Virus record (IMG/VR): IMGVR_UViG_3300036045_000017
Coordinates: 1-48,756 of that record
Origin: a virus
Reading direction: 5' to 3' (one strand)
Length of the DNA stretch: 48,756 bases
Part shown: positions 1 to 48,756 of the stretch, one piece after another
Layout of the letters: each line of letters begins with the position of its first letter
How positions within the stretch are numbered: the first letter of the stretch is position 1
Made by a program: the position numbers and the translations under genes
Notes under the pieces: model-generated
Told to the model about the DNA's origin: nothing
Seen by the model: only the letters and a program-made list of their open reading frames with translations
Database searches by the model: none

Positions 1-254
1 GCCCGCCATTGACCGGAGCGGCGCCGGGTGGCGTGGTCCCAGGTGCGCCTTGCTGATTCACCGCGCCGGCCTGCTGCCGCATCGGCAGCTCCCGCATCTG
101 ACCATTCTCGTCGAGCGCGTAGAACCGCTCACGCCCGGACGGATCAGCGGCCTTGAACACCCGCGGCGTCTGTGCCGAGCCGCCGGCCTTGAACAGCTTC
201 ACGATGTCCACTCCGCGCTTGATCGCCTCGTTGAGTCCATCGCCTAGCTGTCCG
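1..254. repeat. Left copy of terminal direct repeat
   Basis: Identical to 48503-48756 except for one base: G at 127 and A at 48629. On the minus strand this changes an Arg codon to Trp in the gene that crosses the ends. It marks a circular or terminally redundant molecule read past its start. The mismatch suggests a mixed population or a sequencing error rather than a fixed terminal repeat. Confidence 0.97.
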
Positions 255-694
255 AGCGCGGCCCGGGCATTGTCCGCCTGCAAGTTGGCGATCTGCGCCT
301 GGTGGTAGTTCTCCTGGGAATCCAGGGCCCGGTTCTGGCGATCGAGCTGCGACTGATCCATCTGCTGCCGGTGGGCCATCGCCAGCTTCACCTGCCGCGC
401 GAGGTCGGTCAGCGCCGGATCGTCGCCCTGGTAGGCGCCGGCCTTCGCCAAGTGCATGTCGTTGGCCTGTCGGTGCCACAGTGACTGGAGATCGAGTGAG
501 CGGTCGGCGCGGTCGCTTTGCGCCTGCTGGAACGCACGGGCGACGGAATCATTCTCGCGCTGCTGGCGGATGCGTGCCGCCGCCGGGCCGGCGTTCATCA
601 CCGCGGCGGCGAACTGCGCCATGCCATCCGACAGCGGATTACTGTCGTTGAAGCGGAAGGTGGCGGGGGAATTGTCGATGGTGAGCGTCGGCAC
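1..694 (-). CDS. Putative internal virion protein, 5' part (gene crosses the contig ends)
   Basis: The frame starts at a GTG (694-692), two bases after the TGA of the upstream gene, and stays open to base 1. Closing the circle at 48502 continues the same frame to a TGA at 48183, giving 1014 nt, or 337 residues. The N-terminal half is polar and probably helical, rich in Gln, Asp and Arg. A Pro/Gly/Gln-rich linker follows, then a C-terminal part with WYNPRDW. No family is recognised. Its place between two other unassigned alpha-helical proteins and the giant polyvalent protein fits the internal or ejected protein cluster of short-tailed phages. That role is inferred from position only. The start is inferred from tight coupling, because no ATG lies near. 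Confidence 0.75.
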   Translation of the reverse strand, partial: MPTLTIDNSPATFRFNDSNPLSDGMAQFAAAVMNAGPAAARIRQQRENDSVARAFQQAQSDRADRSLDLQSLWHRQANDMHLAKAGAYQGDDPALTDLARQVKLAMAHRQQMDQSQLDRQNRALDSQENYHQAQIANLQADNARAALGQLGDGLNEAIKRGVDIVKLFKAGGSAQTPRVFKAADPSGRERFYALDENGQMRELPMRQQAGAVNQQGAPGTTPPGAAPVNGG

Positions 695-695
695 G

Positions 696-1418
696 TCAGC
701 GTCCCCACAAGTCCAGGTAGTTCGGCACCATGCTCTGGCCCATCTGCCACTGCGCTGGCTGCTGCCACGATGGAGCGGCAGGCTGGACGCCGGCGACGCC
801 GGGTGTGCTCGCCAACTCGTTGGTGGGAGCTGTGCCGTTGGCCGGCTGGCTCATGGCCCAATTGGTGAGGCCGGCACCGGCAATCTGCATGCCCTGACCG
901 ACGCCGCGCCACGCGCCACCCTCGTGGCCGGCGGTGCGCAGCGCATAAGGCAGCAGACCGGCCCACAGGTCGGCGTCACGGGCGATGCGGGCACGGTCTC
1001 CCTGGAAGCCGCGCGCCAGGTTGTGGATGTCCTGGAGTCCGGCCGCGAACCCGCCGCCGCGCGCCTCGATCGCGTCCATGCCCTGCTGGGTGCGCAGCAG
1101 GTCGGCGAGCGCCTGCTGACCGCCCGGCGGCAGCGCATGGCGTCCGCCCTTGGCGGCCTTGGCCTGGATCGCCTTGCCGACCGCCTGCGACGATCCATGC
1201 AGCCGCTGCGCCACCTCGTTGGTGCGCGCGGTGCCGGCGAGCACGTCCGGCGACAGCGCGTCCAGGAAGCTCAGTGTGCGCTGGTGCGCCTGGTTGTCGA
1301 AGCCGTCCTGTTGGTCGCGGAAGTTGCGCCATGCGTTCTCGACGGCACGCCCGGCCTGCGCGTTGCCGATGCCCTGGGCCACGTTGCCGCCCGCTTGGAG
1401 TGCGATTCCTGCCCACAT
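696..1418 (-). CDS. Putative internal virion protein (240 aa)
   Basis: Unrecognised 240-residue protein. It opens with an Ala/Gly-rich segment (GIALQAGGNVAQGIGNAQAG) and continues as a mostly helical, Gln/Ala-rich body with a Pro-rich C-terminus. It overlaps the upstream gene by one base (TGATG) and lies two bases before the next GTG, so it is translationally coupled on both sides. Small Gly/Ala-rich helical proteins placed just before a very large protein at the end of a virion operon resemble the internal ejection proteins of podoviruses. This is inference from position and composition, not from homology. Confidence 0.8.
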   Translation of the reverse strand: MWAGIALQAGGNVAQGIGNAQAGRAVENAWRNFRDQQDGFDNQAHQRTLSFLDALSPDVLAGTARTNEVAQRLHGSSQAVGKAIQAKAAKGGRHALPPGGQQALADLLRTQQGMDAIEARGGGFAAGLQDIHNLARGFQGDRARIARDADLWAGLLPYALRTAGHEGGAWRGVGQGMQIAGAGLTNWAMSQPANGTAPTNELASTPGVAGVQPAAPSWQQPAQWQMGQSMVPNYLDLWGR

Positions 1419-2173
1419 CAGCTATAGCTCCCGGAGCGGCCCGAGCCGCCGCCCATGCCGAACACCTGGAGACCGCGGTTGCCCTGCGCCTCCTGGACGC
1501 GGCCGTTGAAGTAGGTGTCGCCGGCTTGGCGGAAGGCGTTGCCGACCGCCTGTGGAACCAGGTTCGAGCGCGCCTGCTCGACCAGGCTGAGCTGCTGATT
1601 CGCCAGACTGGTGAAGTCTGGATTGGTCAGCGACCCACTTGATACCTGACCCTCCAGCCCGGTGCGCAGCGACGCCAGCGACGACGCGAGGTCCGACTTC
1701 TGTTGTGCGGCGCGCTGCACCGAGGCCTGCCGTTGACGCAGGAACTCCGCCAGGTTCCCGCCGCGCGTGGAGGCATCCAGTGAGCTGCCGAGTTGGCCGG
1801 CGCGCGCCAGATTCTGCCGGCTGACGCGCGAGGCACCGCTGTACCCCTTGTTCACGCCCGACAGGTTCGTCTCCAAGGCGTCGCGATAGAACTGGTCGAG
1901 CATCTGCGACAGGCGCGCTGAGTTGGTTTCGCTGTCCGCGCCCGTGCCGACCCCGAACAGGTCGCGAATGCGGCTGATGTACTGGTCGCGCCGTGCCTGT
2001 TCCTGGCGCACACGTTCTTCGGCTTCACGCTGTTGCTGTTCAGCCCGGCGCGCCTCGACGCGGCTCGCCACCGCCGAGGTGGACATACCGCCGGTCAGCA
2101 ACTGGAGGCCGACATCACCCCACGTGACATCCTTGTCTCCGAAGAAATTGGCGCTTTTCTTGAGAAACGACAT
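1418..2173 (-). CDS. Putative internal virion protein (251 aa)
   Basis: Begins MSFLKKSANFFGDKD after a strong ribosome-binding site (GGAGGG seven to eight bases upstream). Residues about 35-75 are a charged, probably coiled-coil helix rich in Glu, Gln and Arg. The remainder is Ser/Gln/Ala-rich, with a Gly/Ser tail (GMGGGSGRSGSYS). There is no signal peptide or clear membrane segment. N-terminal hydrophobic/Phe patches followed by long helices are common in podoviral injection proteins, and the gene directly precedes two similar genes and the giant protein. The function is inferred from location. Confidence 0.82.
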   Translation of the reverse strand: MSFLKKSANFFGDKDVTWGDVGLQLLTGGMSTSAVASRVEARRAEQQQREAEERVRQEQARRDQYISRIRDLFGVGTGADSETNSARLSQMLDQFYRDALETNLSGVNKGYSGASRVSRQNLARAGQLGSSLDASTRGGNLAEFLRQRQASVQRAAQQKSDLASSLASLRTGLEGQVSSGSLTNPDFTSLANQQLSLVEQARSNLVPQAVGNAFRQAGDTYFNGRVQEAQGNRGLQVFGMGGGSGRSGSYS

Positions 2174-2226
2174 TCATCCCTCCTACCCGCCGGGCACTCC
2201 GGCGCATGTCAGCAGTTGGCCCACAC

Positions 2227-2571
2227 TCAGCGGGCGAGGTACAGCACCACCACCGCGTTGGCGATGGCGCCAGCATCCGACTCCACGTAGGTGTCCAGGA
2301 AGTCGCTGGACGGCTCGTCGAACTCCTGAGTGCCGGTCACGGGCACCAGGGTGGCCGCGCTGCTCATCGACCACTTGTAGCCCGACCCGGTGGCCAGGAT
2401 CTTGCCGCCGAGCACCGTCCGAACGGTGGTGCGCACGGTCTGGTCCAGGCCGAGGTTGGCCCTCACCTCCGCCGACAACAGGTCGGCAATCCTGGTCCTG
2501 GTCCCGGTTGCCGGGATGGTGATGGTGGTGTCGAGCTTGGCGACCGACATGGTCATATGGCTGGGATTCAT
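2227..2571 (-). CDS. Hypothetical small virion-operon protein (114 aa)
   Basis: Preceded by AAGGAG seven bases before ATG. The sequence is Thr/Val-rich and probably all-beta, with a short stretch around TTITIPATGTRTRIADLL and a C-terminal hydrophobic strand (ANAVVVLYLAR). It has no recognised family. It lies between the large ConA-like structural gene and the internal-protein cluster, so a minor structural role is plausible but unproven. Confidence 0.78.
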   Translation of the reverse strand: MNPSHMTMSVAKLDTTITIPATGTRTRIADLLSAEVRANLGLDQTVRTTVRTVLGGKILATGSGYKWSMSSAATLVPVTGTQEFDEPSSDFLDTYVESDAGAIANAVVVLYLAR

Positions 2572-2607
2572 GCGGAACTCCTTCGTGGTGGTGCTGATGA
2601 CTTGGGT

Positions 2608-2868
2608 TCAACCGCGCGTAAACAGTGCGCCCAGCTTGCCCGCCAGAGTGCGCGGAGCCGGCTTGTCCAGCGGCTCCAGGTCGGCGACCGGAATGCCGGC
2701 GAACAGCCCGCCATAGACCGCGAACAGCACGTCGGCGTGCCCGACGCCATCGCGCGTCTCCAGAGCGGTGACGACGCCGATGCCGTCGCCGACAGCCTTG
2801 GCCTGCGCGGCGGACAACTCGGTGGAATGGCCGGAGGTGATGAAACGGACAGGGGTGTTGATGCGCAT
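2608..2868 (-). CDS. Hypothetical small virion-operon protein (86 aa)
   Basis: An 86-residue protein starting at ATG 2868 with GAGGAC upstream. It contains a moderately hydrophobic centre (ADVLFAVYGGLFAGIPVADL) that is too broken by charged residues to be a confident transmembrane helix. No family is recognised. It sits 14 bases after the large structural gene and 36 bases before the next small gene, in the same leftward operon. Confidence 0.75.
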   Translation of the reverse strand: MRINTPVRFITSGHSTELSAAQAKAVGDGIGVVTALETRDGVGHADVLFAVYGGLFAGIPVADLEPLDKPAPRTLAGKLGALFTRG

Positions 2869-2881
2869 GGGTGGTCCTCGC

Positions 2882-4891
2882 TCAGGTCGCGTAACTCATC
2901 TCGACAGCGTGCTCCGACGCCGCCACGGCACCGGTGTCGGCCACCGCGATGCCGGTGGTCAGGGCATAGCCAAGCCCCAGGCTGAACCGCCGGCCATACG
3001 CACCGCAGTCCACCACCGTCGTCTCGCCCGGCTTCAGCAGGATGGTCGCCACCGGCGTGTCCGTGCCGACCGTTGGCGCGCTGGCCTTGTTGTACAGCTT
3101 CAGGTACCGCGGTGACGCGTTGGTGTTCGAGCAACTGATGGTGTTGGCCGTGGTCGCCACCGCCGTCACGCTGGTGGCATTGGTGCTGGCCGCACTGATC
3201 GCATGGTGCGTGGTGCTGGCACCCTGCGCACCGCTGGGCACCGCCGTGACGCGCCAGGGGTTGCTGTTCGCCGTGTTGTCGCTGGCGATGGCGACACGCT
3301 GGACGCCCGTTCCAGCAACACCGTTGTTCATCGCCACGGTGACGCCGTTCATCTGCGCGATGTTGCACGACAGGTTCGACGCCGTGACCGTCATGCTGCC
3401 GCGGTTCATCACGCCCACTGCGCGCGCAGTGGCATGCGCTGTCACCGTACCGGACGTGTACGTGCTGACGCGCGCACGGAACGCTTGCCCCGGCACATAG
3501 AAATGCAGCGCGATGGCCGTGGTACTGGTGCCGGCTCCAGCGTTGTTGCCGCTCGGATCGCTGCCGGCCAGCGTGTTCCAGGTGGTGCCGCCATCGGTCG
3601 AATGTTCGTAGGTGATCGTGCACGTGGTGCCGGCGCTGGTGACGTTGACGCACACGAACGGCGTCTGCGTGGTGTCGATGGTGAACAGCACCCCGGTCGA
3701 TGTCCGCGACGACGCCGGCACACGTACGGCCGGCGGTTGCAGCGCCAGCACCCCATCCGTCTGGTTCGCGATCGACATCCGCAGGCTGTCGACGTTGTTG
3801 CAACACTCGTACCCCACCACCACCGTGGTCGAACTGGCCGGCGTGGTGCCGTTGATGATCACCGTGCCAACCGCCAGCACGTCGTATGGCTTCGGCAGGA
3901 TGTTCTTGTGTGTCGCCAGCGGCACGTCGTTGACGTAGAACGTCACCACCTCGCCACGCAGCTCGATGCGGTAATCCGCCGTGGTGGCCGAGGTCAACCC
4001 GTTGGGCAATGTCACCGTGGTCGCCTGCACATCGGTGCCGGACGCCGGTGCCGTCCGTGCCCAACCGGTTTCGCACGCCACCACCGTGTCCGTGGTGCCG
4101 GTGAAGCGGAAATGCGCAAAATACCGCCGCTGGCCGTTGGGCGCGGTGAACCCACGGTAGATGTCCTGGTTCGCGATGCGCTGGCTGACGGAAAAGCCGC
4201 TCTGGTAGATCAGGGGACCGTAATCGACCTCCCGCAGCACGGTGGTGGTCACCGCCGCCGTGGTGCCACAGGTGATGATCTTGTTGCCGCCGCTGACGGC
4301 GATCGACATCCCCGCGCCGGTCGACGTTTTCAGTCCGGCGAACGACGCCGCCCCCGTGCCGCCGGTGCCCGTGTACACCTCCGCCAGCGTGATCTGCGCA
4401 TCGCTGTCGATCGAATAGACCCGCGCCCACGCTGACTCCGCGTCAGCGTCCAACTTCACGTAGTCGCCAACCAGCAGCGGCGGGTCCATCGCCAGGATGC
4501 CGGCGGCGGTTACCACCCGCGACAGGTTGGTGAACGTCGGCGTGCCGGGCAGCGCCAGCGCCAGCGATGCACCGCTGAAGTTCAGGCGAAAACTACCCTC
4601 GTCGGTGGTGACGCCGCCGCGCGTGTACAGCGACCCGAACTGGTCGAAGGTCATCCCCCGCAACTCACCAATGGGCGGCTCAGTGAAGCCGGGATAGAAC
4701 CCCAGCGCCTGCTTCAGCCCCAACGTCTCGACCAGCGCCACCAGGCTGTCCACCATACTGGTCAGTTGCCCGGCCTGCTCAGTGCTCAGCGTCACCGGCT
4801 GGCTGCCCGCGTCGTTCTGCTGCCCAGGCACGGGAATCGTCTGGATCGTGCGCGTAACGCCCGCGGCGTCCTTCACATCGATGGTTGGCAT
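2882..4891 (-). CDS. Large beta-rich virion structural protein (669 aa)
   Basis: Thr/Ser/Gly/Ala-rich and beta-rich throughout, as in phage tail or decoration proteins. Residues about 40-65 contain a short amphipathic helix (TSMVDSLVALVETLGLKQAL). The middle has a jelly-roll-like stretch with YRIELRGEVVTFYVNDVPLA, typical of concanavalin-like lectin folds. A later part carries the YEHSTDGGTTWNTLAG pattern found in beta-sandwich adhesion domains. It starts three bases after a 44-residue gene. It is probably a tail-associated or head-surface protein binding receptors or polysaccharide. The fold is read from sequence pattern only. Confidence 0.82.
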   Translation of the reverse strand: MPTIDVKDAAGVTRTIQTIPVPGQQNDAGSQPVTLSTEQAGQLTSMVDSLVALVETLGLKQALGFYPGFTEPPIGELRGMTFDQFGSLYTRGGVTTDEGSFRLNFSGASLALALPGTPTFTNLSRVVTAAGILAMDPPLLVGDYVKLDADAESAWARVYSIDSDAQITLAEVYTGTGGTGAASFAGLKTSTGAGMSIAVSGGNKIITCGTTAAVTTTVLREVDYGPLIYQSGFSVSQRIANQDIYRGFTAPNGQRRYFAHFRFTGTTDTVVACETGWARTAPASGTDVQATTVTLPNGLTSATTADYRIELRGEVVTFYVNDVPLATHKNILPKPYDVLAVGTVIINGTTPASSTTVVVGYECCNNVDSLRMSIANQTDGVLALQPPAVRVPASSRTSTGVLFTIDTTQTPFVCVNVTSAGTTCTITYEHSTDGGTTWNTLAGSDPSGNNAGAGTSTTAIALHFYVPGQAFRARVSTYTSGTVTAHATARAVGVMNRGSMTVTASNLSCNIAQMNGVTVAMNNGVAGTGVQRVAIASDNTANSNPWRVTAVPSGAQGASTTHHAISAASTNATSVTAVATTANTISCSNTNASPRYLKLYNKASAPTVGTDTPVATILLKPGETTVVDCGAYGRRFSLGLGYALTTGIAVADTGAVAASEHAVEMSYAT

Positions 4892-4893
4892 GG

Positions 4894-5028
4894 TCAGGCT
4901 CCGATCATCAACGCAGCCAACAGGCCGCTACGGTCAGGATTCTGGAAATCAGTGTCCCATTCGTCGCCGCCGACCTCCGCCACCGGCGGACGCCTCCGCA
5001 TGCCAACGAACAAGCCGAGGCCGCGCAT
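4894..5028 (-). CDS. Small coupled ORF (44 aa)
   Basis: Short ORF (MRGLGLFVGMRRRPP to GLLAALMIGA). Its ATG overlaps the TGA of the preceding 33-residue ORF by one base (TGATG), and its stop lies two bases before the start of the large structural gene. This coupling is the only support for translation. The segment would otherwise be a gap in an operon with almost no gaps. No family is recognised. It could be a short structural peptide or simply a coupling ORF. Confidence 0.5.
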   Translation of the reverse strand: MRGLGLFVGMRRRPPVAEVGGDEWDTDFQNPDRSGLLAALMIGA

Positions 5029-5129
5029 CAGGACCTCGCCCCTAGGCCTTCTGGCCGGATGTACGTGGCGTTCTCCGCCGGCACCAGAACAACCAGGAGC
5101 CGCAGGACCTTGGGCACGGAGGTCCTCAT
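5028..5129 (-). CDS. Tiny coupled ORF (33 aa)
   Basis: Encodes a 33-residue peptide beginning MRTSVPKVLRLLVVLVPAEN. Residues 8-18 are hydrophobic but too short for a confident membrane span. The ATG overlaps the stop of the holin-like gene in the ATGA pattern used across this genome, and its own stop overlaps the next start. It lies next to a holin-like gene, so a small lysis accessory is possible. Evidence is limited to context. Confidence 0.42.
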   Translation of the reverse strand: MRTSVPKVLRLLVVLVPAENATYIRPEGLGARS

Positions 5130-5485
5130 GGGTTCCTCAGCGTGGGAAGTGGTGTGGGCGCCAACTTCTGCCCCTGATCGACTAGACAGGGCCGATCTCG
5201 CATGGCGCTGTTTTGCTGCGACAGGATGACGGTCTGTGCCGCAACCTCATGCCGCAGCTCCCTGCTCGCATCGGTGTTCTCTTTGATCACGCTGACCAGG
5301 GTCCGCTGCATCTCATCGCGCACGCTTTTCAGCTCCGCGCTGAGCGCAGACACCATGGCCATGAACCAGCGCGCCATCAGACTGATGCCGACAGCCCCCA
5401 TCACGATGAGCAACAGCGCCAGACCACCAGCCTGGTACAGGCTGATGCCAGCGGAAACGGCGGTGGTAGCGGTAGCGGGGTCCAT
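5126..5485 (-). CDS. Holin-like single-span membrane protein (119 aa)
   Basis: The start is ATG 5485, behind an AGGAC-type ribosome-binding site. Residues about 18-45 form one strong transmembrane segment (GGLALLLIVMGAVGISLMARW). A charged, probably coiled-coil stretch follows (about 48-95, with Glu, Lys, Arg and Gln). This layout, a short N-terminus, one span and then a helical cytoplasmic region, resembles BhlA/UviB-type holin-like proteins. It is the best lysis candidate in the window, but no endolysin is adjacent. An i-spanin-like (Rz) role is the main alternative, given the single span plus coiled coil. Confidence 0.7.
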   Translation of the reverse strand: MDPATATTAVSAGISLYQAGGLALLLIVMGAVGISLMARWFMAMVSALSAELKSVRDEMQRTLVSVIKENTDASRELRHEVAAQTVILSQQNSAMRDRPCLVDQGQKLAPTPLPTLRNP

Positions 5486-5492
5486 GACGGTC

Positions 5493-6281
5493 CTAGGGCT
5501 GAGTGATTCCGCTCGGCCCCGTAGTGTCGGCGCCGAGCGATCCGGTGAGCGTGAGAGCCGGCCCGCCACTGATCGCGTTGCCCAGGTCGGCGGAAGTCGT
5601 CAGCGGCCAGCACCCAAGCGTGGTGAACCCCAAGAGTGATGAACCACTCTGCTCAAAGGGCTTCGACCGCATCATCTGCGCGAGGACTTCCTCGGTGGTC
5701 AGGTGCACGGCCCCGTTCTTGCGTCCCAGTGCGATCGCGCGCACGCCACCGACGAAATCCTGGCCGGAACCGGACTCGTTCAGCAGCCGCAGTCCAGTCG
5801 TGCCAGGCCAGCCGTCCCCTCCGATCACCGCCTCGTAGTGCGGCGACGTACTGGAGTCCCAATCGCACGGCACGCCGTCGAACCATCCTTTCACGGTGTC
5901 AGGCAGCACCGACCAGCAGAGGTGCCGCCACACGCCGGTCGCCCCGTACGCGCCGCGGGCGTGACCTCCGAGTCCGCCGCCGTGCGAGTCGTAATACGCC
6001 AGGTTCCGGTCGCCCCCGGCGGCAGTGTAGTCGGTCCCCAGCCACAGGTATTCACCGCCCTGCGCGGTCAGGTGTGAGGTGTACTGTTCCGCCTGGCTGT
6101 CGATGCGCACCCACATCGAGACGAAAAAATCCGTCAGCAGTCCAGCCACCGCAAGAATCCCTGGCGCGACATCGAACCGCGCGCCGCTCTGCACCAAGAC
6201 GGCGCTGGTGGGCAGGGCCGGCGCCGCCGGTCGACCGAAGATCGAGCGCGTGAGACCAAGACCGAGGTCGAGACCGCGCAT
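5493..6281 (-). CDS. LamG/concanavalin-like lectin virion protein (262 aa)
   Basis: After a short N-terminus, residues about 45-200 follow the pattern of a concanavalin A-like jelly roll. FFVSMWVRID is followed by GEYLWLGTDY, then GVWRHLCWSVLPDTVKGWFDG (the W..hlc...d....w.dG strand pair of LamG domains), and later GGVRAIALGR. Such domains bind sugars or act as trimeric fibre tips. The gene's start overlaps the tailspike stop region at 6281, so the two are co-expressed. It is likely a tail-associated adhesin working with the neighbouring spike. Confidence 0.8.
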   Translation of the reverse strand: MRGLDLGLGLTRSIFGRPAAPALPTSAVLVQSGARFDVAPGILAVAGLLTDFFVSMWVRIDSQAEQYTSHLTAQGGEYLWLGTDYTAAGGDRNLAYYDSHGGGLGGHARGAYGATGVWRHLCWSVLPDTVKGWFDGVPCDWDSSTSPHYEAVIGGDGWPGTTGLRLLNESGSGQDFVGGVRAIALGRKNGAVHLTTEEVLAQMMRSKPFEQSGSSLLGFTTLGCWPLTTSADLGNAISGGPALTLTGSLGADTTGPSGITQP

Positions 6282-8701
6282 TAGTTCAGAACCTCAGACA
6301 GGGCGTGGGTGCTGACGATCGTGGCGTTCGGGCTGGCCGAGGCCCACTGTGCCGTGAACTCAACGTTCCCGGTTACCGTGGTATTGATGGTCGCCGTGGC
6401 CGTTGCCCCGATGGCAATTGCCTCGGTTCCGTAGAAAAGGAACCCCTGGGCGAATACCGTTCCGGTACCGCCCGTCGTGCGACAGGTGATTTCCCCGTCG
6501 AACAGGAACCCTTCGTTCGTCAGGCCCGCCGGCGGGGTGAAGGTGCGCGAGCACAGCGTCACGCCGCCGAATTTCAGGCGGACCGTGAGCGCCGGACCGG
6601 CGAGCGACCAAGAGATATATCCCCGAACCCGAACGCGAACGGTCTTGCGGACCTTCCAGAAGTTGGCCGCGTAGCTGCTGGAGCCAAGCACGGTCTCTGA
6701 GGTTGAGTTGCTGACGCCGAGGTTGCTGATGATGTTTTGGTTTTCGGGGACCGTGCTGAACACCTGCTTGAAGCCGTTGCCACGGAACAGCCAGGCCTTG
6801 AGCGCAGTGTCATACCAGAACGCTCCGTCCGTGACGACAGACGCGCCATCGTAGTCACGGAACCCCAGCGGCTCGCCGATCTGGAGGGCTGAAACCCCGT
6901 CGTCTGTGCACTCGTTGATCCGGATGCGTCCGTTGTCTTCGATCCGAAGGCGGACCGATCCGCCGGTTCCCAGCATCAAATCACCGGTCGCATTCTGGAC
7001 CAACACACCGCCGGCCCGGGTCGGGGCCACCGTGTAGGTCGAAGAATAAACGATGATCGACCCCTGGGCAGTGTCGCCGAAGAAGTTCATCGTGTAACGG
7101 GCGTCGACGCCGGCATTGCTGTTGCCGAAGTTGTCGAACTTGGACCCATTTACAGACCCGGCGCTACCGCCGAGTCGATCGATGCCGGGTTGATCCGTGC
7201 GAGCCCCGTACCACTTGATGCGGCCTCGACTCGACCACATCAGGCATGCGCCGTTCAGCACCTCGACCACGAGGTCATCGGATAGGTAGCTCTTGTCGTG
7301 GCAGTCGATCGCCTGGCCGTAGCAGCGATTCAGCGAGATTTGTTTTCCTGAGTAATCGGCCACCATATCACAACTGATCAACGTCAGGTTTCCGATACCG
7401 TTATTGAGCAACGCATTATCGCCCACGGCCACCACAGCGTTGGTTGAGGCGTAGACCGGCCCGCCATTGAAGATGCAGCCGATGAGTGAAAGTCCCTGGC
7501 AGTACGTCTCCGTTGGAGAAATATGGACGGCGGTGTGGTGGTCCTCGAAGTAGCAGGCGGTTAGATGAGCCTTTCCGCCGACTTGATCGAAACACCGGTT
7601 GTAGGGCGACGGGCGGTGGCTTGAGACGTAGAACAGGGTGTTGTCGTAATGCGCGGTCGTGGCGCGCGACTTCACCCGGCCCGCGAGTAGGCACGACGCA
7701 AATACCACGTTGTCCACCCGTGAGGGGCTGACCACCGTGGTCTTGTGCTCGACCGCGGAGACAGCCGGTGCGGTCAGTGGGTTGGTGTCGTCACCCCAGC
7801 CACTGGCGTAATTCGAGCGCAGAGCGCAGTTCTCGAATCGCGTGCAGATGCTGGCGTAGGACGTGATTGCCGCAGTCTCCAGGCGTAAACAGTTTGGACC
7901 CTCCAGGCGCACGTGGCGGGCGCTGAACGACGTTTTCATGTCGCCGACGCGCAGGCAGAACGAACCGACGTTGCACGACGTATCGGCTCGGATGCACAGA
8001 TGATCGACGGCGAGATTTCCCGAATAGATATTGGAGGTCCCCAACAGCTCGACGATGCCGCGCTCGGCAGCGATGCCGTACCCCATGATCATCGAAGCGG
8101 GGCCGTCTCCGGATACCCGCTCCAGCTTTGGCAGGGCCGGCTGCCCTGTGATCGGCGTCGCCGTCCACGTCAGCACCAACGGCTTATTGATCCGGTAACT
8201 GCCAGCCGGCACATACACCGGCTTCCCAGTATTCGCCGCCTTCCACAGCGCACACTGGATCGCCGCGTAGTCACGCTCATCGCCGGCCACGATCGCGTAC
8301 GCACCCTGGGCGCCGAAGACACCGAACCGCGCATTGAAATCCGCCGCTTCGTCGGCCGTGAGCGGCGTGCTCAGGCCGGTGCCGGCGGCGCCGAACTCCA
8401 CGTCTTGCACATTGTAGCCGCCACCGCCCCCGGAACCGCTCTGCGTGATCGTGACCGCATTCCCGCCGGAACCGAAATTCGTCAGGATTTCCGGATGCAG
8501 ATTGCGCAGCCGAACCAGGTTGTCGTGCAGCGTGTTGTCGTCGCGGGTGATGGTGTCGAGCGCGCGTACGATCTGGTTGATCCGGGAGCGCAGCACGCCG
8601 TGGTTGGTGTCCAGCTTCGCTGCATTGATCTCGTCCTTGGCCGTTGAGTCGCCGTTGTGGACCGCCAACTCGACCGAGGTCAATTCGTCTACGTTGCTCA
8701 T
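6281..8701 (-). CDS. Tailspike with right-handed beta-helix domain (806 aa)
   Basis: Residues about 15-75 form a helical N-terminal segment with ITRDDNT and RLRNLHPEIL, shared with the neighbouring fibre and probably anchoring it to the virion. Residues about 140-180 (DYAAIQCALWKAANTGKPVYVPAGSYRI) are the classic entry to pectate-lyase-like beta-helix spikes. A long repetitive beta-helix follows to about residue 500, and a beta-rich C-terminal part probably serves trimerization or receptor binding. Many such spikes degrade surface polysaccharide. No catalytic residues can be assigned with confidence here. It starts three bases after the fibre stop. Confidence 0.9.
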   Translation of the reverse strand: MSNVDELTSVELAVHNGDSTAKDEINAAKLDTNHGVLRSRINQIVRALDTITRDDNTLHDNLVRLRNLHPEILTNFGSGGNAVTITQSGSGGGGGYNVQDVEFGAAGTGLSTPLTADEAADFNARFGVFGAQGAYAIVAGDERDYAAIQCALWKAANTGKPVYVPAGSYRINKPLVLTWTATPITGQPALPKLERVSGDGPASMIMGYGIAAERGIVELLGTSNIYSGNLAVDHLCIRADTSCNVGSFCLRVGDMKTSFSARHVRLEGPNCLRLETAAITSYASICTRFENCALRSNYASGWGDDTNPLTAPAVSAVEHKTTVVSPSRVDNVVFASCLLAGRVKSRATTAHYDNTLFYVSSHRPSPYNRCFDQVGGKAHLTACYFEDHHTAVHISPTETYCQGLSLIGCIFNGGPVYASTNAVVAVGDNALLNNGIGNLTLISCDMVADYSGKQISLNRCYGQAIDCHDKSYLSDDLVVEVLNGACLMWSSRGRIKWYGARTDQPGIDRLGGSAGSVNGSKFDNFGNSNAGVDARYTMNFFGDTAQGSIIVYSSTYTVAPTRAGGVLVQNATGDLMLGTGGSVRLRIEDNGRIRINECTDDGVSALQIGEPLGFRDYDGASVVTDGAFWYDTALKAWLFRGNGFKQVFSTVPENQNIISNLGVSNSTSETVLGSSSYAANFWKVRKTVRVRVRGYISWSLAGPALTVRLKFGGVTLCSRTFTPPAGLTNEGFLFDGEITCRTTGGTGTVFAQGFLFYGTEAIAIGATATATINTTVTGNVEFTAQWASASPNATIVSTHALSEVLN

Positions 8702-8704
8702 AGG

Positions 8705-10531
8705 TCAGTCTCCGATCCGCTCGATGTCGAACAGCCAATTCGCCACCTGCGGATTCCAGAAGTTGTCGGTCGGGGTCACCAGGCCGAAGCGGCACTCGAC
8801 CGTATCCGCCGCCACCAACGACAGCACCTTGTCGAAGCGCATGCGGTCCAGGTACACCGCGTTATCAGTGGTCAGCCGGAATCCGTCGACGTAGGAACCG
8901 TTCTTGAACAGCGAGAAGAATCCGCCGGTCCAGATCGTGAATCCCCAGTTCAACCAGAACTTGCTGGCCGATGCCCGCAGGCGATAGGTCCCACCGCCGA
9001 ACGCACCGATGGTGAACTGCCCAGCGTTGGCGCTGCTGACGAACGGCGCGCCGCGCGTGGTCGTCGTGCCAACCACTCGACCGCTGACGCCGGACTCCCC
9101 CAGCATCGTGTCTACGGACGACGCGAAGGCATTCACCAGCGCCGTATCACTGAACTGGCTCGCGCCTGCTCCGAGCGTCGCGCGACCCCAGCAGTCGGGG
9201 CGCATCGGCTTGAACAACAACGCATCAGTACCCAGCGTGGGGATCGTCGTGTTGCTCAGGTACCACGTCGTGCCGCCACACACCGTTCCAGCGATCGCTC
9301 GCACCAGCATCCCAGGGACCGCCTCGCCGGTCACGTCGGCGTCGGTCGAACGCGACCACGCGCCAGCGGCGACGACGTAGAGCCCATTCTCGCTGCCGAC
9401 CGTCTGCCCAGCCACCAGCACCCGGTCGCCGGCCACGCAGGCCACTCCGTCGATCGTCTGCGCGCCCGTCAGCGCAATGTTCCCGAACGCCACCACACGC
9501 ACCGGCTCCTTGAAGCCCATGAGTGGCGTCCCCGAGCTGGCAACCACCTCCCAGCCGCCGTTCGCCGACAGGAACTTGCCTGCCGCCGCGTCGCCGCCGG
9601 CAGGGGCCGGAACCAGCCCCTTGGTTCCGGCGCCACCGATATCACCAACGAAGGCTGGCAGCATCAACCGCACATCGTTTGGCGTCAGGTCTTGCGGCGT
9701 CGTGGAGGAAAATGCGTTGTTGTTGCCCTTGATCGTCAGCGCCGGCATTTCGCCCTGCTTGACGTTGGTCACCGAGAAATTGGCGATCTTGTCGGTGGTG
9801 ACCGCGTTGCTGGCCAGCTTCGCCGCCGTGATTCCACCATCCTTGACGATGATGTTGCCCCCAGCGATGTCGGTGGTCACGGTATCGGTGCGCGCAGCGA
9901 TCTGCTTGTAGACGATGGCGATGCCGGCACCGGCCGTGTACTCGACCTGACCGAACACCTGCGACCACGACTGCGCCGTCACACCGAGATCAACCACCGG
10001 GGCGACCTGGAGCCAGATGGTGCTCCGGTTGCCCACGCCATCCGTGACCGCCACCAGTGCCCAGGGCGCTTCATTGTCCGCGTCAAAGTCGCTGGGCCGC
10101 GTCCAGGCACCGCCCGAGTTGTAGACCCAGATGCCCTGTCCATGCGGATAGAGCGCGGTCATCACCAGGATGCGGTCGCCATCGGTCGGCGTCACGCCAT
10201 CCGGTGCCGCCGCACCCTCCGGCACGCCGGTGATCGGGTTGTGGTAGACACCGGTGGCCGTCGCCAGCCGCACGTTGGGCTTCGCCTGCCAGGCCGACGC
10301 CGAGGCCAAGGCCTGCACCAACTCAGGGTGCAGCATCCGCAAGCGGATGTGCTGGTCCGCCACCGTGTCGTCATCGCGGGTGAACGCATCCAGGGCCGCC
10401 AGCAGCTCGTTGAGCTTCTGCTTGATGCCGGACACCTGCGTCTGGAGCTTCGCCGAGTCCACGCGATCCTGCGCCGTCAGGGCATCCTGCGGGAAGGTCT
10501 CGTCGTGGACGATGGGATCTACACTGCTCAT
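8705..10531 (-). CDS. Tail fibre protein (608 aa)
   Basis: The start is taken at ATG 10531 (MSSVDPIVHDE), one base after the stop of the upstream gene. Residues about 15-75 share the N-terminal module of the tailspike, including FTRDDDTV and LRMLHPEL. The middle has fibre-like repeats typical of phage fibres (DGGITAAKLASNAVTTDKIA). A glycine/threonine-rich beta region and a C-terminal globular domain (about 480-608) follow. It is likely a trimeric receptor-binding or linker fibre. Two proteins with the same anchor suggest either branched attachment or alternative adhesins at one socket. Confidence 0.87.
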   Translation of the reverse strand: MSSVDPIVHDETFPQDALTAQDRVDSAKLQTQVSGIKQKLNELLAALDAFTRDDDTVADQHIRLRMLHPELVQALASASAWQAKPNVRLATATGVYHNPITGVPEGAAAPDGVTPTDGDRILVMTALYPHGQGIWVYNSGGAWTRPSDFDADNEAPWALVAVTDGVGNRSTIWLQVAPVVDLGVTAQSWSQVFGQVEYTAGAGIAIVYKQIAARTDTVTTDIAGGNIIVKDGGITAAKLASNAVTTDKIANFSVTNVKQGEMPALTIKGNNNAFSSTTPQDLTPNDVRLMLPAFVGDIGGAGTKGLVPAPAGGDAAAGKFLSANGGWEVVASSGTPLMGFKEPVRVVAFGNIALTGAQTIDGVACVAGDRVLVAGQTVGSENGLYVVAAGAWSRSTDADVTGEAVPGMLVRAIAGTVCGGTTWYLSNTTIPTLGTDALLFKPMRPDCWGRATLGAGASQFSDTALVNAFASSVDTMLGESGVSGRVVGTTTTRGAPFVSSANAGQFTIGAFGGGTYRLRASASKFWLNWGFTIWTGGFFSLFKNGSYVDGFRLTTDNAVYLDRMRFDKVLSLVAADTVECRFGLVTPTDNFWNPQVANWLFDIERIGD

Positions 10532-10532
10532 G

Positions 10533-12995
10533 TCACCGCCTCTTCCACTGGTAATCGAGACCGAATCCGCGCAGGCGCCAACCCGCCTCGTCGCGCGACG
10601 ACAGATCAATTGCGAGCGCGACAGCCGTCAGAGTCACCGGCAATCGCACATCGCCGCGCGACGTGCCGACATGCACCAGGTTGTCCAGGAGCGGCACCAC
10701 ACTCTCGCCCTCGTAATCCTCCGGGTTCGCCAACTCGAACTGCACGTGGGTCTGACCGCTGGCATGCACCTCCATGCCGATGGTCTGCTTGTTCAGCGCC
10801 GGACGACCGAACAAATTCAGCGGCGTTCGGCAGCTCGACAGGTAGGCAGCGCCCGCAACCTCATCAGCGTCGCGGTACACCAGCACCTTGCCGGTCTTCG
10901 GTGCATCGAAGTAGCGCAGGCGGTTGCCGGCGCGGAAGTACAGCCGGTCCTGCAACGCATGCAGGGTGTCGCGGTCGACCTCGGGCAGACCAACCACATC
11001 CCAGGTATTCCAGCACGTCAGCTTGCTTTCGCGGCTGTAATCGAGCACCAGGAACACAGCGTCACCGTTCGCGTCCGTCGCAGCCACCACCAACTCGCCC
11101 TGGTCGACCCAGTGGCAGGAGGCGCGCGTCGTCGGCATCGGCAACCCCTCGATCTTCTCGCCGATGTTGTTGTCCCTGAGCGTGTCGTTGTTCGGCCCGC
11201 TGACGAAGATACCGCGCACCGTGGTGCCCAGCGAGACCGCCACGGTCTCGTAGAACAACACCGGAGCCGGATTGACCTGCGGTCCGGTGCCGAACCCCAG
11301 CGTGGCCAGATGCGCCGTGGCGTTGGTCGCCTGGTCCACCGACCAACTCTGGATGCTCCCGGGATAGAAGACCACCAAGCGATTTAGGTGCGTGCCGATC
11401 GCACTCACCAGACCACCCTGCCGGTCATGATTCCGCGTGGCAATCGTGATCGCATCTTCGGCTCCAGCGCGATCGAAGTAGTCGATGGTGATGCCAGTGA
11501 ACCACTCCGACTCAGCTGCATTCTCGTAGGCGTAGCGGTACGACGGGTCCGACCACACCGACAACGCCAGCGACCCGAGAGTTGCCGAGTAGTTGCTTTC
11601 CGCCGTCGCCAACGTGTCGGAGGCAATGGCCGTGATCTTCTTGCGCTGGCCATCGACCAGCACGTAGTCGCCAACCCGGAACTCCTGCGTGAAGGCTGTG
11701 CCAGTTCCGGTGACGGTCGGCGATCCGCTTGATACCGCCACCGTGCCGGCCGCCGTCACGTAGTTGGGATTCGCCTCGGCGCCCGGCCAACGGATCCGCT
11801 CGATCAGCCGCACCTGCTCGCGTTCCCAGCCCGTAGGGAACGGCCCGGCCGTCAGGTTCCAGGTCGACAGACCACCAGGACCAACACCCAACAGGTAGTC
11901 ATTCCCCTGGCTGATGACCACGCTGTGGCCAGCCGACCGCACCTTGTCGCCACCACGGTAGGTGAACTCGTACGGACTGATGGTCACGGTCCGCGTCGCG
12001 CCCGATCCGGTATAGGTGACCGTTGGCGCCGAGCCGATGAACACGACTTGCGTGGCCGCCGCCACCAGCCGCACGCGGATCAGCCCCGGCTGCGACGATC
12101 CCCACCGCACCCGCACCTGCACCACGTCGGACGACCCCCAGCGACTCACCTGCACGGCCTGCCAGGTGTCGTTGGCGGTCGGCGTGGTCGACACCTCGGG
12201 GATCACCGACCAGGCATCGCCAATCGCCCGCTCAAGCACGTAGTACGACCACCGCTGGTCCTGCATCAGATCGGACGCCGGTCGCGGCACATGGAAATCC
12301 CGCAGCGCACCCGTGCCGCCAGGAACACGGAAACAGTAGTGCTCGCCGTCCACGCGGAAGCTATCCTCGGTCCGCTGGTTCCAGACACGGGTGTCGGCCG
12401 TCCGGCAACTCTGCACATTGCCCGCCAACGTCGACACCCACACCTTGCTCACCGCCTCAGCAGCAGCCGGCTCGAAATCGGCGTCGTATTGCTGCTGCGC
12501 CAGATCGTCCGGGCCGGCCGTGTAGTTGGCGGGGAAGGCCGGATCGAGCACGTAGGTCGGCTCGTAGAGCAATCCGTCCCATACGTGGATGAACACCTGG
12601 CTGCCGGCGTCGCCTTCGTGGCGGATCAGCGCCCACGGCGCGCCCTCATGCACGCCGCACCGCAGCAGCTTCCAGCTATGGGTGTACTCCGGAGCATCGA
12701 ACTCCAGGTTCTCCACCAGCGACAGCACGGCGCCGGTGTGGGCGATGGCGTCGCCCTTCCTGCAGAAGACGTAGAAGCGCCCCTGGTAGATCAGTAGTCC
12801 CTGCGACGCGGCATCGAACATGCCGCCATAGTCCAGGCAGGGGCCGCGACGGATGACCGGCGATTCGCCTGGACCGCGACCAGCGAACACATTGCGTCGC
12901 ACCCGCTGCGAGGTCATGTCGGACGAATAGCGTCCGCCACACAGATCGAGGCCGCCAGACCAATCGAGCAAATCCCAGCGCTTGGCCTCCAGCAT
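10533..12995 (-). CDS. Tail tubular/stabilizer-like protein (820 aa)
   Basis: Follows the adaptor gene with a one-base TGATG overlap; the start is taken at ATG 12995. It is a large, beta-rich protein beginning MLEAKRWDLLDWSGGLDL. Repeated W/Y/G-rich strands suggest a propeller-like body, as in podoviral tail tubular B or stabilization proteins, which form the nozzle below the adaptor ring. Residues about 416-476 contain a GTV.V..GS.TVTGTGTAF...F.VGDYV module also found in the virion protein at 19623-20390. The position, directly after the adaptor and before the fibres, matches the nozzle gene in short-tailed phages. Confidence 0.78.
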   Translation of the reverse strand: MLEAKRWDLLDWSGGLDLCGGRYSSDMTSQRVRRNVFAGRGPGESPVIRRGPCLDYGGMFDAASQGLLIYQGRFYVFCRKGDAIAHTGAVLSLVENLEFDAPEYTHSWKLLRCGVHEGAPWALIRHEGDAGSQVFIHVWDGLLYEPTYVLDPAFPANYTAGPDDLAQQQYDADFEPAAAEAVSKVWVSTLAGNVQSCRTADTRVWNQRTEDSFRVDGEHYCFRVPGGTGALRDFHVPRPASDLMQDQRWSYYVLERAIGDAWSVIPEVSTTPTANDTWQAVQVSRWGSSDVVQVRVRWGSSQPGLIRVRLVAAATQVVFIGSAPTVTYTGSGATRTVTISPYEFTYRGGDKVRSAGHSVVISQGNDYLLGVGPGGLSTWNLTAGPFPTGWEREQVRLIERIRWPGAEANPNYVTAAGTVAVSSGSPTVTGTGTAFTQEFRVGDYVLVDGQRKKITAIASDTLATAESNYSATLGSLALSVWSDPSYRYAYENAAESEWFTGITIDYFDRAGAEDAITIATRNHDRQGGLVSAIGTHLNRLVVFYPGSIQSWSVDQATNATAHLATLGFGTGPQVNPAPVLFYETVAVSLGTTVRGIFVSGPNNDTLRDNNIGEKIEGLPMPTTRASCHWVDQGELVVAATDANGDAVFLVLDYSRESKLTCWNTWDVVGLPEVDRDTLHALQDRLYFRAGNRLRYFDAPKTGKVLVYRDADEVAGAAYLSSCRTPLNLFGRPALNKQTIGMEVHASGQTHVQFELANPEDYEGESVVPLLDNLVHVGTSRGDVRLPVTLTAVALAIDLSSRDEAGWRLRGFGLDYQWKRR

Positions 12996-13726
12996 CACGC
13001 CCCCGGCATCACAGACGGCCACTGGCCGCTGTTCGGGGTGTAGCCGACTTCCGACAACCGTGCATTGCAGCGGGCGCGGTACGAGCCGTTGCGCTTGACG
13101 GCATGGGCCGACAACGAACGGCGGCCGATCGACAGGGCACGCGCCTCGTAGCGCTTCTCCGCCACCGATGCGCTGACCTCATCGCCCATATCTGCGCGCT
13201 TGTCAGCAATGGTGCGCAGGATGATCAGCTCGGCGTCGACCACACTGACCGACATGCCGTCAGGCAGGTCGGCGGCGAGGTTGTAGACCATCTTCACTTC
13301 GTACTGCTGGTCAGGGCGCGGAGCGATGGTGATTTGACTGCGCTTCTCGAACCACCGCGGACGACCGCGCCCGGAAACGCTCGCGGGCTCGCCTTGATCT
13401 ACCAACGGGTCTTGGGTGTCGGATGCCTTGAGGTAGCGCTCCAGTAGCGGCACATACTCACTGCCGTCCCACACGCCGACGCTGAGCAGATCGCCAGCCG
13501 TCGACCCAACCGGGTAGTCGATGACGATCTGGTCGATACCAACGACGGTGCGAGCCTCGCGCTTGAGCGTACCCCACTCGTGCTCGGCGTAGACCGCCAG
13601 AGCCGCAGCGCGGACGCGCTCTTCAAACTCCTGCTTGACGAGCGCGGCCTGGCTGGCGTTCGTGCTGAACCCCAGCCGCGCCATGGCGCGGCGCACGATC
13701 TCGTCCCTGTGCAGGTACTGCTCCAC
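12995..13726 (-). CDS. Head-tail adaptor/connector protein (243 aa)
   Basis: A 243-residue protein with N-terminal helices (HRDEIVRRAMARLGFSTNAS and ALVKQEFEERVRAAALAVY), then the W....R pattern and a beta stretch, and finally a helical C-terminus with alanine/arginine-rich segments (VSASVAEKRYEARALSIGRR). This architecture and size match podoviral adaptor proteins (tail tubular A or P22 gp4 type) that dock on the portal. Placement between coat and nozzle genes supports it. Family assignment is by pattern and context. Confidence 0.75.
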   Translation of the reverse strand: MEQYLHRDEIVRRAMARLGFSTNASQAALVKQEFEERVRAAALAVYAEHEWGTLKREARTVVGIDQIVIDYPVGSTAGDLLSVGVWDGSEYVPLLERYLKASDTQDPLVDQGEPASVSGRGRPRWFEKRSQITIAPRPDQQYEVKMVYNLAADLPDGMSVSVVDAELIILRTIADKRADMGDEVSASVAEKRYEARALSIGRRSLSAHAVKRNGSYRARCNARLSEVGYTPNSGQWPSVMPGA

Positions 13727-13780
13727 GTGGTCCTCGGCAGGAGGGCCTGCGGCGCGTCGCCCAGGGCCGGTTCGTCAGTC

Positions 13781-14365
13781 TCAGTTGGCCAGGATCTCGG
13801 CCTCGATCTCGTCTTGCAGCGCGGCGCGCGGGCCGTTGGCGGCAATGTATTTCATGAAGTCGGCCTTCGCCGGCTCGCGCTCGCCCATCGAATCCATGAA
13901 CGACTCGAAACCCGCGTCGAGCCGGCGCATGGTGATCGCCAGCGCCTTCAATCCCTCTTTGCCGGTGCCGTAGATCGAATCGACCAGGTGCACCTCGTCG
14001 CCTTCCTTGGCGCCTTCCGGCAGGAAGGTGTACTTGCGCTGCAGGACCGCGAAGAGGTCTTCGATCTCCTGCAACGTGTGCCCGCGCTTGTGCGCGACTG
14101 GCGCCGATTCACGGCGCCGCTCCGGCGCATGCACCTTCGACAGGCAGATCGCCTCGATCGAAGCCTGCATGCTCCGGACCTTGCGCTCCAGGAGCGGGAT
14201 CTCGTGCAGCGGCACGGGCTCCTGCCCTGGACGACGGCCACCGGTGGACACCTCCACGTAGATGGAACACGCGACTTCGCGGCGCGGTTCCTCATCGTCT
14301 TCATCGAGCGCCACCGGACGCGCGACGTGGTTGGGGGTGGAGTGTTTGATCTTGGCCTTGACCAT
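13781..14365 (-). CDS. Hypothetical head-region protein (194 aa)
   Basis: The start at ATG 14365 is favoured over an upstream in-frame GTG because GGAGA lies eight bases before it. The N-terminus is charged and acidic (ALDEDDEEPRRE). The rest is mainly helical, with MRRLDAGFESFMDSMGEREP and an acidic C-terminus (LQDEIEAEILAN). No family is recognised. It sits between coat and adaptor, where phages often carry decoration, head-completion or assembly factors. It has no signal peptide or membrane span. Confidence 0.78.
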   Translation of the reverse strand: MVKAKIKHSTPNHVARPVALDEDDEEPRREVACSIYVEVSTGGRRPGQEPVPLHEIPLLERKVRSMQASIEAICLSKVHAPERRRESAPVAHKRGHTLQEIEDLFAVLQRKYTFLPEGAKEGDEVHLVDSIYGTGKEGLKALAITMRRLDAGFESFMDSMGEREPAKADFMKYIAANGPRAALQDEIEAEILAN

Positions 14366-14392
14366 AGGAGCGTCTCCTTGGCCCGTCACGAC

Positions 14393-15544
14393 TTACGCGA
14401 TGAGCAGGGCGCCGTGGCAATCGAACTGATCAGCCATCAGCGCATACTCGCCGTAGGTCGAGATGCGGGTCACGTTCTGGTTGTAGGGGGTCGCGTGGAC
14501 CTTCCGCGCGCCGTCCTTCTTCTTGGTGGGCTTGAACTGGATGTGGTCGATATTCCACATCATGAGCAACTTGTTCCAGTCGAAGGCGCCCGGGTACTTG
14601 CGTTGCAGGTCTTCGAAGACCGGCTCGATCATCAGCACACCGACACCCGCGATGACGACCGCATCGTCCGGGAAGGCGATGCCGATCTTCTGCGACAGCG
14701 CCTGCGCCTCGCTCTTGGCATTGTCGATGTTGCGCGTCAGACGCGTGGTGCTGACCGTGTTCGAGCCCGAGAAGATGCGCTCCACGATCGCGTCGTAGAT
14801 GGTCTCTCCGCACACCGCGAAGTTGACCTTGGTGCCGTCCTGCACGCGCTTGTTGCAGGCGCGCCGCAGTTGGATGAGCTTCAACTCGATGTCCGCCGGG
14901 TTCACGGCGGCCATGAGCTGATGGCGCAGCAGGGGGTCGCTGCGGTTCTTGTCGCCCACCGGGCCGCTGGTGTTGCTGGTCGGGCTGACCAGCGAGGCGA
15001 CGCCCTTCCACAGCTTGGGATCGGCCACGTTCGAGAGCCAGAACAGCTCGTTCAGCTCCTGCACGTAGTTCAGGTCGAGCGCGTCGAGCTTCTGCTCGGC
15101 GAGGTTGAGCAGCACCTCGTAGGACTGCTGGCCCTTGGTCCACCAGCCCGGCTTGGTCACGTCGACCTGCGTCTGCGACGCAGCCGCGTGGTCGATCTCG
15201 ACGCCGGCTTCTTCGAGCTGCTGGTGCACCCACTCGTCGCCGAGGTGGATGCGGCCCACATCGAAGGTCACGTCGAAGAGCGTGTCGCGGCTCTCGAAGG
15301 TGTGGATGTCGCGACCGCTGACGCTCTGCGCCTTGCCGCCGCGTTGACCGGCCAGGTGGCACTTGTAACCACCGCGGACTGGCGTGGTGTTGGTCTTGCC
15401 CTTCTCACGCATCATGTTCAGCGTGGGGGTGGCGACGTTGCCGAGGTGGTTGACCTTGTTCTTGCCGTTCATGAGACGGCTGGTCGAGGTCGCCACGAGC
15501 ATGGCGTCGACTTCGGAGGTGGTGAGGGTGCTGCGGTCGGGCAT
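14393..15544 (-). CDS. Major capsid protein (383 aa)
   Basis: This gene lies immediately downstream of the scaffold gene and has the size and composition of an HK97-fold coat protein: mixed alpha/beta, with no low-complexity stretches. Features include the N-terminal NHLGNVATPTLNMMREKGKT, a central FDVTFDVGRIHLGDEWVHQQ stretch that could form the spine helix and flanking strands, and a C-terminal beta-rich QNVTRISTYGEYALMADQFD. An AGAGG-type ribosome-binding site precedes the ATG. Assignment rests on order (portal, lipoprotein, scaffold, coat) and overall form rather than on a signature motif. Confidence 0.88.
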   Translation of the reverse strand: MPDRSTLTTSEVDAMLVATSTSRLMNGKNKVNHLGNVATPTLNMMREKGKTNTTPVRGGYKCHLAGQRGGKAQSVSGRDIHTFESRDTLFDVTFDVGRIHLGDEWVHQQLEEAGVEIDHAAASQTQVDVTKPGWWTKGQQSYEVLLNLAEQKLDALDLNYVQELNELFWLSNVADPKLWKGVASLVSPTSNTSGPVGDKNRSDPLLRHQLMAAVNPADIELKLIQLRRACNKRVQDGTKVNFAVCGETIYDAIVERIFSGSNTVSTTRLTRNIDNAKSEAQALSQKIGIAFPDDAVVIAGVGVLMIEPVFEDLQRKYPGAFDWNKLLMMWNIDHIQFKPTKKKDGARKVHATPYNQNVTRISTYGEYALMADQFDCHGALLIA

Positions 15545-15564
15545 GGGAGGCCTCTTGGGCTATC

Positions 15565-16803
15565 TCACCGCTTCGCAGGCCCGAAGGCGTGTTTGAGCGG
15601 ATCGACGGTGGATGGATCGGTTGCCACCACCTGGCGTGCCGGTCCGGTGCGTCCGCTCAGTGGCGGGGTAGGCACTCTGGACGTGGGCTTCACAGGCGGC
15701 GATTTGGCTGCCTGGATCCGTTTGTGATGCGCCTCCAACAACGCCCGCAGACGCTTCCCAGGGGGCGGCAGCTTGCCCGCATCGCCTCCGGTTACGTCTC
15801 TGATCAGATTGACGACGTGACCCTCCATGTCCTCCGCTGACACGCCCATGGCTTCGAGCGCGTCCCCGATTGCGCGGAACTCCGCGGCTTCCGCCGTTTC
15901 ATTCTGCTGCTGACGATCGTGTGGCTTCGCCGTTGGCGGCTGCTGCTCCTGCGACTTGGCGACAGGCGGCTGGCTGGCCAGCTTGGCCTTCTCACCCTTC
16001 GCCTTGACCGCGATCGCCCTCAGTTTGGCGATCGCATCCAGGTCGAAGTTCTCCGCAGCAGCAGCGAGCTTTTCCAGCTCGTCGGGATCGATGCCCAGCG
16101 TCTCCACGCGCACGTCCGGCTTCGGTGTCTCCACCGTGATGCCGTGGTGCTTGCGCAGCGCATCGAGCGTCGTCTCCAGGAACTGGACCACTTCCTTGCG
16201 TCCGGCCTTGATCGCACCGCCGAGAGAAATCGCGTTGACGAACTCCTGCGGCTCCAAGCCGTGTTTCGTCCGGATCTTCTCGACCGTGTGGTAGGCCTCG
16301 GTCTGTTCCTGCGCCTCCGCCTGGATCTTCTTCATTGCAGCCTGCGAAGTGCGAACCACGCGCTGCATCGACAGGATCTGGCTCTTGCCCTTGTGGGAGA
16401 GCTTCTGCCAGTCCTCGCCGGGAAGTTTTTCCTGGGCGGCTTTCAGATCGGCTTGCGCCGATTGATCGTCTTCGGGTTTGGGGTTGTCATCGACCTCGTC
16501 CTCAGACTTGTCCGCCGGTGGCGTCTTGTCCTTCGGTTCCTCGGTCGCGGGGTTCTTGGCCTTCGGCTTCGGCTTGGCATCGCCCGTGGGCTTCTGCTCG
16601 GCCTTCGGCTCAGGCTCGGCGTCCATCTGAGCGAGCAGGAGTGGGTCCTGCACCTCATCGGCTCCGTCCTTGTCGTCGTTCGCGGGTTCCGCGTTCTCCG
16701 GCAAGCGCTGATCGGAGTGGTCTCCGTCAGTCGGTTGCTGAACGTCCTCCGGCTGGTCGCTGCTCTGGTCGTTCAGTTCCTCGTCCGTGTCGGCCGTGGT
16801 CAT
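15565..16803 (-). CDS. Capsid scaffolding protein (412 aa)
   Basis: Residues 1-120 are acidic, Pro/Lys/Glu/Asp-rich and probably disordered. Residues about 120-260 are helical and charged, consistent with coiled coil. The C-terminus is basic (ending HAFGPAKR) with PTSRVPTPPL. Disordered acidic N-terminus, helical core and basic coat-binding C-terminus are typical of scaffolding proteins, and the gene lies 20 bases before the coat gene. A 21-bp sequence repeated elsewhere in the genome lies 30 bases upstream of its ATG. Confidence 0.88.
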   Translation of the reverse strand: MTTADTDEELNDQSSDQPEDVQQPTDGDHSDQRLPENAEPANDDKDGADEVQDPLLLAQMDAEPEPKAEQKPTGDAKPKPKAKNPATEEPKDKTPPADKSEDEVDDNPKPEDDQSAQADLKAAQEKLPGEDWQKLSHKGKSQILSMQRVVRTSQAAMKKIQAEAQEQTEAYHTVEKIRTKHGLEPQEFVNAISLGGAIKAGRKEVVQFLETTLDALRKHHGITVETPKPDVRVETLGIDPDELEKLAAAAENFDLDAIAKLRAIAVKAKGEKAKLASQPPVAKSQEQQPPTAKPHDRQQQNETAEAAEFRAIGDALEAMGVSAEDMEGHVVNLIRDVTGGDAGKLPPPGKRLRALLEAHHKRIQAAKSPPVKPTSRVPTPPLSGRTGPARQVVATDPSTVDPLKHAFGPAKR

Positions 16804-16832
16804 GCGCCATGGTGTGGCGATGCGGACACTGA

Positions 16833-16853
16833 CTCACAATTCAGGAGTTGGCC
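16833..16853. repeat. 21-bp direct repeat, copy 1 (upstream of scaffold gene)
   Basis: Exact match to 20453-20473, with the core AATTCAGGAGTTGG on the plus strand. It sits in the short gap between the lipoprotein gene stop and the scaffold start, 30 bases upstream of the scaffold ATG. Being intergenic and conserved to 21 of 21 bases, it may be a regulatory or RNA-processing site. No promoter consensus is evident. Confidence 0.9.
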
Positions 16854-16854
16854 C

Positions 16855-17343
16855 CTATGCCTGCTGGCGACCTTCCATTGCGTGCTTCCAGCCCTTCTCG
16901 GCGTCGTCCTTGTGGAAGTCGCGCTCTTCGCGCAGTTGCTTCGCCTGGGTGTGTTTTGCCGCGCCGTAGGCGCTCACTCCTGCGGTGATCAGCGCCGTGA
17001 TGAGCGTAGCGACCCCTTCGCCGCCGATGCCGCCACCGCTCGCGGCACTGACCGCGTGGCCGGCGATCCGCGCACCGGTGGCGATGAGTCCGCGCGTCGC
17101 CGCATCGGGTGCGGTTCGCGTATTTTCCTGCGCCGCGCTCGTGGTTCGCTCACCGCCGGTCGTTTCGGTGGTGATCGTTTTCTCGACGATGAACCCGCCC
17201 TCGGCGGTCGGCGTGTGCACCGTGACTTCCTTGGTCACCGTGCGCGACTCGCTGACCATCTCCCGCTTGTTCTCACTCTCCGTGCGTGTCTCGGCACCGC
17301 ATCCAACCAAGATCAGCACGGCAATCATCAGCAGGTAGCGCAT
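16855..17343 (-). CDS. Putative lipoprotein (162 aa)
   Basis: Starts MRYLLMIAVLILVGCG, a signal peptide ending in a lipobox (L-V-G-C) with the lipidated Cys at residue 15. The mature part is Thr/Glu-rich (TVTKEVTVHTPTAEGG), contains a Gly/Ala-rich hydrophobic stretch at about 85-128 and ends in a charged helix (HTQAKQLREERDFHKDDAEK). GAGGAAT precedes the ATG. It lies between portal and scaffold, an unusual place for a lipoprotein. Possible roles are an outer-membrane spanin-like lysis factor or a superinfection-exclusion lipoprotein. The length is well above typical Rz1 proteins, and the sequence does not decide between the two. Confidence 0.82.
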   Translation of the reverse strand: MRYLLMIAVLILVGCGAETRTESENKREMVSESRTVTKEVTVHTPTAEGGFIVEKTITTETTGGERTTSAAQENTRTAPDAATRGLIATGARIAGHAVSAASGGGIGGEGVATLITALITAGVSAYGAAKHTQAKQLREERDFHKDDAEKGWKHAMEGRQQA

Positions 17344-17351
17344 GTCATTCC

Positions 17352-19619
17352 TCACTGTTGGTTTCCGGCCACGTCGGTGGATGCGGCTTCGGGGGTGAGC
17401 GTCGGCGATGGCTGGGGCGCGGCTGGCGCTGACGCTGTGGATGCAGTCGACGCAGGAGCAGCGGTGCCGCCCGGTGCCATGCCGCCAGGCATGGCACCTT
17501 CGGCTGCCGCCGTCTGCGCCGCCATCTGCACCACGGCAACCTCGGCCTGCTTGCCGAGCTGCGCGAGCATGAGCATCGCCTGGGGTGACACCGCGCCGGG
17601 ATTCTGCTGGATTGCGGCCATCAGACGCGCAACCAGGTCGTTCGGGTCGCTCTTGACGATCTGCTGACCCTCTTCGCCCAGGTCCAGGTACTTCACCACC
17701 AACCGGCCCAACAGCTCCTTGTCGAGCGTCACGCCGGCAGCGAGCAGCATCTCCAGCACCTTGCCGAGCGCTTCGACGCGCTGCATGTAGTCGAGCTGGC
17801 GATCCATCGCCACCTCGACATCCGGCTTCAAGGTCTCGTAGATTTCCCAGCGCTCCATGGGCGTGCGTGGCCAGAACTCGGCCGCCAGCACGCCGCCGTA
17901 ACGGACCGCCTGATCCACGCCGACATTCCACAGGATGAGTTGCGCGCACTTGTCGAACAGCAGCCGCAGTGCCCGCTTGATGCGGTTCATGCGATACTTC
18001 GCCATAATGGTGGCGCCGGCAGCCGCAACCTCGACCTCCTTGGCGAAGTCGGCCGCACCGGTGACGCCAAGCGCCTGCTCCGGCAACATCGCCATCGCCC
18101 GCATCTCGGTCAGCAGCTTGCTGATGTCGTACTCAGCCGGGTTGTACTCGTGGTTGCCGGCGAGCGGCACCAGCGCGTCCTTGAGCGTCCCCTTGCCCGC
18201 CACCGGCACCGGATTCAGGCTCCAGGCCTGGGCCTTCTTCACGCTGTCGAGCGACTTCTCGTTGATGACCGCAGGGTCGAACGCCCAGCGCGGTTGCGCG
18301 TTGTCGCGCGCCTCTTCCTCGTTGGTGCGTAGGCGATTCAGCGCCGACTGGATCTTCCCCTGCATCTCCGTGTCGCTGAGTCCGTACCAGCGCAGCGGCA
18401 CGCGGTTCATCACCAGACACACGAAGGGACTGTTGCCGAACGGCTGCTTTTCCAAATCGGCCTTGGCTGCCGGATACTCCAGGCCTTCGATGAGTGTCAG
18501 GCGCTGGTTGGTCTGGTAGTCGTAGATCTCCGACACCAGGATCCAGTCGTCATCCTGTGCTGCAGTTCCGCGGTTGAGTTGGCGCGGCTGCACCTGCTGC
18601 GCGACCTCGTTTGGGCTCGTGCGCTCTTCCATGCGCTGACGGACCAATCGCCCGGCCTCGTCCTGCACCATCACGTCGCAGCGCTCCAAATCCTGCGGCT
18701 GAATCTTCGGGAACTTCGCCAACACCTCAGAACGGCGCATGGGCACGTCGTGACGCTCCCAGCCGGCGGTGTAGTGGTGCTCCGGTGCCGTCACCGATGG
18801 GTCGACGCGGTACTGGTCCAGCGGCACCGACTCCACCACGATGCCGAGCTTCACCTGCAGCTCGTTGCGGTTGAGCGTGGCCAGCAGGTCACGCATCTTC
18901 TGATGGTCGGCGTCGTCCTTGGTGAACTCGCCGCGGTTGTAGCGGATCACCAGCGACCGCAGGTCGGCGTAGTTGTCCTGCGCATCCGGCAGGCGTTCGT
19001 CGCTTACCGGATCGTCGAGAAAGTTGTGCTGGAACCACACCTTCATGATCGAGCAGCGGAAGTGCGATCCGTCCTGGACCCATCCCTCGACCTTCTCCTG
19101 CAAGTGGCATTCCTCGCCGAATCGCCGCATGAGCACTTCGATCACGCGAGACAGCCCCGTCTGCTTCTTCTTGCGCAGGTCGATCGCCTGCGCGACCTGC
19201 GGGCTCAGCATCATGCCCGGCAGCGCCTCGACCTCTTCGCGCGGCGACCAGCGCACCGACAGGTGCTCCGGCACCGTCAGCGCGACGGTCTGCATGGTGT
19301 TGCGGTAGACGTGGTTGACCGTGATCCGTGAGGCGTCGTCGATTTCGGCCTGGGTGCCGCCGAGGATCACCAACAGGTCCTTGTCGCGCTGTGCACAGGC
19401 AGCCTTGAAATCGGCGGTCTCCTGTGTGCGGACGAACCAGTCCCTAACCAACGACTTCAAGTCCTCCGGGGACTCGTCGGTGGCACTCTTATCCTCGGCC
19501 GCTGTTCCTTCGGCAACCGCCTCGTCGATGAAGCCGGCGGGGTCCGCCTCGACGGATTCCCCGCCGACCGCCAGGGCCGGATCAACCACCGGCTCCTGGT
19601 CGGTCAGGAGGTCATCCAT
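17352..19619 (-). CDS. Portal protein (755 aa)
   Basis: A 755-residue protein with an acidic N-terminus followed by the portal-like region LKSLVRDWFVRTQETADFKA and ITVNHVYRNTMQTVALTVPE. A central part shows the podoviral/P22-type portal pattern (YDYQTNQRLTLIEG, NSPFVCLVMNRVPLRWYGLS, ALNRLRTNEEEARDNAQPRW). A long helical crown or barrel region lies near 480-680, and a low-complexity Ala/Pro/Thr tail is at about 690-755. Twelve copies would form the DNA channel at one capsid vertex. Its place after the terminase and before scaffold and coat is canonical. The Ala/Pro tail is longer than needed for the ring and may be flexible inside the capsid. Confidence 0.92.
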   Translation of the reverse strand: MDDLLTDQEPVVDPALAVGGESVEADPAGFIDEAVAEGTAAEDKSATDESPEDLKSLVRDWFVRTQETADFKAACAQRDKDLLVILGGTQAEIDDASRITVNHVYRNTMQTVALTVPEHLSVRWSPREEVEALPGMMLSPQVAQAIDLRKKKQTGLSRVIEVLMRRFGEECHLQEKVEGWVQDGSHFRCSIMKVWFQHNFLDDPVSDERLPDAQDNYADLRSLVIRYNRGEFTKDDADHQKMRDLLATLNRNELQVKLGIVVESVPLDQYRVDPSVTAPEHHYTAGWERHDVPMRRSEVLAKFPKIQPQDLERCDVMVQDEAGRLVRQRMEERTSPNEVAQQVQPRQLNRGTAAQDDDWILVSEIYDYQTNQRLTLIEGLEYPAAKADLEKQPFGNSPFVCLVMNRVPLRWYGLSDTEMQGKIQSALNRLRTNEEEARDNAQPRWAFDPAVINEKSLDSVKKAQAWSLNPVPVAGKGTLKDALVPLAGNHEYNPAEYDISKLLTEMRAMAMLPEQALGVTGAADFAKEVEVAAAGATIMAKYRMNRIKRALRLLFDKCAQLILWNVGVDQAVRYGGVLAAEFWPRTPMERWEIYETLKPDVEVAMDRQLDYMQRVEALGKVLEMLLAAGVTLDKELLGRLVVKYLDLGEEGQQIVKSDPNDLVARLMAAIQQNPGAVSPQAMLMLAQLGKQAEVAVVQMAAQTAAAEGAMPGGMAPGGTAAPASTASTASAPAAPQPSPTLTPEAASTDVAGNQQ

Positions 19620-19622
19620 TGC

Positions 19623-20390
19623 TTACATGCCCACCGGGACGGCGTACACGCTGGTCGCCGAGGGGGAGGCGGTGGCGTCGGTGACGTACCACAGCACGTC
19701 CTTGCCCTGCACCGTGCGGCGACGGCTCTGCACCGTCGCGGTGGCGAAGGTGTCGAGCGCCACCGGGGTCACGCGGTGCACTTCGATGTTCGCGGCGCTC
19801 GGAGCCTTGGCTGCGGCGGCGAGGGTCACACGCAGCAAGCCACCGTTGTCCGCCACGGTGAAGTCCGTGGTGTGGATCAGCACGGCGTCGTTCAGGAACA
19901 CCGACGCGCCAGCAGCAGCCGTGGTGAACGGCAGATCCACGGTCAGCGCGGTGGCCGAAGCGATGGCCCTCACAATGCGGCGCTCGCCGTTGATCGTGAT
20001 CTCGTCGCCGATCTCAAGCTCGGTGAGGAACTGCGTGCCGGAGCCGGTCACGGTCGTTGAGCCGACCGTGATGGTCGCGGTACCGGTGCGCGTCGAGCGG
20101 TCGATCTTGACCAGGATGTTGTAGTTGGCGAACGCCACGTACGGGATTTGGGTGTCGTAGTTGGTCGACGCGCCATCACCGCGCAGGGCGGCGAAGTTGG
20201 CATTGCTGCGACCGTTGAAATTGGCGCCCCAGACGGTGCCGCCGCCGACCTGCGCGGCACGCTCGATCTCCAGGTCGATCGAGCCGAGCAGGCGGCTGTT
20301 CTTGCTGGCGATGCGCGGCTTGGTGGTGGCGGATGCGGTGGCCAGCGCCTCACAGAGGGGCAGTTGGCTGGTGAGCGGGGCGCCGGGCAT
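19623..20390 (-). CDS. Virion-associated protein with GSGT/VGD beta module (255 aa)
   Basis: A 255-residue Thr/Ala-rich, beta-rich protein. Residues about 102-165 carry a module of the form GTATITVGSTTVTGSGTQFL then LEIGDEITI..ERR.V.AI.S.TALTVD. The same pattern occurs in the nozzle-like protein (10533-12995) and in many phage tail or decoration proteins. The C-terminus is also beta-rich. It follows the XRE-like gene and precedes portal. A structural role as a decoration or head-fibre protein is likely. Its placement before portal is unusual for a tail protein. Confidence 0.75.
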   Translation of the reverse strand: MPGAPLTSQLPLCEALATASATTKPRIASKNSRLLGSIDLEIERAAQVGGGTVWGANFNGRSNANFAALRGDGASTNYDTQIPYVAFANYNILVKIDRSTRTGTATITVGSTTVTGSGTQFLTELEIGDEITINGERRIVRAIASATALTVDLPFTTAAAGASVFLNDAVLIHTTDFTVADNGGLLRVTLAAAAKAPSAANIEVHRVTPVALDTFATATVQSRRRTVQGKDVLWYVTDATASPSATSVYAVPVGM

Positions 20391-20452
20391 GGGTTACCTC
20401 GTTGGGTGGTTGGCCGGTGAAGAGGACAGACCTATGCCCGGCGGGCTCAGGG

Positions 20453-20473
20453 CTCACAATTCAGGAGTTGGCC
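20453..20473. repeat. 21-bp direct repeat, copy 2 (end of XRE-like gene)
   Basis: Identical to 16833-16853. Here it overlaps the stop codon and last codons of the XRE-like gene and lies 63 bases upstream of the next ATG at 20390. Both copies have the same orientation relative to transcription and both precede a virion gene. Confidence 0.9.
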
Positions 20474-20928
20474 GCTAGGACTTCCACCGTCGTGTCGAGC
20501 GCCTGTGCGATCAGCATCAGCGCCGGGAACGGGATGTTGCGCCGCCGCATGGTTTCCAAGCGGACGATCGTCTTGTGATCGACCCCTGACCGCTTGGACA
20601 GCTCGTAGATGGTCCAGTCGCGCGATTCCCGCGCCACCTTCACCGCCCGCGACACCCGCACAAAGATCTCGTGCATGCGCTCCCCGGCGGCATGGCTGCT
20701 CGATCGCGGGTGGCTCTTGCACACCTGCTCTGCCCAGGCGCAGAACCTCCCACCACGGCCCCACCCAACCGGGCTCATGGGGTGCACCACGCGCTCGGCC
20801 CGCAGGATCGTCAGATACGCCAGCGCCCGGTCCTCACTGACGCCGGCTTCGGCAGCCAGCACCGCGACGGTCGTGGTCCACTCCGGCACGCGCAGCAGCC
20901 GGATCACCGCACCGCGCAGGGGCGGCAA
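20461..20928 (-). CDS. XRE-family HTH protein with an N-terminal winged-helix-like part (about 155 aa)
   Basis: The C-terminal 60 residues (WTIYELSKRSGVDHKTIVRLE to IAQALDTTVEVLAANS) are a typical XRE/Cro-type helix-turn-helix. The N-terminal part (AVLAAEAGVSEDRALAYLTILRAERVV) looks like a second HTH or winged helix followed by a basic, Cys-containing linker. The start is uncertain: a TTG at 20928 six bases after the large terminase stop is proposed, and an internal ATG 150 bases further in would remove the first HTH. Located inside the packaging operon, it may be a late regulator or a packaging accessory that binds DNA. Confidence 0.72.
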   Translation of the reverse strand: MPPLRGAVIRLLRVPEWTTTVAVLAAEAGVSEDRALAYLTILRAERVVHPMSPVGWGRGGRFCAWAEQVCKSHPRSSSHAAGERMHEIFVRVSRAVKVARESRDWTIYELSKRSGVDHKTIVRLETMRRRNIPFPALMLIAQALDTTVEVLAANS

Positions 20929-20933
20929 TCCGT

Positions 20934-22337
20934 TCAGACCGGCTTCGTCCAGCGTGCACGGGACTTGCTGCCCTTCACCGGCTCGCCCAGGTCGCCGTCC
21001 CACAGCTCGGGCATCGGCTCCGCGCTGCGCACCTGCGGCTGAGCCGCCGGACTCTCCAGCACCGCCTGCGCTTGCAGAAACGCCATCGACAGCGCGTCCA
21101 CCTGGTCGTCGTGCTTCCCCTGGGGGAACGACGCCAACTCTTCCTTCAATGCGGGCAACCATGGTGCTCCTTTCGGTACATAGAACGAGCCGTTGGCCAT
21201 TGCAGCGACCACGGCGGTGGTATTGGCGACCTTGCGCAGACCGCGCATCGTCGGGTCCTTGGGCTGTGCGAGATCCGACGCGCGGCTGGTGTGACTGATC
21301 AGCTCGTAGCGCATGAGCTGGCCGGTCTCGCGCATGCGCCGCAGCAACCACGGCTCCACCGCGCGACCGATCGGCCCACCTTCGATCCAGACCTGAGAGG
21401 CGCGGTGCTTCTTCTGGAAGTTGAGGATGCGCTCGGTCAGCTCCGAGCTGTCCCACTTCCCGCGCTCCAGATCGAGCAACCACCACCGCCCGACCGCATC
21501 CAGCGCGATGTCGACGCCCACCGACCAGTCACCGCGGCGGAGATCTCCACCGGTCACCGCCAAGTCCCAGGCTTGGTAGTGGATGATCGAACGATCGACC
21601 GGCGGCGCGGCTTCCTTGATCCACTCCAGCTTGAACACCTCGCCGAAGTCAGCGACGAACTCCGCCAGCATCTCCTGCGCGTAGTCGAGTGGTCGGCCGG
21701 CGTACTCGGCCTTCATGTCCGCCAACTCCTGGCGAGACAGGTATGGGTTGGCGTGCGAGGGGAGTTGCCAGCTCTTCCAGCTCTTCATCCGCTTCTCACC
21801 CGGCTGACCACACTGGAAGAGGTCGTAGAAATCGTTTTGCCGGCCGCGCGGCGTGCTCGCGAACCACGCATCCCCGCGCAGGTCCACCAGTGTCGGACGG
21901 ATGGCCTTCTGCCACACGTCCATGAAGCCCGGCACGAGCGCCACCTCGTCACCGGCAATACGCTTGTACTTGCGACCACGACCAGCGCCGCCGCGGTCAC
22001 CACCGTCCAGCGACCAGAAATCCAGAATGCCGCCGGTCACCAACTCGATACGGTGCTTCTGCGTGTCCGTTCGGCTGATGATCGGGTGCAGCGTCTCCAG
22101 GCCGAGGCGCCACACCTCGTCGAAGATCTTCGCCGTGCCGGCGAACCACGCGCAGGGGAATCCGTCGAGCACGCCATAACCAGGGTCATCGATCAACAGA
22201 TCCAGGAACATGGTCGTCTTGCCGAAGCGGCGACCACAGGCGGCGACGTTGAATCGCTCGCGCTCCTGGTAGATGCGCTCTTGGCCGGGATGCCGCTGCG
22301 GCAGATGGATCTGGACTTCAGGCACCGGAGCCACCAC
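20934..22337 (-). CDS. terL: Terminase large subunit (467 aa)
   Basis: The packaging ATPase-nuclease that cuts and pumps phage DNA through the portal. Residues 33-42 (ACGRRFGKTT) are the Walker A loop, and about 126-131 (IAGDE) is the Walker B with catalytic Glu. The C-terminal RNase H-like nuclease has its first acidic residue near 258 (YQAWDLAVTGGD), a second near 319-320 (WIEGG) and the last acidic cluster at 410-414 (GKHDDQVDALS). Length and motif order match the Terminase_6-type family. The start is a GTG; no ATG lies in this frame between the previous stop and the conserved region. Confidence 0.95.
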   Translation of the reverse strand: MVAPVPEVQIHLPQRHPGQERIYQERERFNVAACGRRFGKTTMFLDLLIDDPGYGVLDGFPCAWFAGTAKIFDEVWRLGLETLHPIISRTDTQKHRIELVTGGILDFWSLDGGDRGGAGRGRKYKRIAGDEVALVPGFMDVWQKAIRPTLVDLRGDAWFASTPRGRQNDFYDLFQCGQPGEKRMKSWKSWQLPSHANPYLSRQELADMKAEYAGRPLDYAQEMLAEFVADFGEVFKLEWIKEAAPPVDRSIIHYQAWDLAVTGGDLRRGDWSVGVDIALDAVGRWWLLDLERGKWDSSELTERILNFQKKHRASQVWIEGGPIGRAVEPWLLRRMRETGQLMRYELISHTSRASDLAQPKDPTMRGLRKVANTTAVVAAMANGSFYVPKGAPWLPALKEELASFPQGKHDDQVDALSMAFLQAQAVLESPAAQPQVRSAEPMPELWDGDLGEPVKGSKSRARWTKPV

Positions 22338-22364
22338 CGAAACCGGCGACGATCTCCCAGGCCA

Positions 22365-22727
22365 TCAGTTCCTCAACTTCCCCGCCTCGACCTCAGCCAG
22401 CAGCCGGCGCACATGCTGCCGCGCCACGTCGAGTGGATCCATCTTGTCCACCCATGCCGCCGCCAAATCCGTAACCAGCGTGTAGCAGCCACCGATCTTG
22501 CGCGCCAATGTCGTGGCCACCTTGGGCTCATCGGTGTTCATCGCGACCGACACGCCCTTGGTAAAGTTGGCCGCACGTAGCAAGCCCTCGATGCGCTGTG
22601 CAGTCTCGGCCACGTACTCGTGCGGCACCAGGAACTCGCCGGGCAGCAGCACGTCCTCGCCCATCGCTGCCTTGACGTAGGCCTCAGGCAGCGGTTCGCC
22701 TGGCTTGGGGCGGAATGGCTGGTTCAT
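22365..22727 (-). CDS. Hypothetical protein (120 aa)
   Basis: Begins MNQPFRPKPGEPLPEAYVKA, and its ATG overlaps the previous stop (ATGA). The sequence is mixed, with a helical C-terminus (LDVARQHVRRLLAEVEAGKL). There is no membrane span or Cys motif and no recognised family. It is translated with the upstream HTH protein and precedes the large terminase, so a packaging or head-assembly accessory role is possible. Confidence 0.8.
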   Translation of the reverse strand: MNQPFRPKPGEPLPEAYVKAAMGEDVLLPGEFLVPHEYVAETAQRIEGLLRAANFTKGVSVAMNTDEPKVATTLARKIGGCYTLVTDLAAAWVDKMDPLDVARQHVRRLLAEVEAGKLRN

Positions 22728-23164
22728 GATGCCTCCGGCAGCGCTGTGGTGCGCGAATAGAGCTTGGTCGGTTTGCCGCGCGCACCGGTGCGCGTTCCGG
22801 ACGGCACGATCCCGGCCGCCTGCGCGTGCTTGCCGATCCAGATATAAACCGCCTCCGACGAGACCCCGAGACGCGAAGCGATCTCCGAGGCACTGAGTAG
22901 CGCATGCTCGTCCGGGAACACGGCGCGGTACTTCTCGACCTGACCAGGCCGCGGACCGATGGTCCGTGACGGAGGCGGCTTGTTCTCCCCGGCCTCCATC
23001 ACCACGCACTGCAATCGCGACACCTCATTGACCAATGAATCAACCTTGGCCTGTAGAAGCGCGCTACGTCGCCTCTCGTCGTCGAGCGCTTCGAGCAACG
23101 CCTTACGATCGGCGCCGGTCTCGACCTGCGGCTTGTGGTCGGCGTAGAAATCGGAGCGCACCAT
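22724..23164 (-). CDS. HTH DNA-binding protein in terminase region (146 aa)
   Basis: The start is set at ATG 23164, preceded by GGAG. The N-terminal half contains a Leu-rich coiled coil (LLEALDDERRRSALLQAKVD, about 22-55). The C-terminal half has a helix-turn-helix (LSASEIASRLGVSSEAVYIWI, about 90-112) followed by a basic tail. This combination of oligomerization coil and HTH could support a small-terminase-like or regulatory role, although a better small terminase candidate lies upstream at 23870-24553. It is coupled to the next gene by ATGA. Confidence 0.8.
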   Translation of the reverse strand: MVRSDFYADHKPQVETGADRKALLEALDDERRRSALLQAKVDSLVNEVSRLQCVVMEAGENKPPPSRTIGPRPGQVEKYRAVFPDEHALLSASEIASRLGVSSEAVYIWIGKHAQAAGIVPSGTRTGARGKPTKLYSRTTALPEAS

Positions 23165-23254
23165 GTCAGCTCCGCCAGTCGAACAGACCACGAACCACGC
23201 CGACCACCATGGTGACGGTGGAGGTGCGGTGTGGTTGCCTCCGTGCGTTCACCG

Positions 23255-23743
23255 TCAGACCTTCGGCTCAGGATCGCCGTCCGTGGACGGCTTGGGATCG
23301 AGCGGATCACTCATCACCAGCGAACCGCTCGCGCTCTTGCCGATCACCTCGTTGCCCTGCGGCGCTAACGACGGATCGGCCACCGGCACGCGCTGTGACG
23401 CCGGCTGCTTCTGGTTCAGCGCGACCAGCGCCCGCTCCAGTTCGCCGACACGCCTGGCCAGCGCACCGTCCCCCTGCTGCGCGGTCGCCGCCTGTCCGAG
23501 CTGGTAGTCCATCCAGCGCCACGTGTTGGCCTTTGAGGCGCTCGGATCGTACGTCACTGAGGTCATCGGCCGCGTACCGCCAGGGAAGACAGCCTCGCCG
23601 AACGCTGACAGCACGACCACGCTGATACACAGCGGACTGTGCACATGCGTCACGATCGCCGGCAGTGTCTCGGCACGGTCGCTGGCGACAGCCATTTCGA
23701 CCAGCACGACGCGGCCCTTGGTGGGGGAGGTGGGGGGGGACAT
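23255..23743 (-). CDS. Hypothetical protein (162 aa)
   Basis: The start is chosen at ATG 23743 with GGAG nine bases upstream (AAGGAGAAGACC). The N-terminus is Ser/Pro-rich. The middle has beta-strand-like runs (GRVVLVEMAVAS and SPLCISVVVLSAFGEAVF). A helix follows (LARRVGELERALVALNQ) and then an acidic Pro-rich tail. No family is recognised. It sits between the small terminase and HTH genes in the virion operon. Confidence 0.75.
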   Translation of the reverse strand: MSPPTSPTKGRVVLVEMAVASDRAETLPAIVTHVHSPLCISVVVLSAFGEAVFPGGTRPMTSVTYDPSASKANTWRWMDYQLGQAATAQQGDGALARRVGELERALVALNQKQPASQRVPVADPSLAPQGNEVIGKSASGSLVMSDPLDPKPSTDGDPEPKV

Positions 23744-23869
23744 GGTCTTCTCCTTGGTTAGCGCCGCGCTCTGCGACGGCGTTGGACTCGGCGTGATTTC
23801 ACCTCGCCGGCTGGTTGTCTGGATTGGGCGCACGCGAGCGACGGCAGCGAAGGACGGAATGCGGCTAGG

Positions 23870-24553
23870 TCACCCATCCCTGCCCTCCTGCTCCCCGATC
23901 GCACTTGGCGCCTTGTTCGAGCGGACCACGCGCACGACCACGTCGCCCTTCACTTCGCGCTTTTCGGTCAGCTCGCCATTCATCTTGGCCAGCAGCTCGG
24001 CGGCCTTGATGCTCTCCGATACATCGGCGTGTGTGGTGATCGTCTCGCCGTAGAAGGTCGACTTGCGCTTCACCTGGCCGCGCATGACCGCCGTCAGGAA
24101 CTCGTGCCGCTCCTGAGCGTCGGCGATTCGCGGGGACGCGAGATCGTCCAGTAACTCGCCGATATAGGCCCTCACGTTAGCCTGGGCTAGCAGCCTGGAC
24201 GCGCACGCCTTCACCGCCTCCGCGTTGCCGCTCTCGTATCCCGCGTCCCGGTAGGCCTTGGATCCGTTGCCGTGCTTGGCGTAGTGCTCCGCAAAGGCGC
24301 GCTGCCGTGGGTTGAGGGCACGGGAAGCCAGTTCGTCATCGGTGGCGCTGGCGTTCGCCTCTTCCGTGCGCCGCGCGTGCTCCGCGCGGATCGCGTCCGC
24401 CTCGGCGCTGCCGGCAAACAGGTCTTCGTCCGCCCTGGACTCCCCGGCCATCTTCCCCTTGCGTGCGCCCTTGGGTGCCGCGCGACCCCCGCGTGTGTTG
24501 GTCTTCCCCTTGGGCGTGCCAGCGCCCTTGTCCCTGGGGGTGCGAGCGGTCAT
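23870..24553 (-). CDS. terS: Terminase small subunit (227 aa)
   Basis: Residues 1-45 are basic and low complexity. Residues about 80-132 match the Terminase_2-type HTH pattern (LNPRQRAFAEHYAKHGNGSKA, then YRDAGY and a helix with ACASRLLAQANVRAYI). A helical oligomerization region follows (about 135-200), and the C-terminus is basic. It recognises the packaging site and stimulates the large subunit. The ATG overlaps the stop of the first gene of the operon (ATGA). The large subunit lies three genes downstream, which is a wider separation than usual. Confidence 0.88.
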   Translation of the reverse strand: MTARTPRDKGAGTPKGKTNTRGGRAAPKGARKGKMAGESRADEDLFAGSAEADAIRAEHARRTEEANASATDDELASRALNPRQRAFAEHYAKHGNGSKAYRDAGYESGNAEAVKACASRLLAQANVRAYIGELLDDLASPRIADAQERHEFLTAVMRGQVKRKSTFYGETITTHADVSESIKAAELLAKMNGELTEKREVKGDVVVRVVRSNKAPSAIGEQEGRDG

Positions 24554-24855
24554 AGGCGGTAGATCTTGGCCTCACCGCGCTGGATGAGCCTGGGAAGGGG
24601 TTCCAGGCTGTCGGGCGCTGCTGTGCCCTGCTGGCAGGCGTCGTGCGGCTCTGGCGTCATCTCCGTCCCGCGTTCCTCTGCCCTGCGCGCCTGGTCTTCC
24701 GCCTCGATCGCCATGCCGTCCGACAGACCAAGGCGGTATCCGGCCTCATTGCCGTCAAGGAAAGCCTGCTGGGCCTCCTGGCGGATCAGGTGGCCAGCGA
24801 TCAGTTTTGCCAACCAGAGGCGTGGGCGTCGCAAGTAGTTGCGTAGGATTGGCAT
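24550..24855 (-). CDS. First gene of the leftward virion operon, hypothetical (101 aa)
   Basis: The start at ATG 24855 is favoured over more distal in-frame starts because GGAAAG lies upstream and the distal starts would run through the operator region. The sequence is helical, basic at the N-terminus (MPILRNYLRRPRLWLAKLIAG) and acidic in the middle. It has no recognised family. It is the promoter-proximal gene facing the rightward operon, with 115 bases of regulatory sequence between them. Confidence 0.75.
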   Translation of the reverse strand: MPILRNYLRRPRLWLAKLIAGHLIRQEAQQAFLDGNEAGYRLGLSDGMAIEAEDQARRAEERGTEMTPEPHDACQQGTAAPDSLEPLPRLIQRGEAKIYRL

Positions 24856-24886
24856 GACTTTCCGGGTCGGAAGGCTGAATTGGTGC

Positions 24887-24941
24887 TTGACGGATACCAA
24901 TATGTATTCACAACACACGCGCAACGATACGGAAGTGTATC
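24887..24941. promoter_or_regulatory. Divergent promoter region with two repressor-type operators
   Basis: Two 16-bp palindromes of the form GATAC-N6-GTATC lie 33 bp apart: GATACcaatatGTATT (24893-24908) and GATACggaagtGTATC (24926-24941). A TTGACG at 24887-24892 resembles a rightward -35 box, without a clear -10. The region separates the leftward virion operon (ATG 24855) from the rightward accessory operon (GTG 24971). The same operator occurs four times at the repressor gene near 35.4 kb, so binding by that repressor is inferred. Confidence 0.75.
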
Positions 24942-24970
24942 TAGCAAACCTGGCAACCAAGGAGCCGCCC

Positions 24971-26440
24971 GTGACCGCCCCCGCAACCCAGCCCCACAAG
25001 ACCGCCGAATCCGCCGCCGTTGCCGACCTGTGTGCGCTGTACGGCGCGACGGTCGAGACCTACCAGTGCAACGCCGCGGGCGCCAAGGTCGCCTTCCCCC
25101 ATTCCGCCACGTACAGCCCGCAGGACGACAAGCTGCGCCTGTACTTCGCCTTCCGCATCCCGCGCGACCAGTGGGACGCCCTGCGCGCGGCTGGCTTCGT
25201 GTGGTGCCAGAAGCAGGCGGAAACCGGCGGCTGTGACATGGCCGCGGTGTGGTCGCCCGACCGTGAGGACATGGCCCTGGAGCTGGCCGGCGAGATCGAC
25301 GACGAGGACCAGCCGCGCGAGGAGCGCGCCGCGCAGCGTGCCGAGCGCTTCGCCGGCTACCGCGACAAGCGGGAGGGGGAGGCGGATGCCCTGGCCGACC
25401 GCTACGACGCTCGCCCGCGCGTGCACGGGAACCAGGACCGCGAGCGCGCCGAGCGTGCGGCGGCCCGCCACGACCGCATCGCCCCGCGTGCGGTGACCCA
25501 GTGGGGCAAGGCTGAATACTGGCAGAGCCGGACCGCCCGGGTGATCAGCCACGCCCTCTATGTCGAGCGCGCGGACGTGCGGCATCGTCGCATCAAGGGG
25601 CTGGAAGCAGAGCTGCGCCAACTGCTGGCCGAGGTCACCCCGTCGAAGGTGTTCGAGGGTGTCGAGTACGTGCGCCGGTACATCGGCGAGGACGCGGTGG
25701 CGAAGGGCCACGACTGCGTGGGGATCTTCGGTCAGGGCCGTGCCCGCCACCCGCGCAGCTACGCCAAGGCCTCACCGTTCGTGCTCGGCGCCAGGGGGGA
25801 GCGCTGCCGCGCCCATCTGGAGCTGCGCATTGCCTACGAAAAGCAGATGCTTGCGGCACAGGGCGGCACGTCGGCCGACGTGGTCGAGATGGTGGCGGGC
25901 GGCTGGATCGGCTCGCGCCAAATCCAGAAGATCACCAAGGACCGCGCGGGCCGCGTGTCCAAGCTCTACTTCGTCGGGCCGCATCCGTACCGCGAAGGTC
26001 AGACCTGTCTGCACGGCATCAGCGCTGAGGACATCAAGCCGGGCAGCTACCGTGCGCCGACCGCCGAAGAGGCCGCGGCGTTCACCGCCTCGCGCAAGGA
26101 AAGCAACAAGCTTCCGCCGCTGGTGAACATGGACGACGCGAGCGCATACGCCTACCTGGAGGCGCTGAACGCTACCCAGGGTGAGCAACACCGCCGGTGT
26201 TCATCGGAACGCTTCACGCCCGCCACCCTGCTGCGCATGACCAGCGCCGAGTGGGCACGCATGCAGCGCGCGACCGACTCCTATCAAGTGGTCGTGCGCG
26301 AGTTCCGCGGCCAGAAGCTGCGCCTGCGTGTCGGCCTCAACTGGCTGGGCGTCCGCCACGTGGTGGTGCTCAGCGACAAGCCGGTGGCCGCCATCGCTGC
26401 CCCGGTCGCCGCGCCCGAAGCCGCCACGGTGTCGGCGTGA
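24971..26440 (+). CDS. DUF3560-like protein (489 aa)
   Basis: The start is set at GTG 24971 because AAGGAG lies seven bases upstream; ATG 24902 would overlap the operators. Residues about 115-220 show the charged, Arg/Glu/Ala-rich DUF3560 pattern (AAQRAERFAGYRDKREGEAD, then PRVHGNQDRERAERAAARHD and GKAEYWQSRTARVISHALYV). Residues 25-100 form a separate mixed domain (DKLRLYFAFRIPRDQWDALR, VWCQKQAETGGCDMAAVWSP). The C-terminus is basic and beta-rich. DUF3560 proteins are common on plasmids and phages near anti-restriction genes; their biochemical role is not established. The stop overlaps the methyltransferase start (GTGA). Confidence 0.8.
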   Translation: MTAPATQPHKTAESAAVADLCALYGATVETYQCNAAGAKVAFPHSATYSPQDDKLRLYFAFRIPRDQWDALRAAGFVWCQKQAETGGCDMAAVWSPDREDMALELAGEIDDEDQPREERAAQRAERFAGYRDKREGEADALADRYDARPRVHGNQDRERAERAAARHDRIAPRAVTQWGKAEYWQSRTARVISHALYVERADVRHRRIKGLEAELRQLLAEVTPSKVFEGVEYVRRYIGEDAVAKGHDCVGIFGQGRARHPRSYAKASPFVLGARGERCRAHLELRIAYEKQMLAAQGGTSADVVEMVAGGWIGSRQIQKITKDRAGRVSKLYFVGPHPYREGQTCLHGISAEDIKPGSYRAPTAEEAAAFTASRKESNKLPPLVNMDDASAYAYLEALNATQGEQHRRCSSERFTPATLLRMTSAEWARMQRATDSYQVVVREFRGQKLRLRVGLNWLGVRHVVVLSDKPVAAIAAPVAAPEAATVSA

Positions 26441-27075
26441 GCTTCGCCGACCGCATCAAGGCCGCCCGCGTCCGCCTCGCGCGGGCGGGCGAGCTGTGCG
26501 AGCTGGCCGGCGAGCGCATCGCGGCCAAGCGTGCGCGGTTCGCCAAGCTGGCCAGCCGACACGAGGACGGCACCGCGCCCCAGGCGGTGTCCGCTCACCA
26601 GCTCTTCCCGACGCCGGCGGAAATCGCGTGGCGCATGGTGTCCCTGGCTGACATCCAGCCGGGCCACCGCGTGCTGGAGCCGAGCGCGGGGACCGGGCGT
26701 CTGCTGGTGCGCATGCCGGTGGATGCCGAGGTGACCGCGGTGGAGATCGCGCCGGAGCTGCTGGCCGTGCTGTACCGGGATTTCCCGGGCGTGCGGCTCA
26801 AGGCCGGCGACTTCCTCGCGCGCACGGTCGACGATCTCGGCGGGCCGTTCGATCGCGTCGTGATGAATCCGCCGTTCACGCGCGGGAGTGATGTTCGGCA
26901 CATCATGCACGCGTGCACGATGCTCAAGCCGGGCGGGGTGCTGGTGGCGCTCTGCTACGACGGGGTCGAGCAGAACAAGCGACTGCGTCCGATCGCCAAG
27001 ACCTGGGAAGTGCTGCCTGCTGGTTCGTTCCGCAGTGAGGGGACGGGGGCTGGTGTCGTACTCATCACCCTCTGA
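26437..27075 (+). CDS. DNA methyltransferase, N6-adenine type (212 aa)
   Basis: Starts with a GTG overlapping the DUF3560 stop. Residues 1-45 are a basic helix. QLFPTP (55-60) leads into the SAM-binding motif I (LEPSAGTGR, 80-88). An acidic motif II-like residue is at VEIA (102-105), and the catalytic motif IV NPPF is at 144-147. There is no obvious target-recognition domain, so this is a minimal class I fold. The closest known relations are phage/plasmid orphan adenine methylases, and a role in protecting phage DNA from restriction is plausible. No cognate restriction gene is nearby. Confidence 0.88.
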   Translation: MSFADRIKAARVRLARAGELCELAGERIAAKRARFAKLASRHEDGTAPQAVSAHQLFPTPAEIAWRMVSLADIQPGHRVLEPSAGTGRLLVRMPVDAEVTAVEIAPELLAVLYRDFPGVRLKAGDFLARTVDDLGGPFDRVVMNPPFTRGSDVRHIMHACTMLKPGGVLVALCYDGVEQNKRLRPIAKTWEVLPAGSFRSEGTGAGVVLITL

Positions 27076-27115
27076 TTTTCCTCCCAAACCACACCGTTAA
27101 CCCAAGGAGAAACTC

Positions 27116-28276
27116 ATGCACCTTTCCGACCTGACCCCCGAGCAATTTTCCGGCAAGGAGAAGATTCCGGGCGACCTCTACCTGAGCAGCGTCACCAGCC
27201 TGCCCGAGGGCTTCAACCCGACGGTCGGCGGCTACCTCGACCTGCGCAGCGTCACCAGCCTGCCCGAGGGCTTCAACCCGACGGTCGGCGGCTACCTCTA
27301 CCTGAGCAGCGTCACCAGCCTACCCGAGGGCTTCAACCCGACGGTCGGCGGCTACCTCGACCTGCGCAGCGTCACCAGCCTGCCCGAGGGCTTCAACCCG
27401 ACGGTCGGCGGCTACCTCGACCTGCGCAGCGTCACCAGCCTGCCCGAGGGCTTCAACCCGACGGTCGGCGGCTACCTCGACCTGAGCAGCGTCACCAGCC
27501 TACCCGAGGGCTTCAACCCGACGGTCGGCGGCTACCTCGACCTGCGCAGCGTCACCAGCCTGCCCGAGGGCTTCAACCCGACGGTCGGCGGCTACCTCGA
27601 CCTGAGCAGCGTCACCAGCCTGCCCGAGGGCTTCAACCCGACGGTCGGCGGCTACCTCGACCTGCGCAGCGTCACCAGCCTGCCCGAGGGCTTCAACCCG
27701 ACGGTCGGCGGCTACCTCGACCTGCGCAGCGTCACCAGCCTGCCCGAGGGCTTCAACCCGACGGTCGGCAGCTACCTCTACCTCGGCTCGCTCACTCACT
27801 CCAAGAGGGACAGCCTAATGGAAAGGCTTCGCCGACCCGCATCGCCCCTGCGCTGGAATAACCACATTCTGGTTGACGGGATTCTCGCCAAAGTTCTACA
27901 TGAGCACGGCCCGACTTTTCGCGTGCAGGTGGTCGGGAAGCGTGACCAATCCTACCTTGTCACGGACGGCACCAACTGGAGCCACGGCACAACGCTGGAC
28001 GAGGCCCGGGATTCGCTCGTCTACAAAACCACCGACCGCAGCCCGGAACAATATCGCAGCCTCGAGCTTGATTCTGTCCTGACCTTTTCCGAAGCAGTCG
28101 CGTGCTACCGGACGATCACTGGCGCATGCGCGGCCGGCGTGCGGCATTTCGTTGAGTCCACGGGCGCTCCGCGCGAGGAAGTTACCGTGCGGAAGATCCT
28201 GGAAATCACGCGCGGTCGGTACGGACACGAGGTGTTCGCTGCGTTTTTCCGCGAGCCGGTGGCCAACCATGCCTGA
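27116..28276 (+). CDS. Tandem-repeat (LRR-like) protein with conserved-looking C-terminal domain (386 aa)
   Basis: Preceded by AAGGAG. After a 22-residue N-terminus, ten consecutive 20-residue repeats (about 22-221) follow the pattern LxLxSVTSLPEGFNPTVGGY, differing only at a few residues (D/Y, R/S, one G to S). This resembles leucine-rich-repeat-like solenoids, with Leu and Val at regular spacing. Residues about 235-386 are a distinct domain with NHILVDGILAKVLHEHG, SYLVTDGTNWSHGTTLDEAR, GVRHFVES and a C-terminal helical part. The function is unknown. The gene is nonessential-looking and lies in the accessory operon. Repeat number could vary by recombination. Confidence 0.85.
   Translation: MHLSDLTPEQFSGKEKIPGDLYLSSVTSLPEGFNPTVGGYLDLRSVTSLPEGFNPTVGGYLYLSSVTSLPEGFNPTVGGYLDLRSVTSLPEGFNPTVGGYLDLRSVTSLPEGFNPTVGGYLDLSSVTSLPEGFNPTVGGYLDLRSVTSLPEGFNPTVGGYLDLSSVTSLPEGFNPTVGGYLDLRSVTSLPEGFNPTVGGYLDLRSVTSLPEGFNPTVGSYLYLGSLTHSKRDSLMERLRRPASPLRWNNHILVDGILAKVLHEHGPTFRVQVVGKRDQSYLVTDGTNWSHGTTLDEARDSLVYKTTDRSPEQYRSLELDSVLTFSEAVACYRTITGACAAGVRHFVESTGAPREEVTVRKILEITRGRYGHEVFAAFFREPVANHA
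27181..27780 (+). repeat. Ten tandem 60-bp in-frame repeats
   Basis: Ten exact 60-bp periods with very few substitutions, including synonymous TGCCC/TACCC differences in the third and sixth copies and in-phase codon changes (Asp/Tyr, Arg/Ser). Such near-identity at the nucleotide level indicates recent duplication or homogenization. Confidence 0.98.
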
Positions 28277-28472
28277 CGCATCCCCATCAGCGACCGACTG
28301 GACCCACACCGAGCGCACCTGCCTCCGTTGCCGCCGCTTGCGCTCGATCTGGGACTTCCCCCGCGTCGTCGCCATGACCTTCGTCGACGGCATCGCCCAT
28401 CCGGTCACCGAGCCCCGCGGACTCAGCACCAAGATCTGCAACGACTGCCACGCCAAAACCAGAGAGAATTGA
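28269..28472 (+). CDS. Small CxxC...CxxC putative zinc-binding protein (67 aa)
   Basis: The ATG overlaps the end of the repeat-protein gene by eight bases. Cys at 18 and 21 (CLRC) and at 57 and 60 (CNDC) form a probable zinc-ribbon or treble-clef-like site. The segment between them is basic (RRLRSIWDFPR). Such small zinc proteins in phages may bind nucleic acid or host factors. No specific function can be assigned. Confidence 0.8.
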   Translation: MPDASPSATDWTHTERTCLRCRRLRSIWDFPRVVAMTFVDGIAHPVTEPRGLSTKICNDCHAKTREN

Positions 28473-28474
28473 CC

Positions 28475-29479
28475 ATGACCACCGCCACCCAACCCCAATC
28501 CATCACCACCACCGCTCCGTCGCTCGACTCCGCGCTCGCCAAGTGTGGCCTCGCCGGTGAGGGCCTGTTGTCGCTGCGATCAGCCTACGCGCCGATCTTC
28601 GACAGCCTGCAACCGCTGGTCGACCAGGCGCGCGAGATCCTGCCGACCGATGCCAAGGGCGCCCGTGCGCTGCGGCTCAAGATCAAGGACGTGCGGGTGT
28701 CTGGTGACCACCAGCACAAGCAGCTCAAGGCCGACATCCTGCTGCGCGGTCGCGCGATCGACGGCATGCAGAGCGTGCTCGACTTCGCCTGCAAGCCGGT
28801 GGAGTCGGCCCTCCAGGCGATCGAGGAAGCCGAGGCGCGTGCCGAGGCGGCACGCAAGGCCAAGCTGCAGCAGGATCGTGCAGCCGAGCTGCGGCCCTTC
28901 ATGAGCCCGGACCACATCGACCTTGGCAGCATGGCCGATGATGCGTGGCAGCTCCTGCTCAGCGGAGCGCGCACGGCCCATCAGAACAAACTCGACAACG
29001 AGGCGCGCGAGAAAGCGCAGCGCGAGGCGGAGGAACGTCGGGCCGCCGAGGAACGCGCCAGGAAGGCCGAGGCCGACCGCATCGAGCGCGAGCGCATCGC
29101 CGCGGAGAACGAGCGTTTGCGACAGGAGAACGCGGCGCGCGAAGCCGAGCTGGCCAAGGAGCGCGAGGCACAGCGGATCAAGGACGAGGCGGCTGCGGCG
29201 GAGCGGAAGAAGCTGGCCGACGCCGCTGCCAAGGCCGAGGCGGAGGCCAAGCGGTTGCGTCAGGAGCAGGAGGAGAAGGAGCGCCAGGAGAAGGCGGCCA
29301 AGCGCCGGCTCGCTCGTGCACCTGACAAGGTGAAGATCAAGGGGCTGGCCGATCGGGTGCGCCAGATCGAGATCCCGCACTTCACCAGCGAGGACGGCGC
29401 GGCGGTGGGGCAGAAGATCAGCGAACAGCTCCAGAAGTTCGCGGCGTGGTTGGAGGTTGAGGCGGAGAAGCTGTCGTGA
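28475..29479 (+). CDS. Coiled-coil protein, hypothetical (334 aa)
   Basis: The first 150 residues are mixed helical (LRSAYAPIFDSLQPLVDQAR, RLKIKDVRVSGDHQHKQLKA). Residues about 165-285 are a long Glu/Ala/Arg/Lys-rich coiled coil. The last 50 form a basic then acidic tail. The layout resembles phage DUF1351-like or host-nuclease-inhibitor coiled-coil proteins, but the match cannot be confirmed by eye. The gene starts two bases after the zinc protein and its end overlaps the next GTG (GTGA). Confidence 0.82.
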   Translation: MTTATQPQSITTTAPSLDSALAKCGLAGEGLLSLRSAYAPIFDSLQPLVDQAREILPTDAKGARALRLKIKDVRVSGDHQHKQLKADILLRGRAIDGMQSVLDFACKPVESALQAIEEAEARAEAARKAKLQQDRAAELRPFMSPDHIDLGSMADDAWQLLLSGARTAHQNKLDNEAREKAQREAEERRAAEERARKAEADRIERERIAAENERLRQENAAREAELAKEREAQRIKDEAAAAERKKLADAAAKAEAEAKRLRQEQEEKERQEKAAKRRLARAPDKVKIKGLADRVRQIEIPHFTSEDGAAVGQKISEQLQKFAAWLEVEAEKLS

Positions 29480-29718
29480 GTCAAGGGCGCCCACACACCA
29501 AACAGCAGGACGCCATCCTGGAGAAAATCGACCGGGATGCGGGCGACATCAAGGACCGCAAAGAGAAGATCTTGCGTGACCTCGGATGGGAGCACTACAC
29601 CAGCAAAATCGACTTCTGCTGGCGCTGGAGGAAGACCATCGACGGCGAGGTGGTCACCTGCGGCGTTGATGAGGCCTTCCACATCGAGTTGGCGCGCGTT
29701 TGGGGGGACGAGGAATGA
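29476..29718 (+). CDS. Hypothetical protein (80 aa)
   Basis: Coupled to the coiled-coil gene by GTGA and to the next gene by ATGA. An N-terminal helical, charged region (KQQDAILEKIDRDAGDIKD) is followed by a Trp/Cys-containing segment (WEHYTSKIDFCWRWRKTID). No family is recognised. It is small, soluble and acidic at the end (RVWGDEE). Confidence 0.8.
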   Translation: MSQGRPHTKQQDAILEKIDRDAGDIKDRKEKILRDLGWEHYTSKIDFCWRWRKTIDGEVVTCGVDEAFHIELARVWGDEE

Positions 29719-30236
29719 CCAAAACCCACGAGCTGAAAACCCACCCCGGCCCGTTCCAGGCGCTCATGGACGGCACGAAGACCTTCGAGTTCCGCAAGGA
29801 TGATCGTGGGTTTGAGGTCGGCGATCGGCTGACGCTGCGGGAGTGGCGACCGCCCGACATGCCAGGGGCTGCGACGCTCGGCATTCCGGTTGGCGTCTAC
29901 ACCGGTCGCTGTGAGGACTTCCTCATCACCTACAAGCTCGCCGGTCGCTTCGGCGTTCCCGAGGGCTACTGCGTGCTCGGCATCAAGCCGGAGTCGTTCA
30001 CGGTGAAGGAGGGGGCAGAGCTTCGCGAACGTATCCAGGAACTGAACGACGAGCTGAGCGACGCCAATGCCAAGATCGAGGAGTTGCAGGATCTGGTCGA
30101 TGCCTACGAGTCGCCAGAGAACGAGCTGCCGACCATCAGCACGGTTGCCGTCGCCCAACTCCCATCGCTCGACCGCGACCAGATGCTCGCCGATCTCAAG
30201 CGTGAGGTGCTGGCGGTGGGTGGGACGTGGCCATGA
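29715..30236 (+). CDS. DUF3850/ASCH-like RNA-binding protein with coiled-coil tail (173 aa)
   Basis: Residues 1-100 match the DUF3850 ASCH-like pattern: HELKTHPGPFQALMDGTKTF is followed by FRKDDRGFEVGDRLTLREW, then a glycine turn and YCVLGIKP. ASCH folds bind RNA or modified bases. Residues about 105-140 are a short Glu/Leu coiled coil (LRERIQELNDELSDANAKIE), which is unusual for the otherwise compact family. The start is ATG 29715, overlapping the previous stop. Confidence 0.85.
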   Translation: MTKTHELKTHPGPFQALMDGTKTFEFRKDDRGFEVGDRLTLREWRPPDMPGAATLGIPVGVYTGRCEDFLITYKLAGRFGVPEGYCVLGIKPESFTVKEGAELRERIQELNDELSDANAKIEELQDLVDAYESPENELPTISTVAVAQLPSLDRDQMLADLKREVLAVGGTWP

Positions 30237-30475
30237 GCGGCAACTACGTCATCTGCGAGCGCCACCTCACTGGCCTCTACGGGCCAACACTCGGAATCCA
30301 CCCGCACTGCGACATCGTTTTCGGTGACTTCGATATGGCGAAGAACCACGCGCAACGGATCGGCGGAACTGCTGAGGCGGGGCGCGTCGAGCTGGTCGTC
30401 TGCGAGCTGGTCGAGGCGGCCAAGCAGACGCATCACGGCGGGCCATGGATCAACAGGGAGCCGCGCCGTGAGTGA
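30233..30475 (+). CDS. Hypothetical protein (80 aa)
   Basis: The ATG overlaps the ASCH gene stop; an in-frame GTG six bases earlier is an alternative. It has Cys/His residues near the N-terminus (YVICERHLTG, IHPHCDIVFGDF) and a helical C-terminal half with ELVVCELVEAAKQTHHGG. These could form a metal site, but spacing does not match a known finger. The family is unknown. Confidence 0.78.
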   Translation: MSGNYVICERHLTGLYGPTLGIHPHCDIVFGDFDMAKNHAQRIGGTAEAGRVELVVCELVEAAKQTHHGGPWINREPRRE

Positions 30476-30734
30476 CGACGACATGGCCGCCGACTTCCGC
30501 GCCCTGCGCGAGGAATCGAAGCAGCGCCGGCAGAACAACCGCGAACACGCGCCTACCGTGCTCCAGGCTGAGGGGATCGCGTTCACCTCGCACAACGGGG
30601 GCGCGCACCTGGTGGTGGTCCACGGCGGCATCGTCTGCGACTTCTGGCCCGGCACCGGGAAGTGGATCCAGCGGAAGTCTGGCGGTCGGACCGGCCGTGG
30701 GATCCGGAATCTTATCAAGGAGATTCGGTCGTGA
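30468..30734 (+). CDS. Hypothetical protein of a common phage type (88 aa)
   Basis: Starts at GTG 30468, overlapping the previous gene by eight bases. A charged N-terminal helix (AADFRALREESKQRRQNNRE) is followed by a compact beta-rich part (GIAFTSHNGGAHLVVVHGGI, then CDFWPGTGKWIQRKSGGRTG), a pattern met in many uncharacterised phage early proteins. No function is known. The C-terminus is basic. Confidence 0.8.
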   Translation: MSDDDMAADFRALREESKQRRQNNREHAPTVLQAEGIAFTSHNGGAHLVVVHGGIVCDFWPGTGKWIQRKSGGRTGRGIRNLIKEIRS

Positions 30735-31318
30735 GTGATCTTACCAAGAACGCAGAGAAATGTTTCACTGAGAGTTCGGCGGACCGGACGATGGTCATCC
30801 TCCACGACAGCGGTCTGTACCGCAATTTGCGGTGCGCGAAGGCCGGCACGTGGGAAACCGGGTTCTACATCACTACATGGCCGGGCTTCCTGGCGATCAG
30901 CGGTGACATGGGGTGCTACGTGTTCACTCGCCTGACGGATATGTTCGAGTTCTTCCGCGGAGATCGCGTCAATCCCAGCTATTGGGCCGAGAAGATCGAG
31001 GCGTCCGACAGGTGCTCTGGCCTGCGCGAGTTCGACAAGGACGAAGCGCGGCGGTGGGTTGCCGAGCAGGTCAAGGAGGCGAAGGAGAACGGCTTCACCG
31101 ACCTTGATGACCTGGATGACGATCTCGACGCCATCAACTATGAGGACGGTCCGATCCGATTCCATGACTCGCTGCCGGGGCATGGCATTTTCCGTGATGC
31201 ATGGGAACATAACTTCGAGCGCTACACCTTCCGATTTCTGTGGGCCTGCCATGCGATCGTGTGGGCGATCAAGCGGTATGACCTGGCGAAGAAGGCTGCC
31301 GAGGTGGTGGTCAGGTGA
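30731..31318 (+). CDS. Hypothetical protein (195 aa)
   Basis: Begins at GTG 30731 (GTGA with the upstream stop). The sequence contains a beta-rich first half (WETGFYITTWPGFLAISGDMG, CYVFTRLTDMFEFFRG) and an acidic middle with TDLDDLDDDLDAINYEDGP. A C-terminal helix (FRFLWACHAIVWAIKRYDLA) is amphipathic or weakly membrane-like. It resembles uncharacterised phage proteins with a conserved FLAISGD segment. The function is unknown. Confidence 0.82.
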   Translation: MSDLTKNAEKCFTESSADRTMVILHDSGLYRNLRCAKAGTWETGFYITTWPGFLAISGDMGCYVFTRLTDMFEFFRGDRVNPSYWAEKIEASDRCSGLREFDKDEARRWVAEQVKEAKENGFTDLDDLDDDLDAINYEDGPIRFHDSLPGHGIFRDAWEHNFERYTFRFLWACHAIVWAIKRYDLAKKAAEVVVR

Positions 31319-31533
31319 TCCCCGCCCACACCGTCCCAACCGACCAACTCTCCAGCTTTCCCGCGCTGGCCGCTCGCTTGCTTCCGCGCACCGGCGACGT
31401 GTTCCGCTGTGGGCCCCTGGAGGTCGTGCTCGATCTCTCGCTGCCGCCGGACGCCGTGGTGATACGCAATCCCATCATCGCGCGGGATCCGGCGTTCGAG
31501 TTGCTGGACCAGCTCGACCAGGATCGCGCGTGA
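31315..31533 (+). CDS. Hypothetical protein (72 aa)
   Basis: Starts with a GTG that overlaps the previous stop. Short, Leu/Pro-rich and acidic, with VFRCGPLEVVLDLSLPPDAV and a C-terminal acidic helix (FELLDQLDQDRA). No family is recognised. It is supported mainly by coupling on both sides in the accessory operon. Confidence 0.72.
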   Translation: MIPAHTVPTDQLSSFPALAARLLPRTGDVFRCGPLEVVLDLSLPPDAVVIRNPIIARDPAFELLDQLDQDRA

Positions 31534-31796
31534 CCAAGGCCTGGGACATCCTCGTGATCCCGAAGCGCGGCGAGATCTTCCGCAAGGAGTTCGCGCATCG
31601 GCCGGAGCTGGTGATGGTGCTGCGCCGTGTGCAGCGGTGCTCGCATGAGCGGGCAGAGTGCTACGTGATGCCGATGATGGTGGTTGATGGTCAGGAGCGT
31701 GTGGCCGGTCCGTCTGCGCCCGCGATGGTCGAGCGGGTGACGTTCCGCCTGCATCTGACGGACCTGGGGCTGGCGTATGTGGAGACGGAGCGATGA
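31530..31796 (+). CDS. Hypothetical protein (88 aa)
   Basis: GTG at 31530 overlaps the previous stop (GTGA). The sequence is compact and mixed, with Cys at CSHERAECYVMPMM and a C-terminal strand-rich region (VERVTFRLHLTDLGLAYVET). No family is recognised. The next ATG overlaps its stop. Confidence 0.76.
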   Translation: MTKAWDILVIPKRGEIFRKEFAHRPELVMVLRRVQRCSHERAECYVMPMMVVDGQERVAGPSAPAMVERVTFRLHLTDLGLAYVETER

Positions 31797-32071
31797 GGCT
31801 GCCCACGTATCCTGAGACCCTGACCCTGCGCGAGTGGTACCGCTGGTTGCGCGCCGATGGCTGGCCGGCAGGTGAAGCTGTTGCCGAGGCGAGGCGGGTC
31901 CTGGGGTGGACGGTCGCGCAGCACGAGGCGTGTTGGGTGTCGGTGCTCAATGAGGTGTTGGTGCATGCGTCGGAGGCCATGAAGAAGCGTCCGCCGGCAC
32001 CACCGGATCGCACGCAGACGCCGGTGTTTTCGATGTTCATGAAGAAGCGAAACGACAAACCCCGCCGGTGA
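31793..32071 (+). CDS. Last gene of the accessory operon, hypothetical (92 aa)
   Basis: ATGA-coupled to the previous gene. Trp-rich helical N-terminus (LREWYRWLRADGWPAGEAVA) and a basic C-terminus (MKKRNDKPRR). No family is recognised. Its stop codon lies inside the strong hairpin that probably ends the operon. Confidence 0.78.
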   Translation: MRLPTYPETLTLREWYRWLRADGWPAGEAVAEARRVLGWTVAQHEACWVSVLNEVLVHASEAMKKRPPAPPDRTQTPVFSMFMKKRNDKPRR

Positions 32072-32085
32072 GGGCGGGGCTGTCG
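32053..32085 (+). terminator. Strong hairpin at the end of the accessory operon
   Basis: A 5-bp outer stem (CGACA/TGTCG) and a 7-bp GC stem (CCCCGCC/GGCGGGG), separated by a small internal loop, close over the loop GGTGAG. The gene's TGA is in the loop and the 3' stem follows it. No T-tract follows, so it may act as a weak or Rho-assisted terminator or as an mRNA 3' stabiliser. Confidence 0.65.
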
Positions 32086-32140
32086 TAGGTGGTGGATCCA
32101 GCAACCACCGGCTGCCTGCGCAGGCCGTACTAACCTTGGT

Positions 32141-32198
32141 GCCACCTCCACGGTGGCGTCTACCCTAACGCAAAGCCCCAGCGTTTCCGCCAGGGCTT
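32141..32198. other. Further hairpins in the 32.07-32.72 kb noncoding region
   Basis: GCCACC (32141-32146) pairs with GGTGGC (32152-32157), and AAGCCC (32173-32178) with GGGCTT (32193-32198). A third, CCCC/GGGG, lies just after. Together with the terminator hairpin, tRNA-like sequence and attP, they make the 650-base noncoding stretch 32072-32719 highly structured. No ORF with an acceptable start is seen in it. Confidence 0.5.
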
Positions 32199-32263
32199 CA
32201 CTTCCCCAGGCCAGTGGGGCGTATCGGCATCCGGAGTGTCGCGGGGACCTTGCCAGAGCTGGC

Positions 32264-32354
32264 TGGTGCAAGGGGCTGGACTCGAACCAGCACGCTCCTG
32301 GTTTCATCCTCTCGGACTACCGCCTGGTGCTCTGCCTCTTTGAGCTACCCTCGC
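32264..32354 (-). tRNA. tRNA-like element with non-canonical anticodon arm
   Basis: On the minus strand: a 7-bp acceptor stem (GCGAGGG with CCCTTGC, one G-T pair), a D arm (GCTC/GAGC), a perfect T arm (GCTGG-TTCGAGT-CCAGC), a discriminator A and an encoded CCA. The middle is 31 nt instead of 17, and its ends (CCAGG and CCAGG) are direct rather than inverted repeats, so no standard anticodon arm forms. It is either a degenerate phage tRNA or a tRNA-like structure. No amino acid is assigned. Confidence 0.5.
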
Positions 32355-32502
32355 ACACGCGGTCAGCGGCGGGCCTTCCACCCGCCTGTGGTCGCTCGAC
32401 CGTTCATTTGGCCGAGTCCCCTTAGTCCTACCGGTGATCCAGCCGGCCAGCTCGCTGACGGACGGCAGGATGCCGGGTCAGCTTGGAAAATCAAGCTGCA
32501 GC

Positions 32503-32717
32503 GAGGGTGCACCGAGGGTGCACGGTCAGGTTTCGGGGGGTCAAGCCGGCGAGGGAATGACGGTTTCTACCGGTGTTCGCAGGTGGCTTCACCTAGGCGC
32601 CGGTGCCCTGTCCAGATTTTCATTCTGGCGACACGAGTTCGAATCTCGTTGGGAGTACTTTTTAGGACTTGGCTTGTGGCTTTTCAAAGCTATGCGGAGG
32701 GTGCACGGAGGGTGCAC
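32503..32717 (+). other. Putative phage attachment site attP
   Basis: The core (32612-32657) looks like the 3' part of a host tRNA gene. It has an anticodon arm CCAGA-TTTTCAT-TCTGG (the loop would read TTC, Glu), a variable stretch, a T arm ACGAG-TTCGAAT-CTCGT, then TGGGAGT and A, with no 5' half that pairs. Two tandem copies of GAGGGTGCAC lie on the left (32503-32512 and 32514-32523) and two on the right (32697-32706 and 32708-32717), each pair spaced 11 bp. This is the layout of integrase arm sites around a core. The integrase gene is about 480 bases away. Confidence 0.75.
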
Positions 32718-32719
32718 GG

Positions 32720-33205
32720 ATGCGTAGGAAGCCGCCTGCCAGTCCATTCTTCATTGAGAAGTGCATCGACGCACGCGAGCGGTTTTCCGCGCTGCATGGA
32801 CGCGGCGACGCGTGCTGGGAGTGGAGTGGTGCTCGCGATCGGGCGGGATATGGCGTTATCTTCGTCGCTGGCGCAATGGCGCGAGCGCCGCGCGTTTCAC
32901 TCATTCTCTCTGGCAGGCTGCCAACGAACGAGTGTCCAATGGCGCTTCATCATTGCGACAATCCCATCTGCGTGAGGCCAGAGCATCTGTATTGGGGCTC
33001 GGCGGCAAATAACCACGACGACATGGTTGCCCGTGGGCGCCGAGCCAGTGTTGCTGGCTCGCGCAACCCGAACGCGAGGATAACTGCCAAGATGGCTAAG
33101 GCGATGATCGCGGCGCGCAGGTCTGGTCACACGATGCAGAGGATCGCTGGGGATTTTGGCGTCTCCGTCGGATCGGTGTGGTCGGTTCTGAACAAGCCTA
33201 GGTGA
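32720..33205 (+). CDS. HNH homing-type endonuclease (161 aa)
   Basis: Residues about 33-75 contain ACWEWSGARDRAGYG and a second segment NECPMALHHCDNPICVRPEH then LYWGSAANNHDDM, the HNH_3-type beta-beta-alpha metal site seen in free-standing phage homing endonucleases. The C-terminal 45 residues (RITAKMAKAMIAARRSGHTM to GSVWSVLNKPR) form an HTH-like DNA-binding module. The start at ATG 32720 sits directly after the right arm repeats. It lies between attP and the convergent integrase, overlapping the integrase stop by eight bases. Confidence 0.88.
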   Translation: MRRKPPASPFFIEKCIDARERFSALHGRGDACWEWSGARDRAGYGVIFVAGAMARAPRVSLILSGRLPTNECPMALHHCDNPICVRPEHLYWGSAANNHDDMVARGRRASVAGSRNPNARITAKMAKAMIAARRSGHTMQRIAGDFGVSVGSVWSVLNKPR

Positions 33206-34166
33206 GGCCCTCCAGCGCCTTCAATGCTGCGCGCTGCTTATCGATGTTCGTGCGTGCGTACTTCAAAATCGTCTGCGGCGTGCGGTGCCCGGTGATGCTG
33301 GCGATGGTGGCCACGTCGAGTCCAGCGCTCAGCATGCGGGTCAGCGCGTAGCGCTTGAGTTGATAGATGCCGACCTTGTGGTCGCCGATACGATGGAAGA
33401 ACCAAGTTGAGAAGGCATGGCCATTCTTCCATTTTTCTCCGGTGTGATCCAAAAACATCGGATCGTCTTTCTTTCTGCCCTTTATCACTCGTTGCAGCAA
33501 CTCGATCGTCTCTGGCAGCAGCGGGTGCTCAACGTCGTCGCCGCTCTTCACTGGCAGCGCCAGCTTGCCAGCCTTGAGCGCCTTCACCGGCAATCCGACC
33601 AGGCTCTCCGGGCGGTGGCCGTAGACGGCGACCAGGTGGGCGATGGCGCCGGTATCGATACGCCACTCTGCGGCCTTGTGGATCAGCTCGTCGACCGCCT
33701 CCTTGGTGAGCAGGTCTTGCATGGGCCGGCGCTTGGGGGCGTCTGGTGGATCGAGCTGCGGGATCGGTTGCCCCAGCTTGGTGTTGGCGAATTGCAGTAG
33801 GGCACGAACCAGGAAGAACGTGCCGCGTGTCAGTGTATCGGTATCGCAGACATCCGTGGTGCGCGTCCATTCCTTGTCGGCGAACAGGTCGGCAAGGCGG
33901 TCGGCGCTCTCGTCGATGTAGCGAGCGCTCCGGCCCTTCTCCTTCTTCTTTTTCTTCCACCGCTGGATGATCTCATACAGCGTCATCAGCGTGCGGCTGT
34001 CGATCTTCTTGGCTGCCGCCTGTTTGCCGTCCGCTACCTGTTTTGCGCGCTCGGCATCGTCCTTGTTGTCGAACCACTCACTGGCCTTTTGTGGCGTTCC
34101 GCGTCCGCCCTCGCGCCAGCGGACGCGCCAGGCGCGGCGCTTGGGGTGGCGTTCGAGGTAGCTCAC
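33198..34166 (-). CDS. int: Tyrosine integrase (322 aa)
   Basis: The N-terminal part (1-60) is a basic arm-binding-type region. Residues 61-140 form the core-binding helices, and 150-322 the catalytic domain. Visible catalytic residues are Arg185 (YGHRPESLVGL), Lys207 (PVKSGDD), His294 (TGHRTP) and Tyr303 (KYART). The usual HxxR motif appears as YQLK (268-271), so the His and possibly the Arg are replaced. It catalyses site-specific integration at attP. Its ATG overlaps the stop of the membrane-protein gene, so it is probably transcribed with the repressor during lysogeny. Confidence 0.92.
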   Translation of the reverse strand: MSYLERHPKRRAWRVRWREGGRGTPQKASEWFDNKDDAERAKQVADGKQAAAKKIDSRTLMTLYEIIQRWKKKKKEKGRSARYIDESADRLADLFADKEWTRTTDVCDTDTLTRGTFFLVRALLQFANTKLGQPIPQLDPPDAPKRRPMQDLLTKEAVDELIHKAAEWRIDTGAIAHLVAVYGHRPESLVGLPVKALKAGKLALPVKSGDDVEHPLLPETIELLQRVIKGRKKDDPMFLDHTGEKWKNGHAFSTWFFHRIGDHKVGIYQLKRYALTRMLSAGLDVATIASITGHRTPQTILKYARTNIDKQRAALKALEGLT

Positions 34167-34591
34167 GGTCCGGCCGCGCTTCGTGATTTCTCCAGCGACG
34201 CCCTCAGCGCCTCTTGGCGCTCCCTCTGCGCAAAATCGCGAATGGCATCATTATTTCTGAGCACCGTCCCCAGGAGAACCCCTCCGAGAAGAGCAACGAG
34301 GCTAAGTGTTCCAGCGAACCCGAAGGAGCACAATGGATGTCGGTTGGTGACCACATCCGTAACCTCACCAGGAACACGGTATTCACTATCCTCGTAGACA
34401 ACGTGATCTTGAGAGGCCCGCCATCCAATGGTGAGCGCCAGGACGACGGACGCCGCTCCGGCCAGCAGCCAGTGGATCCGCAGCGTCCGCGTGAGGTAGG
34501 CGGCCAATCCAAAGAGAACGCCAAGAAGCCCCAGTCGAAACAGGAACTCCAGCGCCTCGTTGACGCCAGCCCAGACTGTGTCGGGGCTCAT
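34163..34591 (-). CDS. Three-span membrane protein, possible superinfection exclusion (142 aa)
   Basis: The start is chosen at ATG 34591 (MSPDTVWAGVNEALEF). Three hydrophobic segments are visible: about 15-32 (FRLGLLGVLFGLAAYL), 39-57 (WLLAGAASVVLALTIGW) and 90-112 (FAGTLSLVALLGGVLLGTVL). A charged C-terminal helix follows (FAQRERQEALRASLEK). The gene lies between repressor and integrase on the lysogenic strand, a usual place for superinfection-exclusion or other lysogenic-conversion genes. That role is inferred from location. Confidence 0.78.
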   Translation of the reverse strand: MSPDTVWAGVNEALEFLFRLGLLGVLFGLAAYLTRTLRIHWLLAGAASVVLALTIGWRASQDHVVYEDSEYRVPGEVTDVVTNRHPLCSFGFAGTLSLVALLGGVLLGTVLRNNDAIRDFAQRERQEALRASLEKSRSAAGP

Positions 34592-34783
34592 TGGGCGATC
34601 GTGGAAAACGCTGTCGATAGGTTCATGTTGACCTCTGTGGGCTCGGTGCAAAATGCAGTGCCATGGCGAAGCGCAAACGCGCACCCCGGCGAGCGGATCG
34701 CCGGGCTGACCTGCCGGTCACCAGTACCCTGACCGGCCGAGCGGAGAAAATCCGCGCCGACATCCACAACACATGGGAGGCGA

Positions 34784-35317
34784 TCATCTGGACTTACCCT
34801 TCTTTGACCGCTTCCGTGCGAAGGGCTCGGCGGGCGGTGCGAGCGGTGAATCGGGTATCTCGTCGACGCCGCTGATCCGTGGCGGCTTCTTCCTGCCGCT
34901 CGCCTCCATCAACCGGTCGTAGAGCTGTTGGTTGGCGCGGCGGGCGGCGGCCAGCTTCGCCGCTGCCTCGGCGCCGTAGCGTTTCGCATCTTCATCGTTG
35001 ATCGACGGCGCCACACCAAGCCCGACCAGTTCGGACAGGAACCGCACTTGTGCGCGGGATTCTTCAAGCAACGCATGCACGCCAGCGCCTGCCTTGGTAA
35101 TGCGCGTGATCTTCGCTGCGTCCAAGAACTCCTTCCGCTGATCTCCCTCAAGGCGGAAGAAATCAGCGAGTTTTTCCGCGTGTTTGTACTTGATCGAGCG
35201 CTTGCCCTGTTCGGCAAGTGCGATCGAACCGCGCGGAACGCCGGTTTTTTCCGCTAGATCGTCTTGCGACAGATCCGCGGTGTCTCTCAGTTGGGCTAGG
35301 AGCTGGCCAAAGCGCAT
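34784..35317 (-). CDS. Phage repressor, XRE family (177 aa)
   Basis: Residues about 3-58 are a classical XRE HTH (FGQLLAQLRDTADLSQDDLA, then KTGVPRGSIALAEQGKR). A middle helical region follows (60-130) with RFLSELVGLGVAPSINDEDA, and the C-terminus is basic and Pro-rich. No LexA-like Ser-Lys protease domain is visible, so induction by RecA-stimulated self-cleavage is not evident. The gene faces a Cro-like gene across an operator region, and four GATAC-N6-GTATC sites lie just upstream. No good ribosome-binding site precedes the ATG, as in leaderless repressor mRNAs. Confidence 0.88.
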   Translation of the reverse strand: MRFGQLLAQLRDTADLSQDDLAEKTGVPRGSIALAEQGKRSIKYKHAEKLADFFRLEGDQRKEFLDAAKITRITKAGAGVHALLEESRAQVRFLSELVGLGVAPSINDEDAKRYGAEAAAKLAAARRANQQLYDRLMEASGRKKPPRISGVDEIPDSPLAPPAEPFARKRSKKGKSR

Positions 35318-35338
35318 CTGGGAATTCTAGCAGCACCG

Positions 35339-35445
35339 GATACGTATGTGAATCTTATTCAAGGAGATACATGTGCGTATCTAGATTTTACTTGATACAC
35401 TAAGGTATCCGCTAGTGTCGTATCCAATGAATACGAAAGCGTATC
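35339..35445. promoter_or_regulatory. Immunity operator region with four GATAC-N6-GTATC sites
   Basis: Sites at 35339-35354 (GATACgtatgtGAATC), 35366-35381 (GATACatgtgcGTATC), 35394-35409 (GATACactaagGTATC) and 35430-35445 (AATACgaaagcGTATC), with centres 27, 28 and 36 bp apart. The second and third are perfect. The region is markedly AT-richer than its surroundings. TTGATA at 35392 may be a rightward -35 element; promoters cannot be fixed precisely. It separates repressor and Cro-like genes. Confidence 0.85.
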
Positions 35446-35672
35446 GGAAAACACTCCCCCACCCAGCCGATGCAAGGCGTGCTGCCAAACTGACTTGGCG
35501 CGGAATGCGCAAGGCTGGCGGATTCTCCTATGCCACGGTTGCCGCCTGCGAGCGCGAGGGCCGCTACCCGCTCCAGCGCGGCACTCGCCTGCTCTACTTG
35601 ACCGTCCTCGGCCTGCCCACCGACAACCTGGACGCCCCGGTCGCTCCGCTGCGCAAGGCGGCCAAGCCGTGA
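35427..35672 (+). CDS. Cro-like small regulator (81 aa)
   Basis: The first gene of the rightward early operon, opposite the repressor. The start is ATG 35427; an in-frame GTG lies 12 bases earlier and no ribosome-binding site precedes either, so leaderless translation is possible. The body contains a probable HTH (WRGMRKAGGFSYATVAACER, then EGRYPLQRGTRLLYLTVLG). The basic start and small size fit Cro-type regulators. The fourth operator overlaps its first codons. The next gene overlaps the stop (GTGA). Confidence 0.72.
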   Translation: MNTKAYRKTLPHPADARRAAKLTWRGMRKAGGFSYATVAACEREGRYPLQRGTRLLYLTVLGLPTDNLDAPVAPLRKAAKP

Positions 35673-35869
35673 ACCCGAACGCCAACAAGGTGTCGTCGGA
35701 GACGCTGGCCAAACAGTTCGGCGAGCGCGGCATCAGCGTCGACACGCTCGACCGCTGGGCGCGCCAGGACCCAAAGCTGGCCGCGTGTCGCTGGCGCAAG
35801 GGCTGGTGGGACGTGCGCAAGCTGCGCGCCGCCGGCTACCTGCAGGAGCAGGAGGTCACCCATGTGTGA
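35669..35869 (+). CDS. Small HTH-like regulator (66 aa)
   Basis: GTG at 35669 overlaps the Cro-like stop. The sequence SSETLAKQFGERGISVDTLD then RWARQDPKLAACRWRKGWWD resembles a MerR/excisionase-like or CII-like HTH with a Trp-rich, basic second half. It may control the early operon or act with the integrase. The size is within the range of excisionases. No firm assignment. Confidence 0.68.
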   Translation: MNPNANKVSSETLAKQFGERGISVDTLDRWARQDPKLAACRWRKGWWDVRKLRAAGYLQEQEVTHV

Positions 35870-36104
35870 CCTCCTGACGTTCGTCGACGATCCCGAGCTG
35901 CACACCACCGCCTGCTACCTGCGCGGCTGCGACTCGACGCCAGCGCAGCGCGATGCCTACAGCCGCGCCCGCGCCCAGGCCACCTTCCTCGGCTACGCGA
36001 TGCGCGAGCTGCCGCGCGACGGCAAGCCGAACGAGCCCAAGCGTCTGGCGTGGGCCGACATCGCCCCGCTCTGCCGCGTGCCCAAGGAACTCATCCATGC
36101 CTGA
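35862..36104 (+). CDS. Hypothetical early protein (80 aa)
   Basis: The start overlaps the previous stop by eight bases. N-terminal MCDLLTFVDDPELHTTACYL is followed by a helical middle with ARAQATFLGYAMRELPRDGK and a short C-terminal helix. Two Cys near the N-terminus and one near the end do not form a clear motif. The family is unknown. It overlaps the next gene by eight bases. Confidence 0.76.
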   Translation: MCDLLTFVDDPELHTTACYLRGCDSTPAQRDAYSRARAQATFLGYAMRELPRDGKPNEPKRLAWADIAPLCRVPKELIHA

Positions 36105-36477
36105 ACCCATCGCCGCGAAACGAACGCTCAACTACCACCACCCCGACCTCGCGCACCTGGCGCACAAGCCGGTCGCGCCGACCGCTGCGCAGATCAACCG
36201 CGAGATCGCGCTTCTGTGCTGGGCCAAGGAACAGGCTGCCAAGCCCGACCACGAGGTGATCGATTGGCTGCCCGACCACAGCCGCACCGACCAGGAAGAC
36301 GCGCTCGAAGACGCCATCACCGCCCGGCTGCGCGAACAACGCAGCGACCTCGCCGTGCCGGTGGTCAAGGGCGGTCAGGGCCGCAGCGACGGCGATGTAT
36401 TCACCAACGGCGTGGTCGTCGGGCTGCTCGTCGCCGGAGCCCTCTTCGCCCTCGCTTTCCACCTGCTCACGCGCTGA
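36097..36477 (+). CDS. Membrane-anchored early protein (126 aa)
   Basis: The first 100 residues are soluble and charged (HHPDLAHLAHKPVAPTAAQI, then AKEQAAKPDHEVIDWLPDHS). The last 25 residues form a single transmembrane segment (GVVVGLLVAGALFALAFHLL), giving a C-tail-anchored topology. The start is ATG 36097, overlapping the previous gene. Possible roles include membrane-located host takeover or early lysis regulation, but nothing specific is recognised. Confidence 0.78.
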   Translation: MPEPIAAKRTLNYHHPDLAHLAHKPVAPTAAQINREIALLCWAKEQAAKPDHEVIDWLPDHSRTDQEDALEDAITARLREQRSDLAVPVVKGGQGRSDGDVFTNGVVVGLLVAGALFALAFHLLTR

Positions 36478-36504
36478 GCCAACCGCCACCGACCCGGAGG
36501 CCCC

Positions 36505-36828
36505 ATGTTCATCCCAGTTCCGCCCGCCGAAGCCGCGCATGTCAGCCTCCCGAAGGGTCCCGGCCTCAACGTCCCCAGCGTCCTGTTTCGCGCTCTGGTG
36601 CTCGATTCCCACCTGGACGCGGGCGACGACGTGACGCCGGACGAGCTTGAGCGCAACGCCGAGAACCTGGACGCAGCCGCCGGATACGTGGATGCCCTGA
36701 TCACCCTCGCGGCCAACGGCACACGCGACCAGATGCTCCGGCACCTGATCTGGTTCCGCGATCGACTGAACGCCGAGTCGCACAACCGGCGCACCGAACG
36801 CCGCCAGCAACTCGCCAGGACCGCCTAA
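36505..36828 (+). CDS. Hypothetical early protein (107 aa)
   Basis: Preceded by a purine-rich CGGAGG region at 36496. The protein is soluble and helical, with acidic DAGDDVTPDELERNAENLDA and a basic C-terminus (ESHNRRTERRQQLARTA). No family is recognised. It lies between the tail-anchored protein and the recombination genes. Confidence 0.76.
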   Translation: MFIPVPPAEAAHVSLPKGPGLNVPSVLFRALVLDSHLDAGDDVTPDELERNAENLDAAAGYVDALITLAANGTRDQMLRHLIWFRDRLNAESHNRRTERRQQLARTA

Positions 36829-36861
36829 CCACCAACCGCACGACTCGTGCAAGGAACCACA

Positions 36862-37902
36862 GTGAACCAGCCACCATTCCCCGAAGAAGGCACCACCACG
36901 GCGGAAGCTCCACCAGCCGAGGTGCTCACCCCGAGCGTCGCCGAGGTGCAGAGCCGCGTTGAGATCGACACTGCCATCGCCACGGCCCGTCGCTACCCGC
37001 GCTCGCCCACACAATTCCTCCACCGCGCCATCTCACTGGCCACACTGACACCCGAGATCGCCGCCAAGTGCGAATACGCCAAGCCGGTGGGCGGCGATCG
37101 AGTGAATGGGCCGAGCGTTCGCTTGGCCGAGATCGTGGCCGCGACATACGGCAACATCCGGGTGCAGGCGCGCGTGATCAGTGAAACCCACAGCGAAGTG
37201 ATCGCCCAGGGCGTCGCCCACGACCTCGAAACTAACGTCGCGCAATCGACCGAGGTCCGCGTCTCGCTGCTCAAGAAGGACCGCAAGACCAGAGTCGGTC
37301 CCGAGCAGGTGTCTACCGCCCATGCCAGCGCGTGCGCCAAGGCGCGTCGCAACGCGATCTTCCTCGTGGTTCCGCTCGCGATCGTGCAGCCGGTCATCGA
37401 GAAGGCGCGCGAAGTCGCCGCCGGCACCGCCGCCACGCTGCCCGAACGCCGCGAAGCCATGCTGGCATGGTTCGAGCAACGCGGCGTGAAGCGCTCGCAG
37501 ATCCTCGAATGGCTGAACGTCCAGGCGGTCGGCGACATCGGCCTGGATCAGATGGCCGATCTCCTGGCGGCACAGAACACCGCCAAGGAGGAAGGCGTCG
37601 ACCTCGGCGAGATCTTCGGACGCCGACAGGAAGCCTCCCGTTTCAGCGACGACGCGCCCGCCCTGAGCAACGCCAAGGAGGCGCTGGAGAAGGCGAAGGC
37701 CGCGGCAGCACAGGCCGAGAAGGCCAACGCCGTGCCGTCGATCGACAAGCTGCGCGCCGACTGCCTCGCGCTCGCCAAGAAGGTCTCGGACGAAGTCCTC
37801 GCCGCCATCCTCGACACGTTCAGCAGTCACACCGTTGCCGGCGTCGCCGACGACCAGCTCGCGGCACTGCATGCCGCGCTCACCGCCGCGAAGAAGAAGT
37901 GA
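36862..37902 (+). CDS. Recombination-associated protein, candidate annealing protein (346 aa)
   Basis: The start is GTG 36862 with AAGGAA five bases upstream. The core (about 40-230) has RYPRSPTQFLHRAISLATLT, GPSVRLAEIVAATYGN, AHDLETNVAQSTEVRVSLL and NAIFLVVPLAIVQPVIEKAR. This pattern recurs in phages next to RecE/lambda-exo-like nucleases and is probably a RecT-like single-strand annealing or accessory protein. The C-terminal 100 residues are Ala/Lys-rich helical. The gene directly precedes the exonuclease, which supports the recombination role; the fold itself is inferred. Confidence 0.78.
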   Translation: MNQPPFPEEGTTTAEAPPAEVLTPSVAEVQSRVEIDTAIATARRYPRSPTQFLHRAISLATLTPEIAAKCEYAKPVGGDRVNGPSVRLAEIVAATYGNIRVQARVISETHSEVIAQGVAHDLETNVAQSTEVRVSLLKKDRKTRVGPEQVSTAHASACAKARRNAIFLVVPLAIVQPVIEKAREVAAGTAATLPERREAMLAWFEQRGVKRSQILEWLNVQAVGDIGLDQMADLLAAQNTAKEEGVDLGEIFGRRQEASRFSDDAPALSNAKEALEKAKAAAAQAEKANAVPSIDKLRADCLALAKKVSDEVLAAILDTFSSHTVAGVADDQLAALHAALTAAKKK

Positions 37903-37907
37903 ACGCC

Positions 37908-38846
37908 ATGGCCATCCTGCTCAACATCCCAATCACCGAGTACCACGCCCACGACGCGGAAACCAACAGCAAGCTCAAGGTGTTCCGCGAAGGCGGCCCG
38001 CTGCTCTACAAGCGCACCTTCCTCGACAAGGTGGTGACCCGCGCGACCAGTGAAGCCCTCAAAGAGGGCGCCGGCTTCGACTCACTCATCTTCGATGGCG
38101 ACGAGAAGTTTGCCGCCACCTACGTTACCAAGCCGCCGACCTACCCGGACAAGAAGACCGGCGAGGCGAAGCCGTGGAACATGAACGCCGACTTCTGCAA
38201 GGCGTGGGTCGCTGCGCGTGAAGCGGAAGGCAAGGTGGTGCTCGATGTCGATGCCTGGACGCGGTTCGTGCTCATGCGCGACGCGCTCCGCAAGCATCCG
38301 CTCGCCTCCGCCCTGCTCGCCCGCGGCGAGCCGCAGGTGACGTTCCGCAACAAGCACGAGCGCTTCCACGGCCTGGAGGTGCAGGTGCGTCCCGACCAGT
38401 TCGGCGCTGAGCCGATCGACCTGCCGGAGATCGGCCTGAGCACCAACGGCCTGCCCTGGGTGAACGACCTCAAGACCACCGACAATTTCAGCGACTGGTG
38501 GTCGGCGCACGATCCGGAAGACCCCCGCCGCGGCGCTCCGGTGTGGAAATACGCCTACCACCGCCAGGGCGGCCTCGCGCAGTCCTGCATCAGCCTCGAC
38601 ATCGGCAAGACCGCACACTTCCTGACCGTGGTCGAGAAGCAGGAGCCTTTTCGCGTCGGCGTTATCCAGCTCAGCGATGCCTACCTGGACCTCGGTTGGT
38701 CGATGGTGGAGGCGGACCTCAAGTTACTCGCCGCCTGCAAGCTGACCAACAAGTGGCCAGGGTCACCCGAGCACATCATCACCCTGGAACCGCCGCTCTG
38801 GCTCGAAGAGAAGAGCGCCCGCGAAGCGGCGGTCGGTGCCGCATGA
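37908..38846 (+). CDS. RecE-like exonuclease, PDDEXK fold (312 aa)
   Basis: The start is ATG 37908; an overlapping in-frame GTG at 37899 is an alternative. Residues about 5-60 include the usual N-terminal ITEYHAHDAETNSKLK and EGAGFDSLIF. The catalytic core shows VRPDQF (160-165) and VNDLKTTDNFSDW with Asp187 and Lys189, followed by Tyr/Gln (KYAYHRQGGL). These match the D-(E/D)xK...YxxQ pattern of RecE/YqaJ-type exonucleases. It would resect double-stranded ends for annealing with the upstream partner. No frameshift or missing active residue is seen. Confidence 0.88.
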   Translation: MAILLNIPITEYHAHDAETNSKLKVFREGGPLLYKRTFLDKVVTRATSEALKEGAGFDSLIFDGDEKFAATYVTKPPTYPDKKTGEAKPWNMNADFCKAWVAAREAEGKVVLDVDAWTRFVLMRDALRKHPLASALLARGEPQVTFRNKHERFHGLEVQVRPDQFGAEPIDLPEIGLSTNGLPWVNDLKTTDNFSDWWSAHDPEDPRRGAPVWKYAYHRQGGLAQSCISLDIGKTAHFLTVVEKQEPFRVGVIQLSDAYLDLGWSMVEADLKLLAACKLTNKWPGSPEHIITLEPPLWLEEKSAREAAVGAA

Positions 38847-39001
38847 TGCGCCGCCTCTCCGACTGGATCCGCGAGACGTTCGCCATCCTCATGTGGTGCG
38901 TCGGGTTCCCGCTCGCGCTGCTGATCACCATCACCTTCCCTTTCTGGTTCTTCGTGCTGTGGATCTTCTGCGGCGTGATGGCCTGCATGCAGGTGCGCTG
39001 A
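38843..39001 (+). CDS. Small membrane protein (52 aa)
   Basis: The start overlaps the exonuclease stop (ATGATG). N-terminal basic-amphipathic region (RRLSDWIRETF), then one long hydrophobic segment or hairpin (ILMWCVGFPLALLITITFPF, then WFFVLWIFCGVMACM). Two membrane spans are likely. A tiny inner-membrane protein next to recombination genes may be a host-takeover or lysis-timing protein. The function is unknown. Confidence 0.75.
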   Translation: MMRRLSDWIRETFAILMWCVGFPLALLITITFPFWFFVLWIFCGVMACMQVR

Positions 39002-39207
39002 TGCCACGCGGGGAAAAACAGAAAGCCCAGGGCATCGCCAACACGTATGCCGCCGTCGATCTCGTGCGGACCTGGGGGGGGTCTCTCCCACTGAGTGCGA
39101 TGCGGGGCAGGCAACTCGGGCGCGGTGCGAAGCGGGCGGTGAAGATGGGATTGCTCGTCAAGAACCGCACGGCGTTCGTGCTCAATGAGGGGGTCTCCAA
39201 TGTGTGA
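39001..39207 (+). CDS. Small HTH-like protein (68 aa)
   Basis: ATG 39001 overlaps the previous stop by one base. The sequence NTYAAVDLVRTWGGSLPLSA then RQLGRGAKRAVKMGLLVKNR resembles a winged helix-turn-helix with a basic recognition region. It may be a small DNA-binding regulator of the early operon. No closer assignment is possible. Confidence 0.72.
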   Translation: MPRGEKQKAQGIANTYAAVDLVRTWGGSLPLSAMRGRQLGRGAKRAVKMGLLVKNRTAFVLNEGVSNV

Positions 39208-39577
39208 ATACGACGGTGACTACCAGAGCATCCGCGACGCCATGCTGGTGACGCGCAAACCGCACGAATGCGCCTCGTGTCTCAACAGCATCCCCAAAGG
39301 GACGCGCGTGCGGTACTTCTTCGGTCGGTCAGAAGGTGAGATCTGCGACGGCTACGTCTGCCCCGTCTGCCTGTTCGCAGAGAAGCAGCCCGATCACAGC
39401 CCGCTGCATATCTGCTTCGGCGCCCTGTGGGGAGGCGACAGCTACCGCGGCGACGGGGCGACGGATGGCGAGGTCTTCAATTACCTCGCGTACTGCCTTG
39501 AAAATGGCGAGGTTCCGACCGTGACCGGCCTTGATGCCGCCGTGCAACAACTGCGTGACGCGGAGGAAGCAGCATGA
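39200..39577 (+). CDS. Putative zinc-binding protein (125 aa)
   Basis: Cys at 24 and 27 (CASC) and at 49, 54 and 57 (CDGYVCPVC) can form a treble-clef or ribbon-like zinc site. Between them lies a basic, aromatic segment (KGTRVRYFFGRSEGE). The remainder is Asp/Glu/Gly-rich. Similar Cys-containing proteins occur in phage early regions without known function. The start is ATG 39200, overlapping the upstream gene by eight bases. Confidence 0.78.
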   Translation: MCEYDGDYQSIRDAMLVTRKPHECASCLNSIPKGTRVRYFFGRSEGEICDGYVCPVCLFAEKQPDHSPLHICFGALWGGDSYRGDGATDGEVFNYLAYCLENGEVPTVTGLDAAVQQLRDAEEAA

Positions 39578-39825
39578 GCACCACCACCCTGCGCGCCTAT
39601 CTCTCGCACGAGTACCAGGATCTCGCCGTCATCAGTCGTCAGATCTACGACGACCTCGGCATTCCGATCCGGCCCGACCGCCTCGGGCGAGTGCTCGCCA
39701 ACAACTACCCGGATGTGGAGATCTCTGACGGGATCCTCATCCGCATCAAAGCCCCGGAGATCAGCCATGCGACGCCGCCCAAGCCGGTCCGTGAACACGA
39801 GCAACACCAGCGCCGCCGCGCGTGA
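39574..39825 (+). CDS. Hypothetical early protein (83 aa)
   Basis: ATGA-coupled to the zinc protein. Short and mixed: SHEYQDLAVISRQIYDDLGI, then a beta-rich YPDVEISDGILIRIKAPE, then a basic His/Arg tail. The pattern suggests a small winged-helix or HTH fold, but no family is certain. It overlaps the next gene by up to 59 bases, depending on that gene's start. Confidence 0.7.
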   Translation: MSTTTLRAYLSHEYQDLAVISRQIYDDLGIPIRPDRLGRVLANNYPDVEISDGILIRIKAPEISHATPPKPVREHEQHQRRRA

Positions 39826-40063
39826 GCGTGTGCAGCCGTACCTCACCCGCCTGCATGGCAAGATCTATGCTGCGGTGCTCAAGGCCGGCAGCAGAGGGCT
39901 TACACGCGAAGAGCTGGAGCACCACACCAGGATGCGAGGTAACAGTGTCAGGCCCCGCGTTCGGGAACTGCTCGCCATGAAGCTGCTGACACTCAGTGGC
40001 GAGGAACGCCGCACCGAAAGCGGCTGCATGGCTGAGGTGTTGATCGCGAGGAATGCGAAGTGA
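39767..40063 (+). CDS. Winged-helix-like protein (98 aa)
   Basis: Residues about 25-90 (LHGKIYAAVLKAGSRGLTRE, ELEHHTRMRGNSVRPRVREL, LTLSGEERRTESG) have the spacing of a winged helix. The start is uncertain: ATG 39767 gives a large overlap with the previous gene, whereas GTG 39791 would reduce it. Likely a DNA-binding regulator. The next gene begins at a GTG overlapping its stop. Confidence 0.75.
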   Translation: MRRRPSRSVNTSNTSAAARERVQPYLTRLHGKIYAAVLKAGSRGLTREELEHHTRMRGNSVRPRVRELLAMKLLTLSGEERRTESGCMAEVLIARNAK

Positions 40064-40560
40064 ACCGGTCGCGCTCCCTCGTCTCCCGCCAATCCCAACG
40101 CACCGGTGCCGACTTCGAGTTGGTCGTGTGCCATCGCCTCCGGTTGCTCGGGTGTGTTGAGGTGGAGCAGGTCGCAACCCCCATGCGTAAGGTGCGTGGT
40201 GTGTGGGTCCGATCGGCGAAGGTTTCATGCGACGTGAAGGCCATCCTTCCCCCCAGCGGCCGAGCGGTGATCTGTGAGTGCAAGCTACGCCCCGGCGGAA
40301 CCCTCCAGTGGTCCGATCTTGCGGACCATCAGCACCGCCGCCTGCGCAACGCCGCCGATGCCGGCGCGCTCGCTGTGGTCGCCTTCACCGACGCTGTGAA
40401 CGGCATCGAGTTGATGGACTACGGCCATGCTTTGCGCCTGGGCTTCGCGCCTGGCGCCCGCTTCCCGCCGATGCAGCGGCTCAAGGCCGCGCATTCGATC
40501 GTGTGGCCGGCTTACCTCACCAGCCCACATCTGCGACCGCGTGAGGTGTCGCCCCACTGA
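40060..40560 (+). CDS. RecU-like Holliday-junction resolvase/nuclease, PDDEXK fold (166 aa)
   Basis: Glu20 (GADFELVV), Asp58 (SCDVKAILPP) and the E-x-K pair Glu73/Lys75 (AVICECKLRPGG) are followed by Gln91 (LADHQHRRL) and AAVVAF-like strands, the RecU/Hjc-type arrangement. It would cleave four-way junctions or related branches produced by recombination. The GTG start overlaps the previous stop. The gene sits between regulators and the replication gene. Confidence 0.85.
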   Translation: MNRSRSLVSRQSQRTGADFELVVCHRLRLLGCVEVEQVATPMRKVRGVWVRSAKVSCDVKAILPPSGRAVICECKLRPGGTLQWSDLADHQHRRLRNAADAGALAVVAFTDAVNGIELMDYGHALRLGFAPGARFPPMQRLKAAHSIVWPAYLTSPHLRPREVSPH

Positions 40561-40601
40561 CCTCGTTCCCGGCCCTCGTCACCTCGTCTCAGGAACCTTT
40601 C

Positions 40602-41519
40602 ATGCGTTACGCCAGCATCCCGCTGGAAGTCCTCCATAGCGCCGCCTTCCGTGGCGCCGAACCAGTCGATCGTGCCACCTGGATGTGCCTCCTGGCCTAC
40701 TGCTACGAGCAGGAGACCGGTGGTCGCGTTCCGTCGTGCCGTGCCTGGGGCGACCGCCGGTGGCAGCAGCTCATTGCCGTCACCAAAGACGAAATCGACC
40801 GCTGCGCCGAAGGCCTCTGGCACTTCGATGGCGAAGATCTGGTGGTCGAGCACTACGACCACGCCTACGTGGAGCATGTGCGCGGCACCGGCAGGAAGGG
40901 GTCAGCTGGCGGATCGGCAACCAGCGAGGCCAAGACTGCAGCAGCACGCACGAACGGCTCGAAGGGTGGCCGTCCGGCCATTGTTCCACGGGAAACATTG
41001 CCGAAGGGCACTAATTTTGATTCAAAACCCAACGGAAACCCAACGGATAACCCAACGGATAACCCAACAAACAACCCACCAGAAACCGAACGAAACCGAA
41101 CGAAACCCAACCTAGACGGATATGACGGACGGACGGATAAGACACCCACCCCCCAACCCCCCGCCACGGCGGGTGGCGGACAGCCGGGCGGAGGGGGAGG
41201 GGATCAACCTCCAAGGGTTCCTACCAAGGCCGAGAACACCGCCGCGCTCGAAAAACTCCTGCACCGGCTGGTGTGCGCTACCGGACCGATCGCGACCCCG
41301 AAGTGGGCCGGCGTTGCGATGCAAGGCAAAGCCAGTGGCCTCAGAGAGGCCCTGGAGTGCGTCGAGTGGCTGGTGAAGCACGCCCGCGCCCAGGGCGTGA
41401 TCGTCGAGTACGCCGGTGACGTGATGCCCTACCTGCCGCAGTGGGAGGATCACCGCCGAGCCAAACGCCGGGCGGTTGCTGGCGCCAGGAACGAAGATCT
41501 CGCCCAGGTGGCCCCATGA
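40602..41519 (+). CDS. Replication-organizer-like protein (305 aa)
   Basis: Residues 1-100 are typical of phage replication organizer or DnaA/DnaD-like N-termini (MRYASIPLEVLHSAAFRGAE, then WMCLLAYCYEQETGGRVPSC and an HTH-like middle). Residues about 135-165 are Asn/Pro/Thr-rich (NPTDNPTDNPTNNP). Another low-complexity Gly/Pro/Gln linker follows, and the C-terminal 100 residues are helical (LEKLLHRLVCATGPIATPKW to ECVEWLVKHARAQGVIVEY). Probably initiates or loads host replication at the iterons contained in its own gene, as lambda O does. No helicase gene was recognised. Confidence 0.78.
   Translation: MRYASIPLEVLHSAAFRGAEPVDRATWMCLLAYCYEQETGGRVPSCRAWGDRRWQQLIAVTKDEIDRCAEGLWHFDGEDLVVEHYDHAYVEHVRGTGRKGSAGGSATSEAKTAAARTNGSKGGRPAIVPRETLPKGTNFDSKPNGNPTDNPTDNPTNNPPETERNRTKPNLDGYDGRTDKTPTPQPPATAGGGQPGGGGGDQPPRVPTKAENTAALEKLLHRLVCATGPIATPKWAGVAMQGKASGLREALECVEWLVKHARAQGVIVEYAGDVMPYLPQWEDHRRAKRRAVAGARNEDLAQVAP
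41026..41111 (+). repeat. Iteron-like direct repeats, candidate replication origin
   Basis: Copies of the 12-mer AACCCAACGGAW (41026-41037, 41037-41048, 41049-41060) are followed by degenerate 12-mers (41061-41084). Three 10-mers GAAACC(G/C)AAC then run to 41111. They lie in the linker of the replication-organizer gene, downstream of an AT-rich patch (CTAATTTTGATTCAAAA). The lambda O/ori layout is the precedent. Confidence 0.65.
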
Positions 41520-41689
41520 TCACCCCGAAGCTGTTTGATCGCCTCCAGGAGGAACGGCGCGCCCTGGCAGCCCGGCTCTTCGATGAGGTCCGCGGTCGCC
41601 CGATGATTGACCCGCATGCGCCACCCGAGCCGCTGCCAGAGCCACCACCAGCGATCCCGAAGGTGCGGGACGGGGAGCAGGCCGAATGA
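41516..41689 (+). CDS. Small hypothetical protein (57 aa)
   Basis: ATG overlaps the replication gene stop. An N-terminal amphipathic helix (FDRLQEERRALAARLFDEVR) is followed by a Pro-rich tail (PHAPPEPLPEPPPAIP). It may interact with the preceding initiator. No family. Confidence 0.72.
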   Translation: MITPKLFDRLQEERRALAARLFDEVRGRPMIDPHAPPEPLPEPPPAIPKVRDGEQAE

Positions 41690-41934
41690 ACTTCGACCGC
41701 CACACCCACCTCCAGCGCATGCTCCTGCGCCGCGCCAAGATGATCCTCGGTCAGTGCATGCGCCTGCACTCGCTGTCGGTGAAGATCGGTCAACTCGAAG
41801 AGTTGTCAGACACCGGCATCTGCGACGCCGAATGCGCCGAGGCCGCAACCATCATCGAAGACGCCGACCGCCTGTGCGCCGACATTGACAAACTCATGGA
41901 GGTGCCGCATACCGTGGTCAGCCATAGCCTTTGA
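41686..41934 (+). CDS. Small helical protein (82 aa)
   Basis: ATGA-coupled to the previous gene. Mostly helical with Cys residues dispersed (ILGQCMRLH, GICDAECAEAATI, DRLCADIDKLME). The spacing does not give a clear metal motif. No family is recognised. Confidence 0.74.
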   Translation: MNFDRHTHLQRMLLRRAKMILGQCMRLHSLSVKIGQLEELSDTGICDAECAEAATIIEDADRLCADIDKLMEVPHTVVSHSL

Positions 41935-41959
41935 ACGCCTCGACGCCGGACACAGCCGG

Positions 41960-42196
41960 ATGTGCCAGTACCAGCGGCAGGCCACAGATGATCCCTGCGG
42001 CGCCAAAGTGCCTGAGCGCCACCCGGCCACCTACCAGAAGGTGTCACGCCGCATCGTAGATGGGGTGGTGACCGACACGCGGGCGGTCTACCTGTGCTCG
42101 AATGCCTGTTGCGCGGAGCGGATCAAGCTCACCTCACACCATCAGCAACAGACTCCTTCATCTCCCCCGTCGCCCACCGGTTCGCCCGCTCCCTGA
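41960..42196 (+). CDS. Putative zinc-containing small protein, end of early operon (78 aa)
   Basis: The start is uncertain: ATG 41960 is used, while an upstream in-frame TTG at 41885 would overlap the previous gene. Cys2, Cys13, Cys46 and Cys50/51 (DPCGAK; YLCSNACCAERI) suggest a small zinc site. The C-terminus is Ser/Pro-rich. The last 68 bases overlap the 3' end of the convergent giant gene. Confidence is limited by the start ambiguity. Confidence 0.62.
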   Translation: MCQYQRQATDDPCGAKVPERHPATYQKVSRRIVDGVVTDTRAVYLCSNACCAERIKLTSHHQQQTPSSPPSPTGSPAP

Positions 42197-45100
42197 GCCG
42201 CTGGATCACGCCGAGCTGCTGTGCCGGCGTCAACTCCGGATCGTCGATCAACGCGCGTTCCTCGCGTAGCAAGGTCAACCAGTAACGACCAGCGGCCTCA
42301 CGCACGCGGTCGTATTGCTCATCGGTCCACCGGACCGTCTGTCCGTTCCGTTGGTAGCTGCGTCCAACCGGGTTCGGCCACCACGTCTTGCCGCCCTCGC
42401 GCTCGATCGCCGCGTTGAGGTCGTAGATGCGCCGCTGCCAGCCCTGCGCTTCTTCGCTGGCCTTGCCACGCGGCGGGAAGAACAGCCCAGCGATGGCGGC
42501 ACCAGCGGTGTCCTCGCGGGTCTTCTCGCGTTCACCGAAGACGTTGCGCGTCGGCTTCCCAGGGTTGTAGGCGCGCTCGATCTCGTCACGCGGACGCTCC
42601 ATGCGCTCGGTCTCGGTCAGCCGGCGGTAGGTCGACACATACTGCCGACCAGGCGCCAACTGGCTGGTGACGCTCTCGCCGAACTTCTCCAGCGCGCCCT
42701 TGGGGTTGCCCTCGGCGTCGTATTGGACGCGGGTCAGGTTGTCGATGCCAGACAGGAACTGGCGCTGCACCATGGCGTTCCAAGCCTTCTCACCGAGCGT
42801 GTTCAACACCTTGCCGGCCGGCTTGCCGTCTTGCAGGTCGTGCATGGCGTCGCGGAAGTCGGCGTGCAGGGCGAGCGGCAGTGCCACCGGGTCCAGACGG
42901 CTGTAATCAACGCCGTCGATCGTGCGCGGTTGTTCGACCGCGAACCGCATCGAACGCTCGCCGCTGGTCTTGCCATCGGTCGGGCTGCCCTTCACCAACG
43001 GCTCGTCGTCGTCGCCATCCATCTGCGCGAGCAGCATCAGCGACAGGCCGGCCAGGGTGTAGGCGGTGCCCTTGAGCGCACCCGCGACCGCCTTCTGACG
43101 TTCCTGGCTGCCCTTCTCGGCGCGCAGCGCATCGATGCCGCGCTTGGCTGCGAGGGCGCCCATCAGCGGCGGCGTCGCCAGCTTCGCGCCCTCGATCGTC
43201 AGGTTGGCGATGGTTTTGAAGAATGGCATGACGAAGTAGGCGGGATTCACCGCGAACCGCCCCATGCCGGGGCCGGCTGATTCGGCCAGCTTTTCCAGCC
43301 ACTGTGGACTCGCCTCACGCAGACTGCTCAGCTTCGACAGCACCGTGTCCGCCGCCTCGTTGCCGGTGCCGCGCAGCGTGAACCAGTCGGCCCAGCGCAC
43401 CGCCTTGTCGATAAGCTCGGCGTCCGGGTTTTCGATGATCTCGCGGTGCGACCGGGTATCGCCGGCCTGCTTGGCTTCGACCGCTGCCGCCGCCAATGCG
43501 CCGTTGTAGGCCACCGTCCAGGCGGTCTCGTCCATGAACCGGTTCAACTCCAGGAACGGCGCCATCGCCAGCCGCAGGAACGGATTCTTCACCGGCGCCA
43601 CCATGCGGTTGGCGTCCTCTTCGCTGCCGCCGGTCGGATCGACCTGGCGGTTCGCTTGCGGGCGTCCGGTCCAGAAGGCGGTCGCGCCGTTGACCAAGCC
43701 CTTGCCGATCGCCCCGATGCCGGCGCGCACCGCCGCGCTCGCGCCTTGCAGGCTCAACACCTCCTGGTTGCTTGCCGTGCTCTTCATCAGCGCCTTGGTG
43801 ATGATCGGCGGCAGCGCCTTGAATGCCTGGATGCCCAGCATCAGCGGATAGCCGGTGGTGTTCGCGGCCACCGCCGCACCGCCCAGCAGGTTGCCGGCCA
43901 CGTAGTACCCGACCAGCCGCCCGTAGTGCATCCGCTCGCCGCTCACATCGCTCACCGCGTCCATCAACTGCCCGACGCTGTAGGCATCGCCGAAGATCTC
44001 GCCCAGCCGCGGGTCGCTCAGGTCGACGCCGAAGCGATCCTTGAGCACGCGATGGATGCGCTCCTGCTGCTTCGCCCACCGCGCCATCGCCGCGTCCTTG
44101 TCGCGCTTGGTCTTCGCCCGGGTGTATGCCGCCTGCCAGCGGCGCCCCATCTCAGCCGTGTGGCCGAGGATCAGCTCGCGCCGGCCTTCCGGCGTCGACA
44201 GGTCCAGGCGGCGGGCCGCCAACTCGCGGGCGACGCGCTGACCGGCCGCTTTGCGCAACGACGCCAACTCCATGGCCTCCTGCCAGCGGTTGCGGTTGCC
44301 GCTGGTGGCCGCCTCCGCCAAGGAATCGGAGACCAACCGGCGCATCGCCACCTGCTCCGCCGGATCCAGGCCAAGATCGGCCGCCGCGCGCTGACGCAGC
44401 GCCGCGACGCGCTGGGGATCGGCCAAGATGGCGTCGGCTTCCGCCTGCCACTGCGCGAAGGTCTGCCGGTCATCTCCCGGCAACAGGTCGTTGATCGCCT
44501 GCGCCGTGGTGTCCGGCTGCTCTGGCTCGGTGGCCTCCGGCTCTGGCTCCGACTTCTGACGGTCGGAAGGGGGCGGCATGTCGAGCGCATAGGCGTCTTC
44601 CTTGCCCTTGGTCGGCGGCTGCGTAGCATCGTCCTCTGACGGTTTCCTCACGGGCCGGCGCCCCTCCCCATCAGCATCGGCGGGAGTGGGCTTCGCATGG
44701 GGGGCGGTGGGCTGATCACCGCCAGGCTGGGAGGGCCGACCAGCCGCCGTCGTCTTCTTGTCGTGCGGGTAGCTCGGACGCGCTGTGGTCACCGTCAGGT
44801 GGCCATCCGGCGATTCCACCAGCCGCAGTACCATCTTGGCCGTATCGCCCAGGCTGACCACGAAACGGCCGTCACGTTCGACCTGCGATGACGGCAACTC
44901 ATCGATCGCCTGTTGCAGGAACCCTGGAACCGACATGCCGGTCTCGCGGCGGATCTCATCGCCGTGGCGCTGCTCGATGTGCTCCAGGCCGTAGCCGTTC
45001 CCGAATGGACTGTTCCAGCCGTGTTGCACGCGAATGGGCAACGGCTGCAGACCGGCCTGCGCAGCGACCTCTGGCGTCAATCGGCCCCACGTCAGGGATC

Positions 45101-48100
45101 CGTTCGGTGATGGCGCGAAGGCGCGCGGCTCCTTCCCGGCTTGGTTCCTGGCAGGCTCCTTGTCGCGGCTGCCATCGGCTGGACGGCGTGGCGGGAAGCC
45201 GGTCGCATACGCCGCCTCATCCTGCGGCATCTCGACGCCGCGCTCCCGGTCGATCGCGTCCGATTCGTCCACCAGTTGCGACCACGGCTTGGTCGGCGCC
45301 GGGCGCTCGCCGTTCGCCTTGTTCCACTGCCGGCGCAGATCACCGCCACGCAGGCTCTCGCCCTTGGGAATCAACACCGCGTTGGAATCGCCCTCGTCCG
45401 TGCTACGGCCCGGCGTGACAGCCCCACGCTCACGCACCGCATCCAGGTCGCTCCAGATGCTCGCCGCATCACGTGCGCCCACTGCCGGCTGCTTGTCGAA
45501 GAATCCCAGCAGCTCCTTGATGCGCCGGATGAGTCGCTGGAAGATGCCGGCGGTCCTCGGCGTCAGCGCGCGTTGGCGGTTCTGGTTCCAGTCCCGGAAG
45601 TGATCGTAGGCCGCCTCCATCACCGCACGGCTGGCTGGATCTTCCTTCGCCAGTTCCGGTCGGCTCCTGGCCATCTCGTCGCGGATGATCGTGCGCTCCT
45701 GGTCGGTCAGGAGCGCACTGAACAGGACGTGATGATCCTCTTCCGCGATCGCCTCGGCCACCTCGCTGTCGCTGCGTGCGTCGGGGTTCACCAGCCGCAC
45801 CAGGGCGTCGCGCGACAGGCCGACGCGCTTGCCGGACAGGTCGCTCACCGCCGCCACCGGCGGCAACTCGGCCATCACCGCCTGCTGCCGCGCCTTCGGC
45901 AACTTGAGCCACTGCGCCTTGGTCGGCGCCGTCGCGCCGAACCCCGCCCGGCTGAACGCGCCTGACAGCGCGCCCTTGGTCTTCGCCACGCTGTCGAACC
46001 ATGCGGCGGGATCGAGCGGCAGGGTGTCGACCGCGCGCACCTGGATGGTGGCACCGCCCGGGTACGTGATGCGGACGTGATCCGCCTGCGGCTCGACCTT
46101 CACCGACGAGGGCAGCACGGCCTTCGACAGGCGAGCGACGCGCTCCAGGGCCTTGGGGTTGCTGGCTGGAGCCGCCTTCACCGGCTCCGGGGCGGTCGCT
46201 GGCTGTGCGGGTGCCGGCGCAGGCCCGGCCCCCTGGGGAACGCGCTGCTGCACCTGGCTCGCAGGCGCAGGATCTTCCGGTGCTCGTGGCTGCTGCGCCA
46301 CTCCACGACGAACGGGCGGTACCGGTTCCGGCGCAGGTGACGGCTCAGCAGCGGGCAGTGGAACGGCACGGGCAGCTCCTGGCTTGGGTGGTTGCAGGCC
46401 CAGCTTCCGCCAGCGCTCGCCGTCGCGCTGCTCGGACAGCAGACGGGCGATTTCCGGCTGGATGCGCTGACGCGACTCTGGTGGCAGTGCACGGAACGCG
46501 GCCATGCGTTGGTTCGGCGGCAGCGCGACGATCTCAGCGGCGGTCGGCTCGGGGGGCGGGCTGGAGGTCTTCACGCCCTCCATCGGCGCCTGCATGCGGC
46601 GCTCGATCACGGCTGGTGAGGCGGTGGGGTCGTCGCCGGCACGTGCGCCCGCATCGTCGCCCAACACCTCGCGCACGAACGCTTCGGCACGTTCCTGGCC
46701 CATGCGGGCGGCACGGTTCGGGGCCCTCTCATCGTAGATCAGCCGGCCGTTGGCGTCGTAGCCGTGGCCACCCATCTGCCTGCCGATGAGTCCGAGGTCT
46801 TCCCGCAGCGCGAACGCCAGCTTCCGGCGCTCCCGCTCGCGGTTCTCATTGGCGACGCGTTCCTGGTCGGCGAGTGTCCGCTGGGCGCTCTCGGCCTCCA
46901 CGTCCACCGGTGCGACGGCGGGCGACTCGCTCATCTGACGCTCGGCCAGCGCCTGCACATCGGCATCGTCCAGGGCCTGTGCCACGGCGTCGCCAGCGGC
47001 AGTCGCTTCCAGGGTGGCGGGGTCGGCGTCGGCCTGGTGCTGGCGTTCCGCTGCCAGGACTTCCAGCATCTGCCGGACGGGCAGAGCGCCGAGTGCTGGG
47101 TCTGCTTGAGCGGCAGCCGCATCCTCGGCGGTGACCGTCCACGGCTCCGCTGTCTCCTGGACAGGTGCCGAGGTGGTGGGATCGAACGCCCGCGCCATCG
47201 CCTGTGCAACCGACTGATGGCGTCGCGCCCGCTCGTCCAGCGCGTTGTTGGCTGCCGAAGCCGCCAGGCCTGGGAGGTTCGTCGCCGCCGACATGGTGGC
47301 GCCGCCACCGGCTCCCATCGCCGTCGCCTCCAGGCCTTCTGCCGTGGTCGGCAGCCGACCGTCGAGAATGACCTTCTCTGCCGTCGTCTGCGCCAGCTCC
47401 GTACCACCCTCTTGGATGGGGTTGCGCACCAGCGTGTCTGCCGCCACGTCGCCGGCCTGCCGCGCCAGGGCTTGGCCGGGATGCTGCGCCAGGGGACGCA
47501 GTTCGCCGATCGGGCCTCCCAGGCGGCCCAGGCGCTGCTCCAGCACGCCCTGCACGGTCGCATTCAGTGCTTCTGCCGGGGTCAGTGTGCCGTCCTGCGC
47601 TGAGCCGACTGCGGTCTGCGCGGTGGCACTGACGCCGCCGGCCGTGGTCGCAGCATTGGTCACCGCGCGGTTGATGGCCTGGGTGGTTGCCGGCGCCGCG
47701 CTGACCTTGGCCAGCGCCTGCATGCCGGCGCCTGCCGCCGGCAAGGCGTTCAGTGGGTTTGCCGCCGATTCGACGACGCCACCGGCGATCCGTTGCAGTG
47801 GCGTTTCCTCGTAGGTCTGCGCCCGTCGCTCCTGCTCGTGCAGGAAGTCGCGGGTGTTCAACCAGGACGCCAGTGGCGACACCACCGCGCCGGTGCGTTC
47901 CGGAAGCTCTGCGCCGACCGCGTTGCGCACCGCCAGTTCGGCCGCCGCCGGAATGCCCATCAGCAGGTTGGATGCGCTCAGGACGCCGCGTCGGACGCCG
48001 CGGCCAAGCACGCCTTCCACCCACGGCAACGCCGGTTTCTCGCCCTTGGTGGCGCCCTGGGATTCCAGTGCCTCCAGATCGGCGAGAACGTGCGCTGCCC

Positions 48101-48182
48101 GACCCGCGCGTGGTGGTGCCGGTGAGGGCGGGTTGTGCTCCAATGCCTCCAGATCGGCGAGGACGTGCGCGGAGCTGGGCAT
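42129..48182 (-). CDS. Giant polyvalent virion protein with PBECR-like nuclease and LPD38-like regions (2017 aa)
   Basis: The start, ATG 48182, lies directly at the end of the previous gene. AHVLADLEALE is repeated at 5-15 and 30-40. Ala/Gly-rich helices run to about 320. A Pro/Gln/Glu-rich linker lies at 515-670. A zincin-like stretch is at 785-895 (AEAIAEEDHHVLFSALLTDQ). A PBECR-type fold is at about 1045-1145 (PIRVQHG, GYGLEHIEQRHGDEI, RFVVSLGDTAKMVLRLVE). Helical, partly hydrophobic segments at 1415-1720 resemble LPD38. The C-terminus is helical (1850-2017). Polyvalent proteins are injected with phage or plasmid DNA and carry effector domains against host functions. This is the last gene of the virion operon, so it is probably packaged and ejected. 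Confidence 0.82.
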   Translation of the reverse strand: MPSSAHVLADLEALEHNPPSPAPPRAGRAAHVLADLEALESQGATKGEKPALPWVEGVLGRGVRRGVLSASNLLMGIPAAAELAVRNAVGAELPERTGAVVSPLASWLNTRDFLHEQERRAQTYEETPLQRIAGGVVESAANPLNALPAAGAGMQALAKVSAAPATTQAINRAVTNAATTAGGVSATAQTAVGSAQDGTLTPAEALNATVQGVLEQRLGRLGGPIGELRPLAQHPGQALARQAGDVAADTLVRNPIQEGGTELAQTTAEKVILDGRLPTTAEGLEATAMGAGGGATMSAATNLPGLAASAANNALDERARRHQSVAQAMARAFDPTTSAPVQETAEPWTVTAEDAAAAQADPALGALPVRQMLEVLAAERQHQADADPATLEATAAGDAVAQALDDADVQALAERQMSESPAVAPVDVEAESAQRTLADQERVANENRERERRKLAFALREDLGLIGRQMGGHGYDANGRLIYDERAPNRAARMGQERAEAFVREVLGDDAGARAGDDPTASPAVIERRMQAPMEGVKTSSPPPEPTAAEIVALPPNQRMAAFRALPPESRQRIQPEIARLLSEQRDGERWRKLGLQPPKPGAARAVPLPAAEPSPAPEPVPPVRRGVAQQPRAPEDPAPASQVQQRVPQGAGPAPAPAQPATAPEPVKAAPASNPKALERVARLSKAVLPSSVKVEPQADHVRITYPGGATIQVRAVDTLPLDPAAWFDSVAKTKGALSGAFSRAGFGATAPTKAQWLKLPKARQQAVMAELPPVAAVSDLSGKRVGLSRDALVRLVNPDARSDSEVAEAIAEEDHHVLFSALLTDQERTIIRDEMARSRPELAKEDPASRAVMEAAYDHFRDWNQNRQRALTPRTAGIFQRLIRRIKELLGFFDKQPAVGARDAASIWSDLDAVRERGAVTPGRSTDEGDSNAVLIPKGESLRGGDLRRQWNKANGERPAPTKPWSQLVDESDAIDRERGVEMPQDEAAYATGFPPRRPADGSRDKEPARNQAGKEPRAFAPSPNGSLTWGRLTPEVAAQAGLQPLPIRVQHGWNSPFGNGYGLEHIEQRHGDEIRRETGMSVPGFLQQAIDELPSSQVERDGRFVVSLGDTAKMVLRLVESPDGHLTVTTARPSYPHDKKTTAAGRPSQPGGDQPTAPHAKPTPADADGEGRRPVRKPSEDDATQPPTKGKEDAYALDMPPPSDRQKSEPEPEATEPEQPDTTAQAINDLLPGDDRQTFAQWQAEADAILADPQRVAALRQRAAADLGLDPAEQVAMRRLVSDSLAEAATSGNRNRWQEAMELASLRKAAGQRVARELAARRLDLSTPEGRRELILGHTAEMGRRWQAAYTRAKTKRDKDAAMARWAKQQERIHRVLKDRFGVDLSDPRLGEIFGDAYSVGQLMDAVSDVSGERMHYGRLVGYYVAGNLLGGAAVAANTTGYPLMLGIQAFKALPPIITKALMKSTASNQEVLSLQGASAAVRAGIGAIGKGLVNGATAFWTGRPQANRQVDPTGGSEEDANRMVAPVKNPFLRLAMAPFLELNRFMDETAWTVAYNGALAAAAVEAKQAGDTRSHREIIENPDAELIDKAVRWADWFTLRGTGNEAADTVLSKLSSLREASPQWLEKLAESAGPGMGRFAVNPAYFVMPFFKTIANLTIEGAKLATPPLMGALAAKRGIDALRAEKGSQERQKAVAGALKGTAYTLAGLSLMLLAQMDGDDDEPLVKGSPTDGKTSGERSMRFAVEQPRTIDGVDYSRLDPVALPLALHADFRDAMHDLQDGKPAGKVLNTLGEKAWNAMVQRQFLSGIDNLTRVQYDAEGNPKGALEKFGESVTSQLAPGRQYVSTYRRLTETERMERPRDEIERAYNPGKPTRNVFGEREKTREDTAGAAIAGLFFPPRGKASEEAQGWQRRIYDLNAAIEREGGKTWWPNPVGRSYQRNGQTVRWTDEQYDRVREAAGRYWLTLLREERALIDDPELTPAQQLGVIQRLRERANRWATGEMKESVADGVR

Positions 48183-48756
48183 TCAGGGACCTGCCTGATC
48201 CAGCGCCTGGAGCACGCTCTGTGCCCACGCCGGACCTTCGGGGAACGGCTTGCCGGTATCCGGGTCGAAGCCGCGGCGCCAGGCGGCGAGCCGTTGGATG
48301 GCGGCCTGGTAGCCTGGATGTTGCCGATTGGACAACACGGGAACCCATTCCTGGATCCGTGGCGCTTGGTCTCCGGCAGGCGGTGACCGGAACCAGTCCC
48401 TGGGGTTGTACCACGTGAACTCGCGATCGGGGTAGCCGGTTTCGCGTAGATTCTTTTCCCTCACGGTTTCGGCTGGAATCTGGCCGGTGCTTGGCGGCAG
48501 TTGCCCGCCATTGACCGGAGCGGCGCCGGGTGGCGTGGTCCCAGGTGCGCCTTGCTGATTCACCGCGCCGGCCTGCTGCCGCATCGGCAGCTCCCGCATC
48601 TGACCATTCTCGTCGAGCGCGTAGAACCACTCACGCCCGGACGGATCAGCGGCCTTGAACACCCGCGGCGTCTGTGCCGAGCCGCCGGCCTTGAACAGCT
48701 TCACGATGTCCACTCCGCGCTTGATCGCCTCGTTGAGTCCATCGCCTAGCTGTCCG
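48183..48756 (-). CDS. Putative internal virion protein, 3' part (continues from base 694 across the join)
   Basis: The same gene as 1-694: the part from 48502 to 48183 completes it after circular closure, and 48503-48756 is the second copy of the terminal repeat. The frame is open to the window's right edge and ends at TGA 48183, immediately before the giant gene's ATG. In this copy residue Trp replaces Arg of the left copy (EWFY versus ERFY). Calling a separate 176-residue gene from the internal GTG at 48713 would be an artefact of linearization. Confidence 0.8.
   Translation of the reverse strand, partial: GQLGDGLNEAIKRGVDIVKLFKAGGSAQTPRVFKAADPSGREWFYALDENGQMRELPMRQQAGAVNQQGAPGTTPPGAAPVNGGQLPPSTGQIPAETVREKNLRETGYPDREFTWYNPRDWFRSPPAGDQAPRIQEWVPVLSNRQHPGYQAAIQRLAAWRRGFDPDTGKPFPEGPAWAQSVLQALDQAGP
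48503..48756. repeat. Right copy of terminal direct repeat
   Basis: Matches 1-254 at 253 of 254 positions. See the left copy for the single difference at 48629. Confidence 0.97.

Follow-up and report, generated by a model that had tools for sequence, protein, structure and literature searches.

A palindromic candidate operator shared by two divergent intergenic regions of a probably temperate phage

Here we describe a 16-bp palindrome, GATAC-N6-GTATC, that occurs in two clusters in a 48,756-bp viral record, the whole of which is the window analyzed here. With at most one mismatch, the dyad is present exactly six times in the record, which covers the whole genome, and three of the six copies are exact. 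Four copies lie at a repressor/Cro-like gene pair, and two lie 10.4 kb away between the virion operon and an accessory operon. Our favored reading, which we consider likely, is that the phage is temperate and has a lambda-type switch in which a peptidase-less, CI-like repressor of the XRE type, together with Cro, represses all four transcription units.

Genome organization

The ends of the record form a 254-bp direct terminal repeat with one mismatch, and one gene continues across the junction of the ends. The window is therefore a closed circular phage genome of about 48.5 kb. The gene map combines open reading frames, family matches, and base composition at each codon position. Automatic gene calling had misassigned several frames, for example by placing plus-strand calls across the capsid gene; in the final map the block borders are trustworthy, individual small genes less so. 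Searches with the capsid returned three related phages (G006, G007, and G008, relatives by capsid and terminase), two of which are complete as judged by their end repeats.

The genes fall into four blocks: virion, accessory, repressor/integrase, and early. The terminase-led virion block occupies about 31 kb of the minus strand, from its ATG at 24855 through the junction to 42129. The accessory block, which encodes a DUF3560 protein, a DNA methyltransferase, and others, starts with the GTG at 24971 on the plus strand. The repressor and integrase block begins at 35317 on the minus strand, and the early block, with the Cro-like gene first, extends on the plus strand from the ATG at 35427 to about 42.2 kb. 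On this map there appear to be only two divergent intergenic regions, one between the repressor and Cro-like genes and the other between the virion and DUF3560-methyltransferase operons, and each of the six sites falls in one or the other. By the standard of this genome both gaps are rich in AT, with a G+C content of 52% and 41% compared to 66% overall. A terminator-like stem on the minus strand (32081-32053) would stop a transcript arriving from the integrase side. This suggests that the virion operon receives nothing from that transcript and needs a promoter of its own near 24.9 kb.

Other features of the genome were recorded along the way. The virion block encodes a 2017-aa protein (42129-48182, minus strand) with no match in Pfam or GenBank phages. 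Its last 790 residues are 53% identical in G007, and a search for relatives with part of this large protein found nothing. ARAGORN placed a tRNA-Tyr (anticodon gta) at 32264-32354 on the minus strand, between the accessory operon and the probable attP. The probable attP core is a stretch near the integrase gene, at 32620-32660 (GACACGAGTTCGAATCTCGTTGGGAGTA), that resembles the 3' end of a tRNA.

The switch and its four candidate operators

The CI-like repressor is a 177-aa protein (34784-35317, minus strand) that matches Pfam HTH_31 (2.8e-11) and HTH_3 (1.2e-9). In its AlphaFold model the HTH domain, whose recognition helix is VPRGSIALAEQGKR, is predicted at a pLDDT of about 90, and the C-terminal half is helical with low confidence. 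An autoproteolytic peptidase domain of the S24/LexA-like type is absent from the Pfam results, which give HTH domains only. The fold matches in the PDB, all weak by E-value, include the restriction controller proteins C.AhdI and C.BclI as well as SinR and Stl. Downstream of the repressor is a tyrosine integrase (33198-34166, minus strand; Pfam 8e-9, phrog_1 3.1e-17).

The 81-aa Cro-like gene (35427-35672, plus strand) heads the early operon. A Pfam search with its product gave no match, and the AlphaFold model, at a pLDDT of 50, is too poor for use. The Cro-like label is supported by an alignment to the HTH_31 protein encoded at the same place in G006, in which 54 residues align with a score of 94; 0 of 2000 shuffles reached this score, the largest being 65. 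The predicted HTH of Cro is seen only via this relative. With these proteins identified, the gene assignments of the preliminary description hold: an XRE repressor, a Cro-like gene, a DUF3560-methyltransferase operon, and a terminase-led virion operon.

As expected of a switch, the divergent HTH repressor and Cro-like genes have candidate operators between them. These sites, which are not assigned to a strand, are located at 35339-35354 (GATACGTATGTGAATC, one mismatch), 35366-35381 (GATACATGTGCGTATC, exact), 35394-35409 (GATACACTAAGGTATC, exact), and 35430-35445 (AATACGAAAGCGTATC, one mismatch). All four had been described as lying between the two genes; three are strictly intergenic, and the one at 35430-35445 runs into the Cro-like gene, overlapping its first codons (ATG at 35427). 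The best promoter match for the repressor (35324-35352, minus strand; TTCACA-17-TAGAAT with an extended -10, 10 of 12 consensus positions) has its -35 hexamer overlapped by the site at 35339-35354. The site at 35394-35409 overlaps a weak -35-like TTGATA on the plus strand at 35392. Several similar dyads are located at promoters, with an overlap that is clear only for the repressor promoter.

The remote pair at 24.9 kb

The second region, 115 bp long, separates the first virion ORF from the DUF3560 gene, and the two copies reported there are indeed inside it, at 24893-24908 (GATACCAATATGTATT, one mismatch) and 24926-24941 (GATACGGAAGTGTATC, exact), again without an assigned strand. To one side, the virion operon opens with a 101-aa ORF with no assigned function (24550-24855, minus strand), followed by the terminase small subunit (23870-24553, minus strand; Pfam Terminase_2 6.6e-15, phrog_51 2.3e-28). 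To the other side, the DUF3560 gene (24971-26440, plus strand; Pfam PF12083, 9.4e-7) heads the accessory operon, and its GTG start stands behind AAGGAG, a strong ribosome-binding site. The second accessory gene is DNA methyltransferase-like (26440-27075, plus strand; PHROG DNA methyltransferases 1e-30, Pfam MTS 2.6e-5), with coordinates that give the frame as read and a start that is approximate.

Two accessory proteins have features of their own. At least 5000 plasmids, mostly conjugative and mostly of Klebsiella and Escherichia, encode proteins that share about 30-37% identity with the DUF3560 protein. The protein encoded at 27116-28276 on the plus strand, with about ten near-identical 60-bp repeats in its gene (SVTSLPEGFNPTVGGYLDLR), is a beta-solenoid-like repeat protein.

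A plus-strand TTGACG hexamer (24887-24892) immediately precedes the site at 24893-24908. A search of 24.85-24.98 kb gave no consensus sigma-70 promoter, and the best partial match there has a poor -10, so on sequence alone control may act in either direction, virion or accessory. It is quite possible, if somewhat short of probable, that the repressor governs only the accessory operon here and that the virion operon is under a separate, later factor and not directly repressed. Most temperate phages express their late operons by means of a late activator or antiterminator, and the 24.9 kb gap gave no match to a promoter on the minus strand; both points favor control of the accessory operon only. 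However, the site at 24893-24908 starts 38 bp upstream of the virion ATG (24855), placing it between that ATG and the remainder of the gap, and no late activator was recognized in the early operon.

Statistical support for the dyad

The six dyads named in the preliminary description, starting at 24893, 24926, 35339, 35366, 35394, and 35430, are all present, and the record holds no further copy with at most one mismatch. Dinucleotide-preserving shuffles (n = 200) gave 0.21 such copies on average and no more than 3, with 0 exact copies. When the spacer was varied from 0 to 20, only a spacer of 6 gave more than two sites at one mismatch or fewer. The scan of the genome with two mismatches that had been proposed proved too loose, diluting the motif to 16 matches in the window versus 6.3 expected. 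The ten additional matches are dispersed and mostly within coding sequence; the one at 32630 is the T-arm of the tRNA 3' end at 32620-32660.

For a held-out test, a matrix was trained on only the four switch sites at 35.3 kb and then run against the circular genome and 300 shuffles. The 24.9 kb pair ranked fifth and sixth, at 21.5 and 21.3 bits, and the seventh-ranked site scored 14.0, a gap of 7 bits. The best score in the 300 shuffles was 20.3, below both 24.9 kb sites. The held-out test rules out a chance origin of the 24.9 kb pair. In 10 of the 12 half-sites, as read from the matrix scan, a purine comes directly after GATAC; for this reason the dyad may be better written as GATAC-R-N4-Y-GTATC, although six sites are few for strong claims. 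When over-represented palindromes of any sequence were sought under a simple composition model, motifs of coding periodicity dominated and the GATAC dyad did not come first; its significance is therefore carried by the held-out test and by location.

A single regulator for both regions

The same dyad stands at more than one separate transcription unit, as in a multi-operator regulon. The preliminary description had proposed one regulator for both regions, and at the level of sequence this proposal is well supported by the held-out matrix and by the exclusive location of the sites in the two divergent gaps. In addition, no other regulator gene adjoins the 24.9 kb sites.

The dyads could be bound primarily by the Cro-like protein alone or by a second XRE protein, with the repressor using other sequences, which we consider improbable. 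A second HTH_3 protein (5.8e-9) does exist; its gene (about 20461-20675, minus strand) directly follows the large terminase in the virion operon, and sequence related to this gene follows the terminase genes in G007 and G008. Against such a binder, four of the sites adjoin the repressor, with one on its own promoter, none of the six is near the second XRE gene, and scanning the switch de novo for clustered copies brought out no other dyad. Less probable still is a function of the dyads in partition or replication or as restriction-type sites. A 16-bp dyad in several copies would be typical of parS-like sites as well, and a methyltransferase gene is present in the adjoining operon, but the dyads are restricted to two gaps with divergent promoters and flank an XRE repressor, and no ParB or iteron initiator was recognized among the genes searched. 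Chance or coding repeats can be dismissed as the source of the six dyads: although about six two-mismatch matches are expected in the window, six copies were seen versus 0.21 expected at one mismatch or fewer, and none is in a gene body apart from the overlap with the Cro-like start.

Proposed control scheme

In the scheme that we favor, with the repressor as the regulator, the 177-residue XRE protein would bind the 16-bp dyad, probably as one dimer per site. On the four switch copies it would repress the early promoter, and with it the Cro-like and recombination/replication genes, and on the site at its own -35 box (35339) it would limit its own synthesis. Bound to the 24.9 kb pair, the same repressor would block the accessory operon (DUF3560, DNA methyltransferase, and others) in the lysogen, and plausibly also the start of the virion operon. 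Upon infection or induction all units would open together, with the accessory proteins made early, and Cro would probably bind the same dyads later. Since the repressor has no peptidase domain, induction probably occurs via an antirepressor or other partner rather than by self-cleavage.

A stronger form of this scheme is a two-hub architecture, in which the peptidase-less repressor directly controls every unit including the virion operon, no late activator is needed, and the accessory, possibly anti-defense, genes fire at once on infection. We regard this form as doubtful.

Relatives and related sequences

None of the three relatives has a GATAC motif cluster. G006 has a divergent pair of repressor and Cro-like genes, from which the early, accessory, and terminase genes all run one way, with the virion genes downstream of the early ones; no second copy of the G006 switch motifs was seen upstream of its terminase. 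This one comparison fits the idea that a second operator cluster would be needed only when the virion and accessory blocks have their own promoters.

Searches of IMG/VR with the full repressor or its HTH part as query returned no homologs. Neither GenBank phages nor GTDB genomes contained a full-length homolog, with one HTH-only match in each. Exact tandem pairs of GATAC-N6-GTATC were found in 28 IMG/VR stretches, none with a related repressor by phmmer; several of the 11 stretches inspected by eye are coding or tandem repeats. An unrelated viral contig has three copies of the dyad 28 bp apart (L028, 710-781), without an adjoining relative of this repressor. The upstream regions of DUF3560 relatives in IMG/VR have no common operator. 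Among GenBank phages, neither the switch DNA nor the DUF3560 protein had a match, and the terminase matches were only remote.

Comparison with known repressor systems

One repressor acting at several promoters is established in lambda, at OL and OR. Like lambda CI/Cro, this phage has a divergent repressor and Cro, an HTH repressor, a cluster of dyad operators, and a second operator region at another promoter. It differs in that the second region is 10.4 kb away and serves the accessory and perhaps the virion operon rather than a leftward early operon, the repressor lacks a peptidase domain, and there are four plus two candidate sites rather than three plus three.

The C1 repressor of phage P1 has 22 dispersed operators (PMC8546580). 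In P1, as appears from sequence to be the case here, a single repressor serves promoters dispersed over the genome, but the C1 operators are asymmetric 17-mers and far more numerous than our six palindromic sites. The Cluster A mycobacteriophage L5 has more than twenty repressor sites, comprising operators and stoperators (PMC9283540), and likewise has them at several places in the genome. However, L5 sites are asymmetric 13-mers that also occur in short intergenic spaces within operons; stoperators are oriented with transcription and found inside operons, and the palindromic sites here are confined to divergent gaps. Peptidase-less phage repressors that are relieved by antirepressors are also known (PMC10432266). 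These resemble our repressor in having an HTH domain without an autoproteolytic domain, although no antirepressor was identified in this phage.

The preliminary description had spoken of a wider immunity regulon than a single switch. Two regions are supported at the sequence level, but such a regulon is less unusual than implied when compared to lambda, P1, and L5. The scheme itself is already known from lambda OL/OR and P1 C1, and it is the pairing of targets here that is unusual.

For a group of phages whose biology is little known, the finding supplies a candidate operator sequence and a regulon that can be tested. It predicts that the DUF3560-methyltransferase operon is repressor-controlled and expressed in the lytic phase, rather than in the lysogen. 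Because relatives of DUF3560 are carried on thousands of enterobacterial plasmids, the timing of its expression here could offer a clue to what it does. Direct control of the virion operon, if true, would raise the importance of the case.
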